The position numbers and the translations under genes are program-made. Shown in pieces: positions 1 through 64,000 of a stretch of DNA of 64,000 bases. The notes under the pieces were generated by a model, which saw only the letters and a list, made by a program, of their open reading frames with translations, did no database searches and was not told the origin of the DNA. Source of the DNA: Ralstonia pickettii (GTDB lineage: Bacteria; Pseudomonadota; Gammaproteobacteria; Burkholderiales; Burkholderiaceae); NCBI RefSeq assembly GCF_001699815.1, contig NZ_MCGB01000096.1, forward strand, positions 62,001-126,000. The letters run 5' to 3'. Each line of letters starts with the position of its first letter. Position 1 is the first letter of the stretch.

Positions 1-144
1 ACCGCCCAGATCGCCAGCAACACGGTCAACCGCACACCGTTTACGGTGCTGACCTACTTCACCGTGCTCGCCTTGTTCTTCCTCTACTGCTACCCGATTT
101 CGCGCCTGACCCGGCGCATGGAGCGCGCGCATGTCGCTGCCTGA
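1..144 (+). CDS. amino-acid ABC transporter permease, C-terminal end (partial)
   Basis: The open frame enters from the left edge and ends in TGA at 142-144, giving the last 47 residues. They contain one hydrophobic span (about residues 14-34, rich in L, F, V and Y) followed by a short basic tail. This is how HisM/GlnP-type inner-membrane permeases of polar amino-acid importers end. The frame overlaps the start of the ATPase gene by 14 bases, which is typical of translationally coupled permease-ATPase pairs. The substrate cannot be read from this fragment. Neighbouring cysteine-metabolism genes suggest cystine or another sulfur amino acid, which is inference. Confidence 0.75.
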   Translation, partial: TAQIASNTVNRTPFTVLTYFTVLALFFLYCYPISRLTRRMERAHVAA

Positions 145-988
145 TCTTCTTCCTCTCGATGCATCTACGCCGGTTGCCCCACCGCTTGTCTCACTCCGCG
201 ACGTGCATCTGAGTTTCGGCATCACGCCGGTGTTGTCGGGCATCAACCTCGACGTGCAGCGCGGCCAAGCCGTGTCGATCATCGGGCCGTCGGGCTCGGG
301 CAAGTCGACGCTCCTGCGCTGCATCAGCGGTTTGCTTCGGCCGCAGCGCGGCAGCATCACCGTGGACGGCATCCGCGTCGACCAGCTCAACACCGAAGAA
401 GACACCATTGCCCTGCGCAAGCGCATTGGCTTTGTGTTCCAGCAATACAACCTGTTTCCGCACCTGAGCGTGCTCGACAACCTCGTCGCCGCCCCCGTGC
501 GCGTGCTCGGCAAAGCGCGTTCAGAGGCTGAAGCCACCGCACATGCGCTGCTCAAGAAAGTGGGCCTGGCAGACAAGGCGCGCGCATACCCCGGACAGCT
601 CTCGGGCGGCCAGCAACAGCGCGTAGCCATTGCCCGCGCGCTGGCCATGAAACCGGAACTGATCTTGTTCGATGAAGTGACGTCCGCGCTCGATCCAGAA
701 ACGGTGGGGGAAGTGCTCAACGTCATCGGCGAATTGGTCGACGATGGCTTGACCTGCGTGCTGGTCACGCACGAAATGGCCTTCGCGCGGGCGATCAGCG
801 ACGAGGTGGTGTTCACGGAACACGGCGTCGTGGTGGAACGTGGCTCGGCAGAACAGGTTTTTTCCTCTCCGACGAGCGACCGCACACGTGCATTCCTGTC
901 GCGCGCGCTTTCGGGTCATGCAGGTGCGCGGCCCCTCCTGCATGCGGCATGGCACGCTGCTTTCACCAGCGCGACGTTTGCCGTCTGA
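131..988 (+). CDS. amino-acid ABC transporter ATP-binding protein (GlnQ/HisP family)
   Basis: A 285-residue ATPase that energises the importer whose permease ends just upstream. Visible motifs are Walker A GPSGSGKST (about 52-60), Q-loop FQQYNLFPH (about 103-111), signature LSGGQQQR (about 157-164), Walker B LILFDEVTSALDPE (about 177-190) and the switch His in VTHEMAFA. The order and length fit the polar amino-acid (PAAT) class, usually about 245-260 residues; here there is a short N-terminal extension and a 25-residue C-terminal tail. The ATG lies inside the permease gene. The gene converges on a PLP-dependent lyase and sits near a cysteine-dioxygenase-like gene, so cystine or a related thio-amino acid is the likely but unproven cargo. 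Confidence 0.9.
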   Translation: MSLPDLLPLDASTPVAPPLVSLRDVHLSFGITPVLSGINLDVQRGQAVSIIGPSGSGKSTLLRCISGLLRPQRGSITVDGIRVDQLNTEEDTIALRKRIGFVFQQYNLFPHLSVLDNLVAAPVRVLGKARSEAEATAHALLKKVGLADKARAYPGQLSGGQQQRVAIARALAMKPELILFDEVTSALDPETVGEVLNVIGELVDDGLTCVLVTHEMAFARAISDEVVFTEHGVVVERGSAEQVFSSPTSDRTRAFLSRALSGHAGARPLLHAAWHAAFTSATFAV

Positions 989-998
989 CCTTCGACCT

Positions 999-2243
999 TC
1001 AACCGCCAATCGCGTGCAGCGCGGCTACGGGCGCGTGCTGCAGCGCCTGCTCCAGATCAGCAATCAGGTCATCGGCATCTTCCAGACCGACATGCAAGCG
1101 CAGCACAGCGCCAGCTTGATCCCATTGCGCGTGGTCAGCCAACCTTTCGGGCGCAACCACGGTGACGAGGCTTTCGTACCCGCCCCACGACGCGCCAATC
1201 GCGAACAGCTGCAAGGCATCGGCAACCCGTTCTGCGGCGTACTGATCCGCGCCTTCCAGCACGAATGAAACGAGCCCGTTCGCGCCCGAGAAATCCCGCT
1301 GCCACAGCGCGTGACCCGGGTCACCCGGCAATGCCGGATAGAACACCCGCCCAACGCCCGACTGCGCCTGCAGCCACTGCGCCACGCACGTGGCATTGCG
1401 CTGGTGCTGGGCCATGCGCACCGGCAACGTGCGCACGCCGCGCAGCGCCAGATAGGCATCATCGGCGCCGATCGTGAGGCCGAGCACATCGTGTGCGGCC
1501 GCAATACGTGCCGCCACGGCATCGGTGCGGGCAACGACCGCACCCAGCATCACATCGGAATGCCCGGCCACGTACTTGGTGGCGGCAAGGATGGAGATGT
1601 CCGCCCCCGCATCGAGCGGCCGGAAGAGAATGCCAGACGCCCACGTATTGTCCGTCGCCAGCAAGACGCCGTGCCGCTGCGCTACTCGGGCAATGGCACG
1701 CAAGTCATAGATTTCATAGAGCAGCGACCCCGGCGATTCCGTATAGATCAGCCGTGTGTGCGGGCGGATGGCGGCTTCGAGCTGCCCGTCGCGCGGGTCC
1801 ACATAGGTCAGTTCAATGCCCAGGCGCTGCAGCAGACCTGTGTCGAGCCGGCGTACGGGCGCATACACGCTGTCGGTCACGACCACGTGGTCGCCAGGCG
1901 ACAACAGCGCCAGGAACGTCAGCGAAATCGCCGACAAGCCCGATGGCACAAGGAACACACGCACGCCGCCCTCAAGGGCCAGCAGCGCATCTTCCAGCGC
2001 GCGGTGTGTTTGTGAACCGTGGCGGCCGTAGCTCGCGATGTTCTCGCCGGCCTTGCGGCGCGCGTGGACATCGTGCTGCGCGGCAATGCTGGCATGGCGG
2101 ACGGTGCTGGTGCGCTCCACCGGCACGTTGACCGGCGCAGTGCCCTCCACAAACGGCGGGCTGCCCGCGTGGATGATGCATGTTGCAAGAGAATTCGAGG
2201 CATCCGGCGCATTGGAACGGGCGTCGATGGAAGAGCGTGTCAT
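999..2243 (-). CDS. cystathionine beta-lyase-like PLP enzyme (Cys/Met metabolism family)
   Basis: A 414-residue fold-type I PLP enzyme. The pyridoxal lysine is in the motif AATKYVAGHSD (K about 223), with the cofactor Asp in LLATDNTWASG (D about 198) and a phosphate-binding region near VPSGLSA. This pattern is typical of MetC/MetB/MegL, which cleave or form C-S bonds. MetC-like beta-lyases turn cystathionine or cystine into pyruvate, ammonia and a thiol. The ATG at 2243 is chosen because a GAGG ribosome site precedes it, and a longer upstream frame has none. It is transcribed away from the cysteine-dioxygenase-like gene, across a shared 154-base intergenic region, and converges on the ABC importer. 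Substrate choice among family members is not resolved by sequence alone. Confidence 0.85.
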   Translation of the reverse strand: MTRSSIDARSNAPDASNSLATCIIHAGSPPFVEGTAPVNVPVERTSTVRHASIAAQHDVHARRKAGENIASYGRHGSQTHRALEDALLALEGGVRVFLVPSGLSAISLTFLALLSPGDHVVVTDSVYAPVRRLDTGLLQRLGIELTYVDPRDGQLEAAIRPHTRLIYTESPGSLLYEIYDLRAIARVAQRHGVLLATDNTWASGILFRPLDAGADISILAATKYVAGHSDVMLGAVVARTDAVAARIAAAHDVLGLTIGADDAYLALRGVRTLPVRMAQHQRNATCVAQWLQAQSGVGRVFYPALPGDPGHALWQRDFSGANGLVSFVLEGADQYAAERVADALQLFAIGASWGGYESLVTVVAPERLADHAQWDQAGAVLRLHVGLEDADDLIADLEQALQHAPVAALHAIGG

Positions 2244-2397
2244 GCAGGCCTCGCGCGTTTCTGAAGGCGCCCATGTTAGGCACGCCACCCCGCACCCGAG
2301 AACGAACCGATGCGTCTAACCATATGCAGGATACTGCGTTGGTCGTGCGCTGCCGCCGCCCTACACTGAGGGCTTCACCGATTCGCTTTGAGCTGCC

Positions 2398-3003
2398 ATG
2401 AGCCTCGCCCAGCAACGCGACCACGCCGTCCGCCAGACCCTCGTCGCCATTCGCGCCATTGCCGCGCAAGACGGCATTACGCAGGCATCGCTTGCACGCA
2501 TTGCCGATCGTCTGCATGAACTTGCCGCGCAAGAAGCGCTGTTCCCGCTCGACGCCTTCCCACCGCCCGCAGCCGGCGATGCGGATGCCTCCAGCCGTTA
2601 CCTGCTGCATGCAGAACCTGATCAGACCTTCGCGCTGTACCTGAACTCCATCAACCCTGGCAAGACGACGCCGCCGCACAACCACACCACGTGGGCCGTC
2701 ATCGTCGCGCTCGAAGGCGAAGAGTTGAACCGCGTCTACACACGCACCGACGACGGCCGCGACCCCGAGCGTGCCACACTGGCCCTGTCGCGCGAAGTCG
2801 TGGTACAGCCCGGCACGCCCATCACGTTCCTCGACGACGACATCCACAGCATCCACGTGCTGGGCAACACACCCACCCGCCATTTCCACCTGTATGGCCG
2901 AGCGCTGGAAACCCTGACGGGGCGCGTCGGCTATGACCTGGCCACGGGCCGCGTGCTCAACTACAACCGCAACTACATGGGCGCGACCAAGCAAGCCGCT
3001 TGA
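2398..3003 (+). CDS. cysteine dioxygenase / 3-mercaptopropionate dioxygenase-like cupin
   Basis: A 201-residue single-domain cupin. The metal site is visible as PPHNHTTW (His about 94 and 96) with a second-motif His in DDDIHSIH (about 150). This is the three-histidine (not 2-His-1-Glu) facial triad of thiol dioxygenases, and the spacing of 54 residues matches cysteine dioxygenase. Such enzymes use non-haem Fe(II) and O2 to oxidise cysteine to cysteine sulfinate, or 3-mercaptopropionate to its sulfinate; these alternatives cannot be separated here. It is divergent from the cystathionine-lyase-like gene and is probably regulated together with it. Confidence 0.82.
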   Translation: MSLAQQRDHAVRQTLVAIRAIAAQDGITQASLARIADRLHELAAQEALFPLDAFPPPAAGDADASSRYLLHAEPDQTFALYLNSINPGKTTPPHNHTTWAVIVALEGEELNRVYTRTDDGRDPERATLALSREVVVQPGTPITFLDDDIHSIHVLGNTPTRHFHLYGRALETLTGRVGYDLATGRVLNYNRNYMGATKQAA

Positions 3004-3046
3004 TCAGCCGCTTCAAACTGAGACGGGCAGCCTGCGTCTCAGCGCT

Positions 3047-3997
3047 TCATGTCCGCCTTCGGCTGGTCGCACCCGCCTGACGCGGCATGCGGCCCAACGC
3101 AGGCTTCAGCACCGGTGCATGGTGGCCGAGAACATCCCACAGCCGATTGGCGACCGGCCCATGCGGCTGATCGCGCCTGCGTGCGACCACCAGCTCCTGC
3201 ACCATGCCGGGAAAATGGCGCCCCGCAATCGACAGCAACGTCCCCTCGCGCAGCTCCGTCTCGATCAGGAAACGCGGCAGATGCCCCCACGCCATGCCGT
3301 GGAGAATCAGCTCTTTCTTCATCAATTGGTCAGGCGCGGCGCACTGCGGCGCACCGTCGATGACGTAATGGAATTGCTCCGGCGGGTTCCGCGCGGAATC
3401 GTTGATGACGCACTGCATGAAGCGCTGCATCTGCTGAGGCGTGATGGCCGACGTGATGGCGAACGGCAAAAACCCCGGCGCCACCACCGGCACCATGGCG
3501 ATCTTGCCCAAGTCGATCCACTCCATGCGCACGTCGCCTTTCGGCACGCGGTGGACGATCAGGTCCGCATCGTCTTCCAGCAAGCGCTCCCACGGCCCGG
3601 TGACGGCTTCGAACAGCAATTGCAGCCGCGTCTGCGGACACTGGCCGAAGAACGCGCTGAGCAGCGCGAGCACTGGCTGGAGCGGGCACAGGTCGCCCAG
3701 CACCACGCGCAACTCGGCCTCCTCGCCCATCGCGAGCTGTTTTGCGTGGGTCCGTAACTCCTCGCTCTCACGCAGCAAAAACTGCACCTTGCGATGAAAC
3801 GACTGCCCCGCTTCCGTCAAGCGCACGCGATAACCGGTGCGGTCCAGCAGGCTCAAACCCAACTGTCCTTCCAGCTTGGCGACCGCCGCAAAGACCGACG
3901 GGTGCGAGCGATGCAACCGCTCGGCCGCGGCCTGAAAGCTGCCGCCGGTCACCACCGCGTCGAAGCACTGCAGCTCATGAAGCGTGAAGTTCTTCAT
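3047..3997 (-). CDS. LysR-family transcriptional regulator
   Basis: A 316-residue LysR protein with an N-terminal winged helix-turn-helix (ELQCFDAVVTGGSFQAAAERL, then the PSVFAAVAKLE recognition helix, roughly residues 5-65) and a substrate-binding domain. ATG at 3997 is preferred; a TTG nine bases upstream lies too close to the only GTAGG ribosome site. It is divergent from an enol-lactonase-like hydrolase with 111 bases between, the classic arrangement for a LysR activator and its target. An inverted repeat in the gap fits its binding site. The inducer is unknown; an aromatic-pathway intermediate is plausible from context. Confidence 0.88.
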   Translation of the reverse strand: MKNFTLHELQCFDAVVTGGSFQAAAERLHRSHPSVFAAVAKLEGQLGLSLLDRTGYRVRLTEAGQSFHRKVQFLLRESEELRTHAKQLAMGEEAELRVVLGDLCPLQPVLALLSAFFGQCPQTRLQLLFEAVTGPWERLLEDDADLIVHRVPKGDVRMEWIDLGKIAMVPVVAPGFLPFAITSAITPQQMQRFMQCVINDSARNPPEQFHYVIDGAPQCAAPDQLMKKELILHGMAWGHLPRFLIETELREGTLLSIAGRHFPGMVQELVVARRRDQPHGPVANRLWDVLGHHAPVLKPALGRMPRQAGATSRRRT

Positions 3998-4014
3998 TGT
4001 CGACAAAACCTACA

Positions 4015-4030
4015 AAGTTGTTCAAAACTT
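4015..4030. promoter_or_regulatory. candidate LysR box between divergent lysR and pcaD-like genes
   Basis: An inverted repeat, AAGTT, six bases, AACTT, sits 18 bases upstream of the LysR start and about 80 bases before the hydrolase start. Its size and AT-rich centre suit a T-N11-A LysR site. It is a short repeat, so chance cannot be excluded. Confidence 0.4.
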
Positions 4031-4108
4031 CATAGTATCCACGAACCCCACCGGCTTCTAGGATGACGACATCCCAATCGTTTCAACCGTCTTTCCCAGG
4101 AGCCCAAC

Positions 4109-4924
4109 ATGACCACCCGCAACGACCTCTCCTTCATCACCACCGGTGACGGGGCACGCCTTGCCTATCGCTTTGATGGCACAGCCGGCAAGCCTGTCCT
4201 GCTGCTGTCCAACTCCATCGGCACCGACCTGCACATGTGGGACGTGAGCGTGCCGAGCCTGGCCGAGCACTTTCACGTGCTGCGCTACGACGCGCGCGGC
4301 CATGGTGCTTCGGATGCCCCTGCTGGTGCGTATTCAATGGACCGGCTCGGCCGTGACGTGGTGGAGTTGCTCGATGCGCTGGGCATCCGGCGTGTGCATA
4401 TGCTGGGGCTGTCGCTCGGCGGCATCGTGGCGCAGTGGCTGGCGATCCATGTGCCGGAACGCATCGACCGGCTGATCCTCTCCAACACCGCCGCGCATAT
4501 CGGCCCGACGCAGTATTTCGATCAGGCCATCGCCGAACTGAATCGGGCACCCGACATGCACGCGACGACGGAAACGTTCCTGCGCAACTGGTTTCCGGCG
4601 CGCATGCTCGAAGCCAACGACCCCGCCGTTGAGCCGTTCCGCCGCACGCTGCTGGCAACGCCGCGCGAAGGCATCATCGGCGGCTGGGCGGCCGTGCGCG
4701 ATGCCGACCTGCGCCGCACGATTACGCTCATCACGCATCCGACGCTCGTCATTGCCGGTCAGCACGACACCGTGACGTCTGCCCGCCACGGCGAGGAAAT
4801 TGCCGCCGCTATTCCAGGCGCGCAACTGCGCCTGCTGGACACCGTGCACCTCGCCAATGTCGAGCTGCCGGACGCGTTTCTTGAAGCCGTGCTGGATTTC
4901 CTGGGCGTGCACGAAACCGTCTGA
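4109..4924 (+). CDS. alpha/beta hydrolase, 3-oxoadipate enol-lactonase-like
   Basis: A 271-residue alpha/beta hydrolase. The oxyanion region SNSIGTDLHMWD, the RYDARGHGAS segment and the nucleophile elbow GLSLGG (Ser about 100) are as in PcaD enol-lactonases. A late Asp (GQHDTV) and His (DTVHLAN) complete the triad. PcaD hydrolyses 3-oxoadipate enol-lactone to 3-oxoadipate in the protocatechuate/catechol branch. A strong AGGAG site lies about 8 bases before the ATG. It stands alone here, without pcaIJ or pcaB, next to the phenylacetate genes, so it may serve another lactone or ester. Family assignment is firm, exact substrate is not. Confidence 0.8.
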   Translation: MTTRNDLSFITTGDGARLAYRFDGTAGKPVLLLSNSIGTDLHMWDVSVPSLAEHFHVLRYDARGHGASDAPAGAYSMDRLGRDVVELLDALGIRRVHMLGLSLGGIVAQWLAIHVPERIDRLILSNTAAHIGPTQYFDQAIAELNRAPDMHATTETFLRNWFPARMLEANDPAVEPFRRTLLATPREGIIGGWAAVRDADLRRTITLITHPTLVIAGQHDTVTSARHGEEIAAAIPGAQLRLLDTVHLANVELPDAFLEAVLDFLGVHETV

Positions 4925-5010
4925 CGCGTTGATGCAGCATCAACGCAGCATCGACACACGGCAAGCCAGCCGGTTAACATGGCGGCCATCCAACCGATGT
5001 GCCGCCCGCC

Positions 5011-5622
5011 ATGTCCCGCGTCAAGAACGAAGACGAATTCGAGTTGCGCCGCGAAAGCGTGCTCGACACCGCCGCCGAAGCCTTTGCGGCCGACAGCTAC
5101 CCGAGCGTGTCGATGAACCAGCTTGCCGCTGCGTGCGGCGGATCCAAATCGCGCCTGTATCACTACTACGAAGGCAAGGAAGCCATTCTGTTCGACCTGC
5201 TCGACCGCTATACGCGGCGGCTGGCCGACCTGGTTGAACGCGCCGAGAGCGACGCGCGCCACGCCAAGCTCTCGGCACGCGCCACGCTGCATCTGCTGAT
5301 CCGCACGTTCCTGGCCGAATACGCCACGTCGCGTACGCGGCATGTGGCCTTGCTCAATGATGTGAAATACCTGGCGCCAGAGCAGCGCGACATCGTGCTC
5401 GCGCGCGAGCGAGACGTGGTGGCCGCGGTGGGCCGACAGCTCGGGGCGGCTTACCCGAGCAAGGTGGACGAGGCCAACCGCACGCCCATCACGATGATGT
5501 TGTTCGGCATGATGAACTGGACGTTCACCTGGCTCAAACCCGACGGGCCGCTTTCGTATGAAGGCTATGCGGAAATGGTGATCGACATGCTGGAGAACGG
5601 GCTCGGCGGCAAGAAGAGCTGA
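5011..5622 (+). CDS. TetR-family regulator, probably PaaR-like
   Basis: A 203-residue TetR protein: an N-terminal helix-turn-helix (about residues 15-60, ending SKSRLYHYYEGKEAILFDLL) and a divergent helical ligand-binding domain. ATG at 5011 is chosen; a GTG 12 bases earlier has no better ribosome site. It converges on paaE, with only 3 bases between the stop codons. In Burkholderiales a TetR regulator commonly accompanies the paa operon and responds to phenylacetyl-CoA (PaaR). The palindrome in the paaA promoter is a good candidate for its operator. The link to paa control is inference from position and operator type. Confidence 0.82.
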   Translation: MSRVKNEDEFELRRESVLDTAAEAFAADSYPSVSMNQLAAACGGSKSRLYHYYEGKEAILFDLLDRYTRRLADLVERAESDARHAKLSARATLHLLIRTFLAEYATSRTRHVALLNDVKYLAPEQRDIVLARERDVVAAVGRQLGAAYPSKVDEANRTPITMMLFGMMNWTFTWLKPDGPLSYEGYAEMVIDMLENGLGGKKS

Positions 5623-5625
5623 CGT

Positions 5626-6726
5626 TCAACGCTCGTCGTAGCTGACCACCACGCGCTGCGTGAGCGGGCGCGCCTGGCAGGTCAGCACAAACCCCTGCTG
5701 GATCTCCCAGTCTTCCAGCGTGAAATTCTTGTCCATCTCTACGCGGCCTTCCAGCACCTTGGCGCGGCACGTACAGCACACGCCGCCCTTGCACGCATAA
5801 GGCAGATCCAGCCCCGCGTTCAACGCACTGTCGAGCACCTTGGCGTCGCCTGCCATCGGCACCTCGTGCGATTTGCCGTCGAGCACAACGGTGAGCGCCA
5901 CTTCGCCCGCCACGGCACCATGCTTGCGCGGCTTGGCCGTTGCCGACACATCGCCCACCGGCACGCCAAAGCGCTCCGCATGCACACGCTCTCGCGGCAC
6001 GCCGCGCTCAAGCAGCGCGGCTTCCACCGCATCGATCATCGTCGACGGGCCGCAGATGAAAGCGGCATCGATATCGTCGGGCGGGATCAGCGCATCCAGA
6101 AATGCATGGGCCTTGGCGCCATCAAGCCGCCCGTTGAACAACGCAATCTCCTGCGCCTGACGCGACAACACGTGATACAGCGCGAAGCGATCGAGGTAGC
6201 GGTCCTTCAGGTCTTCGAGCGCCTCGCCAAAAATGATGCTGTCGACGCTGCGGTTGCCGTAGACCAGCGTGAAGCGGCTCTGCGGCTCGGCCGCCAGCGT
6301 GGTCTTGATGAGCGACAGGATGGGTGTGATGCCGCTGCCAGCCGCAAAGGCGACGTAGTGGCGAGCGCTTTCGGCGGCGAGCGGCACATAGAAGCGCCCA
6401 TCCGGCGGCAGCACATCAAGCGTCTGGCCCACACGGATGCGGTCGTGCAGGTGGTTGGAGAAGACCCCCGCATCGACACGCTTGACGGCCACCCGCAACT
6501 CGCCGTGCGCGTCGTAGTCCTGTACGGCGCAGCAAATCGAATACGAGCGCCGCAGTTCTTCGTGTCCTGGCAGTTGGCCGGACGGCACGCGCAACGTCAG
6601 GAACTGGCCCTGCGTAAATCGGTATGCATCGCGCAGATCGTTCGGCACATCGAAGCGCACGGAAATCGTATCGGCCGTCTCGCCGCGCACTTCGGCAACG
6701 CGCAAGGGGTGAAATTGCGGAGTCAT
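5626..6726 (-). CDS. paaE: phenylacetyl-CoA epoxidase reductase subunit PaaE
   Basis: A 366-residue electron-transfer subunit that passes electrons from NADPH to the diiron PaaA subunit. It has an N-terminal FAD domain (motif RRSYSICC), an NAD(P) domain (AAGSGITPILSLI and CGPSTMIDAVEAAL) and a C-terminal plant-type [2Fe-2S] ferredoxin domain with Cys ligands in YACKGGVCCTCRAK and VLTCQAR. ATG at 6726 is chosen because the longer frame runs into paaD and the family starts at this point. Last gene of the paaABCDE operon, 20 bases after paaD. Confidence 0.93.
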   Translation of the reverse strand: MTPQFHPLRVAEVRGETADTISVRFDVPNDLRDAYRFTQGQFLTLRVPSGQLPGHEELRRSYSICCAVQDYDAHGELRVAVKRVDAGVFSNHLHDRIRVGQTLDVLPPDGRFYVPLAAESARHYVAFAAGSGITPILSLIKTTLAAEPQSRFTLVYGNRSVDSIIFGEALEDLKDRYLDRFALYHVLSRQAQEIALFNGRLDGAKAHAFLDALIPPDDIDAAFICGPSTMIDAVEAALLERGVPRERVHAERFGVPVGDVSATAKPRKHGAVAGEVALTVVLDGKSHEVPMAGDAKVLDSALNAGLDLPYACKGGVCCTCRAKVLEGRVEMDKNFTLEDWEIQQGFVLTCQARPLTQRVVVSYDER

Positions 6727-6746
6727 GGGCGTCGTGCTCGGTGGGC

Positions 6747-7259
6747 TTAGTAGGGCTTGAAGTAGTCGAACGGCTCGCGGCAAGCGCGGCAGCGGTACAG
6801 CGCCTTGCAGGCCGTCGAGCCGAAGGCGGAAATGAGCACCGTATCGTGCGATCCGCATTGCGGGCAGGCGATGTGTTCACCCTGCGCGGGGCGCGTAAGA
6901 CGAATCGGCCGGGCCCCATCCACTTCGGCCACATGCGCCGGCGGCGCAATACCAAAGTCGCGCAATTTGCGCTGCCCTTCCGCGGTGATCCAATCCGTCG
7001 TCCATGCCGGCGACAGCACCGAACGCACCCGATACGCCCCTACGTCTGCCGCTTGCAAGGCATGGCTCACATCATCGGCAATCTGTTCCATGGCCGGGCA
7101 GCCGGAATAGGTGGGCGTGATCGTTGCCACCAGGGTGCCGTCTTCGTCGAGCTGCACATCCCGCAGGATGCCAAGCTCAGCGATCGTGATCACGGGAATC
7201 TCCGGATCGGTCACCGCTTCGAGCGCCATGCGTGCGCGCTCCAACCGCTCGCTTACCAC
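6747..7259 (-). CDS. paaD: phenylacetyl-CoA epoxidase accessory protein PaaD
   Basis: A 170-residue MIP18-family protein (N-terminal part with DPEIPVITIAELGILRDV and the TPTYSGCPAM cysteine motif) followed by a zinc-ribbon-like tail with CPQC and CRAC pairs. PaaD is needed for maturation of the epoxidase, probably of an iron-sulfur centre, and is not part of the catalytic core. The start is a GTG at 7259 that overlaps the last codons of paaC by 7 bases, indicating coupled translation. An ATG ten codons later is possible but would cut the conserved N-terminus. Confidence 0.92.
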   Translation of the reverse strand: MVSERLERARMALEAVTDPEIPVITIAELGILRDVQLDEDGTLVATITPTYSGCPAMEQIADDVSHALQAADVGAYRVRSVLSPAWTTDWITAEGQRKLRDFGIAPPAHVAEVDGARPIRLTRPAQGEHIACPQCGSHDTVLISAFGSTACKALYRCRACREPFDYFKPY

Positions 7260-8053
7260 GATGCCCCCGGATACTGGCGCGCCAATCCCTGCATTTCGGC
7301 CAGCAGATAGCCCATATGTTCGGAGTGCACGCCGTGCTTGCCGGTGCTGACATAGGGACCGGGCTCGGGCCAGCGCAACGTAGCCTCGTCCAGCGCGTCA
7401 CGCACCGTCGCCTCCCATGCGTCGCGCAGGTCTGCCGGACGCACGCCGATGCCGGCTTCGGCCGCGGCCGTTTCAACGTCGTCCGCGGCAAAAAATTCGT
7501 TCGTGTACGGCATCAGCCAATCGAGCGCGGCCTGCGCACGTGCATGCGATTCCTCGGTGCCGTCACCGAAGCGCACGAGCCAGTCGCGCGTATGGGCGAA
7601 GTGGTAGCGCATCTCCTTCACCGACTTGGCGGCAATGGCGGCCAGCTCTGCGTCGGTCGAACGCGTCAATGCTTCCCACAGCGGCACCATCAACGCGGCG
7701 TACAGGAAGTGGCGGACCATGGTGACGGCGTAGTCGCGCGTGGCTGCCGACGTCGCGACCAATGGGCCGGCATGCGGCAGCTCGAGCAGCGTGTAGTTAC
7801 GGAAAGCGGGCTCGGCGCGCCAGTAGGCGTAGTCGTCCTCCGTACGCGGCGTACCGGTGAGCCCGCCTTCGATCTGCCCCGCGTGCGTGTAGAGCAACCG
7901 TGCCTGGCCGATCAGGTCAAGACTCAGGTTGGACAGCGCGATGTCTTCTTCCAGCACGGGGCCGTGGCCTGTCCATTCTGCGTTGCGCTGGCCAAGGATG
8001 AGCGCGTTGTCGGCCAGACGAAGGATGTATTGCAGATGCGCGTCGGAAGTCAT
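7253..8053 (-). CDS. paaC: phenylacetyl-CoA epoxidase structural subunit PaaC
   Basis: A 266-residue ferritin-like helical protein. PaaC pairs with catalytic PaaA but has lost the metal ligands and serves as scaffold. Recognisable segments are LRLADNALILGQRNAEW near the start, DIALSNLSLDLIGQAR, KSVKEMRYHFAHTRDWLVRFGDGT and, near the C-terminus, SEHMGYLLAEMQGLAR. Nine bases separate it from paaB and it overlaps paaD. Length equals that of the family (about 250-265). Confidence 0.93.
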   Translation of the reverse strand: MTSDAHLQYILRLADNALILGQRNAEWTGHGPVLEEDIALSNLSLDLIGQARLLYTHAGQIEGGLTGTPRTEDDYAYWRAEPAFRNYTLLELPHAGPLVATSAATRDYAVTMVRHFLYAALMVPLWEALTRSTDAELAAIAAKSVKEMRYHFAHTRDWLVRFGDGTEESHARAQAALDWLMPYTNEFFAADDVETAAAEAGIGVRPADLRDAWEATVRDALDEATLRWPEPGPYVSTGKHGVHSEHMGYLLAEMQGLARQYPGASW

Positions 8054-8062
8054 CGCCGCGGC

Positions 8063-8350
8063 TCACATGTGGTTGACTTCATCGGGCAGCCGATAGAACG
8101 TCGGGTGGCGATAGATCTTGTCGGCCATCGGGTCGAAGAGCATTGGCTTGTCGTCGGGTTCGCTGGCAGTGATGGCCGCCGACGGCACCACCCAGATGGA
8201 GACGCCTTCCTGCCGGCGCGTGTAGACATCGCGCGCCATCTGCAGCGCCTGCTTGGCGTCCACCGCGTGCAGGCTGCCGCAGTGCTTGTGCTCCAGGCCC
8301 TGCTTGCTGCGGATGAACACTTCCCACAGCGGCCAGTCGTGTTGATGCAT
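8063..8350 (-). CDS. paaB: phenylacetyl-CoA epoxidase subunit PaaB
   Basis: A 95-residue protein of the PaaB family, which links PaaAC heterodimers in the multicomponent epoxidase. The segments WPLWEVFIRSKQGLEHKHCG and MADKIYRHPTFYRLP are typical. A much longer open frame extends upstream into paaA, but the ATG at 8350 gives the family length and lies 17 bases after the paaA stop, with a GGAA-type ribosome site in the gap. Confidence 0.92.
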   Translation of the reverse strand: MHQHDWPLWEVFIRSKQGLEHKHCGSLHAVDAKQALQMARDVYTRRQEGVSIWVVPSAAITASEPDDKPMLFDPMADKIYRHPTFYRLPDEVNHM

Positions 8351-8367
8351 GGTGGGTTCCTTCCGGT

Positions 8368-9387
8368 TCAGGCAGCTTGTTGGTTGGCGGCGGCACGTTC
8401 GGCCTGCTTGCGCGCGTAGGCGAGCGCGGCTTCGCGCACCCACTCGCCCTCTTCGTGTGCACGCTTGCGGGTGGCAAGGCGCTCGCGGTTGCACGGGCCG
8501 TGACCATCGAGCACGCGTTTGAATTCGGACCAATCGAGCGGCGAGAAATCGTAATGGCCGCGCGCTTCGTTCCACGTGAGGCCGGGGTCCGGCAGCGTCA
8601 CGCCGAGCACGCGCGCCTGCTCGACGGTGGCATCGACAAAACGCTGTCGCAGATCGTCGTTCGAAATGCGCTTGATGCCCCAGGCCATGGTCTGCGCGCT
8701 GTTGGGCGATGCGGTATCGGGCGGGCCGAACATCATCAGCACAGGAAACCACCAGCGGTTGACGGCTTCCTGCACCATGTCGCGCTGCGCCTGCGTGCCG
8801 CCCATCATCGTCAGCAACGATTCATAGCCCTGGCGCTGGTGAAACGACTCTTCCTTGCAGATGCGGATCATGGCGCGCGCATACGGGCCATATGAGCAAC
8901 GGCACAGCGGCACCTGATTCATGATGGCCGCGCCATCGACCAGCCAGCCGATCACGCCCACGTCTGCCCAGGACAGCGTCGGGTAATTGAAGATCGACGA
9001 ATACTTCGCCCGGCCTTCGTGCAGCGCGTCGATCATCTCGTCGCGCGAGCTGCCGAGCGTTTCAGCCGCGGAATAGAGATAGAGGCCGTGGCCCGCTTCA
9101 TCCTGCACCTTGGCCAGGAGGATGGCCTTGCGCTTGAGCGACGGCGCGCGGCTGATCCAGTTGCCCTCGGGCAGCATGCCGACCACCTCGGAGTGCGCGT
9201 GCTGCGAAATCTGCCGCAGCAGCGTCTTGCGGTACGGCGCCGGCATCCAGTCCTGCGGCTCGATTTTTTGGTCAGCCCCGATGCGCGCATCGAAGCGCGC
9301 CTGCAAATCGGCTTCGCCTTGAGAGGCGGCGGCCAGTTCCTGCTCCGTGGGCAGACCGCCGGGCTGGTCGAGGCTTTGGGTGTACAT
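8368..9387 (-). CDS. paaA: phenylacetyl-CoA 1,2-epoxidase catalytic subunit PaaA
   Basis: A 339-residue ferritin-like diiron oxygenase that adds oxygen across C1-C2 of phenylacetyl-CoA, the ring-activation step of aerobic phenylacetate degradation. Carboxylate/histidine motifs are visible in [17 protein letters not shown] and [12 protein letters not shown] (E..EXXH type), the two halves of the diiron site. ATG at 9387 has an ideal GGAGGA ribosome site 5 bases upstream, so the eleven extra in-frame residues before it are excluded. First gene of paaABCDE; the promoter and operator lie immediately upstream. paaK, paaF, paaG, paaH and paaZ are not in this window. Confidence 0.95.
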
Positions 9388-9454
9388 GCGATCCTCCGGC
9401 CGCTGGCGCGGCATGTGCACGGCACGTCATGCACACCGTGTTTTGGATGGATCG

Positions 9455-9482
9455 ATTATAAACCGTCCGACCGGTCGGTCAA
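9455..9482 (-). promoter_or_regulatory. paaABCDE promoter with overlapping palindromic operator
   Basis: On the minus strand a -35 box TTGACC (9477-9482), a 16-base spacer and a perfect -10 box TATAAT (9455-9460) form a near-consensus sigma-70 promoter, 68 bases before the paaA start. The perfect 12-base palindrome CCGACCGGTCGG (9467-9478) covers most of the spacer and touches the -35 box, where a bound TetR-type dimer would block RNA polymerase. This fits repression by the TetR gene at 5011-5622, relieved by phenylacetyl-CoA. Promoter and palindrome are seen directly; the partner is inferred. Confidence 0.85.
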
Positions 9483-9553
9483 TAACGGGTTTCGCCGCAT
9501 GCCTCGTGTGAGACATGCGGTGTGCTCTTTTCCTCGGGTCCTTTCTCGGTGGC

Positions 9554-11002
9554 TCAGATTGGCGCTGCCGACGATGCTTCGCCCTGCGCCGCTCCGTGCG
9601 TGCGCGTGCGCACGAACACGCCCGCCAGCACCGAGCCGAGCAACGCTGCAACCGCCCCCAGCAGGAACGCGAGGTGATAGCCGCCATTCAGCGCGGTCGT
9701 GGCATCGGCCCCTGCCGCCGCCAGACCTTCGGTGCGCCCGGCAGCCAGACTTGCCAGGATGGCCAGGCCCAACGCACCGCCCATCATGAACGACGTGTTG
9801 ACCACGCCCGACGCCAGGCCGGATTCATCCGGCGCCACATCGCTCATGGCGGCCAGCAGCACCGGGTTGAACGCCACACCGGCGCCCAGGCCGAGCAACA
9901 ACATGCCCGGCAGCACGTCGAGTACAAAGCTGCCGCCGGCAGGCGCCCGGGCAAACAGCACCAGCCCCACAGCGGCCACCAGCAAACCCACCGACAGCGG
10001 CGCGCGAATGCCAAAGCGCATCACCAGCTTGGCCGACAAGCCCAGCGAAAACACCGCCATGATGATGTTGGCCGGCAGGAATGCTAGCCCGACCTGCATG
10101 GCGCTGTAGTCGAGCACACGCTGCATGTACAGCGCCGAGATGAAAAACCACGCGAACATCGCCGCCGCCCACAGCACGCCCACCACGTTGGCCGTGGCCA
10201 CGTTGCGCAGCGCGAACATATGCAGCGGCATCAGAGGATGCGACACGCGCGATTCGATGACCAGGAACGCGATCATCAACGCGATGGCAATGCCCAGTTG
10301 CGTCAGCGTTTGCGTGGACGTCCAGCCGGCTTCGTTGCCATGCACGACCGCGTACACCGCCAGCATCAGCGACGCGGTCACGGCAATCGCGCCCGCCACA
10401 TCCAGTTTCGTGCGATCGGCCAACGACTTGCCCACCGGCAGCAACGCCACGCAGGCGGCATACACCGCCACGCCAATCGGCAGGTTGACCAGGAAGATCC
10501 AGTGCCAGCTCAGCGTGCTCGTCAGCAGGCCACCAAGCAATACGCCGATGCTGCCGCCGCCCGCACAGACAAAGCCGTAGATGCCCATTGCCTTGGCGCG
10601 ATCCGCCGGCGAAGTGAACAGATTCATGATCAGCGACAGCGACACCGCCGACACCACCGCGCCGCCCAGGCCCTGCACGGCGCGCGCGGTAATCAGCAGC
10701 CCTTGCGAATTCGCCAGCCCACATGCGGCCGATGCCAGCGTGAACAGCGTAAGCCCCAGCAGGAACAGCTTGCGATGCCCGAACAGATCACCTAATCGCC
10801 CGCCGAGCAACAGGCAGCCGCCAAACGTGAGCATGTAGGCGTTGACCACCCATACGAGCGAGGTTTCGGTAAAGCCCAGGTCTGCCTGGATGGACGGCAG
10901 CGCAACGTTCACGATCGTCGTATCCAGCACGATCATCAGCACGCCCAGGCAGAGCACGATGAGGGCAAGCCAACGCTTGCGTTCGTCAATGCCATGCGTC
11001 AT
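9554..11002 (-). CDS. MFS drug transporter, DHA2 (EmrB/QacA) family
   Basis: A 482-residue membrane protein with about 14 hydrophobic spans, the DHA2 count. Motif A is seen as GGRLGDLFGHRK in the loop after helix 2, and the first helix carries LDTTIVNVALPSIQADL, typical of EmrB/QacA antiporters that export drugs using the proton gradient. ATG at 11002 has an AGGAG site; 28 extra upstream residues are hydrophilic and unsupported. No membrane-fusion partner (EmrA) or regulator lies next to it, and the substrate is unknown. Confidence 0.88.
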   Translation of the reverse strand: MTHGIDERKRWLALIVLCLGVLMIVLDTTIVNVALPSIQADLGFTETSLVWVVNAYMLTFGGCLLLGGRLGDLFGHRKLFLLGLTLFTLASAACGLANSQGLLITARAVQGLGGAVVSAVSLSLIMNLFTSPADRAKAMGIYGFVCAGGGSIGVLLGGLLTSTLSWHWIFLVNLPIGVAVYAACVALLPVGKSLADRTKLDVAGAIAVTASLMLAVYAVVHGNEAGWTSTQTLTQLGIAIALMIAFLVIESRVSHPLMPLHMFALRNVATANVVGVLWAAAMFAWFFISALYMQRVLDYSAMQVGLAFLPANIIMAVFSLGLSAKLVMRFGIRAPLSVGLLVAAVGLVLFARAPAGGSFVLDVLPGMLLLGLGAGVAFNPVLLAAMSDVAPDESGLASGVVNTSFMMGGALGLAILASLAAGRTEGLAAAGADATTALNGGYHLAFLLGAVAALLGSVLAGVFVRTRTHGAAQGEASSAAPI

Positions 11003-11042
11003 GGAATCACTCCTATGCTTGGCTGCTGCGCCCGGATGTCGC

Positions 11043-11196
11043 TCAGGATTGCGCAGCCGATTTGAGGTTGGCGAGACCGGCTTCAAAGTCCTCGCCGATC
11101 ATCGCGTCCATACTGAAAAAACGCCCGTCAGCTTGGCGATGTGCCCAACACAGCAACAATCGCGACGACGATGACGATCGCAATGATCTTCAGCAT
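11043..11196 (-). pseudogene. collapsed SRPBCC (polyketide-cyclase-like) gene
   Basis: From an ATG with a GGAG site at 11196 the frame gives a hydrophobic N-terminus, MLKIIAIVIVVAIVAVL, then stops after 22 codons. In the next frame it continues directly as ADGRFFSMDAMIGEDFEAG and LANLKSAAQS to a stop at 11043. The first piece resembles the membrane-anchor start, and the second the very end, of SRPBCC-family proteins of about 170-180 residues. The central 120 or so codons have been lost and the frame broken. The family match is from memory; the split frames are plain in the sequence. Confidence 0.7.
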
Positions 11197-11388
11197 GAAG
11201 AACGCTCCAACAGAGGGGCAGCAGGTGAATAGACGCCTTTGCGCAGGCCATGCAAAGGGTCGCGGCGAGAACAGCCGACCGTCACCCAGGGGGTGGTTTC
11301 GTTGATATTGGTAAGGCCCCGGTGACCGCGCAGTCTAGCACCGGGCCACGGCCCTGCGCCAAGGCAGGCCGACTACGAGTTTGCGTAG

Positions 11389-11414
11389 AACGGCCACCGT
11401 GCGGCGGCCGTTTT
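11389..11414. terminator. weak hairpin downstream of the VOC gene
   Basis: AACGGCC (11389-11395) pairs with GGCCGTT (11406-11412), loop 10 bases, followed by TTTT on the plus strand only. It sits 17 bases after the stop of the minus-strand VOC gene, where a terminator would be expected, but the minus strand lacks a T-run. Confidence 0.35.
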
Positions 11415-11428
11415 CACACGCACGCCCA

Positions 11429-11860
11429 TTACATCGGCTTGGGTGCGATCACCATCCACGTGATGCCAAAACGATCGGTCACCATGCCGAACGCGTGGGC
11501 GAAAAACGTTTCGGACATCGGCATCGTGACGTGGCCGCCGTCGCCGAGTGCCTTGAAGGTACGCTCGGCAGCGGCGTTGTCGGCCACGCTCACGGACAAC
11601 CCGAAACCCTTGAAATCCGGTTTGCCGCCGGCCATGCCGTCAGATGCCAGGATCTGGGTTTCGCCCACGCGGAAGGCGGCGTGCATCACCTTGTCGAGCG
11701 GGGGCGCCATGCCGCCACATTGCTCGGCAGTGGGCTGCGCGTCCTTGGGCGCATCCTTGTAGTGCATCACCACATCGACCTTGGCGCTGAGCGTCTTCTT
11801 GTAGAACTCCAGCGCCTCTTCACAACGACCTTCGAAGAACAGATACGGTTGAACTTGCAT
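11429..11860 (-). CDS. VOC-family protein, PhnB-like (glyoxalase/dioxygenase superfamily)
   Basis: A 143-residue protein with the PhnB/3-demethylubiquinone-like pattern: VQPYLFFEGRCEEALEFYKK at the start, the conserved GGKPDFKGFGLSVSV middle, and the ending FAHAFGMVTDRFGITWMV. The family has the VOC fold, but many members keep no metal site and their reactions are unknown. ATG at 11860 has an AGGAG site 5-6 bases upstream. Stands alone; no operon partner is evident. Confidence 0.85.
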   Translation of the reverse strand: MQVQPYLFFEGRCEEALEFYKKTLSAKVDVVMHYKDAPKDAQPTAEQCGGMAPPLDKVMHAAFRVGETQILASDGMAGGKPDFKGFGLSVSVADNAAAERTFKALGDGGHVTMPMSETFFAHAFGMVTDRFGITWMVIAPKPM

Positions 11861-11958
11861 CACAACTCCTTGAGGTGGACTTGGGGGACTGCAATACCGC
11901 GCGCTGGCTACGTCCTCACGCGGTGGGGGGAAAGCGCTTCTTAGCTTGGTCGATGAAC

Positions 11959-12390
11959 TCAACTGCACGCAGTCTCGGGTACCGGCATGGGAACCGAGGC
12001 GTGTTCATGAACCACCAGCCAGCGCCCATCGATCTTGCGAAAGCACACGGTGGCGCGCGTTTGCGCATCGTGCTTTGCACCGTCTCGATACCGCGCACGC
12101 AGACGGTTCACGCTGAAGCAATAGGCCAGATCGCCGCTCACCTCGAGGTGCAATTCAACGAACTGGAAATCCGCCTGGCCATCCAGCGCATCGAACCAAC
12201 CCTGCCAGTTACGGCGATACGCCTCTGCGCCTTTGACAAACAACGGCGGCATGACGTCAAAGACCACCACATCCGGCGCGTAGTGACGCATTACGGCATC
12301 GATGTCCTTGGCGCGAACGGCTTCTGCCCACGCCTCAATCAGGCTGCGCAGCTGCGATGCATCACCCGCGGCATCGCTTGCGTTTGTCAT
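11959..12390 (-). CDS. SnoaL-like / DUF4440-type protein (NTF2 fold)
   Basis: A 143-residue protein of the NTF2-like superfamily. Typical are the N-terminal helix with LIEAWAEAVRAKDIDAVMRHYAPDV, the segment FVKGAEAYRRNWQGWF and the C-terminal strand pair with RATVCFRKIDGRWLVVHEHAS. Relatives include ketosteroid-isomerase-like enzymes and many proteins of unknown role. A perfect GGAGG site precedes the ATG at 12390. It is divergent from a TetR gene, with two operator-like repeats in the gap, so it is very probably that regulator's target. Confidence 0.82.
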   Translation of the reverse strand: MTNASDAAGDASQLRSLIEAWAEAVRAKDIDAVMRHYAPDVVVFDVMPPLFVKGAEAYRRNWQGWFDALDGQADFQFVELHLEVSGDLAYCFSVNRLRARYRDGAKHDAQTRATVCFRKIDGRWLVVHEHASVPMPVPETACS

Positions 12391-12444
12391 ATCGACCTCC
12401 TGAAAGTGCTTGGCATCCTGCGGGGCAGCGCCTAGTGTTGATTT

Positions 12445-12491
12445 GTGAACACTGTCCACAAACGATAGCAGACATAATGAACAGTGTCCAC
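12445..12491. promoter_or_regulatory. two-copy operator for the adjacent TetR regulator
   Basis: Two 15-base near-palindromes lie 32 bases apart (start to start, three helical turns): GTGAACACTGTCCAC at 12445-12459 and ATGAACAGTGTCCAC at 12477-12491. Each has the form GTGxACA, one base, TGTxCAC. They fill the gap between the divergent SnoaL-like and TetR genes. The second copy covers an alternative upstream ATG (12477), which argues that translation of the TetR gene begins later, at 12516. Confidence 0.72.
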
Positions 12492-12515
12492 ATCGCTTTT
12501 GCGGAGTTTCATCGC

Positions 12516-13160
12516 ATGACCCAGGAACCACCCCGCCCGCCCGTGCGCGCAACGTATCGCCATGGCGACTTGCGGCGCGCGCTGCTTGACGCAGGCATTG
12601 AGCTGGCACGTGCCGGCGGGCCGGAGGCCATCGTGTTGCGCGAGGCCACCCGCCGCGCAGGTGTCGCGCCAAATGCCGCCTATCGTCACTTCGCGGGGCG
12701 GCTCGATTTGCTGCAGGCGGTACGCGCAGCGTCACTCGCGGCGCTGGCCCGCGCCATGGAGGCCGAGCTGAATGCCATCGACCCAACCTGGCCGGCAGAC
12801 GCGCAAGCACGTGCTTCACTGCGCGCCATCGGTGTGGGTTACCTGCGTTTTGCGCAAATGGAGACCGGCTTGTTCCGCACCGCCTTCGCCGTGCCCGATG
12901 AGGTGGAAAACGACGCCGACCCAGCCAAGGCAGGCGATAGCGGACTCAACCCGTTTCAGTTGTTGAGCCTCGCGCTGGATCGCATGACCGCCGCAGGCGT
13001 CTTGCCCGCCGAGCGCCGCCCCGGGGCCGAATACCTCGCCTGGTCTGCCGTGCATGGGCTGGCGCTGCTCATCATCGACGGGCCCCTGCGCAGCCGCCCG
13101 CCGGAGCAAACCGGCGCCATCGCCCTGCGCGTGGTCGAAATGGTGGAGAACGGCCTCTAA
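12516..13160 (+). CDS. TetR/AcrR-family regulator
   Basis: A 214-residue TetR protein. The helix-turn-helix covers about residues 12-57 (YRHGDLRRALLDAG, then VLREATRRAGVAPNAAYRHF) and the rest is the helical effector domain of the TetR_C type (WHG-like, with GYLRFAQMETGLFRTAF). The start at 12516 has GGAG 8 bases upstream; the earlier ATG at 12477 lies inside an operator copy. The divergent SnoaL-like gene and its own promoter are the expected targets. Effector unknown. Confidence 0.87.
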   Translation: MTQEPPRPPVRATYRHGDLRRALLDAGIELARAGGPEAIVLREATRRAGVAPNAAYRHFAGRLDLLQAVRAASLAALARAMEAELNAIDPTWPADAQARASLRAIGVGYLRFAQMETGLFRTAFAVPDEVENDADPAKAGDSGLNPFQLLSLALDRMTAAGVLPAERRPGAEYLAWSAVHGLALLIIDGPLRSRPPEQTGAIALRVVEMVENGL

Positions 13161-13313
13161 AGCGCGCCATGTGCGTGCAGCGTCTGACGACATGCGCAAC
13201 GCTTCGTTTGCCAGCGCAAGCTTCAATGCAACGATGACAGCCTCGCTGCACCCGCTCACCCGGCCGTGCATGCCCCATCAACCGGAGTGACCCTCCGCGA
13301 CGAGGATGTCAGC

Positions 13314-14153
13314 ATGACCCAAGCCCATCTCGAAACGACAGCCACCGCCCACACGCGCTACGGCGCGGCGCTGGAAAAAGACCTGTTCGACCGCGTTGCC
13401 GCCGTGCATGCGCCGCACCTGCCGCCGGCGCGCACGGAACCGCCGCGCGACGCACAGACGGCGGAAGAACTGGAAGGCGTGATCGACTACGCAGTGTGGA
13501 ACGCCGCGCACGACCTGTTCATCGTGCAACTGGCGAGCGCGGGATTGGACCGGCTGTTTCGCGACACGCCCGACTTTCAGCTCGCGCTGTCGCGCCAGAT
13601 CGGCGATGACGGCTTTCACGCAGTGGCCTCGCGCGAGCGCATTCGCGTGCTGTCCGGACATGACCAGATCGAACGCATCACGCGGGATGTGCGCCACCAC
13701 TGGGATGTCCTTGGCGACTACCCGCTGACAAGCCAGGCCGCGTTTCTGGCGTGGGAATTCCACTACGAGCATCACATCCTCGCGCGGCTGCAGGTCAACC
13801 GGCGCACGTCGCGCGTGCTCGATGTAGCCAACCGCGACTTTGCCGAGAACCGCATCATGCCGGACGAGGAGGTGCACCGCATCCTCATCACCGAGTGGTG
13901 GCACGACCGGCTCGACGCCGCGTCGGATGGCGAGCGCGAACAGCTCGTAGGCGAAGTGCTGGAAGCCGACGACAGGCTGCAAGTGCTGCTCGGTGATTAC
14001 CTGCGCGAATCGTGGGCGCTGAACGAACGCGCAGCCGGCATCGACACGCGCAACTACGTACCGCTGTACGACGCATGGCGGCGCGAGATTCTGGGCGTAT
14101 TGCTGCAACGCCCCGCCGACACCCTGCCCGCCCTCACCAGCCTCGCCAGCTGA
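13314..14153 (+). CDS. hypothetical protein with ferritin-like carboxylate/His motifs
   Basis: A 279-residue helical protein that I cannot place in a named family. Two motifs resemble diiron ligand pairs, IGDDGFHA (DxxH, about residue 105) and MPDEEVHRILITEWWHDR (ExxH, about residue 190), with a His/Glu-rich stretch WEFHYEHH between them. This suggests a ferritin-like or haem-oxygenase-like diiron fold, but no structure test is possible here. ATG at 13314 has a GAGG site. It ends 5 bases before a flavin-dependent monooxygenase gene, so the two are probably co-transcribed and may act on the same compound. Confidence 0.6.
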   Translation: MTQAHLETTATAHTRYGAALEKDLFDRVAAVHAPHLPPARTEPPRDAQTAEELEGVIDYAVWNAAHDLFIVQLASAGLDRLFRDTPDFQLALSRQIGDDGFHAVASRERIRVLSGHDQIERITRDVRHHWDVLGDYPLTSQAAFLAWEFHYEHHILARLQVNRRTSRVLDVANRDFAENRIMPDEEVHRILITEWWHDRLDAASDGEREQLVGEVLEADDRLQVLLGDYLRESWALNERAAGIDTRNYVPLYDAWRREILGVLLQRPADTLPALTSLAS

Positions 14154-14158
14154 CTGCG

Positions 14159-15544
14159 ATGTCCAAGAAACCGATCCTGCTCAACGCGTTCAACATGAAC
14201 TGTGTGGGCCACATCAACCACGGGCTGTGGACCCATCCGCGCGACACGTCGGCCGACTACCGCAAGCTCAGCTATTGGACCGACCTCGCCAAGCTGCTGG
14301 AACGCGGCTTGTTCGACGGTCTGTTCATCGCCGATATCGTGGGCGTGTACGACGTCTACCAGCAGTCTGCCGACCTGACGCTGCGCGAGTCGATCCAACT
14401 GCCGGTGAATGATCCGTTGATGCTGGTGTCCGCCATGGCTGGCGTGACGGAACATCTCGGCTTTGGCCTGACCGTCAACCTGACCTATGAGGCGCCGTAC
14501 CTGTTTGCGCGGCGCTTCTCCACGCTCGACCACCTGACCGACGGCCGGGTCGGCTGGAACATCGTCACGGGCTATCTGGACAGCGCTGCGCGCGCCATGG
14601 GCCTGCGCGAGCAGATTGCACACGACGAGCGTTACGACCGCGCCGACGAGTTTCTCGATGTGCTCTACCAACTGTGGGAAGGCAGTTGGGAAGACGATGC
14701 GGTGCTGCGCGATCGCGCTGCACGCGTGTTTGCACGGCCCGACAAGGTGCACCGCATCCGGCATCACGGCCGCTATTACGACGTGGAGGGCTACCACCTG
14801 AGCGAGCCGTCTCCGCAACGCACGCCGGTGCTGTTTCAGGCGGGCTCGTCCGCGCGCGGGCAGACCTTTGCCGGGCAGCATGCGGAGTGCGTGTTCCTGT
14901 CGGGCCAGAGCCAATCGGCCACGCGCGATCAGGTGGCGCAGTTCCGTCAGGCTGCCGTGCAGGCCGGGCGCCGGGCGGATGACGTCAAAGTCTTCATGGG
15001 CATCACCGTCGTGGTCGACAAGACGGAAAAACTTGCACGCGAAAAACTCGCCGAATACCAACACTATGCCAGCGCGGAAGCCGGTCTTGCGCATTTCTCG
15101 GCGGGCTCCGGCGTCGACTATTCGACCTATGCGTTGGACGATCCGCTGCGTGCGGTGAAGACGAATGCGATCGAGTCATCCATCCGCCGCGCCACCGGCG
15201 GCGACACGCAGTTCACCGTGCGGCGTCTGCTCGATCAACTCGCGCTGGGGGGCCGCTACGCCACCATCGTCGGCGACCCACAGCAGGTTGCGGACGCTTT
15301 GCAGCAGTGGATGGATGTGACCGACATCGACGGCTTCAACCTGGCGCGCACGGTCACGCCGGAAAGCTATGCGGACTTTATCGACCTAGTGGTGCCGGAG
15401 CTGCAGAACCGCGGTGTCTACAAGACCGCGTATGCACTGGGCACCTTGCGTCGCAAGCTGTTTGGTACCGACCGTCTGCCGGACGCCCACCCGGGCGCGC
15501 AACGGCGGCGGCAACCCGCACAGGAGCTGGTGGGCCACCCCTAA
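14159..15544 (+). CDS. flavin-dependent monooxygenase of the NtaA/SnaA/DszA (LLM) class
   Basis: A 461-residue bacterial-luciferase-like monooxygenase. The start KKPILLNAFNMNCVGH, the segment HLTDGRVGWNIVTGYL and the EGYHLSEPSPQRTPVLFQAGSS block are typical of the two-component NtaA/SnaA/DszA branch. These enzymes use reduced FMN supplied by a separate reductase to oxidise nitrogen or sulfur compounds such as nitrilotriacetate or sulfones. No flavin reductase or transporter is adjacent, so the substrate is open. ATG at 14159, 5 bases after the preceding stop; the 49 upstream in-frame codons overlap the previous gene and are excluded. Confidence 0.87.
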   Translation: MSKKPILLNAFNMNCVGHINHGLWTHPRDTSADYRKLSYWTDLAKLLERGLFDGLFIADIVGVYDVYQQSADLTLRESIQLPVNDPLMLVSAMAGVTEHLGFGLTVNLTYEAPYLFARRFSTLDHLTDGRVGWNIVTGYLDSAARAMGLREQIAHDERYDRADEFLDVLYQLWEGSWEDDAVLRDRAARVFARPDKVHRIRHHGRYYDVEGYHLSEPSPQRTPVLFQAGSSARGQTFAGQHAECVFLSGQSQSATRDQVAQFRQAAVQAGRRADDVKVFMGITVVVDKTEKLAREKLAEYQHYASAEAGLAHFSAGSGVDYSTYALDDPLRAVKTNAIESSIRRATGGDTQFTVRRLLDQLALGGRYATIVGDPQQVADALQQWMDVTDIDGFNLARTVTPESYADFIDLVVPELQNRGVYKTAYALGTLRRKLFGTDRLPDAHPGAQRRRQPAQELVGHP

Positions 15545-15793
15545 GCGCTGGTCGTGGGCGTCCGCAGCATCTGTTGATCGCGCTTCCACGCACAGCGCGG
15601 TGCGATGGACCCATGAGGCGGATTCGCTGTGCGCCGGGATACGGGCATTGATGGCCGAGCCGGTACAGCGCACGGCCGTGCGTATGACACGCCAATGCGG
15701 TACAACGCTTGCTGGAAAGCTGTCCGCCGCCACGCCACCATCCTGGTTGGGAAGCACCCCGAAAGCCAGCCCTTGCCCTGCTCTTGGACCGCC

Positions 15794-16918
15794 ATGAAAA
15801 CGTTCCACTGCAACCGTTGCCAGCAACTCGTCTTCTTTGAAAACGTCTTGTGCGAGCGCTGCAACGCCCTGCTCGGCTACCTGCCTGACGTGGGCGAGAT
15901 CAGCGCATTTGAACCTGCCGACGAGCCCACTGAGACAGCGGAGACGGGGGAGACGGTGGAGACAGCAAAGGCCACGGACAAGCGCTGGCGCAGCCTTCAC
16001 CCCGAGGCACAAGCCCAGCGCTACCGCCAATGCCACAACTACGCGGTCGAAAACGTCTGCAACTGGATGATCCCGGCCGATTCGCCCGACACGCTGTGTC
16101 GCGCCTGCCAGTTCACCGAAACGATCCCCGACCTGACCGTGCCGGAAAACCGGTTCTATTGGTACAAGATGGAGGTGGCCAAGCGCCGACTGCTCTATAC
16201 GCTCATGAAGCTGGGCCTGCCACTGGAATCGCGGCAGGAGAACCCCGAGACGGGGTTGAAGTTCGCGTTTCTCGCAAGCAAGGAAGACAGCGCGCCCGTC
16301 ATGACCGGCCACAACCACGGCCGCATCACGCTCAACATTGCCGAAGCCGACGATGCCGCGCGCGAAAAAGCCCGTACCGAGCTGCGCGAGCCCTATCGCA
16401 CGCTGCTTGGCCACTTCCGCCACGAATCCGGGCATTACTTCTTCGACCGCCTGATTGCCGGCAAGCCGATGTGGGAAGCCGCGTTCCGCGAGCGCTTTGG
16501 CGATGACCGCGCGAGCTATGCCGACGCCCTCAAGACCTATTACGACAATGGCCCGCCGGCGGACTGGGCACAGCACTACATCAGCGCCTACGCCACCATG
16601 CACCCATGGGAAGACTGGGCCGAAACCTGGGCGCACTACCTGCACATGGTCGACGCGCTGGACACCGCCGTGTCATACGGCCTGGCATTGCTGCCCGACC
16701 ATCCACAAGAGCCCGAACTGACCGACCAGACCCCAGTGGAAGAAGCCAGCTTCAACAACCTGATGAGCCGCTGGTTTCCGCTCACCTACGTGCTCAACAG
16801 CCTCAATCGCAGCTTGGGTCAGCCCGATGGCTACCCATTCACGCTGGCATCCCCCGTGATCGACAAGCTGCGTTTCGTGCACCGCGTCATCGCTGCCTCC
16901 GCCCAGAAACCCGGTTGA
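15794..16918 (+). CDS. putative zinc-binding metallopeptidase (zinc-ribbon DUF2248 type)
   Basis: A 374-residue protein. The N-terminus is a zinc ribbon (CNRCQQLVFFENVLCERC, residues about 5-22), with further cysteines at CRAC. The centre carries an HEXXH-like metallopeptidase signature, GHFRHESGHYFFDR, and a later AHYLHMVDAL helix. This matches a bacterial family annotated as putative zinc-binding peptidase; no substrate has been established to my knowledge. ATG at 15794 is chosen because the frame before it is not conserved-looking and the zinc ribbon starts at once. Monocistronic, with about 250 bases without a supported gene upstream. Confidence 0.78.
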   Translation: MKTFHCNRCQQLVFFENVLCERCNALLGYLPDVGEISAFEPADEPTETAETGETVETAKATDKRWRSLHPEAQAQRYRQCHNYAVENVCNWMIPADSPDTLCRACQFTETIPDLTVPENRFYWYKMEVAKRRLLYTLMKLGLPLESRQENPETGLKFAFLASKEDSAPVMTGHNHGRITLNIAEADDAAREKARTELREPYRTLLGHFRHESGHYFFDRLIAGKPMWEAAFRERFGDDRASYADALKTYYDNGPPADWAQHYISAYATMHPWEDWAETWAHYLHMVDALDTAVSYGLALLPDHPQEPELTDQTPVEEASFNNLMSRWFPLTYVLNSLNRSLGQPDGYPFTLASPVIDKLRFVHRVIAASAQKPG

Positions 16919-17029
16919 TCGCACCAATGTTGTGCGGCACAGGCGCCAGTTTGGATCGATGGAATATTTCGGGCGGCCGCGCGGTTTACCATCCGTAAGG
17001 TCAATCCCAGCATCCCCCCGGAGAACGCC

Positions 17030-17542
17030 ATGCCAAAACGACTCAGCAGATGGATCAGCCTGACGGCACTCGCCCTTTGCGCGTGTGCCTCGCTCAACCC
17101 TGTGCAGACAGCGCAAAAGATGATCGGCCAGCCGGAAAGTGCTGTGCGAGAAACCTTTGGCGCACCCACCGAGACCTATCAGCTTGCGGATGGCACGCAC
17201 CGCTGGATTTACTCCAAGCAGCCGCTCGGGCACGAGGTGTATGCCGCCGATTTTGACGCCAACGGCAAGCTCACCAACTATCGGCAAATGCTGACGGAAA
17301 AGGAAATCTACGAGGCGCGCCCGGGTGTGTGGACCAAACGCGATGTGCTCGAGCGCTTCGGCACACCGAAAGAGCCGACGCAGTACTACCCGCTGATGAA
17401 GAGGGAGGCGTGGTCATACCGGATGTACGTCGCCGGGACTCAGCAGGCGCACTTCAACGCCCTGTTTGACGACAACGGCGTGCTCGATCGCACCATGATC
17501 GTCGTCGACCCGCTTGGCGGGGACCACCACAGCCGCAAGTAA
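17030..17542 (+). CDS. lipoprotein, SmpA/OmlA (BamE)-like
   Basis: A 170-residue envelope protein. The signal peptide MPKRLSRWISLTALALCACAS ends in a lipobox (LCAC), so it should be lipidated at a Cys near residue 18-20. Two repeats follow of the short motif G.PE/KE..A.R..FG.PTETY....T.RWIY type (MIGQPESAVRETFGAPTE and VWTKRDVLERFGTPKE), as in the BamE/SmpA/OmlA fold. Function beyond outer-membrane association is unclear. A hairpin follows the stop. Confidence 0.8.
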   Translation: MPKRLSRWISLTALALCACASLNPVQTAQKMIGQPESAVRETFGAPTETYQLADGTHRWIYSKQPLGHEVYAADFDANGKLTNYRQMLTEKEIYEARPGVWTKRDVLERFGTPKEPTQYYPLMKREAWSYRMYVAGTQQAHFNALFDDNGVLDRTMIVVDPLGGDHHSRK

Positions 17543-17552
17543 TACAGAGCCC

Positions 17553-17573
17553 GGCGACGCATTGCACGTCGCC
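17553..17573. terminator. hairpin between convergent genes
   Basis: GGCGACG (17553-17559) pairs with CGTCGCC (17567-17573) over a 7-base loop, placed between the lipoprotein and cheV genes that converge here. There is no T-run on either strand, so it is a weak or factor-assisted bidirectional terminator at best. Confidence 0.45.
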
Positions 17574-17596
17574 CGGCCCCATGCCTGGCTCAGTGC

Positions 17597-18550
17597 TTAA
17601 CCCAGCGCAGAAGCAATAGCCTGCGCGAGCTCGTTGGCTTCGAACTTGGCCACGTAGCCGTTGGCGCCGACGCGGCGCACGTGGTCTTCATTGGCCGAGC
17701 CCGACAGCGACGAGTGAATCACCACCGGAATCGACTGGAACGCCGGCTCGGTTTTGATCTTGCGGGTGAGCGTGAATCCGTCCATCTCGGGCATTTCCAG
17801 ATCGGTCAACACCAGCGCAATCTTGTCGCGCACGGTCTTGCCTTCGCGGGCGGCATCGCGTGCGATGTTCTGCAGCGTATCCCAGGCTTCCTGGCCGCTC
17901 TTGGTCATGACGTACGGCGTGCCCATCGCCTCCAGGCCGTTGGCGATCAGCGAGCGCGCGAGGCCCGAGTCATCCGCCACCAGCAGCTTGGCACCCGGCG
18001 GCAGCTTGATCGGGCGCTCGTCATTGTCGGGCGCCAGATCGGTGCGGCGGGTCGGGAACACGTCCACCAGAATCTGTTCGACGTCGATCACCTGCGCCAG
18101 ACGCGAGTTATCAGCGTTGCCGTCCAGGCGCGCCAGGCTGGTGATATTGCTGCTGCCCACGCTCGCCTCGGCCGGGAAGATCTGGCTCCATTCCAGGCGC
18201 ACGATTTCGTCCACTTCTTCCACCGCAAAGCCTTGGGTGGTACGCGCGTATTCGGTAATCAGCAGGATGTTGGCGTTACCGTTCTTGGTGCCGATCACGC
18301 TGGCGAGGTCGATCACGGGAATGATCTGGCCGCGCACATTGACCGCACCCAGGATATGGGCGCCGGCGTCCGCCACATGCGTTACAGGCGGCATGACCAT
18401 GATCTCGCGCACCTTGAACACGTTAATGCCGAACATCTCGCGCTGATTGGAGCGCGCAGATTCGCCCAGGCGGAACAGCAGCAGCTCAAAGCGGTTGTTG
18501 TTCGTCAGATTGGTCCGTTCATCGACTTCGTGCTGCGAATGCTGTGACAT
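17597..18550 (-). CDS. cheV: chemotaxis coupling protein CheV
   Basis: A 317-residue two-domain protein. Residues about 20-170 form a CheW-like coupling domain (FGINVFKVREI, GAVNVRGQIIPVIDLA), and about 185-317 a receiver domain with LLVADDSGLARSLI and the phospho-acceptor Asp in ALVLTDLEMPEMDGF. CheV connects chemoreceptors to CheA and may buffer signalling through phosphorylation. It stands apart from a che operon. Start ATG at 18550 with a GGGGGA site. It fits with the chemoreceptor at 55570-57114. Confidence 0.92.
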   Translation of the reverse strand: MSQHSQHEVDERTNLTNNNRFELLLFRLGESARSNQREMFGINVFKVREIMVMPPVTHVADAGAHILGAVNVRGQIIPVIDLASVIGTKNGNANILLITEYARTTQGFAVEEVDEIVRLEWSQIFPAEASVGSSNITSLARLDGNADNSRLAQVIDVEQILVDVFPTRRTDLAPDNDERPIKLPPGAKLLVADDSGLARSLIANGLEAMGTPYVMTKSGQEAWDTLQNIARDAAREGKTVRDKIALVLTDLEMPEMDGFTLTRKIKTEPAFQSIPVVIHSSLSGSANEDHVRRVGANGYVAKFEANELAQAIASALG

Positions 18551-18667
18551 CGCGTCTTCCCCCGTTCATGCACACGTTATGTGGCGGTAAACGGCAGGGC
18601 GTTAGGCAACTTGAAGGCGTTTTGCGAATGTGAAGGCCGCGCCCTTCCAGCGTGGGGGAAAAGCCGC

Positions 18668-19573
18668 CTAGGCAATCTTCACATGGGCGACCAGGAAATC
18701 CAGAAACGCCCGCACGCGCGCCGGCAGATGCGCGCCCTGGCCAACATAGACGGCGTGGATGTCTTCGGCCTCGCCGGGGTTGTAATCCTCCAGGACGGGA
18801 ACGAGTCGACCCGCCTCCAGATCGGCGCGCACCTGAAACTCGGCCAGGCGCGCCAAGCCCAGCCCGGCAACCGCCACGGCACGCAGCGCCTCGCCATCGC
18901 TGATCTGCGTGTTGCCCTGCGGTATGAACTCGGTACGGCGACCGCGCTTGATAAAGGGCCAGGCATTCATTGCCCGCACATAGCTGAACGCCAGGCAGTT
19001 GTGGTTCGTTAAATCAGCCGGCGTGCGTGGCGTCCCGGCGCGCGCCAGATAGGCCGGCGACGCGACCACCATCAAGCGCGTGTGTCCCAGCTTGCGCGCC
19101 ACCAGACGTGAACTCTTCAGCGGGCCACTGCGCAGCGCAACATCGGTGCGGTCTTCCAGCAGATCGACCACTCGATCCGTGAGCGCAATGTCGAGCGACA
19201 CCTCCGGATGGCACGCCAGAAACGCCGGCACGATCGGCAGCAGCAAGTGCGTGCCGACTGGCACATTTGAATTGATGCGCAACCGCCCTGCGGGCTGTGC
19301 ACCGGCGGAAGCCGCGCGCTCCGCCTCGTCCAGATCGGCCAGCACCGTCACGCTGCGTTCATAGAACGCCGTGCCCTCGGGCGTGAGTTGGAAGCGCCGC
19401 GTGGATCGGTTTACCAACCGCGCAACGAGGCGAGCCTCCAGCCGTGCCACCAGCTTGCTCACCGCCGACGGCGTCATCCGGCAAGCGCGCGCCGCAGCAG
19501 AGAAGCCGCCCTCCTCCACGACCCGAACAAAGACTTCCATCTCGCCAAAGCGATTGACATCGAGCCGCGACAT
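18668..19573 (-). CDS. LysR-family transcriptional regulator
   Basis: A 301-residue LysR protein with N-terminal helix-turn-helix (GGFSAAARACRMTPSAVSKLVARLE, about 22-46) and a CrgA-like effector domain (DVALRSGPLKSSRLVARKLG). It is divergent from the SDR gene at 19681 with 107 bases between, so that gene is its likely target. Many LysR/SDR pairs of this kind exist in Burkholderiales, with unknown inducers. Confidence 0.88.
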   Translation of the reverse strand: MSRLDVNRFGEMEVFVRVVEEGGFSAAARACRMTPSAVSKLVARLEARLVARLVNRSTRRFQLTPEGTAFYERSVTVLADLDEAERAASAGAQPAGRLRINSNVPVGTHLLLPIVPAFLACHPEVSLDIALTDRVVDLLEDRTDVALRSGPLKSSRLVARKLGHTRLMVVASPAYLARAGTPRTPADLTNHNCLAFSYVRAMNAWPFIKRGRRTEFIPQGNTQISDGEALRAVAVAGLGLARLAEFQVRADLEAGRLVPVLEDYNPGEAEDIHAVYVGQGAHLPARVRAFLDFLVAHVKIA

Positions 19574-19680
19574 TGTGATTTCAATTCATAGATGTTGTTC
19601 TTACAGGCAGTCTATCGCACAGATCCGAGCGTTCTCATACTGGTGGTCATTGCTGATTCGTACTTCAACCCAACTCCAAC

Positions 19681-20742
19681 ATGACTGCACAGGACAAAGT
19701 TGCGCTCGTCGTGGGCGCGCAGGGCGTGATCGGCCGCAACCTGATCGAGTACCTCGCCACATTGGACGACTGGCGCATCGTGGGCCTGTCGCGTCGCGGT
19801 GGAGCATCGACAGAGCGCATCCAGCACATCGCCGTCGACCTGCTCGACGCGGCCGACACGCGCATCAAGCTCGGCGCACTCGACAGCGTCACCCACCTCT
19901 TCTACGCCGCCTATCAGGACCGTGCGACCTGGGCTGAGCTGGTGCCGCCCAACCTCACCATGCTGACCAACGTGGTCGACGCCATCGAAGCCGCATCGTC
20001 CAACCTCGTGCACATCAGCCTAATGCAGGGCTACAAAGTCTACGGCGGCCACCTCGGGCCGTTCAAAACGCCCGCGCGCGAAACCGATGCGCACTTCATG
20101 CCGCCCGAATTCATGTTCGATCAGCAGACCTTGCTGGAAGCGCGCCAGTTGGGCAAGGCATGGACATGGTCGGCAATCCGCCCATCAGTGGTGGGCGGCT
20201 TTGCGCTCGGCACCCCGATGAACCTGGCTGTGGCCATTGCCATGTATGCGTCGATCTCGAAAGAACTGGGCCTGCCGCTGCGCTTTCCCGGGAAACCCGG
20301 CGCATATGACCATCTGCTGGAAATGACTGACGCCGGCCTGCTCGCCCGCGCCACCGTGTGGGCCGCCTCCGACCCACGCTGCGCCAACCACGCCTTCAAC
20401 ATCAACAACGGCGACCTGTTCCGCTGGAGCGAAATGTGGCCGAAGATCGCGCGGTACTTTGACTTGGAAGTCGCCCCGCCGCTGGCCTTGTCGCTTGACA
20501 CCGTCATGGCCGACAAGGAGCCTCTATGGCAGAGCATGATCGCCAGGCATGGTTTGGCGAACACGCCCTACCGCGATGTGTCTTCGTGGCGCTTTGCCGA
20601 TTTCGTCTTCTCGTGGGACTACGACATGTTCGGCGACGGCTCCAAGGCGCGCCGCTTCGGCTTTCACGAATATGTGGAGACGGAAGCGATGTTCATGCGC
20701 ATCTTCGACGACTTGCGCCAGCGCAGAATCATTCCGGGCTAG
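19681..20742 (+). CDS. SDR-family NAD(P)-dependent reductase, PRISE-like
   Basis: A 353-residue extended short-chain dehydrogenase. The nucleotide motif is VALVVGAQGVIGRNL (about 7-21) and the catalytic Tyr/Lys region is the atypical LMQGYKVYGGHLG. This layout, together with PPEFMFDQQTLLEARQ and RPSVVGGFALG, resembles the progesterone-5-beta-reductase/iridoid-synthase-like (PRISE) branch, which reduces enones. Divergent from a LysR gene. A hairpin without T-run (20757-20781) follows the stop. Substrate unknown. Confidence 0.82.
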   Translation: MTAQDKVALVVGAQGVIGRNLIEYLATLDDWRIVGLSRRGGASTERIQHIAVDLLDAADTRIKLGALDSVTHLFYAAYQDRATWAELVPPNLTMLTNVVDAIEAASSNLVHISLMQGYKVYGGHLGPFKTPARETDAHFMPPEFMFDQQTLLEARQLGKAWTWSAIRPSVVGGFALGTPMNLAVAIAMYASISKELGLPLRFPGKPGAYDHLLEMTDAGLLARATVWAASDPRCANHAFNINNGDLFRWSEMWPKIARYFDLEVAPPLALSLDTVMADKEPLWQSMIARHGLANTPYRDVSSWRFADFVFSWDYDMFGDGSKARRFGFHEYVETEAMFMRIFDDLRQRRIIPG

Positions 20743-20840
20743 AGCATCCGGATGCCTCGGCCAGCGGGATTCACTGGCCGATCCGGCTAGGGGGATGTCC
20801 CGACTCGGGTTTCCTCAGGAAGGGCCGATATAGTGAAGGC

Positions 20841-20917
20841 GGGACGGTAGCTCATGGGTCGAGCGGCGACGGTTTACCGACGCAGGCAGGCAGGTTCAAA
20901 TCCTGTACGTCCCACCA
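20841..20917 (+). tRNA. tRNA-like gene with irregular anticodon arm
   Basis: A 77-base sequence folds as a cloverleaf. Acceptor GGGACGG/ACGTCCC has six of seven pairs, with discriminator A and an encoded CCA. The D-arm is GCTC/GAGC with GGG in the loop. The T-arm is GCAGG/CCTGT with loop TTCAAAT. The anticodon arm is odd: GCGAC/GACGC contains an A-A mismatch and encloses eight bases, GGTTTACC, so no standard seven-base loop with U33 can be drawn. A TATAGT box at 20829-20834 is well placed for transcription. It is either a decayed tRNA or an unusual one. The mobile island begins about 30 bases after its 3' end. Confidence 0.6.
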
Positions 20918-20945
20918 TCTGATGATTTATTGAGAAACAACAAAT

Positions 20946-21022
20946 GTGTGCCGTTAAGCATAAAGTGGCCATCTGGACAGGTTATGCTTGTTTACCCGAT
21001 GGGCCACATTTTGCTTTATTGC
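20946..21022. repeat. left end of Tn7-like element: transposase-binding repeats
   Basis: Three related repeats lie together. One is inverted at 20954-20970 (reads GGCCACTTTATGCTTAA on the minus strand). Two are direct, TGGACAGGTTATGCTTG at 20974-20990 and GGCCACATTTTGCTTTAT at 21002-21019. TGTGTGCC at 20946 could be the terminal TGT-type tip of a Tn7-like end, but no matching right end was found to confirm it. The same repeats recur at 48155-48281. Position between the tRNA-like gene and tniQ suits a transposon end bound by the TnsB domain. Confidence 0.75.
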
Positions 21023-21073
21023 TAAATCGTGTTAACGTGAAAAGTTGCCTGCTGCTCTGCAGAAGCAGGGCGC

Positions 21074-21097
21074 AAAAAAGCCGGCCACATGGCCGGC
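21074..21097 (-). terminator. rho-independent terminator of the tniQ operon
   Basis: On the minus strand GCCGGCC pairs with GGCCGGC over the loop ATGT, followed by six T (plus-strand A-run 21074-21079). It lies 23 bases after the tniQ stop and before the end repeats, so it should insulate the transposon operon from its end. Confidence 0.85.
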
Positions 21098-21119
21098 TTT
21101 CATAGTTCTTGATAGTCGT

Positions 21120-22418
21120 TCAGTTCGACTCGATTCGTTCCTTGGCGCCCCGCAGCAAGCTGATGACGCCCCTGACGCTGCCAAGAACTTGTTGAGGGAC
21201 TCGCGCCCTCATCTCCCGAAGATTGATAGCTTTGCCTTCGTCAACAATGTCCACGCAGGCAGCATCAATAGCCTCTCGCGCGTTTTCTAAACTCTGCTCC
21301 CCTCGGCGCCGCATATATTGCTGCCAGCGCTCGGCCAGGATGCGGGCCTCCGTGTTGGCGTTCTGGTAGAGCAAGCGCACATCAATATCGAGGCGCCGCG
21401 CCGCCTCAGCCACGCTCACCGGAACCGGCAATGTCCTCATCGCCATGAGTTCCACCCGTATCTGGTCCCAATCCAACGTCCGTCGCGGCGCACGCTGCCC
21501 GTGGCGCGGAAACAGCATGGCCAGCTGCTGGCATGGGACGGTTGCAGGCGACCAACCAGCCAAGTCACCTGCCAGTAGCTTGTGAAGCGACAGCCCCGCC
21601 TGTGAAGCGATGCGCAGATGAGCGGGCAACGCAGGTATGCCGCCATCTTTGAGCCAATGGTGCACCGTTGCCTTGCTCAGACCGATACGCCGAGCAAATG
21701 CCGCACTCTTACCGTTGTCCAGGCGGGTGACCAGCTCGCCTACGCTCTCGTGGAGCAGCGCCCTTGTCGGCAAAGACTCCAGCGTTGCCTGAGCTGCCAC
21801 CATCTCACCAACCTGAGACGCTTTCCAAATTTCCTCAGGAGTAGCTGGGTTGCGATGTTCAACATCACCGAGAAATGCTCCGCAGTGAGCGCACCACCCG
21901 GGCACGACGTAGGCAAACTTGTGCCGCGCATCGGTGCGGCCACAGTCGGGACAGATATGAACTAATTGCGTCTGGTGCCTTGGACATGTTGTGACGCAGC
22001 CGACTTCCCACGCCAGTCGGAAGTATGGTGATTGGCCTGACTCACGGTCTTCGGTCAAGCATTTCGGGCACCAACGCGCCAACGTTGTTGTGAGGCTTTG
22101 CTGGGCAATGACGTCTCTCCATGGCAGCAGCGTCAACCGGTCCAGGTTGCCAACACTTGTCAGCGCCGAGAGCGCCCCCGACCAGTTACTCGCTGCTTCG
22201 CCATTGCCGCTCAGGTGGAGGCGCTTCCAATTGTAATTTGCGGACAGCTCCTGCCCAATAGTCCCCGCGACCTTGCGCGACAACTCGGTGACGGAAACCG
22301 CGTGAGAGGCCGCCAATCGACACAGGTAGCTCAGCAGGCTCTCGACTTCCGGCGTGCCGATTCCGATAGGCGCCAGCGCATGCAAAGTAGAGCGCGGATT
22401 TACAAATTGGGTGGTCAT
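21120..22418 (-). CDS. tniQ: TniQ-family target-selection protein
   Basis: A 432-residue TniQ/TnsD-type protein. The zinc-binding N-terminal half has CPKC, a CPRH pair, CPDC and CAHC (about residues 142-196), and the C-terminal half contains a helix-turn-helix (FARRIGLSKATVHHWLKDGG, about 238-257) and a basic tail. Such proteins bind an attachment site or a targeting complex and recruit TnsC. At 432 residues it is shorter than TnsD (about 500) but longer than Cascade-associated TniQ. Its start overlaps the tnsC stop by 4 bases (ATGA), showing coupled translation. Two broken relatives lie at 32436-32595 and 48395-48835. Confidence 0.88.
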   Translation of the reverse strand: MTTQFVNPRSTLHALAPIGIGTPEVESLLSYLCRLAASHAVSVTELSRKVAGTIGQELSANYNWKRLHLSGNGEAASNWSGALSALTSVGNLDRLTLLPWRDVIAQQSLTTTLARWCPKCLTEDRESGQSPYFRLAWEVGCVTTCPRHQTQLVHICPDCGRTDARHKFAYVVPGWCAHCGAFLGDVEHRNPATPEEIWKASQVGEMVAAQATLESLPTRALLHESVGELVTRLDNGKSAAFARRIGLSKATVHHWLKDGGIPALPAHLRIASQAGLSLHKLLAGDLAGWSPATVPCQQLAMLFPRHGQRAPRRTLDWDQIRVELMAMRTLPVPVSVAEAARRLDIDVRLLYQNANTEARILAERWQQYMRRRGEQSLENAREAIDAACVDIVDEGKAINLREMRARVPQQVLGSVRGVISLLRGAKERIESN

Positions 22419-23458
22419 GCGGCACGCCTATCGTAACTTGCCCTTGAACGCTGGAGTTTTGGCATTACTCGAATGAGGCTCGGCCCGATGGCCGCCTCGC
22501 CGTCAACAATTTCCTCCAGAATTCGCTTGTGCTGTGCTTCATTGAGCAAAGCTCGCTTCAAGGCTTCGACAGACCAACCGCCACCGGCCTCCGAAAGTCT
22601 TGCCGCACGGGCGAGCACGCTGCTCAGCGTTCCCACGCATCCCAGCGTGTTCCCAAGGAGTGCATTGGAGTAGCGCGTCAACTGACCGCCCCATAGGTGC
22701 GACAACGCTTTCTCGAAGGACTGGATGCAGGCCTCAAATGCCCGAACATCCTCCGGTCGGTCCTCCCGATAACGCTCGAAATGCAGCACATGAGTGCGTC
22801 GCGCCAATTGCCCAGATAGTGAAACGAGTTGGTAGAGGTCATATGAGCCGACCATGACCATCTGGGTGCCACACTGGTTGACGAGGGACTTCAGCGTGTC
22901 CAGTTGAATCTCCAACCTGCTATTGCCACGCGTCTGACGAATGATGTGCGCCGCCTCGTCGATGACAACGAATCGAACTTGGCGCTCACGCAGTCCACGC
23001 TCAACAGCAGTCCGTAGCGCCGCGAGGCTATTGCCGCTGGCGCCTCGGGGGCGCACGAGCCGTCCCGACTGCGGGTCCACGCCGTATGCCACTTTGGGGG
23101 CGTCGAGGTTATCGCCCAGCTGACTCAGGATTCGCTGATAAAAAAGCCGCCAGGAGAAATCGCTCTCGCCAGACGCGGGCGCCTCAACGTAGATTGCTGG
23201 AATGACCCCAGCATTCGACTCCATCTGGGTGCTCGCCTGAACGAGCGCATTCTCGACCATAAATTTGGCCAACGTTGTTTTACCTGCACCCGTGGGGCCA
23301 CACACCAGTAGGATGCTGTCTTGGCTGCCGGGGTATATCAGCGTGTCAAGTTCAGCCATCACGTCGATAACACGTGTGTGTTTGATGCGCTTGCCTGACA
23401 AACTGCTGGCGGACGCTTTAACCGGCGACAGCGGAGAAGAGTGTTGTTGTTGCTGCAT
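22415..23458 (-). CDS. tnsC: TnsC/TniB-family AAA+ transposition ATPase
   Basis: A 347-residue AAA+ ATPase. Walker A is GPTGAGKT (about 54-61) and Walker B VRFVVIDEAAH (DE about 167-168), with the sensor-like segment MVMVGSYDLY and HFERYREDRPEDV downstream. In Tn7-like systems this protein forms filaments or rings on DNA and passes the target signal from TniQ to the transposase. Eight bases separate it from tnsAB and it overlaps tniQ. Family membership (TniB versus TnsC) cannot be split finely by eye. Confidence 0.88.
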   Translation of the reverse strand: MQQQQHSSPLSPVKASASSLSGKRIKHTRVIDVMAELDTLIYPGSQDSILLVCGPTGAGKTTLAKFMVENALVQASTQMESNAGVIPAIYVEAPASGESDFSWRLFYQRILSQLGDNLDAPKVAYGVDPQSGRLVRPRGASGNSLAALRTAVERGLRERQVRFVVIDEAAHIIRQTRGNSRLEIQLDTLKSLVNQCGTQMVMVGSYDLYQLVSLSGQLARRTHVLHFERYREDRPEDVRAFEACIQSFEKALSHLWGGQLTRYSNALLGNTLGCVGTLSSVLARAARLSEAGGGWSVEALKRALLNEAQHKRILEEIVDGEAAIGPSLIRVMPKLQRSRASYDRRAA

Positions 23459-23466
23459 AGGAAACC

Positions 23467-26238
23467 TTAAAAGTCCTCGAACTCAGGGGAGTCGTCCCCC
23501 GCTGCAGCCTCTTGCAGCGGTGCGGACGGATTTGTTGTTGTCCACGGTTCTGCCGGCACACCGACAGCACTTGATGAGGCCTCGATGAGGCTGAATCGAT
23601 GCGGAAGCGTTGCCGGCGTAACGCTCGACAGTTGCAGAAAGTTGTATAGCGATTTGTTTTCGGCCTGGCGGTCGAACTCAACAGCCATGGCGCCCTCAGG
23701 CGTAAAAATTTGCATGAATTCGCGAAGCCGCTGAGCAGCACGTTCGTCCGTCGCGCTTGCATGTGTCCGGCGGCGAAACTCTTCCGACAACGCCTTCTGC
23801 TCCGCTTCGGTCAGTTGCCCGAGGCCATGCAGGTTCCGGCAAACAGCTTGATGCCATTGGTCTTTCACACGAACGTAGACCGAAGAAGCATCCCATGGGT
23901 CATAACGGACAGACAGGTGCTTGCCCGCGACATTGGAGGACCGGAACACGTCATTCCAGTAAAGCCGGTCGTCCACCTTGACACCGCGTTGTCGATGGAC
24001 CTTCCGGGCACCGCCGCGGTCAACCGGTGGGCAGGTCGCAATTAGGAAAGCTTGGTTGAAGAGAATCTGCCGCTGCGGACGCACGCCGCTCTCGCGCAAG
24101 CCCCGTTGGAACGCATCCCTCGGGGATTCGTCGAGCGCCGGATGGCGCTCCTGGTCGTAGTACTCGGTGGCCCAGTATTGAATGCCGCGATAGAGCCTTT
24201 CGAGCGTCCATTCGGCGAGCTTCTTTGGCAGATGTGAGCCGGAAACTTCGCGCACGTTCTTCGTCGCCTTGGTGTTGCCAGCCAAATTGTGGATGTATTC
24301 GGTGTGCAAGCGCCCGAACATACGTTCAAGGACAGCACCGTGGCGCGGCCGCCCTGCTGGCCGAAAACGCAAATGGACGCCCATTACCTCTAGGAATGAC
24401 TGGAACGCGGCTGACATGAAATCACGGCCGTTGTCGACAACAATGAATTCAGGCAATCGATGGAATCGCTGGACCATGTCCCGGATGGCCATCATGACTG
24501 ACACATAAGATGGCGAATCGAAGGTCAGATAAAGCGCAAGAATGCGCCGCGACCAAGCGTCCACGACTAGTGTCAGCCACGGACGCCCGAGCGGCTTTCC
24601 CGACCGACTCGAAATGAGTTCAATGTCCAGTTGAGTATGGTCGATGTGGACGTATTGGAACGGCCGACTGCCGTGAACAGGTGTGTCGTAATAGAGTACA
24701 TCTACGAACGTATCCTGCTTGTAAGCCATGCGTTTTCCATGCCGAACCCGGACATCGTGATTGGTTTCCAATGCCTTGATGTGCTTTATCAAAGTCGGGT
24801 AGGAAATCGGCTCTACCGCCTCCTCTTTGCAAGCGACCAGAAGAAATCTGTGGCACGCCTTGTAATTGATGGCTTTGTTGGTCCGCCACTGTTCATCGAT
24901 GACCCGAGCCAGTACGGCCAATTGTGGTTCGCTCAGTCGCACCGTGCGATTGCCACGCGCTTTGGTGCGAGGAATCAACGCTACGCCTTTGCTACTGCCA
25001 TTTGCCTCGGCGACGCATTGGCGAGCCGCCCACCGTCTCCGCGTGCGGGGAGAACCAGCGCCGTCGGCTGAGCATGAGTCAAGCAACGCCTGCCGTCGCA
25101 GCGCCTCTTCGAAGTCCTCCTGCGAGTAACGGCTCAACTCCTGGCTGGCTGCGTGGCTACCGTGGAGTACGGTGATGTGCTTGTCTTCATGCGCGCCCAG
25201 TAGCCATGCGCGACGCAGCGTAATGCTCGCTCCATCTTGCGTGTTGCAGACCACACTTTCTTCGCCGACCACAACTACCGTCAGCTCCTGCCCCTCGAAC
25301 AGAAATGCGGTGCCCACTTTGATGTCGAGCGCGAATTGAGCCAGCCCGGGCGGGCCGGCTGTGGCAGCCTCTGCAATCATGAAGTCGCGCAGGACCTCAT
25401 CCCGATATAGACGAAATAACCGTTTCTCCGTCAGCGATTCGCGGTCGAGGTCCGTGGCAACTAAATTGTCGGCGATAGCCTTGTTGAGCATATCCGCGTT
25501 CAATTCGTAGGGCGCAGCAAGCAACTCAGAGAACGACAGGTGGCCGTGCACCTGTAAGGCTTCGCGCAGCACTGCCACCGCAGCAGCCGAGCACGGTTCA
25601 GTTGTGGGGCAAAAATAATCTGCTAGATACAGCAGATTTTCCACGCGCCGGCGCGGAATAAACGCATCGCTGAAGATGCGGTAACGAATACCGAGTTCCG
25701 CGAGCTGCTCTTCGATTTGGGGCGAGCGCCATAGACCGTCGCTCGTCTTGGCGTAGCGATATGGGTATCGCTCCGCGAGTCGAGTGAGCGTGGCTTCCGA
25801 CTTCCATTCTTCCAGTGTGAAACCATCGTGGCGGATAGTCAGGAAGTCCGGAATGTGTCGATGAGAATGGATTTCCCCAGTCGCCTTATCGACAAATTCG
25901 AATTGCCGTTCGCAAGGTTGCGAATAGAACTCGAGCACACCGTCGTCGTACTCCATTCCGACTGCCGCAGCAAATTCGATGTGGCGGCTTTCTGTGGCGA
26001 TTTCGCACCCCATTTTGCGGCTGGCCAGGATGGTGATGACATTGCCTCCCTTGGACGTCACGTCACGTACCGGGGCTTGGACTCTTGCATCCAAAATGAG
26101 CTTGCGACCAGCTGTCGGAGTGCCTAGTCGGTCGAAAAATTGGGTAATTTGGGTCTTGTCCAGCATGACGGTGTAAACAGCATTTCCTGATGAAGCCGTG
26201 TAGTCACGCCGAACTGGCATAATCGACAAATCGGTCAC
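23467..26238 (-). CDS. tnsAB: TnsA-TnsB fusion transposase
   Basis: A 923-residue protein joining two transposase subunits. Residues about 80-205 form a TnsA-type endonuclease with the PD-(D/E)xK residues E88 (RHIEF), D131 (HIPDF) and E144-x-K146 (EEWKSE), followed by the TnsA-like ending IFSDAFIPRRRVENLLYL. Residues about 435-850 form a TnsB/rve transposase with DDE residues D533 (VHIDHTQ), D602 (VVDNGRDF) and E638 (AVLERMFG), D to E spacing 35. TnsA cuts 5' ends and TnsB 3' ends, so the fusion predicts cut-and-paste movement. Start is GTG at 26238; an ATG at 26220 is also possible. First gene of the operon. Confidence 0.9.
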   Translation of the reverse strand: MTDLSIMPVRRDYTASSGNAVYTVMLDKTQITQFFDRLGTPTAGRKLILDARVQAPVRDVTSKGGNVITILASRKMGCEIATESRHIEFAAAVGMEYDDGVLEFYSQPCERQFEFVDKATGEIHSHRHIPDFLTIRHDGFTLEEWKSEATLTRLAERYPYRYAKTSDGLWRSPQIEEQLAELGIRYRIFSDAFIPRRRVENLLYLADYFCPTTEPCSAAAVAVLREALQVHGHLSFSELLAAPYELNADMLNKAIADNLVATDLDRESLTEKRLFRLYRDEVLRDFMIAEAATAGPPGLAQFALDIKVGTAFLFEGQELTVVVVGEESVVCNTQDGASITLRRAWLLGAHEDKHITVLHGSHAASQELSRYSQEDFEEALRRQALLDSCSADGAGSPRTRRRWAARQCVAEANGSSKGVALIPRTKARGNRTVRLSEPQLAVLARVIDEQWRTNKAINYKACHRFLLVACKEEAVEPISYPTLIKHIKALETNHDVRVRHGKRMAYKQDTFVDVLYYDTPVHGSRPFQYVHIDHTQLDIELISSRSGKPLGRPWLTLVVDAWSRRILALYLTFDSPSYVSVMMAIRDMVQRFHRLPEFIVVDNGRDFMSAAFQSFLEVMGVHLRFRPAGRPRHGAVLERMFGRLHTEYIHNLAGNTKATKNVREVSGSHLPKKLAEWTLERLYRGIQYWATEYYDQERHPALDESPRDAFQRGLRESGVRPQRQILFNQAFLIATCPPVDRGGARKVHRQRGVKVDDRLYWNDVFRSSNVAGKHLSVRYDPWDASSVYVRVKDQWHQAVCRNLHGLGQLTEAEQKALSEEFRRRTHASATDERAAQRLREFMQIFTPEGAMAVEFDRQAENKSLYNFLQLSSVTPATLPHRFSLIEASSSAVGVPAEPWTTTNPSAPLQEAAAGDDSPEFEDF

Positions 26239-26251
26239 ATACGGCCGATTT
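26228..26251. promoter_or_regulatory. inverted repeat at the tnsAB start
   Basis: AAATCGG (26228-26234) pairs with CCGATTT (26245-26251) across 10 bases, overlapping the tnsAB start and lying in the gap to the divergent DUF6471-like gene. Its position suits an operator for control of transposase expression; the binding protein is unknown. No copy of the end repeat is visible here, unlike in Tn7 where TnsB sites precede tnsA. Confidence 0.5.
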
Positions 26252-26312
26252 TTCCTTGCAAGCGTGTGCTGGCTTAGAAGAGCAGATGCCAGGCATGGTC
26301 GGAGAACGACAA

Positions 26313-26609
26313 ATGAACGAAACGCAGCGCAATGAAGTAGCGCCGGCGGAGCCGCCCTACGCGCAATGGGAAGAACGGGCGAAGGAATTGGTTCTTTGGG
26401 GGATGGCGCAGCGCAAACTGGGCTACAAGGAACTGGCTCGGCGGCTCGAACGCTATGGAATCGAAGAATCGGCCGACCAGATAAACCGCAAGGTCAATCG
26501 AAAGCGGTTTTCTGCAGCTTTTCTGCTCGCTTGCCTGACCGCAATGGAACTGCAATCCATCCCCATTCTCGCCAAGCCGAAACAAACGAGCGCTCGTTCG
26601 TCGCGTTGA
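26313..26609 (+). CDS. small DUF6471-like protein, single domain
   Basis: A 98-residue protein. The core, from WEERAKELVLWGMAQRKLGY through KELARRLERYGIEESADQ to RKRFSAAFLLACLTAM, resembles a family I recall as DUF6471. It has a helix-turn-helix look: a 'tyrosine-KELA' helix, a Gly turn and a basic-aromatic helix. Start ATG at 26313 has GGAG 9 bases upstream; earlier in-frame ATGs lack one. It is divergent from tnsAB across 74 bases, so it may regulate the transposon or be its first accessory gene. No function is established. Confidence 0.65.
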   Translation: MNETQRNEVAPAEPPYAQWEERAKELVLWGMAQRKLGYKELARRLERYGIEESADQINRKVNRKRFSAAFLLACLTAMELQSIPILAKPKQTSARSSR

Positions 26610-26697
26610 AACCCACTTGCACGGCGCCCTAGTCGTTCGGTCCCGGCCGCTCGCCATCACCCCCTCCCAACATGGGTGGTCTTTCCCTTTCTGCTGT

Positions 26698-27186
26698 TTA
26701 AGCGATGTCGAGTAGCGCAATCAACGCATCAACCAGCCGCTCTGACGATAGACCCTGTTGACCGTCGAGAATCAAAGCCCTGTCGGTCAACTTGGCGAGC
26801 ACCTGTCGAACATCGCAGTCAATGAGGACCGGGTTTTCTGGTCGCCGGCGCTCGATATCAGCGCGGAGCCACTCTCGTCGAGGCACCAACGGCATGTTTG
26901 CCACGTGTAAAAGCCGGTTTCCCGGCAGCGTTGCCCCGACTACGCGCGCTTGCACAGTAGGTGGTAGCCGCTGCGCCGCACACCTGTAGCCGGAATAGAA
27001 AACCCACCATGTGTGCAATATGACGCGCGTTTTCGGCCTCGCGCAGATGACGCGTTCAAGCCAGGGGCTGTTTTCAAACAACGTGTGGCCAGCGACAAGA
27101 AGACGCGGCGTCTCCCCTTCATGCAGACGCACGTTGCGAGGATGGAGCACACCGTCGAAACCAAGGTAAAGGGTCGCAGGTTCCAT
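26698..27186 (-). CDS. HAD-like protein with altered nucleophile motif
   Basis: A 162-residue protein resembling the HAD domain found in RNA-repair ('Swiss army knife') proteins. The first motif reads LYLGFDGVLHP, where the usual DxDG carries Gly in place of the first, nucleophilic Asp. A later acidic motif, VLIDCDV, and the Trp-rich VILHTWWVFY segment follow. Without the nucleophile it may bind rather than hydrolyse phosphate, or motif I may be read differently. A GAGGAG site precedes the ATG. A related gene with an intact motif is at 29358-29837. Role unknown. Confidence 0.6.
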   Translation of the reverse strand: MEPATLYLGFDGVLHPRNVRLHEGETPRLLVAGHTLFENSPWLERVICARPKTRVILHTWWVFYSGYRCAAQRLPPTVQARVVGATLPGNRLLHVANMPLVPRREWLRADIERRRPENPVLIDCDVRQVLAKLTDRALILDGQQGLSSERLVDALIALLDIA

Positions 27187-27402
27187 CGCGACTCCTCGAT
27201 GGCAAACGCAGCGCCAAGAGCGGAGGCAGCTTCCTAGCCGGGAAACATCGGCTTAGAATTGCGCAGACTTCCTCTCTTCGCCGACAGAGATAGGGCCGAC
27301 TTCGCCATTGCGGCTGGAGTTCTGCTTCTGTTAAGTCGTCTTTTTGCACTGCTTGCCGCGCTCGCGACGAGCACACAGTTCTACAACCTAAAGGTTCGTG
27401 CC

Positions 27403-27906
27403 GTGAGTCACGTCGACACGCCCTGGACGCGCTTGGCCTCGCGCACTGCACGAGGGCTGCTTGCGCGCAAAGGATTCAGCTATGAAACCCTTGCCGCGCA
27501 GCTCTGCGCCATGGGAATCCAGGAATCCGTTAGAGGCGCGGAGAGTAAAGTTCAGCGAGGCTCATATCGCTTTGCATTTTTCCTCCAGGTTCTGAAGGCT
27601 GTCGATTCGGAGTACCCGCCATCTTGGAAGGCATACATCGAGACGGAGGATGCTTGGGAAATTGCTGCCAAGAAGATTGTCGTCCATGAGCTAACGGCTC
27701 ACGCGCTTGACGTTGCAAAACTCGGACACCGCCTGACGCGACTCGGCATCCCGGCAGAGGCCAGCTCTCTCGAATCGCAGATTGCATTTGGCGAATTCCC
27801 GTTTGTCCTAGTCCTACAGCTGTCTCTGGTCGCACCTATTGGCGGAATGGAGCGCTTCGTTGACCAGAGAGACATCGAGCACACAGCGGCGACCGTCAAT
27901 ACCTAA
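27403..27906 (+). CDS. tandem DUF6471-like protein
   Basis: A 167-residue protein with two copies of the same domain. Copy 1 (about residues 7-65) has WTRLASRTARGLLARKGFSY, ETLAAQLCAMGIQESV and YRFAFFLQVLKAV. Copy 2 (about 85-145) has WEIAAKKIVVHELTAHALDV, AKLGHRLTRLGIPAEA and FPFVLVLQLSLV. The second copy has lost the basic residues near its end. GTG at 27403 with AAAGG upstream is chosen; a longer frame to 27259 begins with an unlikely TTG and overlaps the promoter of the HAD gene. With the gene at 26313 this makes three such domains within 1.6 kb of tnsAB. Confidence 0.65.
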   Translation: MSHVDTPWTRLASRTARGLLARKGFSYETLAAQLCAMGIQESVRGAESKVQRGSYRFAFFLQVLKAVDSEYPPSWKAYIETEDAWEIAAKKIVVHELTAHALDVAKLGHRLTRLGIPAEASSLESQIAFGEFPFVLVLQLSLVAPIGGMERFVDQRDIEHTAATVNT

Positions 27907-28133
27907 GCTTGCCCTCATCGCGCGGAGCTTCTTGTAATTCTGCTTTTGCTCGGTTCGAGTTAGTCGGTACGTAAAAACACGCACCACTAGTGTAGGCCGG
28001 ATGGTAGGGGACACAAGCACTGTTACATCGTGCGCTCCCCATCGCGCATGTCTTGACAAGCCCGCTTTGCGACGCGCGTAGCGTCGCCAGAACTTTGCTT
28101 CCGAAAAGAGAGCACGAGTGCATCCCAGTAAGG

Positions 28134-29102
28134 TCAGCTACAGCAGTTCATGACAAGGGGGTCGCACGAACACTCATAGAAGTGGTCAACTGCTTTTTTG
28201 GCTTCGCGCTTGGCAGACGCCGCCAGCGTCGCAATCGCATCGCTATCGAGTTGAGAGTCTGAGGGCACCGAGACGACTCCCACGGCGACCGTCACGAAGC
28301 CATAGAAGCGGAGGTTGCCGTGACGGTCTTCACTGTTGATGCCGCCCGCTTTGATGTCCGCTGGCGTGTAAATCTCCACCGCTTTGCGATTGAAGTCCGC
28401 CATGGCGGTGCGGATGCGCGACTCCCAATCCTCGCTCTGGAAGAGAATCAGGAAATCGTCGCCGCCAACGTGCCCGAGAAAGTCACGAAGTGGGTCACAG
28501 GCCTCACTCAGGACCGCAGCCGCCAACTTAAGCATTTCGTCGCCCTTCCAATAGCCATACTGGTCGTTGAACGGCTTGAAGCTGTTTAGGTCGCAGTAGC
28601 ACGCGTGGAAGGGAGCTCCGCTTGTTAGCAGCCGCTTGATGTGGGCGTCAATTGGTAAGTTGCCCGGCAGGAACGTCAATGGGTTTGCGTACCTTGCCGC
28701 CTCGATACGCACTTCCGTGACCGCGCGTACAAGGTCCTCTCCTCGTGCAAGCCCTGCATAACGTCCATTCTCGACGAGCACCAGTCCATCCGCGAGATAG
28801 CGTTGGTCATCGCTGGCCAGCAGATTGACCAAATCTTCCATCGTCGCACCCTTTTCCAATACAGCGGGAGTGGGGTTCGCAATGGTCATACACGGCTTCT
28901 TGCCAAACAGGTCCCGGTGGTAAGGTAGCGCATACCAATCAATGAAAGAACGGCGACTGATGATGCCGACGGGCCGTTCATCCTTGACGACAGCGATAGC
29001 ATGCAGGTTTGGATGCTTAGAAAATGCTGCCAAAACATCGTTGTTACGTGTATCTGGCAACACGCTAGGTGCGTCAATTAAAAGTCGGCTTGCGGAGTTC
29101 AT
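28134..29102 (-). CDS. CBS-pair / GGDDF diguanylate-cyclase-like protein
   Basis: A 322-residue protein. Residues about 10-140 form a CBS pair (ATMEDLVNLLASDDQRYLADGLVLVE), and about 155-300 a GGDEF domain with the active-site motif GHVGGDDF and CDLNSFKPFNDQYGYWKGDEML. The RxxD feedback site expected five residues before GGDDF is absent. Family relatives carry an EAL domain in front; here it is missing, so this is either a naturally short form or a truncated one. It should make c-di-GMP if active. Only a weak ribosome site is seen. Confidence 0.78.
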   Translation of the reverse strand: MNSASRLLIDAPSVLPDTRNNDVLAAFSKHPNLHAIAVVKDERPVGIISRRSFIDWYALPYHRDLFGKKPCMTIANPTPAVLEKGATMEDLVNLLASDDQRYLADGLVLVENGRYAGLARGEDLVRAVTEVRIEAARYANPLTFLPGNLPIDAHIKRLLTSGAPFHACYCDLNSFKPFNDQYGYWKGDEMLKLAAAVLSEACDPLRDFLGHVGGDDFLILFQSEDWESRIRTAMADFNRKAVEIYTPADIKAGGINSEDRHGNLRFYGFVTVAVGVVSVPSDSQLDSDAIATLAASAKREAKKAVDHFYECSCDPLVMNCCS

Positions 29103-29357
29103 TTCTCAGTTTTTTCTTCAACTCACGTCCCAGCGCTGTCACTGGTATTGACAAGAGAACGACAACGTTACGTCGATTCAGTTCGTGCAGTTTCTTTGAC
29201 AGGCTCTTTGCAATCGCAGTGACAATCGCTCGCTCGAAGTCCATGTGCCACTCCCATGCGAAAGGGCTGCGACCGCTACATCCGCGCCGTCGAGAACTTA
29301 TCGAAAATTGCCCAGAGATTGGCTACTGCGGGTCGCGAACGGCTGGACGACGTACCA

Positions 29358-29837
29358 TCAACCAGAGGCTAGAATCGTTGCGAGCCTCGACCGCAGCGTC
29401 GCCTGGACAGCCGGAGCACTCAGACCTGTCTTCGAGGCGCATGCGATGAATCGTGCATCACATCGACCTGCAGCAACCACGCTCGGATGGTCGTCGATTG
29501 CGAGCCAGCGAGTAAGCCGACGCCGCCGAACTTCCGTCAGAATTTCGTCCGCCCTGGATGCGCCCCAGGTTTCCACAACACCAACGAAGCGGGCGCCAAG
29601 AGGACCAAGCACTCGTCTCAAATCGTCGTCATCGAGCAAGCGTCGCCAATCTGAGCTCACAATGATTTGAACCTCGGGGTGAGGCGCCAGGATGTCGACA
29701 AGGATTGGTCGCCAGCCGAACAAATTGGGATTAGCGATTAGGCGCCCAGCACTATCCAGAGCGGGCTCATCTGCAGCATGGAGTACGCCATCAAAATCCG
29801 TGAAGAGGACGAGGATTCGGGGAGCGCTTTTTGTCAT
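29358..29837 (-). CDS. HAD-like protein of the RNA-repair-associated type
   Basis: A 159-residue protein with the intact first HAD motif FTDFDGVLHA (nucleophile and acid/base Asp, about 13-15), motif II in QIIVSSDWRR and a late acidic motif WLAIDDHP. This is the small HAD form seen alone or fused in predicted RNA-repair proteins, possibly removing terminal phosphates. It has the same overall pattern as the gene at 26698 but keeps the nucleophile. It is upstream, on the same strand, of the CBS-GGDDF gene, at 255 bases, so not clearly an operon. Confidence 0.68.
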   Translation of the reverse strand: MTKSAPRILVLFTDFDGVLHAADEPALDSAGRLIANPNLFGWRPILVDILAPHPEVQIIVSSDWRRLLDDDDLRRVLGPLGARFVGVVETWGASRADEILTEVRRRRLTRWLAIDDHPSVVAAGRCDARFIACASKTGLSAPAVQATLRSRLATILASG

Positions 29838-30045
29838 ACCGTCGTCGACGTGAAGCTAGTGCAGTAACCAAGTTCCCGCCATTGTGACTGGAGGCGGCGA
29901 TATGAGAGCTACATGGCGGAGCCTGATATCTACACCGCGTGGCATGCAGACAGTTGGAATAGCTGGTTCGGCGTCTGCTATCACGAACCACCATCGCGGA
30001 GTGCATCGTATTCATCGCCCACATCGGTAGCCCCCTCCGACAGCG

Positions 30046-30375
30046 TCATTGAATTGTGTTGCAAGGCGCATCGTATTCTTCGGTTACATCCTTGAACTCC
30101 TTGACAGCGTTGTAGAGGGTCCAAAGCAGCCAAATATATTGAGCGTCATCGTCATATCCTGAGTTCCCCGACAACGCGTACCTCCGACCGCTACTGGTGA
30201 TACCAGTGCGTGTACGGAAATCAAACGAGACGACGGCCGAGGTGACGCGACCATGACTGCTCTCGACGCAATGGCCTACGAGGTGCCTCTGTCCCAGCTC
30301 GGTCTCAAACACTCTCCACCGTGTGAGCGTTGCTTGCGGCTGCACGCTGACCGGAGGAACTGTTTCGAATGACAT
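30046..30375 (-). CDS. small hypothetical protein, paralogue 1
   Basis: A 109-residue soluble protein. It shares with the gene at 31077 the pattern WRV..T..G.RH.VG.C, then SFD..T..G.T..G.R.ALSG, then a C-terminal DVT.EY. An AGGAG site precedes the ATG at 30375. It lies 27 bases after the gene at 30403, probably in one transcript. No recognised domain; a small beta-rich fold is suggested by alternating hydrophobic residues. It belongs to the accessory module next to the transposon. Confidence 0.6.
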   Translation of the reverse strand: MSFETVPPVSVQPQATLTRWRVFETELGQRHLVGHCVESSHGRVTSAVVSFDFRTRTGITSSGRRYALSGNSGYDDDAQYIWLLWTLYNAVKEFKDVTEEYDAPCNTIQ

Positions 30376-30402
30376 GATGACACTCCTGCCATTTATGGAT
30401 GC

Positions 30403-30852
30403 TCATCGCCTGCCATCAAGAAAGTCTTCCCAATCCCACAAGTACGCGCAGCCCGTCGGCTCAGGCTCGCCGGCAATCACCGGACAAGCAGAGTTTCGGA
30501 TGTTGGACGCGAAAAGAGCACGGGCAGGTTCAGGAATTTCACTCAAGCGGACGTACGCGAGCGAATCTGAAAAGTGGATTGGGACCAGGGGTATCCTTGG
30601 ACGGGCGGGCAGCTCTTCCTTCCCAGTCAAGCCCACGGCGATGCATCGCGCCACGAGGTCCCAGATACTGGCGCTATACCTCGGGTAGCCACTGAGCTGT
30701 CCCTCCCCCACCAAGCCGAATGGCTCCTCCCGAAGAGTCACGGCGTAGCGCCCCAGTCGGCCGCCCTGAATGCGCCCGATTTCAGCTATCGCCAGCGCCC
30801 CGTGACCGTCTGCGCAGCCGCTAGGAAGCAATTCAATCGTGATGAGCAGCAT
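30403..30852 (-). CDS. hypothetical protein of the accessory module
   Basis: A 149-residue protein with start at an ATG preceded by GAGGAG. The N-terminal part (LLITIELLPSGCADGHGALA, then IAEIGRIQGGRLGRYAVTLREE) looks like a beta-sheet core, and the C-terminus ends in a Trp-rich WDWEDFLDGRR. I do not recognise the family. It sits between the two paralogous small proteins, suggesting a conserved three-gene set. Confidence 0.55.
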   Translation of the reverse strand: MLLITIELLPSGCADGHGALAIAEIGRIQGGRLGRYAVTLREEPFGLVGEGQLSGYPRYSASIWDLVARCIAVGLTGKEELPARPRIPLVPIHFSDSLAYVRLSEIPEPARALFASNIRNSACPVIAGEPEPTGCAYLWDWEDFLDGRR

Positions 30853-31076
30853 CGCCAATCTCCTCGCCTCCGCAGAGGCGCCAACGTCCATACTGCGTGG
30901 GCGCACCAGCCACTCGCGTCGTCGTTCTACGGACGAGTCTTCCGCCGACCGAGAAGACGTGCTGCCGAACCATCATCGCGCCGCTGGGGACGTCGTCGTA
31001 CCTCGGTCAGTACCGCGCCCCTCCCTCTATTCGCTACTCTCGTCTGCGGCGTTGGTGTGATTCCATAAGCGCTACC

Positions 31077-31421
31077 TCAGGCGAGACACTCCCTTGTGAG
31101 CAATTCTGATAAATACTCGCCTGTCACGTCCTTATGACCTGAGACCTTGTTGGACCAAGCTGCGATGTACCAACAAAGCTTCACCAGACCTTTGTCTCGG
31201 CCAGCGACGCCCGACAAGGCAAATCGAAGACCGCCCTTGGTGAGGCCCACCCTGGCTGTGCCATCAAAGGAGATAATCGGCGGGCTGACCCGGCAGCAAC
31301 CGCCATTGCGCATGCATTTACCGACAAAGTGTCTGGTGCCAACGCAGGTTTGCATCACGCGCCACTCCACGAGGAGGGCGTCTCCTGCAATGTCTTCGAC
31401 CGTCGAAATCCACGTGTGCAC
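31077..31421 (-). CDS. small hypothetical protein, paralogue 2
   Basis: A 114-residue paralogue of the protein at 30046, with WRVMQTCVGTRHFVGKC, then ISFDGTARVGLTKGG, LRFALSGVAG and KDVTGEY in the same order and spacing. Start is GTG at 31421, with GGAG 8 bases before it. It lies 224 bases upstream of the gene at 30403 on the same strand. Function unknown; duplication of this family within one small module is the notable point. Confidence 0.58.
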   Translation of the reverse strand: MHTWISTVEDIAGDALLVEWRVMQTCVGTRHFVGKCMRNGGCCRVSPPIISFDGTARVGLTKGGLRFALSGVAGRDKGLVKLCWYIAAWSNKVSGHKDVTGEYLSELLTRECLA

Positions 31422-31734
31422 GGTGTTGCTCCTACGCTGTTAAGCAGCCTCATTGGGCGCAATGACGCCCTGCACAGGCGAGAGACGCCTTTGCTAGCAA
31501 GTCAGCACAACCGATTGCAAAAATTTGGGCACAAAACCACGCTCCTACGCCCGCTAAGCGGGCACAGGCGCGGTCAGCCCAAGCTCAGGCACGACGAGTC
31601 AGCAGCTCGATGGGCCGTCGGGGTGTCTTGCACGCAAGGGATGAGATTGTTGCCAGGAAGTAGTTCTGCTTGTGGCGGCAACAACTGATGCGCCGCTGGG
31701 GCGCGCGACTGCAGTCTAGGACGTTTGGTGAAAG
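31422..31734. other. 313 bases without a supported gene
   Basis: Between the GTG of the small protein (minus strand) and the M20 fragment. Short open frames here have no ribosome sites or recognisable products. It may carry the promoter of the 31077 gene and a join between island segments. No clear repeat or hairpin was seen. Confidence 0.5.
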
Positions 31735-31977
31735 ATGCAAGGCCACGTAGGCTATGGAAGAACACCTGTTGTTCTGCCGAGCATTGGAGGTTCGATTCCA
31801 AACCACGTGTTCTCGGACATTCTCCAGTTGCCGACCATCTGGATTCCACACTCCTACCCCGGCTACGCTCAACATGCGCCGGATGAACACATGCTGAGTG
31901 GGATTGCGCGAGAAGGACTCATGCTAATGGCCGGCCTCTGGTGGGACCTTGGAGACAATGGGGTCTACGCCTCTTGA
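31735..31977 (+). pseudogene. C-terminal fragment of an M20-family metallopeptidase
   Basis: Eighty codons read as the end of an M20 peptidase/desuccinylase-like enzyme: TPVVLPSIGGSIPNHVF, then LPTIWIPHSYPG and the metal-ligand motif QHAPDEHML, then MAGLWWDLG. Relatives are about 460 residues, so some 80 percent is missing, including the other metal ligands. The fragment is cut on its left side and overlaps by 13 bases the end of a LysR fragment on the other strand. Confidence 0.7.
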
Positions 31978-32321
31978 AAGGCTCGCATCGGGGAGCTGAG
32001 ATGCTGAAGGAGGCGGTTTGCCGCAGCGGAGAGCTGCCGACCAACACGAATCACCAGTTGAGCCTCCGAACTACGGAGGACAATGTTGTCGATGGGAATT
32101 GCCTTCAGCTCACCAGCGGCAAGCTCGGTGGCAATGGAGAACGGCGGTAGCAGACTGTATCCAAGGTCGCTCTTCGCAAAGAGCTTCAGGATGGCGATTG
32201 AGTTCGTCGTGATGGTTGGATTGAGCCGTATCTTCTCCAACATCATTGCGGCATCAACCAGTTGCCTCGTTCCATACGACGGATGCGTTAGAGCAACGGG
32301 ATAGGGAAGCCGTTGGCTTGC
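31965..32321 (-). pseudogene. C-terminal fragment of a LysR regulator
   Basis: About 118 codons match the last part of a LysR effector domain: ALTHPSYGTRQLVDAA, then TITTNSIAILKLFAKSDLGY, SLLPPFSIATELAAGEL and VGRQLSAAANRLLQHL. The DNA-binding half is absent; just upstream the frame turns into unrelated sequence and, after about 115 bases, into a tniQ remnant. It converges on the M20 fragment; the two may be remnants of one former LysR/peptidase pair. Confidence 0.7.
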
Positions 32322-32435
32322 GTTACTGGGGCAACCTAGTGAAAACCGTCTGCGGTCCAACGAACCCAAATCTGTAGTCGTGCCGGCGGCCGACTGCGTT
32401 CGGCCGCCAACACCTGTCAGCTCGCTTGTCGAAGC

Positions 32436-32595
32436 GAGGGACTCGCCCCCTCACTTCCCGAAGGTTGATTGCTTTGCCTTGGTTAGCGATGTTTGCATCT
32501 CGAAGGCAACGATTGATTCGGCCACCCGTTTCCGCGTGGCCATTTTCATTGGTGCGAAAATATCGCTCGACGCGAGCTAGCCGCGCAACAGCCAT
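32436..32595 (-). pseudogene. fragment of a second tniQ gene
   Basis: Over the first 46 bases this strand matches the intact tniQ (21194-21239) at about 41 positions. The peptide contains QGKAINLREVRGRVP against EGKAINLREMRARVP in the intact copy. Only a C-terminal piece of about 50 codons remains; the ending and the transposon end repeats are lost at a join with the LysR fragment. It is a relic of another Tn7-like element in the same orientation. Confidence 0.7.
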
Positions 32596-32603
32596 GTCGA
32601 AGG

Positions 32604-33038
32604 CTACTTTGTCGCCGAAGCGGCCGCGCGCAGTGCGAGCAGATAGCTGTCGACACCGAAACCGCAGATTTGTCCCTTCACAACTTCGGCGAACACCGAG
32701 TGATGCCGGAAGGCTTCACGAGCATGGATGTTCGACATATGCACCTCGACGACAGGCACCGTGAGAATCGCCAGCGCGTCGCGAATACCATAGCTGTAAT
32801 GAGTCCAGGCGCCGGCATTGATTAACACCGCGTCGACGCCATCGGTGAAGGCCTTGTGAATACGCTCGCACATCTCACCTTCGTGATTCGTCTGGAAGCT
32901 GTCAACTTCGACGTTCAACTCGCGACCGAGCGCTTGCAGTTTCTCGTCTATTTCGGCCAAGGTAATCGTCCCGTACTGGACCGGGTCGCGCTTGCCAAAC
33001 ATATTGTGGTTGACGCCATGAAGCATGAGTACTTTCAT
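32604..33038 (-). CDS. type II 3-dehydroquinate dehydratase-like protein, divergent
   Basis: A 144-residue AroQ-family protein. The family residues Asn (HGVNHN), Arg (GKRDP), Tyr (VQYG), Asn and His (INAGAWTH), His (EVHMSNIH) and Arg (AREAFRHH) are kept. The usual GPNLN and NPAAYTH loops read GVNHN and NAGAWTH, so the substrate pocket is altered. It may dehydrate 3-dehydroquinate or a related hydroaromatic acid. It is the last gene of a minus-strand group with a Gfo/Idh oxidoreductase and an MHS transporter (25 and 28 bases between genes). Confidence 0.78.
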   Translation of the reverse strand: MKVLMLHGVNHNMFGKRDPVQYGTITLAEIDEKLQALGRELNVEVDSFQTNHEGEMCERIHKAFTDGVDAVLINAGAWTHYSYGIRDALAILTVPVVEVHMSNIHAREAFRHHSVFAEVVKGQICGFGVDSYLLALRAAASATK

Positions 33039-33063
33039 TTCAATCCCTCCTTAACCTTGAGTT

Positions 33064-34116
33064 TCAGTCGCGCGGCAGTTCGACGACGGTGCCCGACGTA
33101 GCCGCTGTAATGATAGCTTCGGTGATGCGCAGGTTCTTGAGGCCGTCTCGCGCCGATACCAAAGGCGCGACCGCACCGCGAGCAACCGCACCAAAATGCT
33201 CCATCTGATGCTTGATGGGGTCATCTCGCACCATGCCGACCACGCCAGCCTCGAACGGCTTCCACCAAGAGCGGTCCTCGTCTCGCGGATAGGTTTTCAG
33301 CCGCATGGTCGGAATGGCCAGACTCCCGTTTGTACCTGCGACGAGGTAACAGTCTTCGTCTTCGTAGGTCGGGTAGGCCTTGTTCTCCTGTGACGTCTGC
33401 TCCCAGCTACGAGCACTGGCGGCCGCGTCCGAGAGCATGAACGTGCCGAGCGCGCCGCTTTCGAACCGAAGATTGATAGCGACAGTGTCCTCGACCGGAA
33501 ACGCTCTCGTCGCATGCGACTTGAATGCCTGGACGGCGACAATGTCGCCACAGAGCATGCGGAGGTTGTGCACTTCGTGAATCATGTTCAGCAGAATCGG
33601 GCCGGCGCCAATCTCGCGACGCCAGGGGGCATCGACAAAGTAGTGGTCCGGCTTCACGAACATCGCGGTACCGGTCACCGCGACGAGACGTCCGAGAACC
33701 CCCGAGTCCACGACCTGGCGAGCCTTCGCCATGATTGGGCTGTGGGCGCGGTGGTGGCCAATCAGAATCGGCACGCCTGCGCCCTCGCCAGCGCGCACCA
33801 GCACCTCGGCTTCGGCGACGGTCGCCGCAATTGGCTTCTCGAGCAGCATCGGTACCTGTGCTTCGAGAGCTTGCATTGCGTGTGCAACATGCAATTGGTT
33901 GGGCGTCGCGAGCACAACACCGTCCGGCTTATCCTTCTCGAACAGTTCGTCCAGTGTCGCGTAAAGCGGCACGTTCGCTTGTTCTGCGATTGCCTTCGCT
34001 GCAGGCGACGGGTCCACGATGGCCGAAAGCGCGCAGGTGCTACTCCCGACGGCCGCGCCGATATGCGCCTGTCCGATGTAGCCGGCCCCCGCGACGGCGA
34101 TTCGAGTCTTGTTCAT
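33064..34116 (-). CDS. Gfo/Idh/MocA-family oxidoreductase
   Basis: A 350-residue NAD(P)-dependent oxidoreductase. The N-terminal Rossmann motif is VAGAGYIGQAH (about 8-18). The conserved EKP motif is MLLEKPIAAT, and the second-domain histidine lies in NMIHEVHNLRML. Such enzymes oxidise or reduce polyols and sugar-like ring alcohols such as inositol. In this context a hydroaromatic (quinate/shikimate-like) alcohol is a reasonable guess. It sits between the transporter and AroQ-like genes in one transcription unit. Confidence 0.85.
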   Translation of the reverse strand: MNKTRIAVAGAGYIGQAHIGAAVGSSTCALSAIVDPSPAAKAIAEQANVPLYATLDELFEKDKPDGVVLATPNQLHVAHAMQALEAQVPMLLEKPIAATVAEAEVLVRAGEGAGVPILIGHHRAHSPIMAKARQVVDSGVLGRLVAVTGTAMFVKPDHYFVDAPWRREIGAGPILLNMIHEVHNLRMLCGDIVAVQAFKSHATRAFPVEDTVAINLRFESGALGTFMLSDAAASARSWEQTSQENKAYPTYEDEDCYLVAGTNGSLAIPTMRLKTYPRDEDRSWWKPFEAGVVGMVRDDPIKHQMEHFGAVARGAVAPLVSARDGLKNLRITEAIITAATSGTVVELPRD

Positions 34117-34144
34117 GCTTCGTATTGCTCCTCAGTCATTGCGC

Positions 34145-35548
34145 TTAGGCGCGTGATTGCGCAAGAGCCTGCTGGCGCATCTCTTGATACTCAGGTTTGC
34201 TGACCGGGCTCGCATCAGGCTTGCCCAAATCGTTCAGCGCAATCCGATAGGTTTCGCGCGCACTCCAGGCCGCAACCGCCGCCACAACGGTGATGCCAAA
34301 CGTGATTGCGCCGATGGTCATCGGAATGCCGGTCGCGCCCGGAGGTGCCACGGCGGCAAAGAGCGCGGGCAACAGCGCGGTGAGTGCCGTTCCGACGTTC
34401 TGAGCAATGGCGACGGCGGTCACTCGCGTGCGTGTTGGGAAGAGCTCCGGATAGAGGCTCGGAAAGATTGCGTTGTAGCCTTGATAGATAACGCCCCACA
34501 TCAGGAGCGACATGCCGATGGCTACCGGAACGTTCTTGATACTGATTGCGTACAGATAGAAGAACGACAGCAGCCCGGATACGAGCGCACCACCGATGAC
34601 GAGGGGCCGTCTTCCGACGCGGTCCGACAGGTTGCCAACATAGGGAATAACAAGCACCGCGACGATGTTGCCGAGCACCGGAATCCAGAGATAAATGTCC
34701 TTCGCTAACCCGATTCCATAACCCGGCTGTACCGCGTATGCCGCGCCGAACACGGTAGTCACGACCGGAATGACGTTCATCAGGGCGATGCCGACAACGC
34801 GAAGCATGTCGCGCCAACCGTATTTGAACGCTTCCACGATTGGAGAGCGCGGCACGGCGTTCTTGATGCCTTCGTCCTGAAAGGCGGGTGTCTCTTCCAC
34901 TTTTCGTCTGATGACGTAGCCCGCGACAATGACCAGGAAGCTCAACAGGAAGGGCAGACGCCAACCCCAGGAATTGAAAGCGTCTTCCGGCATGTAATGA
35001 GCCAGTGGAAGGAACACGGCGGCGGCGACAATCTGGCCGCCTTGCACACCCTGAAGCGTGAAGCTTGCGTAGTAACCCCGGCGCCCAAAGGGGGCGTGCT
35101 CCAGAATCATGGAGGCCGCACCGGAAATCTCCCCGGCGACCGCGAACCCTTGGATGAGCCGCATGATGACGAGCAGCGTGGGAGCGAGAACGCCGGCTTG
35201 TTGGTAGGTGGGCAGAAGTCCGACCGCCATTGTCGAGAATCCCATCAGGAACATGCAGGTGATGAGCACTTTCTTCCGTCCATGCGTATCGCCCAGGTGC
35301 CCCAGGAAGAACGCGCCAATGGGTCGTGCGACGTACCCCACGCCGTACGTGGCCAGCGAAGCCACGATGGCGACTGTGGGGTTGCCTTTGGGAAAGAAGA
35401 TTTGCGGGAAGATGAGCGAAGCAGCCGTCGCGTAGATGAAGAAGTCGTAGTACTCGAGTGCTGAGCCTATCCAACCGCTCGCAACAGCTCTTCGCGTCTG
35501 CCGGGTCGGGTGTCCGCCGTCGGCCGCATTGCTGGCTTGATGCTTCAT
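34145..35548 (-). CDS. MFS transporter, metabolite:H+ symporter (MHS/ShiA-like)
   Basis: A 467-residue protein with 12 predicted membrane spans. MHS features are the start GWIGSALEYYDFFIYATAASL, motif A GHLGDTHGRKK in loop 2-3 and NLSDRVGRRPLV in the loop 8-9 repeat. The family takes up organic acids with protons, including shikimate, citrate and alpha-ketoglutarate. As first gene of the minus-strand group with AroQ-like and Gfo/Idh enzymes, it probably imports the substrate. Divergent from the LysR gene at 35667. Confidence 0.87.
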   Translation of the reverse strand: MKHQASNAADGGHPTRQTRRAVASGWIGSALEYYDFFIYATAASLIFPQIFFPKGNPTVAIVASLATYGVGYVARPIGAFFLGHLGDTHGRKKVLITCMFLMGFSTMAVGLLPTYQQAGVLAPTLLVIMRLIQGFAVAGEISGAASMILEHAPFGRRGYYASFTLQGVQGGQIVAAAVFLPLAHYMPEDAFNSWGWRLPFLLSFLVIVAGYVIRRKVEETPAFQDEGIKNAVPRSPIVEAFKYGWRDMLRVVGIALMNVIPVVTTVFGAAYAVQPGYGIGLAKDIYLWIPVLGNIVAVLVIPYVGNLSDRVGRRPLVIGGALVSGLLSFFYLYAISIKNVPVAIGMSLLMWGVIYQGYNAIFPSLYPELFPTRTRVTAVAIAQNVGTALTALLPALFAAVAPPGATGIPMTIGAITFGITVVAAVAAWSARETYRIALNDLGKPDASPVSKPEYQEMRQQALAQSRA

Positions 35549-35643
35549 TGTTTCGTCTCCATGTATGACCGCCGCGTACTTGACGCGCGGCTTTGTCTGG
35601 AGCGGAGATTAAAGTCAACCGATGCGATTACAATGCGTGCATC

Positions 35644-35672
35644 GTTCACTTTAATCATTCCAAATCGTGAAC
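35644..35672. promoter_or_regulatory. inverted repeat between MHS transporter and lysR
   Basis: GTTCAC (35644-35649) and GTGAAC (35667-35672) form 6-base arms 17 bases apart. The right arm contains the GTG used as the start of the LysR gene, so binding would affect its own expression. Size fits a LysR site; the arms are short. Confidence 0.5.
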
Positions 35673-36590
35673 AATGATTGGGACCTAGTTGACCTTCGCG
35701 TCTTCTGCCAAGTCGCTCGACGCTCGAGCTTCGTCGCGGCAGCAACGGAACTCGGTATTTCCCCCGCCTACGTCAGTAAGCGGGTCGCAGATTTGGAGCG
35801 TGCGCTGGGCGTTACGCTGTTTCACCGCACGACTCGCCGGGTTCGCATCAGTGATGCGGGTGAAGCAGTCTATGCATGGGCGCGCAAGGTGCTGGAAGCG
35901 GTGGAAGGGCTGAACGACAGCGTGTCGCATACGGACACCCGCCTGTCTGGCCAGTTGCGCATCAGCTCAAGCTTGCGACTCGGACGTAACCACCTTTCAC
36001 CAATATTGGCTGAGCTGCATCGCGCGCATCCTGAACTCGAGATATGGCTGGAACTGATGGACCGCCGCGTCGACCTGCTGGCCGAGGGGTTCGATATCGA
36101 TGTGCGGATGGGTGAGGTGTCCGAACCGCATCTGGTCACACACCTTGTCGTTGAGAATGCGCGGGTGTTGTGTGCTTCCCCTGAATATCTGGCACGACGG
36201 GGCACTCCCAAAACAGCGGCCGACCTGGCGAGCCACGACTGTCTTCTCTATCGGGAGCGACATCAGACGTTTGGCGTCTGGCGGCTACAGGGGCCTCAGG
36301 GCATCGAGTCGGTTAAGGTAACCGGGCCCATCGGTTCAAATCACAGTGACATCGTGAGCAATTGGGCGCTGGCGGGTCACGGCATTATCCTTCTTGCTGG
36401 ATGGGACGTCGCTCATGCGTTGAAGTCCGGCAAACTCCAGCGCGTGCTGCCTGAATACCGGCAAGAAGCCAATGTGTGGGCCGTGACCGCCGCCAAACTT
36501 CAAACCTCCCCGAAGTTGCGCACCTGCACCCAGTTCATCATCAAGCGTTTGCGTAAAGGCCCCTACGCTCTGGACACCGCGATTCCCTGA
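35667..36590 (+). CDS. LysR-family transcriptional regulator
   Basis: A 307-residue LysR protein with helix-turn-helix at about residues 18-45 (SSFVAAATELGISPAYVSKRV) and an effector domain of the DsdC/CrgA-like kind. Start GTG at 35667 has no clear ribosome site and overlaps an inverted-repeat arm. Divergent from the MHS transporter operon by 118 bases, so that operon is the probable target. It converges, 57 bases apart, on a second LysR gene. Confidence 0.87.
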   Translation: MNNDWDLVDLRVFCQVARRSSFVAAATELGISPAYVSKRVADLERALGVTLFHRTTRRVRISDAGEAVYAWARKVLEAVEGLNDSVSHTDTRLSGQLRISSSLRLGRNHLSPILAELHRAHPELEIWLELMDRRVDLLAEGFDIDVRMGEVSEPHLVTHLVVENARVLCASPEYLARRGTPKTAADLASHDCLLYRERHQTFGVWRLQGPQGIESVKVTGPIGSNHSDIVSNWALAGHGIILLAGWDVAHALKSGKLQRVLPEYRQEANVWAVTAAKLQTSPKLRTCTQFIIKRLRKGPYALDTAIP

Positions 36591-36647
36591 ATTCCGAGAA
36601 CGTCGAGAACATATGGGGAAGCCCTTCATGCGTCGAGGTTGATTTCA

Positions 36648-37547
36648 TCAACCACCGAATAAAAGCGCAATGACGCCGCGCAACCAGCGATTCCCGGCTT
36701 CATGGTGATATCTCGCGTGCCAATGCTGCCGAACGGCAAAGCGCTCGACCGGAATCGGACAGTTATGCACATGGAGCCCGTTCGCCTGCGCAAGCGTCTC
36801 GCCGATGTGGCGCGGTAGAGTTGCGACCAGGTCGGTTGTCTGGATGACGGCGCCAAGCCCCAAAAAGCCTGGCAGTTCCAATACGACCTCGCGCTCGATG
36901 CGTTCGCGTGCCAACGCTTGTTCGAGAAGTTGGGCTCCGGTTCCAGCCGCAATGGCGATATGCCCTTCCGCGCGATATTGTTTCACACCAAATCGGGCGC
37001 CGCCCCTTGGGTGACGCCTGTTCGTGAGGCAAACCCAATCCTGTTCGTAGAGTTGCTGTTGGTAGATTCCGCCGCTCAGCCACGGCACGTAACCGATTGC
37101 GAGGTCTGCTTCGCCTGATTCCAGCGCGCGTTCGGTATTGCCATCGATTGTCGCCGCCTCCAGCCGAACGCCCGGCGCTTGAGCACGGACGTGCGCGAGC
37201 AGCCTTGGGAGCAGTGTGATGTGACTCGCGTCAGTCATACAGATTCGAAACCTTCGCTTCGCAGTTGCGGGGTCGAAAGCAATTTCCCATGCGACGAAGC
37301 GTCGGAGCGACTCAAGAATTTCCCGACAAGGCCCAATCAGTGCGTCGGCCTGTGGTGTCGGCGCCATCCCTCCTGGCGTGCGAATGAACAATGGGTCTTG
37401 CAGATACTCCCGCAGTCGACCGAGCCATATGCTGATGGTCGGTTGACTCTGCCCGAGCTGCTCGGCAACGCGAGTCACGCTTCGGGTGTCATAGAGGATG
37501 TCAAAAAGCTGGAGCAGCTTCAGGTCCGGCAAATCGCTTGAGTTCAT
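36648..37547 (-). CDS. LysR-family regulator (NodD/NahR-like branch)
   Basis: A 299-residue LysR protein. Helix-turn-helix about residues 22-50 (SVTRVAEQLGQSQPTISIWLGRLR), followed by DPLFIRTPGGMAPTPQAD as in the NodD/NahR/DntR branch that responds to aromatic compounds. It is divergent from the five-gene catabolic operon at 37639 across 91 bases holding a perfect T-N11-A palindrome. The likely job is activating that operon. Confidence 0.88.
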   Translation of the reverse strand: MNSSDLPDLKLLQLFDILYDTRSVTRVAEQLGQSQPTISIWLGRLREYLQDPLFIRTPGGMAPTPQADALIGPCREILESLRRFVAWEIAFDPATAKRRFRICMTDASHITLLPRLLAHVRAQAPGVRLEAATIDGNTERALESGEADLAIGYVPWLSGGIYQQQLYEQDWVCLTNRRHPRGGARFGVKQYRAEGHIAIAAGTGAQLLEQALARERIEREVVLELPGFLGLGAVIQTTDLVATLPRHIGETLAQANGLHVHNCPIPVERFAVRQHWHARYHHEAGNRWLRGVIALLFGG

Positions 37548-37553
37548 GGCGTT

Positions 37554-37568
37554 ATTGCGATACGCAAT
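37554..37568. promoter_or_regulatory. LysR box upstream of the catabolic operon
   Basis: ATTGCGATACGCAAT is a perfect 6-base inverted repeat around ATA and satisfies T-N11-A. It starts 7 bases upstream of the LysR start codon and 71 bases ahead of the first catabolic gene, the usual site for LysR control of a divergent pair, with repression of the regulator itself. Confidence 0.72.
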
Positions 37569-37638
37569 ATGCTCATTGTAGCCATTGAATTGTCAATATG
37601 TCGGGCAACTCCTATCGTGTGCAGCACACATCAAGGGG

Positions 37639-38595
37639 ATGCCATTGAAGATTGCGATTCTCGGTGCCGGTGCGCTCGGCTGCGCTATCGGCTACGCGCT
37701 CACACAAGGCGGTCACGAGACCTGGTTGGTCACCCGCTCCGCTCCGCACGTCGACGCGATGCGCCGTGACGGACTGTTGGTGGACAGTGCCGAGGGCTCC
37801 AGGCACATCAAGGTCCGCGCAACCACGGACGCTGCCGACGTCGGTCCTGTGGATTTGGTCGTCGTGCTAGTCAAGTCCTTCCATACGGATGCGGCGATGC
37901 GCAGCGCGCTCGGCCTCATCGGAAGCGATACGGTCGTGCTATCGCTGCAGAATGGTCTCGGCCATGAAGATGTGCTTGCCGACATCGTGGGCCGCGAGCG
38001 AGTTCTGGCAGGAAAGACTTACGTCGGCGGCGTGTTGCGTGCTCCGGGCCATATTCAGGCCGGTGTTGCCGGAAAGCTCACCTTCATTGGGGAACTCGAT
38101 GGCCGACTCACCCCGCGCGCGAAGGCCATCGCTGAAGCGTTCAATGCTTCAGGACTCGCCACCACGGTCAGCAGCAACATCATGGGGACCATGTGGGACA
38201 AGTTGCTGATTAACGTCGCGACAGGCGCCCTGACCGGCATCACCAGTCTGACATACGGTCCCTTGTACGAAGAACCCCTTCTCAAGGCGACCTCACTTTC
38301 CGCAGTGGCCGAGGCAATCGCCGTTGCAAAGGCTGCAGGCGTCGAACTGTCAATCACGGAGCCGGAAGACGCATGGAATCTGGCAGCCGCAGGACTTGGA
38401 CCGGCTTTCAAGACTTCGATGCTTCAGAGTCTCGAAAAAGGCTCGGTCACCGAAATCGACTACATCAACGGGTCGGTCGTACGCTGGGGTGAACGCGTTG
38501 GTATTCCGACGCCGGTCAACGCCACTCTGGTCGCATGCATCAAAGGTATCGAGCGTGCGATGACCGACCAACAGAAGGAGGAGGCAAGAACATGA
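37639..38595 (+). CDS. ketopantoate-reductase-like (PanE/KPR) oxidoreductase
   Basis: A 318-residue KPR-family enzyme. The NADP motif is ILGAGALGCAIG (about 7-18), the catalytic Lys in MWDKLLINV and the Glu in SVTEIDYING. Classical PanE reduces 2-dehydropantoate, but the family reduces other 2-oxo acids. Here it leads a CoA-ester catabolic operon and overlaps the VOC gene by 4 bases, so a role on a pathway intermediate is more likely than pantothenate synthesis. ATG at 37639 has AAGGGG upstream. Confidence 0.82.
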   Translation: MPLKIAILGAGALGCAIGYALTQGGHETWLVTRSAPHVDAMRRDGLLVDSAEGSRHIKVRATTDAADVGPVDLVVVLVKSFHTDAAMRSALGLIGSDTVVLSLQNGLGHEDVLADIVGRERVLAGKTYVGGVLRAPGHIQAGVAGKLTFIGELDGRLTPRAKAIAEAFNASGLATTVSSNIMGTMWDKLLINVATGALTGITSLTYGPLYEEPLLKATSLSAVAEAIAVAKAAGVELSITEPEDAWNLAAAGLGPAFKTSMLQSLEKGSVTEIDYINGSVVRWGERVGIPTPVNATLVACIKGIERAMTDQQKEEART

Positions 38596-38984
38596 GCGGT
38601 CCCAAAGCATATCTCGAGCACGTTGCTATCTGGGTGAAGGACATTCAGTGGCACATCCGCTTTTTCGAAGATGTTCTCGGCATGACGATGCGCGAGGTCG
38701 ACGGACCCATTGATGCGCCCCGCCAATACTGGACGCTGGGTGGACTGCAGTTCATCCATGCTCCAGAGCACGACGGACCGGAGGGCCGACTCGCTCATCT
38801 GGGCGTGATGTGCGAAGACCTCGAGCAGGCTTTGACGGCGGCAAAGCGCTATGGCGTGACGGAGATGCCGCAAGGACCTAATTGGGTGCGTTTGCCGGAC
38901 GGACTCGCTGTCGAACTGATTCAAGCCCAACCCGCAATCTGTGTCGCGCAGGCACTGGCAATCAATCCCCGCGCGGAGGCGTGA
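38592..38984 (+). CDS. VOC-family metalloenzyme-like protein
   Basis: A 130-residue glyoxalase-fold protein. Metal ligand candidates are His in YLEHVAIWV (about 10), His in RLAHLGVM (about 72) and Glu in LAVELIQA (about 113), the 2-His-1-Glu pattern of VOC enzymes. Relatives include epimerases, dioxygenases and lyases. Overlaps the KPR gene by ATGA and is followed after 2 bases by the MaoC gene. An epimerase or isomerase role for a CoA intermediate is a guess. Confidence 0.75.
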   Translation: MSGPKAYLEHVAIWVKDIQWHIRFFEDVLGMTMREVDGPIDAPRQYWTLGGLQFIHAPEHDGPEGRLAHLGVMCEDLEQALTAAKRYGVTEMPQGPNWVRLPDGLAVELIQAQPAICVAQALAINPRAEA

Positions 38985-38986
38985 GC

Positions 38987-39445
38987 ATGACAATCGTTGA
39001 AAAGTATTGGGATGACGCGCGCGAAGGCGACGAGTGCGCGAGCCCGACCTACACCGTCACCAAAGAACGCATCCTGGCTTACGCTGACCTGACCGGTGAC
39101 CACACGCCGGTGCATGTCGATGAGGAATATGCCAACGCGAGTCATTTTGGCAGCATCGTCGCGCATGGCCTATTCGGTCTGTCAATCGCCGATGGTCTCA
39201 AGACCCAGAGTGACTACCGCTTTCTGCCGGGCATGTCGCTCGGCTGGACCTGGGACTTCCTGCTGCCAATCAAAGTCAATGACGTGCTGCACGTGAAGTT
39301 TCGAGTGGGGTCCATGCGCGCAAGCAAGAGCCGGCGGGACTGGGGCATCGTGGTCCTGCCCTCGGAGCTCATCAATCAGAAGGGCGAGGTCGTGCAGCGC
39401 GGCGAACATCGCCTCATGGTGCCGCGCCGGCCGGGAGCGTACTGA
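38987..39445 (+). CDS. MaoC-like (R)-specific enoyl-CoA hydratase/dehydratase
   Basis: A 152-residue hot-dog-fold protein with the hydratase-2 motif ADLTGDHTPVHVDEEYA (catalytic Asp and His about 36-41) followed by FGSIVAHGLFGLSIADGL. It would add or remove water from a CoA thioester. ATG at 38987 follows GGAGG; the stop overlaps the CaiB/BaiF start by one base (TGATG). Coupled in the operon 37639-41497. Confidence 0.85.
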   Translation: MTIVEKYWDDAREGDECASPTYTVTKERILAYADLTGDHTPVHVDEEYANASHFGSIVAHGLFGLSIADGLKTQSDYRFLPGMSLGWTWDFLLPIKVNDVLHVKFRVGSMRASKSRRDWGIVVLPSELINQKGEVVQRGEHRLMVPRRPGAY

Positions 39446-40656
39446 TGCAAGCACGTCCCCTCGAAGGCATTCGCGTCATCGATTACAGCCACTTTCTGGC
39501 AGGGCCCTACGTCGGTCGCTGCCTTGCAGGTCTCGGTGCGGAAGTCATCAAGGTCGAGCGTCCCGGCAGTGGCGACGCAGGCCGGCAGCACGCCACGGTG
39601 CTGGACGACAAGCAAAGCGGCTATTTCCTGCAGCTCAACATGGGCAAGCGTGGTGTCAGCGTCAATATGAAAGACCCGCGCGGTAAGGCATTCATGCAGC
39701 GCCTGTGTGACTCGGCCGACGTGTTCATCGAAAACTACCGACCCGGCGCGCTCGACAAGCTCGGACTCGGCTACGCCGCGCTGTCCGAGCGCAATCCGCG
39801 ACTGATTTATTGCTCAATCTCGGCTTACGGGCACACCGGGCCGGATGCGCATCGCGCGGGTTTTGGTTTGATTGCAGAAGCAAAGAGCGGAATCATGCAA
39901 ATGGTCGGCACGCCCGGCGAGCGCCCTCCGCTCCTGCGCATTTCCCTCGGTGATATGTACACCGGGATTCATGCCGTCGCGGCAATCAATGCAGCGCTGC
40001 TGGGACGTGAGCGGAGTGGGCGCGGTCAGCACATCGACATGGCGCTGTATGACACGCTCGTATCGATGCACGAATACGCCGTGCAGTGCTACACGATGCA
40101 AGGCGTTTTGCCTGAGCAAACGGGCCACGATATGCCGACGTCCACGCTCTACGGCGTGTTCCGTGCGTCCGACGGCGACCTGGTGATTGCGGCTCAGGTA
40201 GACGACGCCTGGAAACGGTTTGCTGAACTGGTCGAGAAGAATGGCGGCCCTGCAGGTTTCGGAGCCGACGGCCGCTTCCACACACTCACCGGTCGCAATA
40301 CGTTCCGAGAAGAGATTCTTTCGGTCGTGCAGCCTTGGGTGGCCGCGCATTCCGTTGCGAAGATACTCGCGTTGCTCGACAGCGTCGACGTACCCTGCGC
40401 CAAGGTCCAACGAATCGACGAGGTCCTGAGCGACCCCCAAATCGTAGCGCGAGGCATGGTCGTGGAACAGCATCATCCGCGCTATGGAACGTTGCGCCTG
40501 CCCAACCTGCCTTTCCGCTTCTCAGACTGCGACACGGCGATTCGTGACGTTGCGCCGGACCATGGCCAGCACAACGCCGAAGTGGCGCAATCGCTAGGTT
40601 TTACGCCGGCAGAGATTGAGGCGATGCAATCCGAAGGTGTGCTTTATTCGAGGTGA
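39445..40656 (+). CDS. CaiB/BaiF family III CoA-transferase
   Basis: A 403-residue family III CoA-transferase. Typical are LEGIRVIDYSHFLAGPY at the start, EVIKVERPGSGD, VFIENYRPGALDKLGLGY and the catalytic Asp in SLGDMYTGIHA (about 172). The enzyme moves CoA between acids such as succinate and an aromatic or branched acid, activating the substrate without ATP. It starts on the last base of the maoC stop and is 7 bases from the AroE-like gene. Confidence 0.9.
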   Translation: MQARPLEGIRVIDYSHFLAGPYVGRCLAGLGAEVIKVERPGSGDAGRQHATVLDDKQSGYFLQLNMGKRGVSVNMKDPRGKAFMQRLCDSADVFIENYRPGALDKLGLGYAALSERNPRLIYCSISAYGHTGPDAHRAGFGLIAEAKSGIMQMVGTPGERPPLLRISLGDMYTGIHAVAAINAALLGRERSGRGQHIDMALYDTLVSMHEYAVQCYTMQGVLPEQTGHDMPTSTLYGVFRASDGDLVIAAQVDDAWKRFAELVEKNGGPAGFGADGRFHTLTGRNTFREEILSVVQPWVAAHSVAKILALLDSVDVPCAKVQRIDEVLSDPQIVARGMVVEQHHPRYGTLRLPNLPFRFSDCDTAIRDVAPDHGQHNAEVAQSLGFTPAEIEAMQSEGVLYSR

Positions 40657-40663
40657 GCCAACG

Positions 40664-41497
40664 ATGACTGACAAGTACGCGGTAATTGGTAATCCCATCG
40701 GACATACCAAATCTCCTCTGATTCATGGCCTGTTCGCCAAAGAGACAAAACAGGACATGAATTACACGGCCATCGAAGGCCCGCTGGAACCGGAAAATGC
40801 TTTCGAAGATACGGTGCGGGCTTTTGCAGCGGGAGGGGGAAAGGGCATCAACATCACGGCCCCTTTCAAGCTCAAGGCATTCGCAATGGCCGACGAGCGA
40901 AGTGAGCGTGCAACGCTGGCTGGGGCGGCAAACGCGCTGAAATTTGCGAACGGTCGGACATTTGCGGAGAATTTCGACGGTATCGGGTTGCTGCGCGATA
41001 TCGAGGTCAACATAGGCCTGCCGCTGCAAGGAAAACGCGTTCTCGTCCTTGGCGCAGGTGGCGCGGTACGGGGCGCATTGCTGCCGTTCCTTGCGGCACA
41101 GCCCGCAGAACTTGTCATCGTGAACCGGAACCTGTGCAAGGCTCAGGACTTAGTCAGCGAGGTCGGCTCAAAGGGGCCGCTGCGTGCGCTTGGCTATGGC
41201 GAGCTTGAGCCGATGGGGCAATTCGACCTCGTGGTCAATGCAACGTCAGCAAGTCTGACTGGAGACCTTCCTCCCGTCCCGCCCAGCGTTTTCAGCCCGG
41301 AGGGAACCGCATATGAACTCGCGTATGGAAAAAAACTGACACCGTTCCTGCGGCTGGCGCGCAATGCCGGTGTTCAAGGCATTGCGGACGGAGTAGGCAT
41401 GCTGGTTGAACAAGCAGCAGAAGCATTCGAGTGGTGGCGCGGCGTTCGCCCGCAAACGCGAGCCATCATCGACCAGCTCACAGTTCCGTTTGATTGA
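40664..41497 (+). CDS. shikimate/quinate dehydrogenase-like protein (AroE family)
   Basis: A 277-residue AroE-family protein. The substrate loop VIGNPIGHTKSP has Thr where AroE often has Ser, followed by catalytic Lys in GINITAPFKLK and Asp in ENFDGIG. The NADP-binding motif is VLVLGAGGAVRGAL, and the end is GMLVEQAAEAFEWW. It would oxidise or reduce shikimate or quinate-type ring alcohols. As last gene of a CoA-pathway operon in the island it is catabolic rather than the housekeeping aroE. ATG at 40664. Confidence 0.82.
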   Translation: MTDKYAVIGNPIGHTKSPLIHGLFAKETKQDMNYTAIEGPLEPENAFEDTVRAFAAGGGKGINITAPFKLKAFAMADERSERATLAGAANALKFANGRTFAENFDGIGLLRDIEVNIGLPLQGKRVLVLGAGGAVRGALLPFLAAQPAELVIVNRNLCKAQDLVSEVGSKGPLRALGYGELEPMGQFDLVVNATSASLTGDLPPVPPSVFSPEGTAYELAYGKKLTPFLRLARNAGVQGIADGVGMLVEQAAEAFEWWRGVRPQTRAIIDQLTVPFD

Positions 41498-42526
41498 CCG
41501 ACCAACTTGGACACCCATCGATTTGCAGTGAGAGAGGCAAGTGACCCTACACCGGAATTAGTACCGTCCATAAGTGGAGATTTCCGGCGTATGGGAACGG
41601 ACTCTACATCGTCAGCGTACTAATCCCCGGGGGCAGGTCACGGCCGCTATTCTTCTTAGTGACTCCATGCATATTGCCCTTATCTGCGGCTGCCACGATT
41701 TGCACACGTTGTTCATCCAATATGACTTGCGACATTGCGAGGCCCCGTCGTTCGTTGGCCGATGATAGTTCGTTGATTACAGGCGCACGACATTGATGCC
41801 ATCGCCCAATGTGTCTCGAGCGAGTGCTTCCATGTGATGGTGGTGGGTAAGGAAAATCACCTGGGTCTGCTTGGCAAGGGAGGCCATCCTCGGCAAACAA
41901 GGCGAGGTCTCCCACCGCTCAACCTAAGCGGCAACTTCACCTACAGCGACATTCTTCGGGCCCCTTGACCCTGCAGTGACTTGGGCGGTCGAAGTGAATC
42001 TTCGGGACGAAAATCGCAATACCGAACTTCCGTTGCGCACGCGGTTTCAGCTTCGGTAGACGCTGAACGGCAGTTCGCGGTGATGACATGAAATTCCTTT
42101 CTCCATCCGAATGTTCAACACGGCTGGAAAGTGAGGGCTGTTGCGAGAATCCGTACGGGGGACAGCACTAAGCACGGCCTCGTATCTACAGTTCGCAATT
42201 CCTAAATTCGATGGCAGAGGCGCCCATACGGTAGATGCCATCCGTACTTGCGTTGGGTCACCGCGACCTTGCCTCTTTCAGGTTACCGATTGGTCGCGTT
42301 ATGCGGAGCTTAGGAATTCGATACTGGCGGAACTGGAATCGACATGTTCCGGCGACCTCCGACCGTTCGATGCCGACGTGGTCAAGGGGCGGGGAAGAAC
42401 ACAGCACAAAAACCGGCAACACCCTCAGCGCTCCTGACAGCCGCCTATACTGCCAGAATGACTTGGGTCGACGACACCGCTCTTCGGCTCGTTGCAACGT
42501 GAATTGAACGGACTCGCGAGGTTGTC
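41498..42526. other. 1-kb region with gene debris
   Basis: No intact gene is supported between the AroE-like and DJ-1-like genes. It contains a remnant of an SMC-like ATPase (41777-41887) and an open frame of 98 codons (42141-42437, plus strand) with no ribosome site and no recognisable product. This looks like decayed sequence at a joint of the island. Confidence 0.6.
41777..41887 (-). pseudogene. C-terminal remnant of an SMC/YhaN-like ATPase
   Basis: The last 36 codons read MASLAKQTQVIFLTHHHHME, then ALARDTLGDG and INVVRL before a stop. QVIFLTHHHH-like text followed by a short helix is how large SMC/YhaN-like DNA-repair ATPases end (the H-loop region). Nothing upstream continues the family in the same frame. 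Family match is by eye and on a short segment. Confidence 0.5.
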
Positions 42527-43210
42527 ATGAAGATTCTGGTGGTACTGACTTCACACGACCAGCTCGGCGATACGGGCCGGAAAACCGGATTCTGGCTCGA
42601 AGAGTTTGCCGCGCCTTATTTCGTGTTCAAGGACGCAGGCGTCGAGATGACGCTCGCTTCGCCAAAAGGCGGCCAGCCGCCTCTCGACCCCAAGAGCGAC
42701 GATCCGGATTCGCAAACCGAAGCAACCCGGCGTTTCAAGAACGATAACGAAGTGCAAGCGGCCCTGGCAAATACAGCGAAGCTCTCAACTGTCTCGGCCG
42801 CGGACTATGATGCCTTGTTCTATCCCGGCGGACACGGACCGCTCTGGGATCTGGCAGAAGATCCGCAGTCGATCTCATTGATCGAAACCATGTATGCGGC
42901 GGGAAAGCCGGTCGCCGCCGTTTGCCATGCACCCGGTGTGCTCCGTCATGCAAAGGCGCCCGATGGCTCTCCGCTCGTGCGCGATAAACCCGTAACCGGC
43001 TTTGCCAATTCAGAAGAAGCGGCCGTCGGTCTTACGGAAGTGGTGCCATTCCTCGTCGAGGACATGTTGAAGAAGAATGGAGGCAAGTATTCGAAGGGGC
43101 CGGATTGGCAATCCTATGTGGTCGTCGCGGCAAGCCTGATTACTGGACAGAATCCCGCCTCGTCGGAAGCAGCGGCAAAAGCGCTGCTCTCGAGGCTGAG
43201 CATGGCTTGA
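42527..43210 (+). CDS. DJ-1/PfpI-family protein (class I amidotransferase-like, Hsp31-like)
   Basis: A 227-residue protein. The nucleophile Cys lies in AAVCHAPGVL (about 128), the conserved Glu in GFWLEEFAAPY (about 25), and the FYPGGHGPLWDL loop precedes it. This matches small DJ-1 proteins of the Hsp31-like group, linked to glyoxalase III or deglycase activity and stress. Monocistronic; it starts the DJ-1/UvrA2/LtrA part of the island. Confidence 0.85.
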   Translation: MKILVVLTSHDQLGDTGRKTGFWLEEFAAPYFVFKDAGVEMTLASPKGGQPPLDPKSDDPDSQTEATRRFKNDNEVQAALANTAKLSTVSAADYDALFYPGGHGPLWDLAEDPQSISLIETMYAAGKPVAAVCHAPGVLRHAKAPDGSPLVRDKPVTGFANSEEAAVGLTEVVPFLVEDMLKKNGGKYSKGPDWQSYVVVAASLITGQNPASSEAAAKALLSRLSMA

Positions 43211-43824
43211 TACGTCGCCGGAGTTGAAGGAGTGAGTCATGCAAAAGGAGAGTGGGCCAGCAGATCCGAAACCCGAAACCAATCGAAGGACGTGATACAT
43301 GCGCCCGAGCCGAACCTGAACCGGCGCGCACCAAGCACTTTGCTTTGATCGCACAGGGAATCTTTTCAGAAAATCGGCGTCGCTGGCTGGTAGAAGCGCG
43401 AACGATGATCGTTTGATCATGTCATGGGGCTTTCTGTTGCTGTCCGTGTCAGCCCTGGCTGGTCCCCCTGATTGTCTAAAAAGAATGGAGGAGCCGCGTC
43501 ATGCAATCTTCCCTTGAAGAACACATGCTCTTCGATATGACACAGTGCGGAATTCGTTGCAGGCATCCTCATGCTGGTCTCGCACATCATGTTTGAATCT
43601 TTAGGGATGGCTCTTTACAGTCTCGGCTGTCTGGGGAAATGTGCCGCTGTCATGCTGGCGCTTCGGGTTTAATTGAAGCGGTGAGGATGCCCCGACAATG
43701 CTGGCCGCAGCGGCCATCCCCGCCCTCGTTGCTCAACAACCTTCGAGCCCGAATAGCCTGTGCCGAGCGCCTTCATTAGTTTTCGCTCGATTAGCCGAGC
43801 CATGCTTATTCGTTACTCATCGAT
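43211..43824. other. 614 bases without a supported gene
   Basis: Only very short open frames occur, of 18 to 33 codons, for example from ATGs at about 43239, 43420 and 43570. A few follow GGAG-like sites but none has a recognisable product. Probably promoter region of uvrA2 plus debris. No strong hairpin was noticed. Confidence 0.5.
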
Positions 43825-46515
43825 ATGGACGCCATCCGCAACGAAGCTCGCTCGACGCCGGCGCAATCCGACGCACCCGCTTTCACCGGCTTCGTGTGCG
43901 TGCGCGGCGCTCGCGAACACAATCTGAAAAACATCGACGTGCAGATTCCGCGTGATGCGCTAGTCGTCTTCACCGGCGTGTCGGGATCGGGAAAATCGTC
44001 GCTGGCATTTGGCACGTTGTACGCCGAAGCGCAGCGGCGCTATTTCGAATCGGTCGCGCCGTATGCCCGGCGCCTGATCGAACAGGTCGGCGTGCCCGAA
44101 GTGGACGCGATCGAAGGCCTGCCGCCCGCGGTCGCATTGCAGCAGCAGCGAGGCACGCCGAGCGCGCGCTCGTCGGTTGGCAGCGTGACCACGCTGTCGA
44201 GTCTCGTGCGCATGCTCTATTCGCGCACTGGCGACTATCCGCCAAAGCAACCCATGCTGTTCGCCGAGGATTTCTCGCCAAACACGGTGCAAGGCGCCTG
44301 TCCGACTTGCCATGGACTCGGCCGCGTGTACGAGGTTACGGAAAAATCCATGGTGCCGGACGACTCGCTGACCATTCGCGAGCGCGCAATCGCTGCATGG
44401 CCGCCGGCCTGGCACGGACAAAATCTGCGCGACATTCTGGTGACGCTCGGCTACGACGTCGATAAACCGTGGCGCGATTTGCCGAAGAAAGTCCGCGACT
44501 GGATTCTCTTCACCGACGAACAGCCGACCGTGCCCGTCTACGCCGGCCTCACGCCGAAAGAAACCCGCGCCGCGCTAAAGCGCAAGGACGAACCGAGCTA
44601 TCAAGGGACATTCTCCGGTGCGCGCCGCTATGTGCTGCACACGTTCGCGAACACGCAAAGCGCGCTGATGAAAAAACGCGTGTCGCAATTCATGGTCGGC
44701 AGCGTCTGTCCGACCTGCCATGGCAAGCGGCTCAAGAAGGAAGCGCTGTCGGTGAAGTTCGCCGGGCTCGATATCGGCGATTTTGCTCAGTTGCCGCTCG
44801 CCAGACTTGCCGAGATGCTCGAACCGATCGCGCGCGGAAAATGGCCCGAGCCGGATGCCGCTCATTCGGTCAAAGACGCCGCCAGAGGCAGCGTGCTCAG
44901 CAGGAGCGCCATGCGCGATGCCGTCGAAAAGCGGGGCGCCGCAGGCGGTTCCGCGCACAAAGCCTCGCCCGACGTGAGGCGCACGCCCAACCTGTCCGAG
45001 GAGAAGCGCGTCGCTGCCCAGCGTATCGCAGCCGAACTTCTAGAGCGCCTGACGACGCTGGTCGATCTGGGCCTGGGCTATCTCGCGTTGGAGCGCAGCA
45101 CGCCCACGCTGTCATCCGGCGAAACGCAGCGCCTGCGACTCGCCACGCAGTTATCGTCGCAGTTGTTCGGCGTCGTGTACGTGCTCGATGAGCCATCAGC
45201 CGGTCTGCATCCCGCCGATAGCGAAGCACTCTTCAGCGCGCTGCAGGGATTGAAGGCGGCGGGCAATTCGCTGTTTGTCGTCGAACACGATCTGCAGATG
45301 ATGCGGCGCGCCGACTGGCTGGTCGACGTCGGCCCCGCAGCGGGTGAGGCCGGCGGCTATGTGGTCTATAGCGGGCCGCCCGCCGGACTCGCGAAGGTGG
45401 AGGCGTCGCAAACGCGCCGGCATCTGTTCGCGCCGCCGGCGCCAGTCGAACGTATGCCGCGTAAACCTACCGGCTGGCTGCGGCTCGCCGGCATCACGCG
45501 CAACAATTTGCTCGGGCTCGATGCCGCGTTTCCGCTCGGCTGTCTGACTGCCGTCACAGGCGTGTCGGGCTCGGGCAAATCGAGCCTCGTGAGCCAGGCA
45601 CTGCCCGAGCTGGTCGCTAGCCACCTTGGACGCGCCTTCGAAAACCCGGACAACGACGAGCAGGACCCGTTGTTCGCCGCCACCGCCGTGCCGACCGGAG
45701 GCCGCATCACAGAAGGGATGGACACCGTGCGGCGACTCGTGCGCGTCGATCAGAAACCGATCGGCCGCACGCCGCGTTCCAACCTTGCCACTTACACGGG
45801 CCTGTTCGACCATGTGCGCAAGCTGTTCGCCGACACGCCGCTCGCCCGCAAGCGCCGCTACAGCGCGGGCCGCTTTTCGTTCAACGTGGCGCAAGGCCGT
45901 TGCCCGACTTGTGAAGGCGAAGGCTTTGTCAGCGTCGAACTGCTATTTCTACCGAGCGTCTACGCGCCCTGCTCGACATGTCACGGCACGCGCTACAACG
46001 CGCAGACGCTGGAAGTCACGTGGCGCGATAAAAACATCGCCGAGGTGCTCCGCCTGACCGTCGACGCCGCCTGCGACTTCTTCGCCGACGAAGCCAGCGT
46101 GATGCGCGCGTTGAACGTGCTGCGCGACATCGGCCTGGGCTATCTGCGGCTCGGCCAGCCGGCCACCGAACTGTCCGGCGGCGAAGCCCAGCGCATCAAA
46201 CTCGCCACCGAACTGCAACGCGCGCAGCGCTCCGACACGCTGTATATCCTCGACGAGCCGACCACCGGCCTGCATCCCGCCGACGTGGACCGGCTCATGG
46301 TGCAACTCCAGGGACTCGTGGATGCCGGCAATACCGTCGTGGTGGTCGAACACGACATGCGGGTGGCCGCGCAGAGCGACTGGGTTATCGACGTCGGCCC
46401 GGGCGCCGGCGACGCCGGCGGCAAGATCGTGGCGAGCGGCACACCAGTGGAGATCGTGCGCGCGAAGGAAAGCCGCACCGTCGAGTATCTGCGGCAGTAC
46501 CTCAACAACCACTGA
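43825..46515 (+). CDS. UvrA-like ABC excinuclease subunit, class II (UvrA2)
   Basis: An 896-residue UvrA paralogue with two ATPase modules: Walker [15 protein letters not shown] (about 50-63) and [14 protein letters not shown] (about 578-591), signatures [13 protein letters not shown] and [13 protein letters not shown], and zinc-binding pairs CPTC..G in three places. It lacks the usual UvrB-binding domain of UvrA1 after the first module, as in UvrA2 proteins linked to drug or damage resistance. It does not replace the housekeeping uvrA. Next to a DJ-1 gene it fits a stress-resistance cargo. Confidence 0.85.
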
Positions 46516-46550
46516 AGATTGGTGCGCTAGCATTACTTGTTAGGCCCAAA

Positions 46551-47711
46551 ATGCAGAACACAAAATATTTCGAACTCAATCGCCGTGCCACCTGGCTCGA
46601 GTTGTTCTTCGACCTGATTTTTGTGGTGGCGATCGGTGACGTAACGAATATCCTGAACCACACGCACGAGGGTCATCTTGACCCACCCCAGTTCTGGCAA
46701 TACGTCCTCGCTTTCATACCCTTGTGGTGGATTTGGGTCAGCCACACGATGTATGCCAACCGGTTCGACGCGGATGACCGGAAGCATCGGCTCGCAACCC
46801 TGTTCATCATGTTCCTGATGATTATCATCTCAGGCTTGATCGACCAACGATTCCTGGCCAGCTTTGAGGCCATCATCGTCTGCTACGCTTGTTCGAAATA
46901 CATCATCGCCATGATGTATTTCGTATCGAAGCAACGGCATAAGGAAAGCGTGCATCTCACAACGGCAGTTGGGTGGGTGACCCTCGCTGGCGCCACCATC
47001 AGCCTCGCTTCGATCCTGTTCCCGGCGCCACAGCGATATGTCGTGTTTTACCTTGGAATACTGTTCGATCTGGTTGCGTTCCTCTTTTTTTTGCCCCGTC
47101 ATCTCCAGGGTATCCCAGTGCATACCGAACACCTGATCGAGCGTGTGGGCCTGCTCACGCTCATCTTACTGGGAGAGTCCGTTATCAGCCTGTCGGCGGG
47201 ACTGGCCAATATTAGCTGGACTGTGGTGAGGCTGATGACCGCCGCCACCGGCTTCGTGACGATATCCAGCATCTGGTGGGTCTACTTTGACAGTTTTCAC
47301 CTGTTGTCCAGACAGAAGCTCGCGACCGGTCATTCGGTCGCGTATTCGCATCTTTTTGTTTTCATCGGCCTGTCGATCCTGGCGAGCCTGATCCGGCATG
47401 CGATCCTGGACGACATGCAGGTATCCGATTTCCGGATACTGTTGGTCATCGGCACGGTCTGCTTTTTCATTGGCAAGCAGTACGCCTATTTCATGGAGCG
47501 TCCTGAGTTGCGGCGCCAGTTGGTCGTCAACACCCTGGTCGTGTTTGTGTTGACCGGGCTTGCCCTGCTATTGCCCAGAACCAGTTACATCCTGCTTGGC
47601 CTGACCGCTACGGTGATTTGTTATGCTTTCCTCAGTCTCAAATACCTGACCGTCCCCCGTGGGCGTCAGGATCATCCACGCAACAGCGCTATCACGGGAG
47701 ACCAGCCATGA
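46551..47711 (+). CDS. low-temperature-requirement A (LtrA) family membrane protein
   Basis: A 386-residue integral membrane protein with about 11 hydrophobic spans. The start ATWLELFFDLIFVVAIGDVT and the inner EHLIERVGLLTLILLGESVI segment are the two hallmark blocks of the LtrA family. The function is unknown apart from a cold-growth phenotype reported for Listeria. It begins 35 bases after uvrA2, so it may be co-transcribed. Its stop overlaps the next ATG. Confidence 0.85.
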   Translation: MQNTKYFELNRRATWLELFFDLIFVVAIGDVTNILNHTHEGHLDPPQFWQYVLAFIPLWWIWVSHTMYANRFDADDRKHRLATLFIMFLMIIISGLIDQRFLASFEAIIVCYACSKYIIAMMYFVSKQRHKESVHLTTAVGWVTLAGATISLASILFPAPQRYVVFYLGILFDLVAFLFFLPRHLQGIPVHTEHLIERVGLLTLILLGESVISLSAGLANISWTVVRLMTAATGFVTISSIWWVYFDSFHLLSRQKLATGHSVAYSHLFVFIGLSILASLIRHAILDDMQVSDFRILLVIGTVCFFIGKQYAYFMERPELRRQLVVNTLVVFVLTGLALLLPRTSYILLGLTATVICYAFLSLKYLTVPRGRQDHPRNSAITGDQP

Positions 47712-48064
47712 GCGACACAGCAAGTTCGGGTGCGATGCGGATGGCGTCCCAAGTTATCTGTGTCGAAGTAAAACGAGTCGAAACGGCCGGACTTCTGGCG
47801 GTTGTCGACGGCGAATATAGGCGCGAGCCCCTGCATCCTGCTACCGGCGTTGTACGTTGGATCAACCTGCTGTCTAATAGACAACGTCGCTGTCTATTAG
47901 AGAACGCCGAAGTAGGCCGTTCGGCACATTCCTACGACCGAAGCTTAATTCATTGGAAGGTCGGAGGCAGTTCCATTAGGGCCAAAGATTTCAGCCCTGC
48001 CCGTGGCTCTATGCCCTACCGCCTGAGCCGAGCAGCAGCATGCGTCGTCATGATCAGTAGGTAG
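47708..48064 (+). CDS. hypothetical protein, possibly chimeric
   Basis: A 118-codon frame whose ATG overlaps the ltrA stop (ATGA), with GGGAGA upstream. Only the first 50 or so residues look protein-like; the rest runs through the palindromes at 47871-47903 and into unremarkable sequence just before the transposon end repeats. It may be a real short gene fused by chance to flanking DNA. Not recognised. Confidence 0.3.
   Translation: MSDTASSGAMRMASQVICVEVKRVETAGLLAVVDGEYRREPLHPATGVVRWINLLSNRQRRCLLENAEVGRSAHSYDRSLIHWKVGGSSIRAKDFSPARGSMPYRLSRAAACVVMISR
47871..47903. repeat. pair of 13-base palindromes
   Basis: TGTCTAATAGACA (47871-47883) is a perfect palindrome around one base, and TGTCTATTAGAGA (47891-47903) repeats it with one change, 20 bases apart (two helical turns). 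The two also form an 11-base inverted repeat. It resembles a recombinase or repressor site, and lies 250 bases from the relic transposon end. Confidence 0.6.
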
Positions 48065-48154
48065 ACGGTCCAATGACGAACTCGCGACTCGGGACGCTCT
48101 GCTACAACGTCCCAAGACCCGCATTGCGCGGGCCTCAACGGGAAGAAACCCGTT

Positions 48155-48281
48155 TGGACAGGTTATGCCTTATTCCGTCCCGTTGGGCCAAGTTGTGCTT
48201 TATGGCCTAGCGCCAAGCCAGACTAAGCCCCTGTGCAGCCGGCCACGTTATGCTTTATTCGTCGGCCACGTTATGCTTTAT
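48155..48281. repeat. relic Tn7-like left end with four transposase-binding repeats
   Basis: Four direct repeats occur: TGGACAGGTTATGCCTTAT (48155-48173), GGGCCAAGTTGTGCTTTAT (48185-48203) and GGCCACGTTATGCTTTAT twice (48241-48258, 48264-48281). They match the repeats beside the intact tniQ (20974-21019) in sequence, orientation and order. Together with the tniQ relic and a terminator to the right, they reproduce the layout of that left end, so a second element of the same family was inserted here. Confidence 0.85.
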
Positions 48282-48335
48282 CGGCACGGCGCACCTTAAC
48301 GGGCGGGTCTTCAAACGGTCGCAAAACCGATGGGC

Positions 48336-48369
48336 AAAAAAAATCCGACGTTTGCGCGTCGGCTTTTTT
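48336..48369. terminator. bidirectional terminator after the relic tniQ
   Basis: CCGACG (48345-48350) pairs with CGTCGG (48357-48362), flanked by eight A before and a T-run after. It lies between the relic tniQ and the end repeats, just as the terminator at 21074-21097 does for the intact copy. Confidence 0.78.
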
Positions 48370-48394
48370 CATTGCGGTTACGCCTCGGCGACCT

Positions 48395-48835
48395 TCAGTC
48401 CGCCTCCATACGATCCCGCGCTTCCTGCAGCAAGGTGATAACCCCTCTAACGCTGCCAAGCGCCTCTTGCGGACACGCTTTCTTATTTCGCGAAAATTGA
48501 TCGCTCCCCTTCGCTGAGGATTTCCTGGCATGCGGCATCAATCGCATCTCGGGCTTTTTCCACTCTCTGATCGCCCCGGCGTCGCATATGCTGCCGCCAG
48601 CGCTCCAGTTGACCACGAATATCGTCCCAGACCAAGGTTCGACGCGGGGCGCGCTGCGCTGTGCGATGAGACAGCATGGTCACTTGTTTGCAAGTGTCGG
48701 CCGGTGGGGACCAGTTCTTCAGAGCGGCGTCAGTACTTTGGCAAGTACTCGTCCGGCGTGCCCAGCGATCTGAGGAAGCGCTGGCAATGTAGGCATGCCG
48801 CGATGCTTGAGCCAGTGATGTACCGTAACGTAGAT
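48395..48835 (-). pseudogene. frameshifted 3' part of a third tniQ gene
   Basis: Three frames together match the C-terminal half of the intact TniQ: VTVHHWLKHRGMPTLPALPQ (48790-48835 region), then MLSHRTAQRAPRRTLVWDDI and MRRRGDQRVEKARDAIDAAC, and finally GSVRGVITLLQEARDRMEAD to the stop at 48395. About 40 codons after WDDIRGQLE are deleted, and at least two frameshifts break it. The N-terminal zinc half is gone at a join near 48835. No tnsC or tnsAB remains beside it. Confidence 0.85.
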
Positions 48836-49031
48836 GAACGACGTCAATATATATGTGCCCCCCCTCGAGAGGGGGGACGCCCTACATCCACCAACGTCGG
48901 TAATCAACGGTTCGATTTGGTTTGCGCGGTCGCGCAACCCCACCAATTAACTACGTTGGCAGATGAACCGAAGCGCCTGCGCATCAACTACACTCGGCCA
49001 AAACAAGAAAGGTTGTGGTTTGCGAATTCAT

Positions 49032-50081
49032 ATGAGATGGGCAGATTTACTTGGCGTAAGCGGAGCCCGGCGTTTGAGCACCGTTGAAAGGCTGCCGGAG
49101 TATGAGCAAGCGCTGTTGCGGGTCTATCTAGGCCCGTTCCCCTTCCTGGCCTATACAGTCGTTGCACTCATCCAACCAACGCCTGAGGCATACCGAACGC
49201 TATTGGTATGTCTTTTTTATGCCGTATTCAGCGTCGGTACGTATTTGGCTGTCAACACAGTGTCCGCCCCATCGCGCACGCGCTTAGTGACGACCACCGT
49301 CATGGACCAGGCGTCGGTGGTGATGATTCTTGCCGCAGGAGGCCGGATTGCATTGCCCATGCTTTGGGCCTTTTTCTGGTTTTTGGTAGGCGCAGGGTGT
49401 CGCCATGGCAAGCGCATGTTGGCACTCTCCTGTACTGTCGCGCTTGCTGGCATTGTCACGCTCATGCGATGGGCACCGTGGTGGCAAGAGAATTTTTCCG
49501 CCGCGCTGGGCATCGCCTTCGGGGTTACCGCAACCTCGATCTACTTGTCAGTGCTGGTCAACAGGCTCGAGAAGCGAGCCGCTACCGACCCTTTGACGGG
49601 TCTGAGCAATCGCAAGAGCCTTGAGAAGGCCGTCGCACGCGTCCTTTCTGCTCAAGACGGGGAAGCGTACCGAACGGCTCTGTTGCTCATTGATTTGGAC
49701 GGGTTCAAACAAGTCAACGATGCATATGGGCACGGAGTAGGAGACTTGCTGCTGCAACGCTTTGCCCATGCCTTGCAAGCTCGGATGCGCCGGGGCGATA
49801 CGCTCTCCCGCTTGGGAGGCGACGAGTTTGTGATTCTGGCGCGCGACCTTTATACCAAGACAGACGCGCAAGCCATTGCAGATGAAGTCCAATCGGTACT
49901 GAATGCGATTCAAACCGTTGATGGGCATCCGGTTTCTGTGTCGGCCAGCATCGGCGTCTACCTGTTTTCAGCCGACACGCGAGACGCCCCACTCGACATC
50001 CCCGCCATCATGCGTCGCGCAGATAGTGCGATGTATCGCGCGAAGACCTCTGGCAAGAACCGGACTGTGTTCATCGACTAG
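49032..50081 (+). CDS. membrane-bound diguanylate cyclase (GGDEF)
   Basis: A 349-residue protein. Residues about 20-175 hold five to six membrane spans (MASE-like sensor), and about 185-349 a GGDEF domain with DPLTGLSNRKSL, LLIDLDGFKQVNDAYGHGVG and active-site SRLGGDEF. An inhibitory RxxD site (RRGD) stands five residues before GGDEF. It should make c-di-GMP. ATG at 49032 is chosen; a TTG 15 bases upstream has a slightly better ribosome site. First gene right of the relic element. Confidence 0.88.
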   Translation: MRWADLLGVSGARRLSTVERLPEYEQALLRVYLGPFPFLAYTVVALIQPTPEAYRTLLVCLFYAVFSVGTYLAVNTVSAPSRTRLVTTTVMDQASVVMILAAGGRIALPMLWAFFWFLVGAGCRHGKRMLALSCTVALAGIVTLMRWAPWWQENFSAALGIAFGVTATSIYLSVLVNRLEKRAATDPLTGLSNRKSLEKAVARVLSAQDGEAYRTALLLIDLDGFKQVNDAYGHGVGDLLLQRFAHALQARMRRGDTLSRLGGDEFVILARDLYTKTDAQAIADEVQSVLNAIQTVDGHPVSVSASIGVYLFSADTRDAPLDIPAIMRRADSAMYRAKTSGKNRTVFID

Positions 50082-50367
50082 CGTTTCCTCTGTGATGGCG
50101 GGTGAGCTGACAACTCGCTCGCCTCCAACTGCGATTCCGCTGCCGTTGCCAGATTTTTATCCCGCGCCCGTCCGCCAGGCGTTGCATACCCGCACCTAAT
50201 CTCGAAGCAGTCTTGACGACGTGTGCACCACACGCCGCATCCAGACCGTTTGAATAAGAGCCACGACTCTACTTCGCGATCCTGTCACATGATGGTCCGA
50301 GCACCACTGCTACTGTCCGCGCGTTCTAGGGATGCCCTCAGGGCGATAAATAAGCAGGAGAAGTAGC

Positions 50368-51792
50368 GTGACTCAGAAGATTTCAACGGTGCGTTTCCAG
50401 ACGCGCCGCCGATTGCTTGGTGCGGCGGCCGCAACGCTCGCCGGTGCCGGCTTGTCTGCATGTGGCGGAGGCGGCGATGGCAGCCTCTCGGGGGATTCAG
50501 GTGGCGCCTCATCTACGGGCAGCGCGCCCGTGCCAACCCAGTTGGTGCCACCGGTCTTGCCCGGTCCTGCGCAGTCGGGTATCGACCACGTCGTGCTGGT
50601 GGTGATGGAAAACCGATCGTTCGACCACTATCTGGGCTGGCTGCCAGGCGCCCACGGAAAGCAGGCTGGACTCCAGTTCATCGACGCCTTTGGCAATCCG
50701 CAGAATTCGTTCCGCCTCGCGACTGATCCCAAGTATGGTTTCCAGGGCTGCGGCTTTGCCGATCCGGATCACAGCTACGAGGGAGCGCGCACCCAGCTCA
50801 ATGGCGGGAAGATGGACGGATGGTTGCTCACGGCCGACACAAACAAGACGCCTGGCGACCTGTTTCCAATCGGCTACTACCAGGCCGAGGATTTGTCTTT
50901 CTTCGGATCCGCCGCTCGCGATTGGACGGTATGCGACAGCTACCACTGCGGCATTCTGGCGGAGACGTATCCGAACCGGTTTTACTTGATGTGTGGCGAG
51001 ACTGACCGGTTACACAACTCCAATGCAACCTGTTCGCTCCCGACGATCTTCGATCGCTTTGCCGAAAAGGGCGTGTCGGCCAACTATTACTTCAGCGACG
51101 TGCCGTTCACGGCGCTGTTTGGCGCCAAGTATCTCAATACCTCCAAACCGTTCGCAACGTTTTTGACGGACGCCGCAGCCGGCACCCTACCTGCATTCTC
51201 ATACGTCGATCCGCGCTTTACCGGGGAGAACCCGCAAGGCGTATCGGCCGATGATCACCCGAACTCGGATATCCGCAACGGACAGGTCTTTCTCAATCAA
51301 ATCTATGATGCCGTGCGTAATGGTCCAGGTTGGCAAAAAACGCTGCTGATCATCACCTACGACGAGTGGGGCGGCTTCTTCGACCACGTGCCGCCGTTCA
51401 AGCGCCCGGTGTCTGCCGCAGAGACACAGTTGGGCAACGACGGCTACCTCGGCTTCCGTGTGCCGATGGTGCTGATCGGGCCCCGGGTCAAGCGTGGGCA
51501 CGTCAGTCATTGGCCGCTCGACCCGAGTTCAATCCATCAGTTGCTAACCTGGCGCTTCGGGCTGAACGCCCTCGGCGCGCGTGGCGGGCTGCCGGACACC
51601 AATTCGATCGCCTACGCGCTCGACTTCGTCGCTCAGCCAAACCTGTCTGCGCCGGCTTACTCGGTCCCGCAAGGTCCGTTCGGGGGCGTGTGCTCCGGCT
51701 CCATCACCGGCAGCGTCCCCGGCATCAGCGGCGTTCCTGGCATCAGCTCCCTTCGCACGATCGCCACCTCGTTGGGCTTTCCTCTTCCTTGA
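50368..51792 (+). CDS. secreted phosphoesterase (phospholipase C/acid phosphatase AcpA family)
   Basis: A 474-residue exported protein. The N-terminus has a twin-arginine-like signal, RRRLLGAAAATLAGAGL, ending in a lipobox (SAC), then a Gly/Ser-rich linker. The catalytic domain contains VVLVVMENRSFDHYLGW (metal site and nucleophile region), CDSYHCGILAETYPNR and ITYDEWGGFFDHVPP, as in phospholipase C and acid phosphatase AcpA. It would cleave phosphate esters outside the cytoplasm. GTG start with AGGAG. Followed after 3 bases by a second phosphoesterase. Confidence 0.88.
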   Translation: MTQKISTVRFQTRRRLLGAAAATLAGAGLSACGGGGDGSLSGDSGGASSTGSAPVPTQLVPPVLPGPAQSGIDHVVLVVMENRSFDHYLGWLPGAHGKQAGLQFIDAFGNPQNSFRLATDPKYGFQGCGFADPDHSYEGARTQLNGGKMDGWLLTADTNKTPGDLFPIGYYQAEDLSFFGSAARDWTVCDSYHCGILAETYPNRFYLMCGETDRLHNSNATCSLPTIFDRFAEKGVSANYYFSDVPFTALFGAKYLNTSKPFATFLTDAAAGTLPAFSYVDPRFTGENPQGVSADDHPNSDIRNGQVFLNQIYDAVRNGPGWQKTLLIITYDEWGGFFDHVPPFKRPVSAAETQLGNDGYLGFRVPMVLIGPRVKRGHVSHWPLDPSSIHQLLTWRFGLNALGARGGLPDTNSIAYALDFVAQPNLSAPAYSVPQGPFGGVCSGSITGSVPGISGVPGISSLRTIATSLGFPLP

Positions 51793-51795
51793 ATC

Positions 51796-53010
51796 ATGGC
51801 CATCATGCGACTTTCCAAATTGAACTGGCTGACCAGCGGCATCCTCGCAACCTTCCTCGCCTGCCTGCTGACGGGCTGCGGCGGCGCGAGCGATGCAGCC
51901 AACTCGACAGGTGGGCCTTCGGCAGCAGTGTCGCCGGCTCCAGTCTCGCCACCCGCGCAGGCCCCAGTGACGCCAACCGCAAGCCGGATCGGCCATGTGT
52001 TCGTCATCGTGCTGGAGAACAAAGGCTATACCCAGACTTTCGGCTCTGGCAGCCAAGCGCCTTACCTCGCAAACACGCTGACGAGCCAAGGCGCGTTGCT
52101 GACTCAGTACTACGGTACCGGCCACAACAGCAACGATAACTACCTGACCATGATCAGCGGTCAGGCACCCAATGCGCAGACCCAGGCTGACTGCCAGTAC
52201 TACACCGACTGGTTGGGCACCATGAGCCCCGATGCCAACGGGCAGGTGACTGGAACCGGCTGTGTCTACCCTGCCGCCATCGGCACGATCGCCAGCCAAC
52301 TGGATGCCAAAGGGTTGGCTTGGCGCGGCTATATGGAAGACATGGGCAACGATCTCACGCGCGACGGCAGATCGACCTGCTCCCACCCCGCCCTCAATGG
52401 CAAGGACGGCACGCAGTCCGCCATCGCGACGGACGGATACGCGACGCGCCACAACCCGTTCATGTATTTCCACTCCGTGATCGACAACCAGTCGTATTGC
52501 GACAGTCATGTGGTGCGGCTCGATTCGCTGGCCACCGATCTGAACAGCGTTGCAACCACGCCCGCGTTCTCCTTCATCGTGCCAAACCTGTGCAACGATG
52601 GTCACGACGAGCCCACCTGCGCGGACGGCAAGAGCGCAGGCGGACTGCCGGCGGTCAACCGGTTCCTGCAGGCCTGGGTGCCGCAGATCATCAACTCACC
52701 GGCGTTCCAGTCCGATGGCCTGCTGATCATCACGTTCGACGAAGCGGATACGAATGACACCTCGGCCTGCTGCGGTGAGCCGACTGGGCCAAACTCGGTC
52801 GCGCCGGGCCTGACCGGCCCTGGCGGTGGCCGCGTCGGCGCGGTGGTGCTCTCCCCCTTCGTCAAGCCGGGCACGGTCAGCAATACGCCCTACAATCACT
52901 ATGCCCTGCTCAAGAGCATCGAGGACGTTTTCGGGTTATCGCATCTTGGCTATGCTGGCATGAACGGCCTGCAGGGCTTTGGCAGCGACGTGTACAGCGC
53001 CGCGCGCTGA
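51796..53010 (+). CDS. secreted phosphoesterase lipoprotein
   Basis: A 404-residue phosphoesterase-family lipoprotein. Signal peptide WLTSGILATFLACLLTGCGG with lipobox (LTGC), then the catalytic motif GHVFVIVLENKGYTQTFG, GTGHNSNDNYLTMISGQ and LLIITFDEADTNDTS. It probably releases phosphate from extracellular esters. It directly follows the other phosphoesterase (3-base gap), so both are likely one phosphate-scavenging transcript. Two similar lipoproteins in tandem but only distantly related. Confidence 0.85.
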   Translation: MAIMRLSKLNWLTSGILATFLACLLTGCGGASDAANSTGGPSAAVSPAPVSPPAQAPVTPTASRIGHVFVIVLENKGYTQTFGSGSQAPYLANTLTSQGALLTQYYGTGHNSNDNYLTMISGQAPNAQTQADCQYYTDWLGTMSPDANGQVTGTGCVYPAAIGTIASQLDAKGLAWRGYMEDMGNDLTRDGRSTCSHPALNGKDGTQSAIATDGYATRHNPFMYFHSVIDNQSYCDSHVVRLDSLATDLNSVATTPAFSFIVPNLCNDGHDEPTCADGKSAGGLPAVNRFLQAWVPQIINSPAFQSDGLLIITFDEADTNDTSACCGEPTGPNSVAPGLTGPGGGRVGAVVLSPFVKPGTVSNTPYNHYALLKSIEDVFGLSHLGYAGMNGLQGFGSDVYSAAR

Positions 53011-53465
53011 TCTCTCCCGCGATGCCGTCGCGATCGACATCGGGCTGGCCAAAAAGACTACGGCGAGATGCCCTCGGTGGCTGAGGGCATGCGCCAAGCT
53101 GTCAGATGGGCGTCTGCGGCTCCGTCTGCCCCCCCTCAAGGAACGCCGGGAACCACCGCTCGGCGATCACACGACCCTCGCGCATGCCTGCGGCGATCGC
53201 TGCATCGGCCGAATCAAGATCGGCGGACACACGATGGAGCCGCTGCATCTGCGGATAGGACATGGCACCGTCCCGTGGTGCGCAGATAAACCCTGTGTAT
53301 GCGTATCTGAATCCGGAGCCCCTGCCGAGCACGGCCAGCACCTGTATTGAGCAGCCCCTGAACTGCTGAATTGCCCACTGCTGCATTCCAGCGCCCCCAA
53401 GTATTCATCGCTGTCTTGATATTGTCGGCAGGCGACGGCTGCAAGGCAATTGTCGAAGACTTACA

Positions 53466-53511
53466 TTACATGTATGACATTTTTGTCATTGCTTTCATGT
53501 AACTTAATTCA
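53466..53511. promoter_or_regulatory. AT-rich nested palindromes
   Basis: Within about 45 bases lie TACATGTA (perfect), TGACATTTTTGTCA (TGACA/TGTCA around four T) and TTACAT...ATGTAA arms. A possible -35 TTGTCA and -10 TTAATT follow. The layout suits a regulated promoter just ahead of the candidate small RNA. Confidence 0.5.
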
Positions 53512-53568
53512 AAGAAGATAGGTCGGGTTTTTCCTCCTCGTGCGCAGCCAAGATGGCTGCGTTTTTTT
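53500..53568 (+). ncRNA. candidate small RNA
   Basis: No coding frame fits. A promoter-like AT-rich stretch is followed within about 40 bases by a strong terminator hairpin, leaving room for a transcript of roughly 60-70 bases containing GATAGGTCGGG and TCCTCCTCG. The pyrimidine-rich loop could pair with ribosome sites. The 5' end is not fixed; this is a proposal from arrangement only. Confidence 0.35.
53543..53568 (+). terminator. strong rho-independent terminator
   Basis: CGCAGCCA (53543-53550) pairs with TGGCTGCG (53554-53561) around AGA and is followed by seven T. It is over 500 bases from the stop of the phosphoesterase, so it more likely ends a small transcript or is a late terminator. 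Confidence 0.85.
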
Positions 53569-53691
53569 GCCGATTCGGTGTTCAGGGGTCCGCTGTAGGT
53601 TCGCACCTGTAGGGGGCAAGGGGGCAGTTCGCGTATGCCGGTCCATACAAGCGCTGATTGGCAGATCGTCGTCAGCGTGAATACCGCACCA

Positions 53692-54141
53692 TCAATCCTT
53701 TGCTGGTCGGCCCGTCTTCACAGACTCTAGTTTCGCTACGACGGCGAGCAGACGATTCGCCGGCATCGCGGCCAGTAGGTTGACTCCAGCGCGCAAGAGT
53801 TCGCTCTTCTTGACCTTCCTACCACCTGCGAGACACCTCTCCTTGATCTCGGCGAGCATTCGATAGTCTGATTCCGGCATCGTGAAACTGTCCCGCACAA
53901 CCTTGGTTTTCTTCGGCTTCTCCGGTGCCATCTCTCCCGCTGGGGTAGCCACGCTGGCAGCACGCTTTATCTTCTTCTGGTTCTTCTCTTGCCCGGTTGG
54001 CAATGCCGCCGGCTTGGCCGAGCTTTGTTTGGTTGCTCGCGCGCCTGCGCTCGCTTCAGATTTGGTTCGGCCAGTCTTTGCTGTCGCACTGGACGATGCG
54101 TTCTCAGCCACTGCCGCTTGCTTTGCCATTTCGAGTTCCAT
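53692..54141 (-). CDS. basic protein with C-terminal ribbon-helix-helix-like domain
   Basis: A 149-residue protein. The first 80 residues are Ala/Lys/Thr-rich and low complexity (like histone-H1-type tails), followed by VVRDSFTMPESDYRMLAEIK and GGRKVKKSELLRAGVNLLAA (about residues 85-130). The latter fits the strand-helix-helix of RHH DNA-binding proteins. It may be a nucleoid or plasmid-type regulator. ATG at 54141 has a GGGGG site; the earlier in-frame start lies upstream in non-conserved sequence. Confidence 0.65.
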   Translation of the reverse strand: MELEMAKQAAVAENASSSATAKTGRTKSEASAGARATKQSSAKPAALPTGQEKNQKKIKRAASVATPAGEMAPEKPKKTKVVRDSFTMPESDYRMLAEIKERCLAGGRKVKKSELLRAGVNLLAAMPANRLLAVVAKLESVKTGRPAKD

Positions 54142-54321
54142 CTGGTGCCCCCTTTTCTGATGTGTACTGAAACAGTATATATAGTTTCCGACGGGCAAAA
54201 AATTTGAACACACCGATCAGGCTGAGGCCCGACGCCTCCTGACAAAGCTCGGACCGGATCTTGCCCACTGCTTCTGTGGATAAGTGACTGCACCTCCCCG
54301 ACCGGTGCTCCAAGTAGAACC

Positions 54322-55188
54322 TCAGCGCTCGCAAGGAAGACACCCTAATGCGGCAATAGCAGCACGACGTCGGGCCTTCTTCTCCTTTCTAAGCCATTGC
54401 ACAAACAGTTCGTGGGCTGTCGCGTACTCCGGCCTGACGGGGACTTGGGAGATGTAGGTTGCCCCGACAACCACGTCGTTCAGCTCTCCTAAAGCGTCTT
54501 GAAGCTGTTCCAGTCGGCGAATTCGTTTGATGTCCTTCTTTCCCAACACGGGCGAGAAGAACTCAAGCAGGTAACGCAGTCGCTTGATTTGGATACGCGT
54601 CTGATGCAATTCCTGCAAGCCACCATTCGACGCGCGACGAAGCGCTCGATTCACCCGCCTGGACGCCGCTGCAATACTGGCGGGCGCAAACTTTCCGAGC
54701 GTCTCGCTGGTCTCTGGCTGTGCCTGCGTTGCGTTGCCAATCGCTTCTCTAAAGTCAGCCATCAGCTTCTCAGGCCCGATGCCTTCGAAGGTAACGCGGC
54801 TCTCGGCACGCGCGCGCTGCCTGATGTCTTCCAACGCCTCCAGCAAGATCAAGGCAGAGGGCTGGCTCGGCGGAACGGCAGCGCGCAACAGCACGTTGAC
54901 GATGATGTCCCAGTTCCTCGGCGGCCCAATTTGAGCCGCAACATCCGCTAGCCTGCATCGCCAGTCATCGGCCAGCGCCTTCGGAAGCAGGTCCCGATAG
55001 GCCCACAACAGCGCCCGCAGTCTACGGATGGCGACTCTCATCCGATGACCGATCTCGGGGTCGTTGCTCCGTAGATACTCTGGTGCCCAGTGCTCGACGA
55101 TTGCGATCTCAGGCGTGGCCAGCCGAGAGAGCATCGACAGGGCCTGTGCTTCGGCATGCAAAGGAGATGATGCGGCGGAGTTGACCAT
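54322..55188 (-). CDS. CHAD-domain protein
   Basis: A 288-residue CHAD protein (two helical bundles rich in Arg/Lys and His). Diagnostic segments are HRMRVAIRRLRALLWAY (about 47-63) and LHQTRIQIKRLRYLLEFF (about 195-212), the two conserved helices, followed by RIRRLEQLQDALGELND. CHAD domains bind polyphosphate. No polyphosphate kinase or CYTH partner is adjacent. The upstream 300 bases hold no gene. Confidence 0.86.
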   Translation of the reverse strand: MVNSAASSPLHAEAQALSMLSRLATPEIAIVEHWAPEYLRSNDPEIGHRMRVAIRRLRALLWAYRDLLPKALADDWRCRLADVAAQIGPPRNWDIIVNVLLRAAVPPSQPSALILLEALEDIRQRARAESRVTFEGIGPEKLMADFREAIGNATQAQPETSETLGKFAPASIAAASRRVNRALRRASNGGLQELHQTRIQIKRLRYLLEFFSPVLGKKDIKRIRRLEQLQDALGELNDVVVGATYISQVPVRPEYATAHELFVQWLRKEKKARRRAAIAALGCLPCER

Positions 55189-55490
55189 CAGAATTGCCCA
55201 TTGAGATCAGAGCACCGGTCGCAGCGAGCAGCCCAATCTCCCAATTGAATCGATGCGCGGCTTGCTGACACACACATGCAGTCTCATCACTCCATTGAGA
55301 GGTAGGAGCCAAGCCGGAGACGTTGGCCACCAGACTATCAGCCCACTGTAGACGAGTCCTCGGCACTGGCCTTGACACCTATCAACCGTAAATATAGAGG
55401 ACACGGCGCGAGCGCGTCGCGCTTCAACAGCGGCAGGGTGGTAGACGGCGCACATATTTTCGCAGCAATAGTGCACTGCAAAAATTCATC
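55189..55490. other. 302 bases of intergenic sequence
   Basis: Between the CHAD start (minus) and the MCP promoter (plus). No gene with a ribosome site is seen; it should hold the CHAD promoter. No strong repeat was noticed. Confidence 0.5.
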
Positions 55491-55517
55491 TTAAGTGGCA
55501 CGCAGATTGGCCGATAA
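55491..55517 (+). promoter_or_regulatory. sigma-28 (FliA)-type promoter of the MCP gene
   Basis: A -10 box GCCGATAA (55510-55517) matches the FliA consensus exactly. Eleven bases upstream lies TTAAGTGG (55491-55498), a fair -35 box (TAAAGTTT consensus). This links the chemoreceptor to the flagellar regulon. The same stretch is copied at 58948-58974 in front of the deleted MCP copy, with GTCGATAA as the -10. Confidence 0.8.
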
Positions 55518-55569
55518 GAAGACGTCCAGGCGAGGACCAGGTCTCGCCGAACTCGTCTTACCCGTCATC

Positions 55570-57114
55570 ATGAAACTGTCGATCAAACTGCCCCTCGCCT
55601 TTGGTATTGCGCTGCTGCTGATGTTCTCCGGAGCAATCTACGGAATCGCTTCGCTCAACCACTCCATCGTTGAATACAACACCACCGTGCAGGCCCGCGT
55701 CGCCGATGAGCGGGCGGTGACGAAAATGCTCGTTACCTTCAAAACGCAAGTGCAGGAGTGGAAGGACACGCTTCTGCGTGGTGAAGACCCAGTCAAGCTG
55801 GACAAATATTGGGCGGCCTTCCTGAAAGGTGAGCAGGCTGTTTCTGATCAGGCAAAGGCGCTGCAGGATTCGCTTCCACCTGGCAAGAGTCGAGACCTGA
55901 TCAAGCAATTTGCCGAAGCGCATGTCGCCATGGGCGTCGGCTACCGAAAGGGCCACGATATGTTCGTCGCCGCCTCGTTCGACCCTACGGTTGGCGACAA
56001 GGTCGTAGCCGGGGTCGATCGCGAGCCAGCACGCCTGCTGGATGAAGCGGCTCAAGAGATCGCGAAGGAAAGCATCGCCGTATCAGCCAAAACGGCTGAA
56101 GCCGCGCACACCGCATTGGTCGTCAGCTCCGCACTGATGCTCGTGGCATTCGGGCTGGGGCTGGCCGGCGCTTTCATATTCAGCCGCACCATTACGAAGC
56201 CACTTGCCCGCGCGGCGGATGTGGCCAGCGCGGTTTCGCATGGCGATCTAGCCAAGCCGTTTGACTCACGCGGCACAGACGAGATCGGTCAATTGCTCCA
56301 TGCCCTCAAGCAGATGCAAACCAACCTTGCCAACGTGGTGAGCGAAGTGCGTCGGAATGCCGAAGGCGTTGCCGCTGCCAGCTCACAGATTGCTGCGGGC
56401 AACCTGAATCTTTCGTCGCGTACGGAAGAACAGGCGGCGTCGCTGGAAGAGACCGCCGCGAACATTGGGGAGCTGACCTCAACCGTCCGACGCAATTCGG
56501 AGAGCGCCGTGCAGGCCTCCTCGCTCGCGGGGCACGCTTCCGACACCGCAGCACGCGGCGGCAAGGTCATGAACGAAGTTGTGCAGACCATGCAAGGCAT
56601 CTCTGAGAGCTCTGCGAAGGTGGGCGAGATCATTGGTGTCATCGACAGCATTGCCTTCCAGACCAATATCCTGGCCCTCAACGCTGCAGTTGAAGCGGCC
56701 CGTGCCGGCGAGCAGGGCCGGGGCTTTGCCGTCGTGGCAGGCGAGGTGCGCACGCTCGCGCAGCGTAGCGCCTCGGCAGCCAAGGAAATCAAGGGCTTGA
56801 TCAGTCAATCCACAGAGCGCGTGGAAGCGGGGGCGCGGTTGGTGCACGAAGCCGGCACCATCATCGATGACATCGTCACCTCGGTGCATCGCGTGACGCA
56901 GATCGTTGGCGAGATTTCCGCAGCTTCGGCCGAGCAAAGCACCGGTATCGATCAAGTGAACGTTGCCGTGGGCCAGATTGAAGAAGTCACCCAGCAGAAT
57001 GCGGCATTGGTGGAAGAGGCGTCGGCTGCCGCGCATGCCATGGCCGAGCAGGCCGATTCACTGCGCCGCGCGGTTGCAGTCTTCAAGCTCAGGGACAGCG
57101 CGGTGGGCGCCTGA
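55570..57114 (+). CDS. methyl-accepting chemotaxis protein
   Basis: A 514-residue chemoreceptor of the Tar/Tsr-like type. Membrane span 1 (about 7-29), periplasmic four-helix sensor (30-185), span 2 (about 190-215), HAMP (ITKPLARAADVASAVSHGDL, about 213-265) and a signalling domain with the hairpin tip IIGVIDSIAFQTNILALNAAVEAARAGEQG. It ends FKLRDSAVGA without an obvious receptor pentapeptide for CheR binding. Ligand unknown. ATG at 55570; the upstream 25 codons include the promoter and are excluded. FliA promoter 50 bases before the start. Confidence 0.92.
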   Translation: MKLSIKLPLAFGIALLLMFSGAIYGIASLNHSIVEYNTTVQARVADERAVTKMLVTFKTQVQEWKDTLLRGEDPVKLDKYWAAFLKGEQAVSDQAKALQDSLPPGKSRDLIKQFAEAHVAMGVGYRKGHDMFVAASFDPTVGDKVVAGVDREPARLLDEAAQEIAKESIAVSAKTAEAAHTALVVSSALMLVAFGLGLAGAFIFSRTITKPLARAADVASAVSHGDLAKPFDSRGTDEIGQLLHALKQMQTNLANVVSEVRRNAEGVAAASSQIAAGNLNLSSRTEEQAASLEETAANIGELTSTVRRNSESAVQASSLAGHASDTAARGGKVMNEVVQTMQGISESSAKVGEIIGVIDSIAFQTNILALNAAVEAARAGEQGRGFAVVAGEVRTLAQRSASAAKEIKGLISQSTERVEAGARLVHEAGTIIDDIVTSVHRVTQIVGEISAASAEQSTGIDQVNVAVGQIEEVTQQNAALVEEASAAAHAMAEQADSLRRAVAVFKLRDSAVGA

Positions 57115-57410
57115 CGAACAGGCCACGCGGTATGCAGGAATCTGCGGATGGCATCACCTGCTCATCGAGTTGCTGAGCGCAGGGCTTGATGCTGGCAAGC
57201 GCACTGCAGCCTGTCTTTCGAGTAGCGCAATACTCGGATCGATTATTTCTAAAAAAGAAACATTAAAGAGCCGTTCATCTGGATTGTTTACTTATTGCTG
57301 TCACATAACTGACGCATTATCTCGCCTTAGCGTTCGGGGGCGCGTTCATTAGCTGGTTACGACAGGCCCCATCGCAGATTCATTCGTTCAAACAGCAATT
57401 GAGGCTAACA

Positions 57411-58475
57411 GTGAAAAAAACTCTCCTCGCAGTGACAATCGCGGCCGGCACCGTGCCTGCCGCCGCATTTGCGCAGTCGTCGAATGTCACGCTTTACGGC
57501 ATTGTTGACGCCGGCGTCAGCTATCAAAGCCACGTGAAAGGCGGTGCCAACAGCAACGGCTCGGTCACCGCGCTCACCTCTGGTGGACTATCTGGGTCGC
57601 GCTGGGGCATCCGTGGCGCTGAAGATCTGGGGAATAACCTGAAGGGTATCTTCGTATTGGAAAGCGGCTTTGACATCGACACCGGCAAATCTGCGCAGGG
57701 TAGTCGGTTGTTTGGTCGCCAGGCCTACGTAGGCTTGCAGGGCGATTTCGGCGCCGTCACGCTGGGGCGTCAGCAAAACGCGCTGTACGACCTGTTCGCA
57801 GCTTACGATCCGATGGCCGTTGGACCGAACTACTCGCTGAATTCGGTGGACAACCAATTCAATGGCCGCGCCGACAATGCAGTCAAATACACGGGTAAGT
57901 TCGGCGGGTTGACTGCGACGGGTTTCTATAGCTTCGGGCGCGACAGCAATTCCGGACTCGGCGGTGAGGTCCCAGGCAGCTTCAAGGTCGGCAAGAACTA
58001 TGGCGCGGGCGTAGCTTACGCAAATGGTCCGCTTTCGGTGGGTGTCGCCTATGACCAGTACCAGGGCAGCACCATTGCTGCCTCAGCACTCGATGCCAAA
58101 CGCGCTGCCATTGGCGCGTCTTATGCAGTAGGCGATGCCAAGGTGTTTGCTGGTTATCGCTGGTTGCGCGATGAAGTCACGACCGGCACTGCACGCCACG
58201 ACAATCTTTACTGGCTCGGCGCGCTCTACAAACTTACCCCTGCGTTCACTCTGACGGGCGCTGCCTACTATACGAACGCACGTACCGACAGCAACAGCTC
58301 CTGGATGTTCGTGCTGAACGCGGACTATGCGCTGTCCAAGCGTACCGACGCCTACGCGCTGATCGGCTATGTGAACAACAAGGGAAACGCAACTTATGGC
58401 GTGACTGGCACGGCTAACACGCTGCCGGGTCAGAACCAGACTGGCGCGATGGTTGGCGTGCGTCACCGCTTCTAA
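57411..58475 (+). CDS. outer-membrane porin, Burkholderiales (OmpC-like) type
   Basis: A 354-residue porin. The signal peptide KKTLLAVTIAAGTVPAAAFA is cut before QSSNVTLYGIVDAGVSYQ, the standard start of the mature Gram-negative porin in this order. Sixteen-strand barrel features follow (alternating aromatic and polar residues, PGQNQTGAMVGVRHRF end with terminal Phe). It forms a trimeric channel for small solutes. Start is GTG at 57411, with GAGG upstream. A strong terminator follows. Confidence 0.93.
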   Translation: MKKTLLAVTIAAGTVPAAAFAQSSNVTLYGIVDAGVSYQSHVKGGANSNGSVTALTSGGLSGSRWGIRGAEDLGNNLKGIFVLESGFDIDTGKSAQGSRLFGRQAYVGLQGDFGAVTLGRQQNALYDLFAAYDPMAVGPNYSLNSVDNQFNGRADNAVKYTGKFGGLTATGFYSFGRDSNSGLGGEVPGSFKVGKNYGAGVAYANGPLSVGVAYDQYQGSTIAASALDAKRAAIGASYAVGDAKVFAGYRWLRDEVTTGTARHDNLYWLGALYKLTPAFTLTGAAYYTNARTDSNSSWMFVLNADYALSKRTDAYALIGYVNNKGNATYGVTGTANTLPGQNQTGAMVGVRHRF

Positions 58476-58565
58476 TTCAGCCCAATAAGGCAGGTCGACG
58501 CGTCGGGGGACGTGTCGCCGCTAGATCATATCGACCTTGACTTGTCACCGGGTTCAAGGACGTTT

Positions 58566-58594
58566 GGCCGGCGCTTTCGCCGGCCATTTTTTTT
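58566..58594 (+). terminator. rho-independent terminator after the porin gene
   Basis: GGCCGGCG (58566-58573) pairs perfectly with CGCCGGCC (58578-58585) around CTTT, followed by A and eight T. A strong terminator about 90 bases after the porin stop. Confidence 0.92.
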
Positions 58595-58947
58595 GGAACG
58601 CGGCAGGCGCCACACTCTTAACGAGATGCGCTGCAAGACCGCTGCTACGCACCTATCCGGGCAGGGCTGCCGTCGTTTCGAGCGGTTAAGACGTGACGAC
58701 GGAAGATTCCCAGCTCAATGGGGGCGAGGATCGTCCGCTGCGCTTGGAGCCTGGGTGTCTCGTGAATGTTACTTTCAGGCCGGGAAGAAACCTCCCTCTG
58801 CCAAGCCCGACCAACCGTTAGCACGAGGCATACGCCATCGACCCACGACGCTCCACCCGATGCCGTAGCAGCGTCTTAAACCGACACGCTGATAGACGGC
58901 GCTCTTTTCTTGGTCCGTCATGGCGCTTTGCATTGCTGAAAACAGTA
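58595..58947. other. 353 bases without a supported gene
   Basis: Only short frames occur, such as a 42-codon GTG frame from about 58692 with no recognised product. No repeat or hairpin other than the preceding terminator stands out. Confidence 0.5.
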
Positions 58948-59205
58948 TTAAGTGGCACGCAAATTAGTCGATAAGAGGACGTAGAGGCTGAGACCCTGCC
59001 CGGCCGTCATCGCCTTACCCAACACCATGTACCTGTCGAGCAAGTCAGCACGGCCGTCGATCGGATCGAGGAGGTCACAGAGCGGAATGCAGAACTGGTA
59101 GAAGAGCGTTAGGCCGCCGCTCATACAATGGCCGAGCAGGCCGATGCACTGTGTCGCGCGGCCAATCTTCAAGCTCGGGAACAGCACGGTGCGGTGGCCG
59201 CTTGA
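58948..59205 (+). pseudogene. internally deleted copy of the MCP gene
   Basis: The left part (58948-59020) repeats the promoter and leader of the MCP at 55491-55570 (TTAAGTGGCACGCA, GATAAGA, GACGT). The right part repeats the MCP 3' end: DRIEEVTERNAELVEE against GQIEEVTQQNAALVEE, then AEQADALCRAANLQARE-like text to a stop at 59203. The roughly 1.4 kb between, including the sensor, membrane spans and hairpin tip, is gone, and a frameshift/stop breaks the tail. It lies just after the porin, so the porin stands between the intact gene and its relic. Confidence 0.8.
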
Positions 59206-59338
59206 GAGCCACGCAACTGCTATTCCCAAAATCTAGCAACAGAATCGCCTGCCAGCGGATTCGTTCGTTCTGCGCTCAGTTGTCGAATACGGTTTTGCTC
59301 CTCTTGTTTCGCCAATTTTTTGTCACCACCCCGATCTC

Positions 59339-60502
59339 ATGCTCAGCCCCCTCATTCTGGTAGGTATTGTGATCATGTCTTGCCTGATGAGCGTCGCCAT
59401 CCTTGGTTCGCTGCTTCGGACTGGGGTGATGGGTATAGGTCGCTGGTGCTTAGCTCATGCACTGTTGGCCACTGCTTTGGCGTGGATGTTGGTCGCCGGT
59501 ACTCAGCCAGGACAGTTCACGACCATTGGGGCTGCGTTGATTGCGGTGACGGCCATGCTGTTGCTCGTGCAGGGGATGCGGCAGTTCTTCGGCATGAGTT
59601 ACGTACGGCACGACGAAACTGCGGCATTCGCCATCGCCTTCGCAGCGTTGGTGTACTTTACTTACGTGTCGCCGAACTTCGGTGCGAAGATCGCGCTCGT
59701 CTCCATTTTGCTCGCTTATTCACGAATCGCTGTGGGTACGTTGGCGCTGCGTCACGCGCCGCGTGACGGTGCGCGCTACCCATATCGATTCGTTGCGGCG
59801 GCCGCCTATCTGGGCGCGTTATTCCATATCGCGCGGGCCGTCGCTGGAGGCTTCGGTGTGCCGCAAATGGCTCTTCTGGATCCCTCGCCCTGGAACGTTC
59901 TGTTTCTCGGGCTCGCAATTGTCACGTTGCCGTGCCTGTCAACCGGGATGGTGATGCTTGCACATGATCAGCTCGCGCGAAGAATGGAACAGCTCGCGAG
60001 TATCGACGAACTGACCGGTGCACTGATGCGACGAGCCTTCATCGAAAAGGCGAACGCGGTGCTTCGCGAAGCGGTTGCAAAGGGCAAGCCGGTATCGATC
60101 GCCATTCTGGACATCGACGAATTCAAAGCCGTCAACGACGCTTTTGGCCATGCAGTCGGAGATCGGACCCTTAGACACGTCGCATCTGTTGTGACCGCAC
60201 GACTGCGGTCGAGCGACCTTTTCGGGCGTCTAGGCGGGGAGGAATTCGCGATTATTTGTGTGGATGCACAAAAGGCAGACGCAGCGGCGTTGATAAACGA
60301 ACTGCGGCTTGCCGTCGAACGATCGCCAACAGAAGGCGTCCGCTGCACATTCAGCGCCGGGGTCGAATGCGTCATGCCCGGAGATACGTTGGAGGTTGCC
60401 TTGGCGCGGGCTGACGCGGCACTGTATCTGGCAAAAGCCACAGGGCGCAATCGAGTCGTCACGGCGCCAGAAGTCGAAGAGCGCGACGTTGAAACGCATT
60501 GA
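59339..60502 (+). CDS. membrane-bound diguanylate cyclase (GGEEF)
   Basis: A 387-residue protein with about six N-terminal membrane spans (MASE-like, residues 1-205) and a GGDEF domain: SIDELTGALMRRAF, AILDIDEFKAVNDAFGHAVG and GRLGGEEFAII. An RSSD inhibitory site precedes the GGEEF motif by five residues. It should synthesise c-di-GMP. The ATG at 59339 lacks a clear ribosome site. It follows the MCP relic on the same strand. Confidence 0.87.
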   Translation: MLSPLILVGIVIMSCLMSVAILGSLLRTGVMGIGRWCLAHALLATALAWMLVAGTQPGQFTTIGAALIAVTAMLLLVQGMRQFFGMSYVRHDETAAFAIAFAALVYFTYVSPNFGAKIALVSILLAYSRIAVGTLALRHAPRDGARYPYRFVAAAAYLGALFHIARAVAGGFGVPQMALLDPSPWNVLFLGLAIVTLPCLSTGMVMLAHDQLARRMEQLASIDELTGALMRRAFIEKANAVLREAVAKGKPVSIAILDIDEFKAVNDAFGHAVGDRTLRHVASVVTARLRSSDLFGRLGGEEFAIICVDAQKADAAALINELRLAVERSPTEGVRCTFSAGVECVMPGDTLEVALARADAALYLAKATGRNRVVTAPEVEERDVETH

Positions 60503-60980
60503 ACCGCAGCCACTTTGAAATCCAATCTACTGAATCACGATGGCCGAACTGTGGTTTTACGATGACCATCGCATAACTTCCCGACTCGAAACCAGTTCAG
60601 CTAGGTGGCTTTCAACGGAGAGTACGCTTCTCCCCTCTAATGGGTGGTTAAGTTTCTTTTCAATCCACTGATAATGAAAGAACGCAGAATATTCAATGGT
60701 TCCCTATTGTTGCGTGCTCTGCGTTTTCTGACGCTCTTCCGGAGGGATGAAGGCGTCTGCGCCCGAGTCGTGTGCAGGGGCGCTTTTTTTCTATCAGAAG
60801 CAAACGTTTGACTCACATGAGAAGGCCGACGTCCTACTCTCATCAGGGAGCGTCGTGGAGCGATGCTAGCTAGAAAAGCCCCAGAGGCTCCGCCGCCCAT
60901 CCCAGCTGTAAGTTACGCCCTCTGCCCGCCACCCAATGTGAACAACGACGCAAAGCGCTATCCGCCCTGCGACCGAGCCG
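60503..60980. other. 478 bases without a supported gene
   Basis: It holds a terminator-like hairpin (60759-60791) about 250 bases after the diguanylate cyclase stop. No gene with a ribosome site is seen. Confidence 0.55.
60759..60791 (+). terminator. terminator hairpin
   Basis: GCGCCC (60759-60764) pairs with GGGCGC (60778-60783), loop 13 bases, followed by a run of T from 60784. Reasonable terminator on the plus strand. Confidence 0.7.
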
Positions 60981-61367
60981 TTACGGCCGCTGTAAATTGC
61001 CGCTTGGGTGAAAGATGCTTCCGGGGACCACCGCGCAGATATCGAAGCCCATCTCGTTGTCGTCGGTCTCTTCTGCGCCTTCGAGCGCCCAGTGCGCCCA
61101 ATCCTTCAATCGCCCGCACGTACTTGCACGAGCGTCGATCGACTGGTGAAAGTAGGCCTGCAACATCAACTCCGTCAGGTGAAATGAAAACGAGTTGACC
61201 TGCTTGGCGCCTTGCGGGCCTTCTACTATCCACCACGCGTGGACGCCTATCCCGTCTAGCTCATCGCCTTCAAGTCGCAGGACGGCGCGACGGGGCAGCG
61301 TCTCAGTTAGCGCATCTTGGAGTTCACGCAGACAAGTCGTCTCGGCTTCGCTGATCCACTCGCGCAT
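60981..61367 (-). CDS. small hypothetical protein
   Basis: A 128-residue protein starting at an ATG with GGAGG. The segments EAETTCLRELQDALTETLPR, GIGVHAWWIVEGPQGAKQV and AYFHQSIDARASTCGRLKDW give it a helical look with buried aromatics. It resembles the next gene in layout (helix, beta pair, helix) and the two may be diverged paralogues of a Burkholderiales-specific family such as DUF3022; this identification is tentative. No function known. Confidence 0.55.
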   Translation of the reverse strand: MREWISEAETTCLRELQDALTETLPRRAVLRLEGDELDGIGVHAWWIVEGPQGAKQVNSFSFHLTELMLQAYFHQSIDARASTCGRLKDWAHWALEGAEETDDNEMGFDICAVVPGSIFHPSGNLQRP

Positions 61368-61523
61368 AAGGCCTCCGCATTTCCGCATGCCCACATTGAC
61401 GGGCCGCCATTCGAAGGTAGATGCTGCGTAACCCCGTGCGTTGACGGCGCACAACGAACCTGCGTTTAGAGAGTCAAGCAGCGGACAGGACAGAACCCAG
61501 CCGCTGTTGGACAGAACTTCCGC

Positions 61524-61976
61524 TCACATCAGTGGCGGCAATGACGCGCCACGATAGAGCGAAAAATCGTGTTCCCGGTCTTCACGGCCCACTTGAATGG
61601 CGTCTCGCTCATCGAGAAAGAAGACGTTTGGCGCGGTGAGCACCAGGTCGTAGCCTGTGTCTGCGCACAACTCTCCGCCCTGAAATTCCAACTGGACGTA
61701 CAGCCATTCGCTCACGCGCCGACAGATCTCCTCCCGTCTTGGGTGGTTCAATCGGCAGTACGCTTTGGCCTCTGCCAGGCTGAAATGCACGGCTAACGCA
61801 CATTCCTGCCGATTTCCACGGACTGTCGACATCGACCATTTCGCTGCCACGTCATAGCCGCCGCAGTGGGCTCGGGCCGACCTGACGAGCGCTCCTCTGG
61901 GTAATGCACGGCACACCGAGGACTCCAGTTCCCAAAGAGCGGCGGCGACCACCTCGTCTGGTTGATGCTCAAGCAT
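61524..61976 (-). CDS. small hypothetical protein, possible paralogue
   Basis: A 150-residue protein starting at an ATG with GGGGGAGC. It reads ELESSVCRALPRGALVRSAR, then KWSMSTVRGNRQECALAVHF and YCRLNHPRREEICRRVSEWL. Order and spacing of aromatic and helical segments recall the 60981 gene, 156 bases downstream on the same strand. Function unknown. Confidence 0.55.
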   Translation of the reverse strand: MLEHQPDEVVAAALWELESSVCRALPRGALVRSARAHCGGYDVAAKWSMSTVRGNRQECALAVHFSLAEAKAYCRLNHPRREEICRRVSEWLYVQLEFQGGELCADTGYDLVLTAPNVFFLDERDAIQVGREDREHDFSLYRGASLPPLM

Positions 61977-62280
61977 GATGCTCCCCCGTTTTTAGCCTAT
62001 TGGATGGCTCTTTCTAATAGGACCCCACGGTATGTCGATGCTGGCCTTCGCTGGCTGATACAGATCAAATTCTGGATGGGTCGCTCAGCAACTGAGAAGT
62101 AGCGCTCACCGGTTTTCGGAGGTCCAGGGCCGCTGACCGTCCTTTTTCCCACCCTTGAAGAAATGGCCAACCGCCTCCTCAGCCGCGACCCCCGACCGCT
62201 CCACAACCGCTCTGCAATCGCCCGCCAGCACGCCTGGCATGCCGGCTGCTTCCTCCACGGGAGCGCAACGGAGCCCATGC

Positions 62281-62631
62281 ATGCATCAGGGATTACGAGC
62301 AGCAAAACAAGCAGCCGCAGGTTGGTTATTCTTTCTGGTATCGACGTCCGGCAGCGGGCTTTCGCTTGCGCAGCCGGCTGAGCCGCACCCGGCATCGCCA
62401 GACGCCGCTCCAGCGGTTCAACCCAAGACGGCAAAGCACTCCTTGTCGCGGTATCCGGACACCATGCCGGCCTCCGCACCGAAGTCGCCCGCCACGCAGC
62501 CCGCGGACACTTCCGCGGGAACGCGTCAGCCTAGTGGTGGTGATTCGGCCGGCCCAGGTGCCGCCGCCGCAGGGCCCGGGGGCCCGGCCGACATGCGTGC
62601 CGAGCCCGTACGCAAGCAGCCATTGCGCTGA
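62281..62631 (+). CDS. small exported Pro/Ala-rich protein, doubtful
   Basis: An open frame of 116 codons with a hydrophobic stretch (AAGWLFFLVSTSGSGLSLA) that may be a signal peptide, then a low-complexity Pro/Ala/Gly-rich region. Alternatively the frame starts at 62155 with MKKWPT. Low-complexity composition can come from GC-rich noncoding DNA. It ends 59 bases before the exonuclease gene. Confidence 0.3.
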   Translation: MHQGLRAAKQAAAGWLFFLVSTSGSGLSLAQPAEPHPASPDAAPAVQPKTAKHSLSRYPDTMPASAPKSPATQPADTSAGTRQPSGGDSAGPGAAAAGPGGPADMRAEPVRKQPLR

Positions 62632-62690
62632 CGCTGTCGCGGGCGGCTGTCGCGGGCGTCGGATGAGGGGGCATCTAATGAGAGCAATCG

Positions 62691-63755
62691 ATGACCAGCG
62701 CAGCGGACCTGATCGTAACCACGCCCAGCGGCCTGTATTGCACGGCAGGCGACTTCTACGTTGACCCATGGCGGCCGGTTGACCGCGCCGTCATCACGCA
62801 CGCCCACAGTGACCACGCCCGCGTCGGGCACCAGCACTACCTCGCTGCCGCCCCTGGGGCCGGCGTGCTGCGCGCGCGCCTGGGTGCCGATATCCCCCTG
62901 CAGACGCTGCCGTACGGCGAATCCATCGTCCACCACGGCGTCCGGCTGAGCTTCCACCCGGCGGGTCACGTGCTGGGCTCCGCGCAGGTGCGGCTGGAAT
63001 ACGGCGGCGAAGTGTGGGTCGTGTCCGGCGACTACAAGGTCGAGGCGGACCGCACCTGCACGCCGTTCGAGCCGGTGCGATGCAATACCTTCATCACCGA
63101 ATCCACCTTCGGGCTGCCGATCTACCACTGGCGGCCGCAGACCGAGATCTTTGCGCAGCTCAACGCATGGTGGCGCGGCAATGCCGACGCGGGGCGCGCA
63201 AGCGTCGTGTTCTGCTACGCGTTCGGCAAGGCGCAGCGCATTCTTTCTGGCCTCGATACCGACATTGGGCCGATTGTTTCGCACGGCGCCATGCTGCAAC
63301 TGGATGCCGCCTATCGACACGCGGGCGTGGCGCTGCCACCCACGCAACTCGCGACCGACGTGCCACGCGCGGACTTGCGGCGTGCCCTCGTGCTGGCACC
63401 GCCCTCCGCACAACGCACGTCGTGGATGCGGCGTTTTGGTGACTATGCCGATGCGTTTGCCAGCGGCTGGATGCAGCTTCGCGGCGCACGTCGGCGGCGC
63501 GGCGTCGATCGCGGCATCGTGCTGTCCGATCATGCCGACTGGCCCGGCTTGCTGCAGGCCATCGACGCCACGGGGGCCACGCGTGTCTATGTCACGCACG
63601 GACAGGTCGCGCCCATGGTGCGGTGGCTGGGCGAACGCGGCCTGGATGCGCGCGCCTTCGCCACCGAGTATGGCGACGAGGCCGAAGAAAGCGAAGCCGC
63701 CGGAACAGGTGATACGCCCACCGCAGGCGCGCCAGAGGACACGCCCGCGTCATGA
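62691..63755 (+). CDS. ligase-associated DNA exonuclease (metallo-beta-lactamase fold)
   Basis: A 354-residue MBL-fold nuclease of the beta-CASP-like Artemis/SNM1-related group that accompanies ATP-dependent ligases. Metal motifs are ITHAHSDHARVGH (HxHxDH, about 36-48), HPAGHVLGS, VVSGDYKVEADRT and the later LSDHADW. It trims DNA ends for repair. Its stop overlaps the ATG of the ligase gene (ATGA), which ties the two functions. The C-terminal 25 residues are acidic and low complexity. Confidence 0.88.
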   Translation: MTSAADLIVTTPSGLYCTAGDFYVDPWRPVDRAVITHAHSDHARVGHQHYLAAAPGAGVLRARLGADIPLQTLPYGESIVHHGVRLSFHPAGHVLGSAQVRLEYGGEVWVVSGDYKVEADRTCTPFEPVRCNTFITESTFGLPIYHWRPQTEIFAQLNAWWRGNADAGRASVVFCYAFGKAQRILSGLDTDIGPIVSHGAMLQLDAAYRHAGVALPPTQLATDVPRADLRRALVLAPPSAQRTSWMRRFGDYADAFASGWMQLRGARRRRGVDRGIVLSDHADWPGLLQAIDATGATRVYVTHGQVAPMVRWLGERGLDARAFATEYGDEAEESEAAGTGDTPTAGAPEDTPAS

Positions 63756-64000
63756 AAGCCTTTGCCGATCTGTACGCGCAGCTCGACGCCACCACATCGA
63801 GCAACGGCAAGCTGGCCGCACTGGTGGCCTATCTGCGCACCGCGCCCGATGCAGACGCTGCGTGGGCTGTTTACTTCCTGGCTGGCGGCAAGCCGCGCCA
63901 GCTGGTGCCGGTGCGCGTGCTCGCCAGCTTTGCGCAGACCACCTCCGGCTTGCCCGAATGGCTGTTTGACGAGTGCTACCAGGCCGTGGGCGACCTGGCC
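63752..64000 (+). CDS. ATP-dependent DNA ligase, N-terminal part (partial)
   Basis: The first 83 codons of an ATP-dependent DNA ligase; the gene continues beyond the right edge. The opening FADLYAQLDATTSSNGKLAA, then LVAYLRTAPDADAAWAVYFL and GGKPRQLVPVRVLASFAQTT is the DNA-binding N-terminal domain of the ligase type paired with the preceding exonuclease. The catalytic Lys lies beyond the window. ATG at 63752 overlaps the exonuclease stop. Confidence 0.88.
   Translation, partial: MKAFADLYAQLDATTSSNGKLAALVAYLRTAPDADAAWAVYFLAGGKPRQLVPVRVLASFAQTTSGLPEWLFDECYQAVGDLA

What the first reader, a model, noticed from the sequence alone, without database searches (positions are those of the whole stretch)
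20946..26238. Tn7-like operon with a TnsA-TnsB fusion and a TniQ, without CRISPR
Complete catalytic residues are visible in both TnsA (E88, D131, E144xK146) and TnsB (D533, D602, E638), with intact tnsC and tniQ. TnsAB fusions are known in some Tn7-like and CRISPR-associated families, but here no cas genes occur and the lone TniQ sits beside the tRNA-like gene. TniQ may therefore recognise that gene directly.
Basis: partly seen in the sequence, partly recalled or inferred. Interest (0 to 1): 0.75.

Follow-up and report, generated by a model that had tools for sequence, protein, structure and literature searches.

The report
tRNA-homing Tn7-like transposon in Ralstonia
A large bacterial jumping element sits at a fixed distance behind a tRNA-shaped gene that probably does no decoding, most likely found by a protein rather than a CRISPR guide, and its relatives sit in the same way behind other tRNA-type genes.

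Summary
Window 21120-26238 encodes TniQ, TnsC and a TnsA-TnsB fusion; the named catalytic residues are invariant in 11 aligned TnsAB. The right end starts at 20947, 29 nt after the CCA of the tRNA-like gene. A left-end site array lies at 48156-48257 without its terminus, so this copy is probably immobile. Two relatives show 5-bp target duplications (Ralstonia ASV6 CGGAG; G009 AAAAC). In 16 genomes of the genus all 15 end matches lie in the island behind this gene. Of 25 close-clade loci, 20 gave a mapped right end; 19 of these 20 sit 28-31 nt after the 3' end of a tRNA, tmRNA, tRNA-like gene or tRNA fragment. The TniQ matches the homing protein TnsD of a type I-B CAST better than that system's Cascade-bound TniQ. 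Cas1 and Cas6 were not found in the genome. The kind is known; what looks new is this betaproteobacterial CRISPR-free clade, its range of targets, and a genus-specific pseudo-tRNA as target.

The parts
20841..20917 (+). tRNA-like (pseudo-tRNA) gene, the attachment site; present in 15 of 16 genomes of the genus
20942..20946 (.). 5 bp next to the right end (AAATG), presumed copy of the target duplication; the partner copy cannot be checked because the left terminus is lost
20947..21020 (+). transposon right end, TGTGCCGTTAAGC..., with three TnsB-type sites (20954-20970 -, 20975-20991 +, 21002-21018 +)
21120..22418 (-). tniQ, TnsD-type target selector, 432 aa
22415..23458 (-). tnsC, AAA+ ATPase, 347 aa
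23467..26238 (-). tnsAB, fused TnsA endonuclease and TnsB DDE transposase, 923 aa, catalytic residues present
26256..48150 (.). stretch between operon and left-end array, presumed cargo: two DUF6471, two HAD_SAK_2, GGDEF-CBS, MFS transporter, CoA-transferase III, shikimate dehydrogenase, two LysR regulators, UvrA-like, LtrA and others; 42314-47804 is shared at 99% with G008
32323..32595 (-). probable remnant of another TniQ C-terminal region (short DNA match 32436-32493 to relatives' TniQ region, letters read by eye; no Pfam hit)
48156..48257 (+). left-end array of three TnsB-type sites (48156, 48186, 48241); the terminus is missing
48262..48850 (.). remnant of the right end and TniQ of a second, tandem element, fused to the left-end array

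Best explanation
This is a Tn7-like cut-and-paste transposon that homes to a tRNA-type gene by protein. Inferred steps: the TnsD-type TniQ binds the 3' part (T-arm, acceptor, CCA) of the tRNA-like gene at 20841-20917; TnsC loads next to it and sets direction and spacing; the TnsAB fusion cuts both strands at both ends and inserts the element 28-31 bp beyond the CCA, making a 5-bp duplication. Shown by sequence: the protein set, the ends, the duplications in two relatives, the constant spacing, the use of one site within the genus, and tandem junctions at that site. In the window copy the left terminus is missing and the array is joined to the remnant of a second element, so this copy is probably stuck.
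For: Right end found in 9 of 16 genus genomes, 15 of 15 end matches (11 right-end, 4 left-end-type partial matches) inside the island behind the tRNA-like gene. 5-bp duplications CGGAG/CGGAG (Ralstonia ASV6 = G013) and AAAAC/AAAAC (G009). 19 of 20 close-clade loci with a mapped right end (of 25 loci) sit 28-31 nt after a tRNA-type 3' end: 3 pseudo-tRNA, 8 tRNA(CAT), 2 fragments of tRNA(CAT), 2 tRNA-Ser, 2 tRNA-Gly, 2 tmRNA. In the genus the 25 nt after the CCA are poorly conserved (0.449 mean pairwise identity against 0.939 in the gene), so recognition most likely lies in the gene. TnsD is the best PDB match by sequence and by Foldseek E-value; TnsAB and TnsC match chains of the same type I-B system. 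Target type needs 5 changes on the TniQ tree for 6 types, the minimum, against 7 or more in 500 shuffles. No Cas1 or Cas6 match.
Against: Binding is not shown. The TnsAB tree fits the target types just as well (5 changes), so the trees do not single out TniQ as the reader of the site. One relative (P. lycopersici) sits beside the 5' side of a tRNA-Sec gene. Five of 25 close-clade loci gave no mapped right end. PADLOC's best TniQ model is labelled I-B. The window copy has no checkable target duplication. The three Ralstonia elements form one clade, so their shared target may partly be common descent. The G009 element is 75 kb long and holds an internal right-end remnant, so it may be composite.
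Confidence: 0.92

Rival explanations
1. It is a CAST that lost, or uses in trans, a Cascade; TniQ is a Cascade adaptor and the tRNA-like gene was reached through a guide RNA.
For: PADLOC best model TniQ_IB; TnsAB and TnsC match type I-B CAST chains; 8fcu_P (Cascade-bound TniQ) is second in the fold search with TMt 0.66.
Against: TniQ aligns to TnsD over residues 6-348 but to the Cascade TniQ only over 8-186; no Cas1 or Cas6 match; no array; one TniQ only in the window operon; the same geometry in many relatives at different tRNA-type genes.
Confidence: 0.03
2. The island was brought by another route (for example the tyrosine integrase seen at this locus) and the Tn7-like genes are passengers.
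For: A tyrosine integrase gene lies behind the tRNA-like gene in G010 (Pfam Phage_integrase E=6e-12); the same flanking segment occurs in G014 and G015, with a 51-bp 84% repeat in G014.
Against: TnsB-type sites, TGT...ACA termini and 5-bp duplications bound the Tn7-like elements themselves; constant spacing in hosts of other genera.
Confidence: 0.02
3. The target is not the tRNA-like gene itself but a feature of its neighbourhood (for example the conserved promoter or the epimerase gene).
For: The 50 bp upstream of the gene are also conserved (0.915).
Against: Relatives in other genera share only tRNA-type 3' ends at the same spacing, and in two of them only a 3' fragment of the tRNA is seen (by eye).
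Confidence: 0.03

Closest known systems
Homing module (TnsAB, TnsC, TnsD) of type I-B2 CAST PmcCAST and of I-D CASTs such as CyCAST
   Same: Fused TnsAB, TnsC, TnsD-type selector, insertion about 30 nt behind a tRNA gene (30-33 nt for CyCAST, passage); best PDB matches
   Different: No cas genes found and no second TniQ in the window operon; betaproteobacterial hosts; 30-35% identity to the cyanobacterial plasmid TnsAB that cover at least 80% of it; targets include a pseudo-tRNA and tmRNA
CRISPR-free Tn7-like elements of the fused-TnsAB subfamily in cyanobacteria
   Same: Same kind of backbone; PMC11406308 (passages) says relatives with non-CRISPR targeting exist
   Different: Hosts and targets; not compared directly here
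Prototypic Tn7 (TnsABCDE, behind glmS)
   Same: TnsD homing at a fixed distance (passages); 5-bp duplication and TGT/ACA ends (passage and recall)
   Different: Separate TnsA and TnsB, protein-gene target, TnsE present
Bacillus cereus tRNAOther pseudo-tRNA beside an island (PMC3399842, start of abstract)
   Same: A non-decoding tRNA-like gene next to an island
   Different: Unrelated organism; island type and RNA sequence not compared

Membership tests
Tn7-like transposon | TnsA endonuclease + TnsB DDE transposase + TnsC ATPase + TniQ/TnsD | tested here: met
Tn7-like transposon | arrays of TnsB-type sites at both ends, TGT/ACA termini, 5-bp target duplication | tested here: met
   met in relatives G013 and G009; the window copy has the right end but a truncated left end, so its duplication cannot be checked. 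TnsB binding of the sites is inferred.
tRNA-homing fused-TnsAB subfamily (I-B2/I-D-type backbone) | natural TnsA-TnsB fusion related to that of the type I-B system | tested here: met
   9bw1_M E=5e-136, residues 28-874
tRNA-homing fused-TnsAB subfamily (I-B2/I-D-type backbone) | insertion about 30 nt 3' of a tRNA gene | tested here: met
   29 nt in the window; 28-31 nt in 19 of 20 close-clade loci with a mapped end; the Ralstonia target is tRNA-like, probably not a decoding tRNA
CRISPR-associated transposon (CAST) | cas effector genes and CRISPR array within the element | tested here: not met
   no array; no Cas1/Cas6 in the genome; no cas hit among 18 presumed-cargo proteins given to Pfam; other cas families not searched genome-wide
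TnsD-type selector | C-terminal DNA-binding region beyond the TniQ core | tested here: met
   weak HTH_17 match at 242-270, under cut-off; helical C-terminal half and alignment to TnsD 8v32_J over 448 columns, TMq 0.61, 24% identity, rmsd 20.6, so domain placement is uncertain (pLDDT 78.7, pTM 0.63)
TnsD-type selector | sequence-specific binding to the attachment site | not testable with these tools
   inferred from insertion geometry only
functional decoding tRNA (for 20841-20917) | 7-nt anticodon loop with a conserved anticodon | tested here: not met
   18-nt arm; loop letters TTTA/TTTG/CCAA/CTAA among 9 distinct sequences; no 3-letter anticodon by ARAGORN; acceptor pair 7-67 never forms

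The most novel reading that the evidence does not exclude
A betaproteobacterial clade of CRISPR-free tRNA-homing Tn7-like elements whose target selector has switched repeatedly between tRNA-type genes (CAT-anticodon tRNA, Ser, Gly, tmRNA, and in Ralstonia a genus-specific pseudo-tRNA) while keeping the same spacing. The Ralstonia target is itself an undescribed, promoter-bearing, non-decoding tRNA-like RNA kept by selection, so the element has tied its safe site to a gene whose job is not translation.
Probability: 0.55. Interest if true: 0.6.

Novelty: new member of a known kind. Interest (0 to 1): 0.45.

Why it matters
The close relatives form a natural series: TniQ orthologues of 43-77% identity to the window's, most with a target gene and exact insertion point readable from sequence, all but one with one geometry. 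That makes the question of how a TnsD reads its DNA site directly testable, without CRISPR. It also shows Tn7-like elements behind a probably non-decoding tRNA-like gene and behind tmRNA, and it points to a conserved tRNA-like RNA of unknown function in Ralstonia.

Tried and rejected
a single-protein scan of genome contigs found no relative; the alignment scan found 17 loci; a left end was sought only up to 33.1 kb and not found. I first took the cluster at 48150-48280 for the right end of a second element only; comparison with G009 and G010 showed the left-end array of this element fused to a remnant of a second one. I first took G015, G014 and G010 for empty sites; G010 and G015 carry Tn7-like ends further in, G014 has a diverged left-end-like stretch read by eye that the search did not find, and G010 has an integrase there. 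Left ends of relatives outside Ralstonia were mostly not found in the stretches fetched; the G320 candidate was unclear. None of 8 cargo proteins gave a PADLOC hit. An ordinary decoding tRNA was rejected because the loop varies and the arm has the wrong length. In one search I had left P. bryophila and G357 untyped; with their targets added, the count stays at 5, but the TnsAB tree gives 5 too, so I no longer use the TniQ tree as evidence that TniQ alone carries specificity; confidence was lowered by 0.01 for this. Literature searches: I saw no pseudo-tRNA or tmRNA target of a Tn7-like element named in the listings, but these hold open-licence papers only, lists were cut, and most papers were seen as listing only.
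Full report
What is there. The window is G000:C96:62001-126000. The three genes are real: TniQ 21120-22418, TnsC 22415-23458 and TnsAB 23467-26238, all on the minus strand. The genome holds one such TnsAB plus two weak matches of 26-27% to its TnsB part. The genus is most likely Ralstonia: relative G013 sits on a contig of 97180 bases whose length and element position match a contig of Ralstonia sp. ASV6. The species of the window is not known.

Ends. The right end starts at 20947 with TGTGCCGTTAAGC and carries three 17-base sites of the kind TnsB binds (binding inferred). The left end was found by comparison. In G009 a four-site array ends in CGGCACA, followed by AAAAC and then by the right end of a second element; the same AAAAC precedes the first right end, 75 kb away; a right-end remnant lies in between, so this stretch may be composite. 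In G013 (Ralstonia ASV6) CGGAG flanks a 43-kb element on both sides. G010 shows a similar left-end / 5 bp / right-end junction. In the window the left-end array at 48156-48257 runs straight into the third site of a second element's right end, followed by TniQ remnants. Its terminus is lost and this copy is probably immobile. Part of the stretch in between, 42314-47804, is shared at 99% with G008, where it follows a right-end and TniQ remnant directly.

One site in the genus. The tRNA-like gene with its flank is found in 15 of 16 genomes, the window's included; the missing one, G001, is 90% complete in 370 contigs. A 74-base right-end query gives 15 matches (E<=0.01) in 9 of the 16: 11 right ends and 4 left-end-type partial matches. 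By position all 15 lie between the tRNA-like gene and the host flank behind the island, or directly behind the gene where that flank is on another contig (G013, G005); none is elsewhere. In seven genomes (G000, G002, G005, G008, G009, G011, G013) a right end sits directly behind the gene, 28-31 nt after the CCA, counted. Seven genomes gave no match; one of these, G014, has a diverged left-end-like stretch read by eye.

Other hosts. TnsAB relatives of at least 56% identity were found in 25 loci (26 with a second copy beside the Burkholderia LMG 13014 one): 16 among 398 genomes of the family, nine more by a scan of genome contigs with patterns of the close clade. All with a usable name are betaproteobacteria; distant phyla were reached only by the close patterns and by plasmids. 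For 20 of the 25 a right end was mapped; the five without are two Caballeronia novacaledonica loci (G044), the second Caballeronia M1242 copy, Burkholderia LMG 13014 and an Azonexus MAG. Taking the first base of the element as 7 before the first site, 19 of the 20 lie 28-31 nt after a tRNA-type 3' end: 3 behind the pseudo-tRNA, 8 behind tRNA(CAT), 2 behind a 3' fragment of tRNA(CAT), 2 tRNA-Ser(TGA), 2 tRNA-Gly(CCC), 2 tmRNA. The exception, Paraburkholderia lycopersici, has its end beside the 5' side of a tRNA-Sec gene. A distant group of about 30% identity also lies near tRNA genes: I looked at 12 of the 24 distant rows, and 9 of the 12 have tRNA-Arg(CCG), tRNA-Leu(TAG) or tRNA-Ala(GGC) beyond TniQ; their ends were only read by eye.

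The selector. By sequence the TniQ matches TnsD of 8v32 over residues 6-348 (E=5e-38) and the Cascade-bound TniQ of 8fcu over 8-186 (E=7e-18); TnsC of those entries is one sequence, so both belong to one type I-B system. By fold 8v32_J ranks first (E=3e-22, 448 columns, TMq 0.61, TMt 0.57, rmsd 20.6) and 8fcu_P second (E=3e-14, 337 columns, TMq 0.52, TMt 0.66, rmsd 7.4). The model is moderate (pLDDT 78.7, pTM 0.63, 17 sequences), so domain placement is uncertain. PADLOC's best model is TniQ_IB, a sign the other way. A tree of 24 TniQ puts the three Ralstonia proteins together (100/99). Target type (21 typed rows, six types) needs five changes, the least possible, against a mean of 9.7 and a minimum of 8 in 500 shuffles; but the TnsAB tree (18 typed rows) also needs five, so the trees show that targets are inherited with the element, not which protein reads them. 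No array was found in the element, and no Cas1 or Cas6 in the genome.

The target gene. Nine distinct versions among the 15 genomes share D-arm and T-arm letters throughout except one T-loop position. Two pairs change on both sides (4-70 and 28-41): by pairs 2 against a shuffled mean of 1.1 (146 of 500 shuffles reach it), by cells 6 against 1.9 (1 of 500); acceptor pair 7-67 never forms. The anticodon arm has 18 nt and its loop letters vary. Mean pairwise identity is 0.939 in the gene, 0.915 in the 50 bases before it, 0.76-0.83 in the neighbouring gene and spacer, and 0.449 in the 25 bases after it. A covariance model scores E<=7e-23 only in those 15 genomes of 398 in the family; the next best is 5e-10, and the eight such matches I examined are tRNA-Val(CAC) (6) or tRNA-Ile(GAT) (2). 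It is therefore a genus-specific tRNA-like gene, most probably a pseudo-tRNA. Function and expression were not tested.

Comparison with print. PMC10293859 (passages and section 8) reports I-D CyCAST with TnsAB and TnsD homing 30-33 nt behind tRNA-Leu. PMC11406308 (passages) states that the fused-TnsAB subfamily uses TnsD proteins for different tRNA genes and includes members with non-CRISPR targeting. PMC8649781 (passages) mentions Tn7-like elements downstream of tRNAs. PMC12585508 (whole short text) describes TnsC-TnsD and TnsABCD structures of a type I-B CAST; that 8v32 belongs to that work is recalled. PMC3384475 and PMC10702557 (passages) report Tn7-like islands in Cupriavidus and Burkholderia; the passages name no such target. 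The kind is therefore known; the clade, its spread of targets and the pseudo-tRNA target appear new within what was searched.

Noticed in passing
window 20841-20917: Genus-specific tRNA-like gene with a probably non-decoding anticodon arm and a conserved TATAGT upstream; highest-scoring ordinary tRNAs of the same model are tRNA-Val(CAC) and tRNA-Ile(GAT).
   Followed up: partly
G136 10720-10807, G071 8829-8916, G372 10327-10414 (positions; loci L088, L016, L094 in window-like orientation): An 88-nt tRNA(CAT) with a long variable region; in G136 and G372 it lies behind what reads by eye as the rpoD 3' end.
   Followed up: no
L145 near 7462-7472 and L146 near 7406-7420 (reverse-complement coordinates): Doubled terminal sequences (TGTGCCGTTA repeated), perhaps traces of earlier insertions at the same place.
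   Followed up: no
L041:3246-4481: A tyrosine integrase (Pfam) behind the same tRNA-like gene in G010; the same segment and a 51-bp repeat in G014 suggest a second element type using this locus.
   Followed up: partly
window 26256-27906 and 29358-29837: Two DUF6471 genes and two HAD_SAK_2 genes right behind the transposase operon; function unknown, no PADLOC hit.
   Followed up: no
L143:13843-16554: Two different TniQ genes in tandem in Paraburkholderia bryophila.
   Followed up: no
G377, G261, G295, G317, G216, G281, G337, G239, G178: A distant TnsAB clade (about 30% identity) whose TniQ side lies near tRNA-Arg(CCG), tRNA-Ala(GGC) or tRNA-Leu(TAG) genes.
   Followed up: partly
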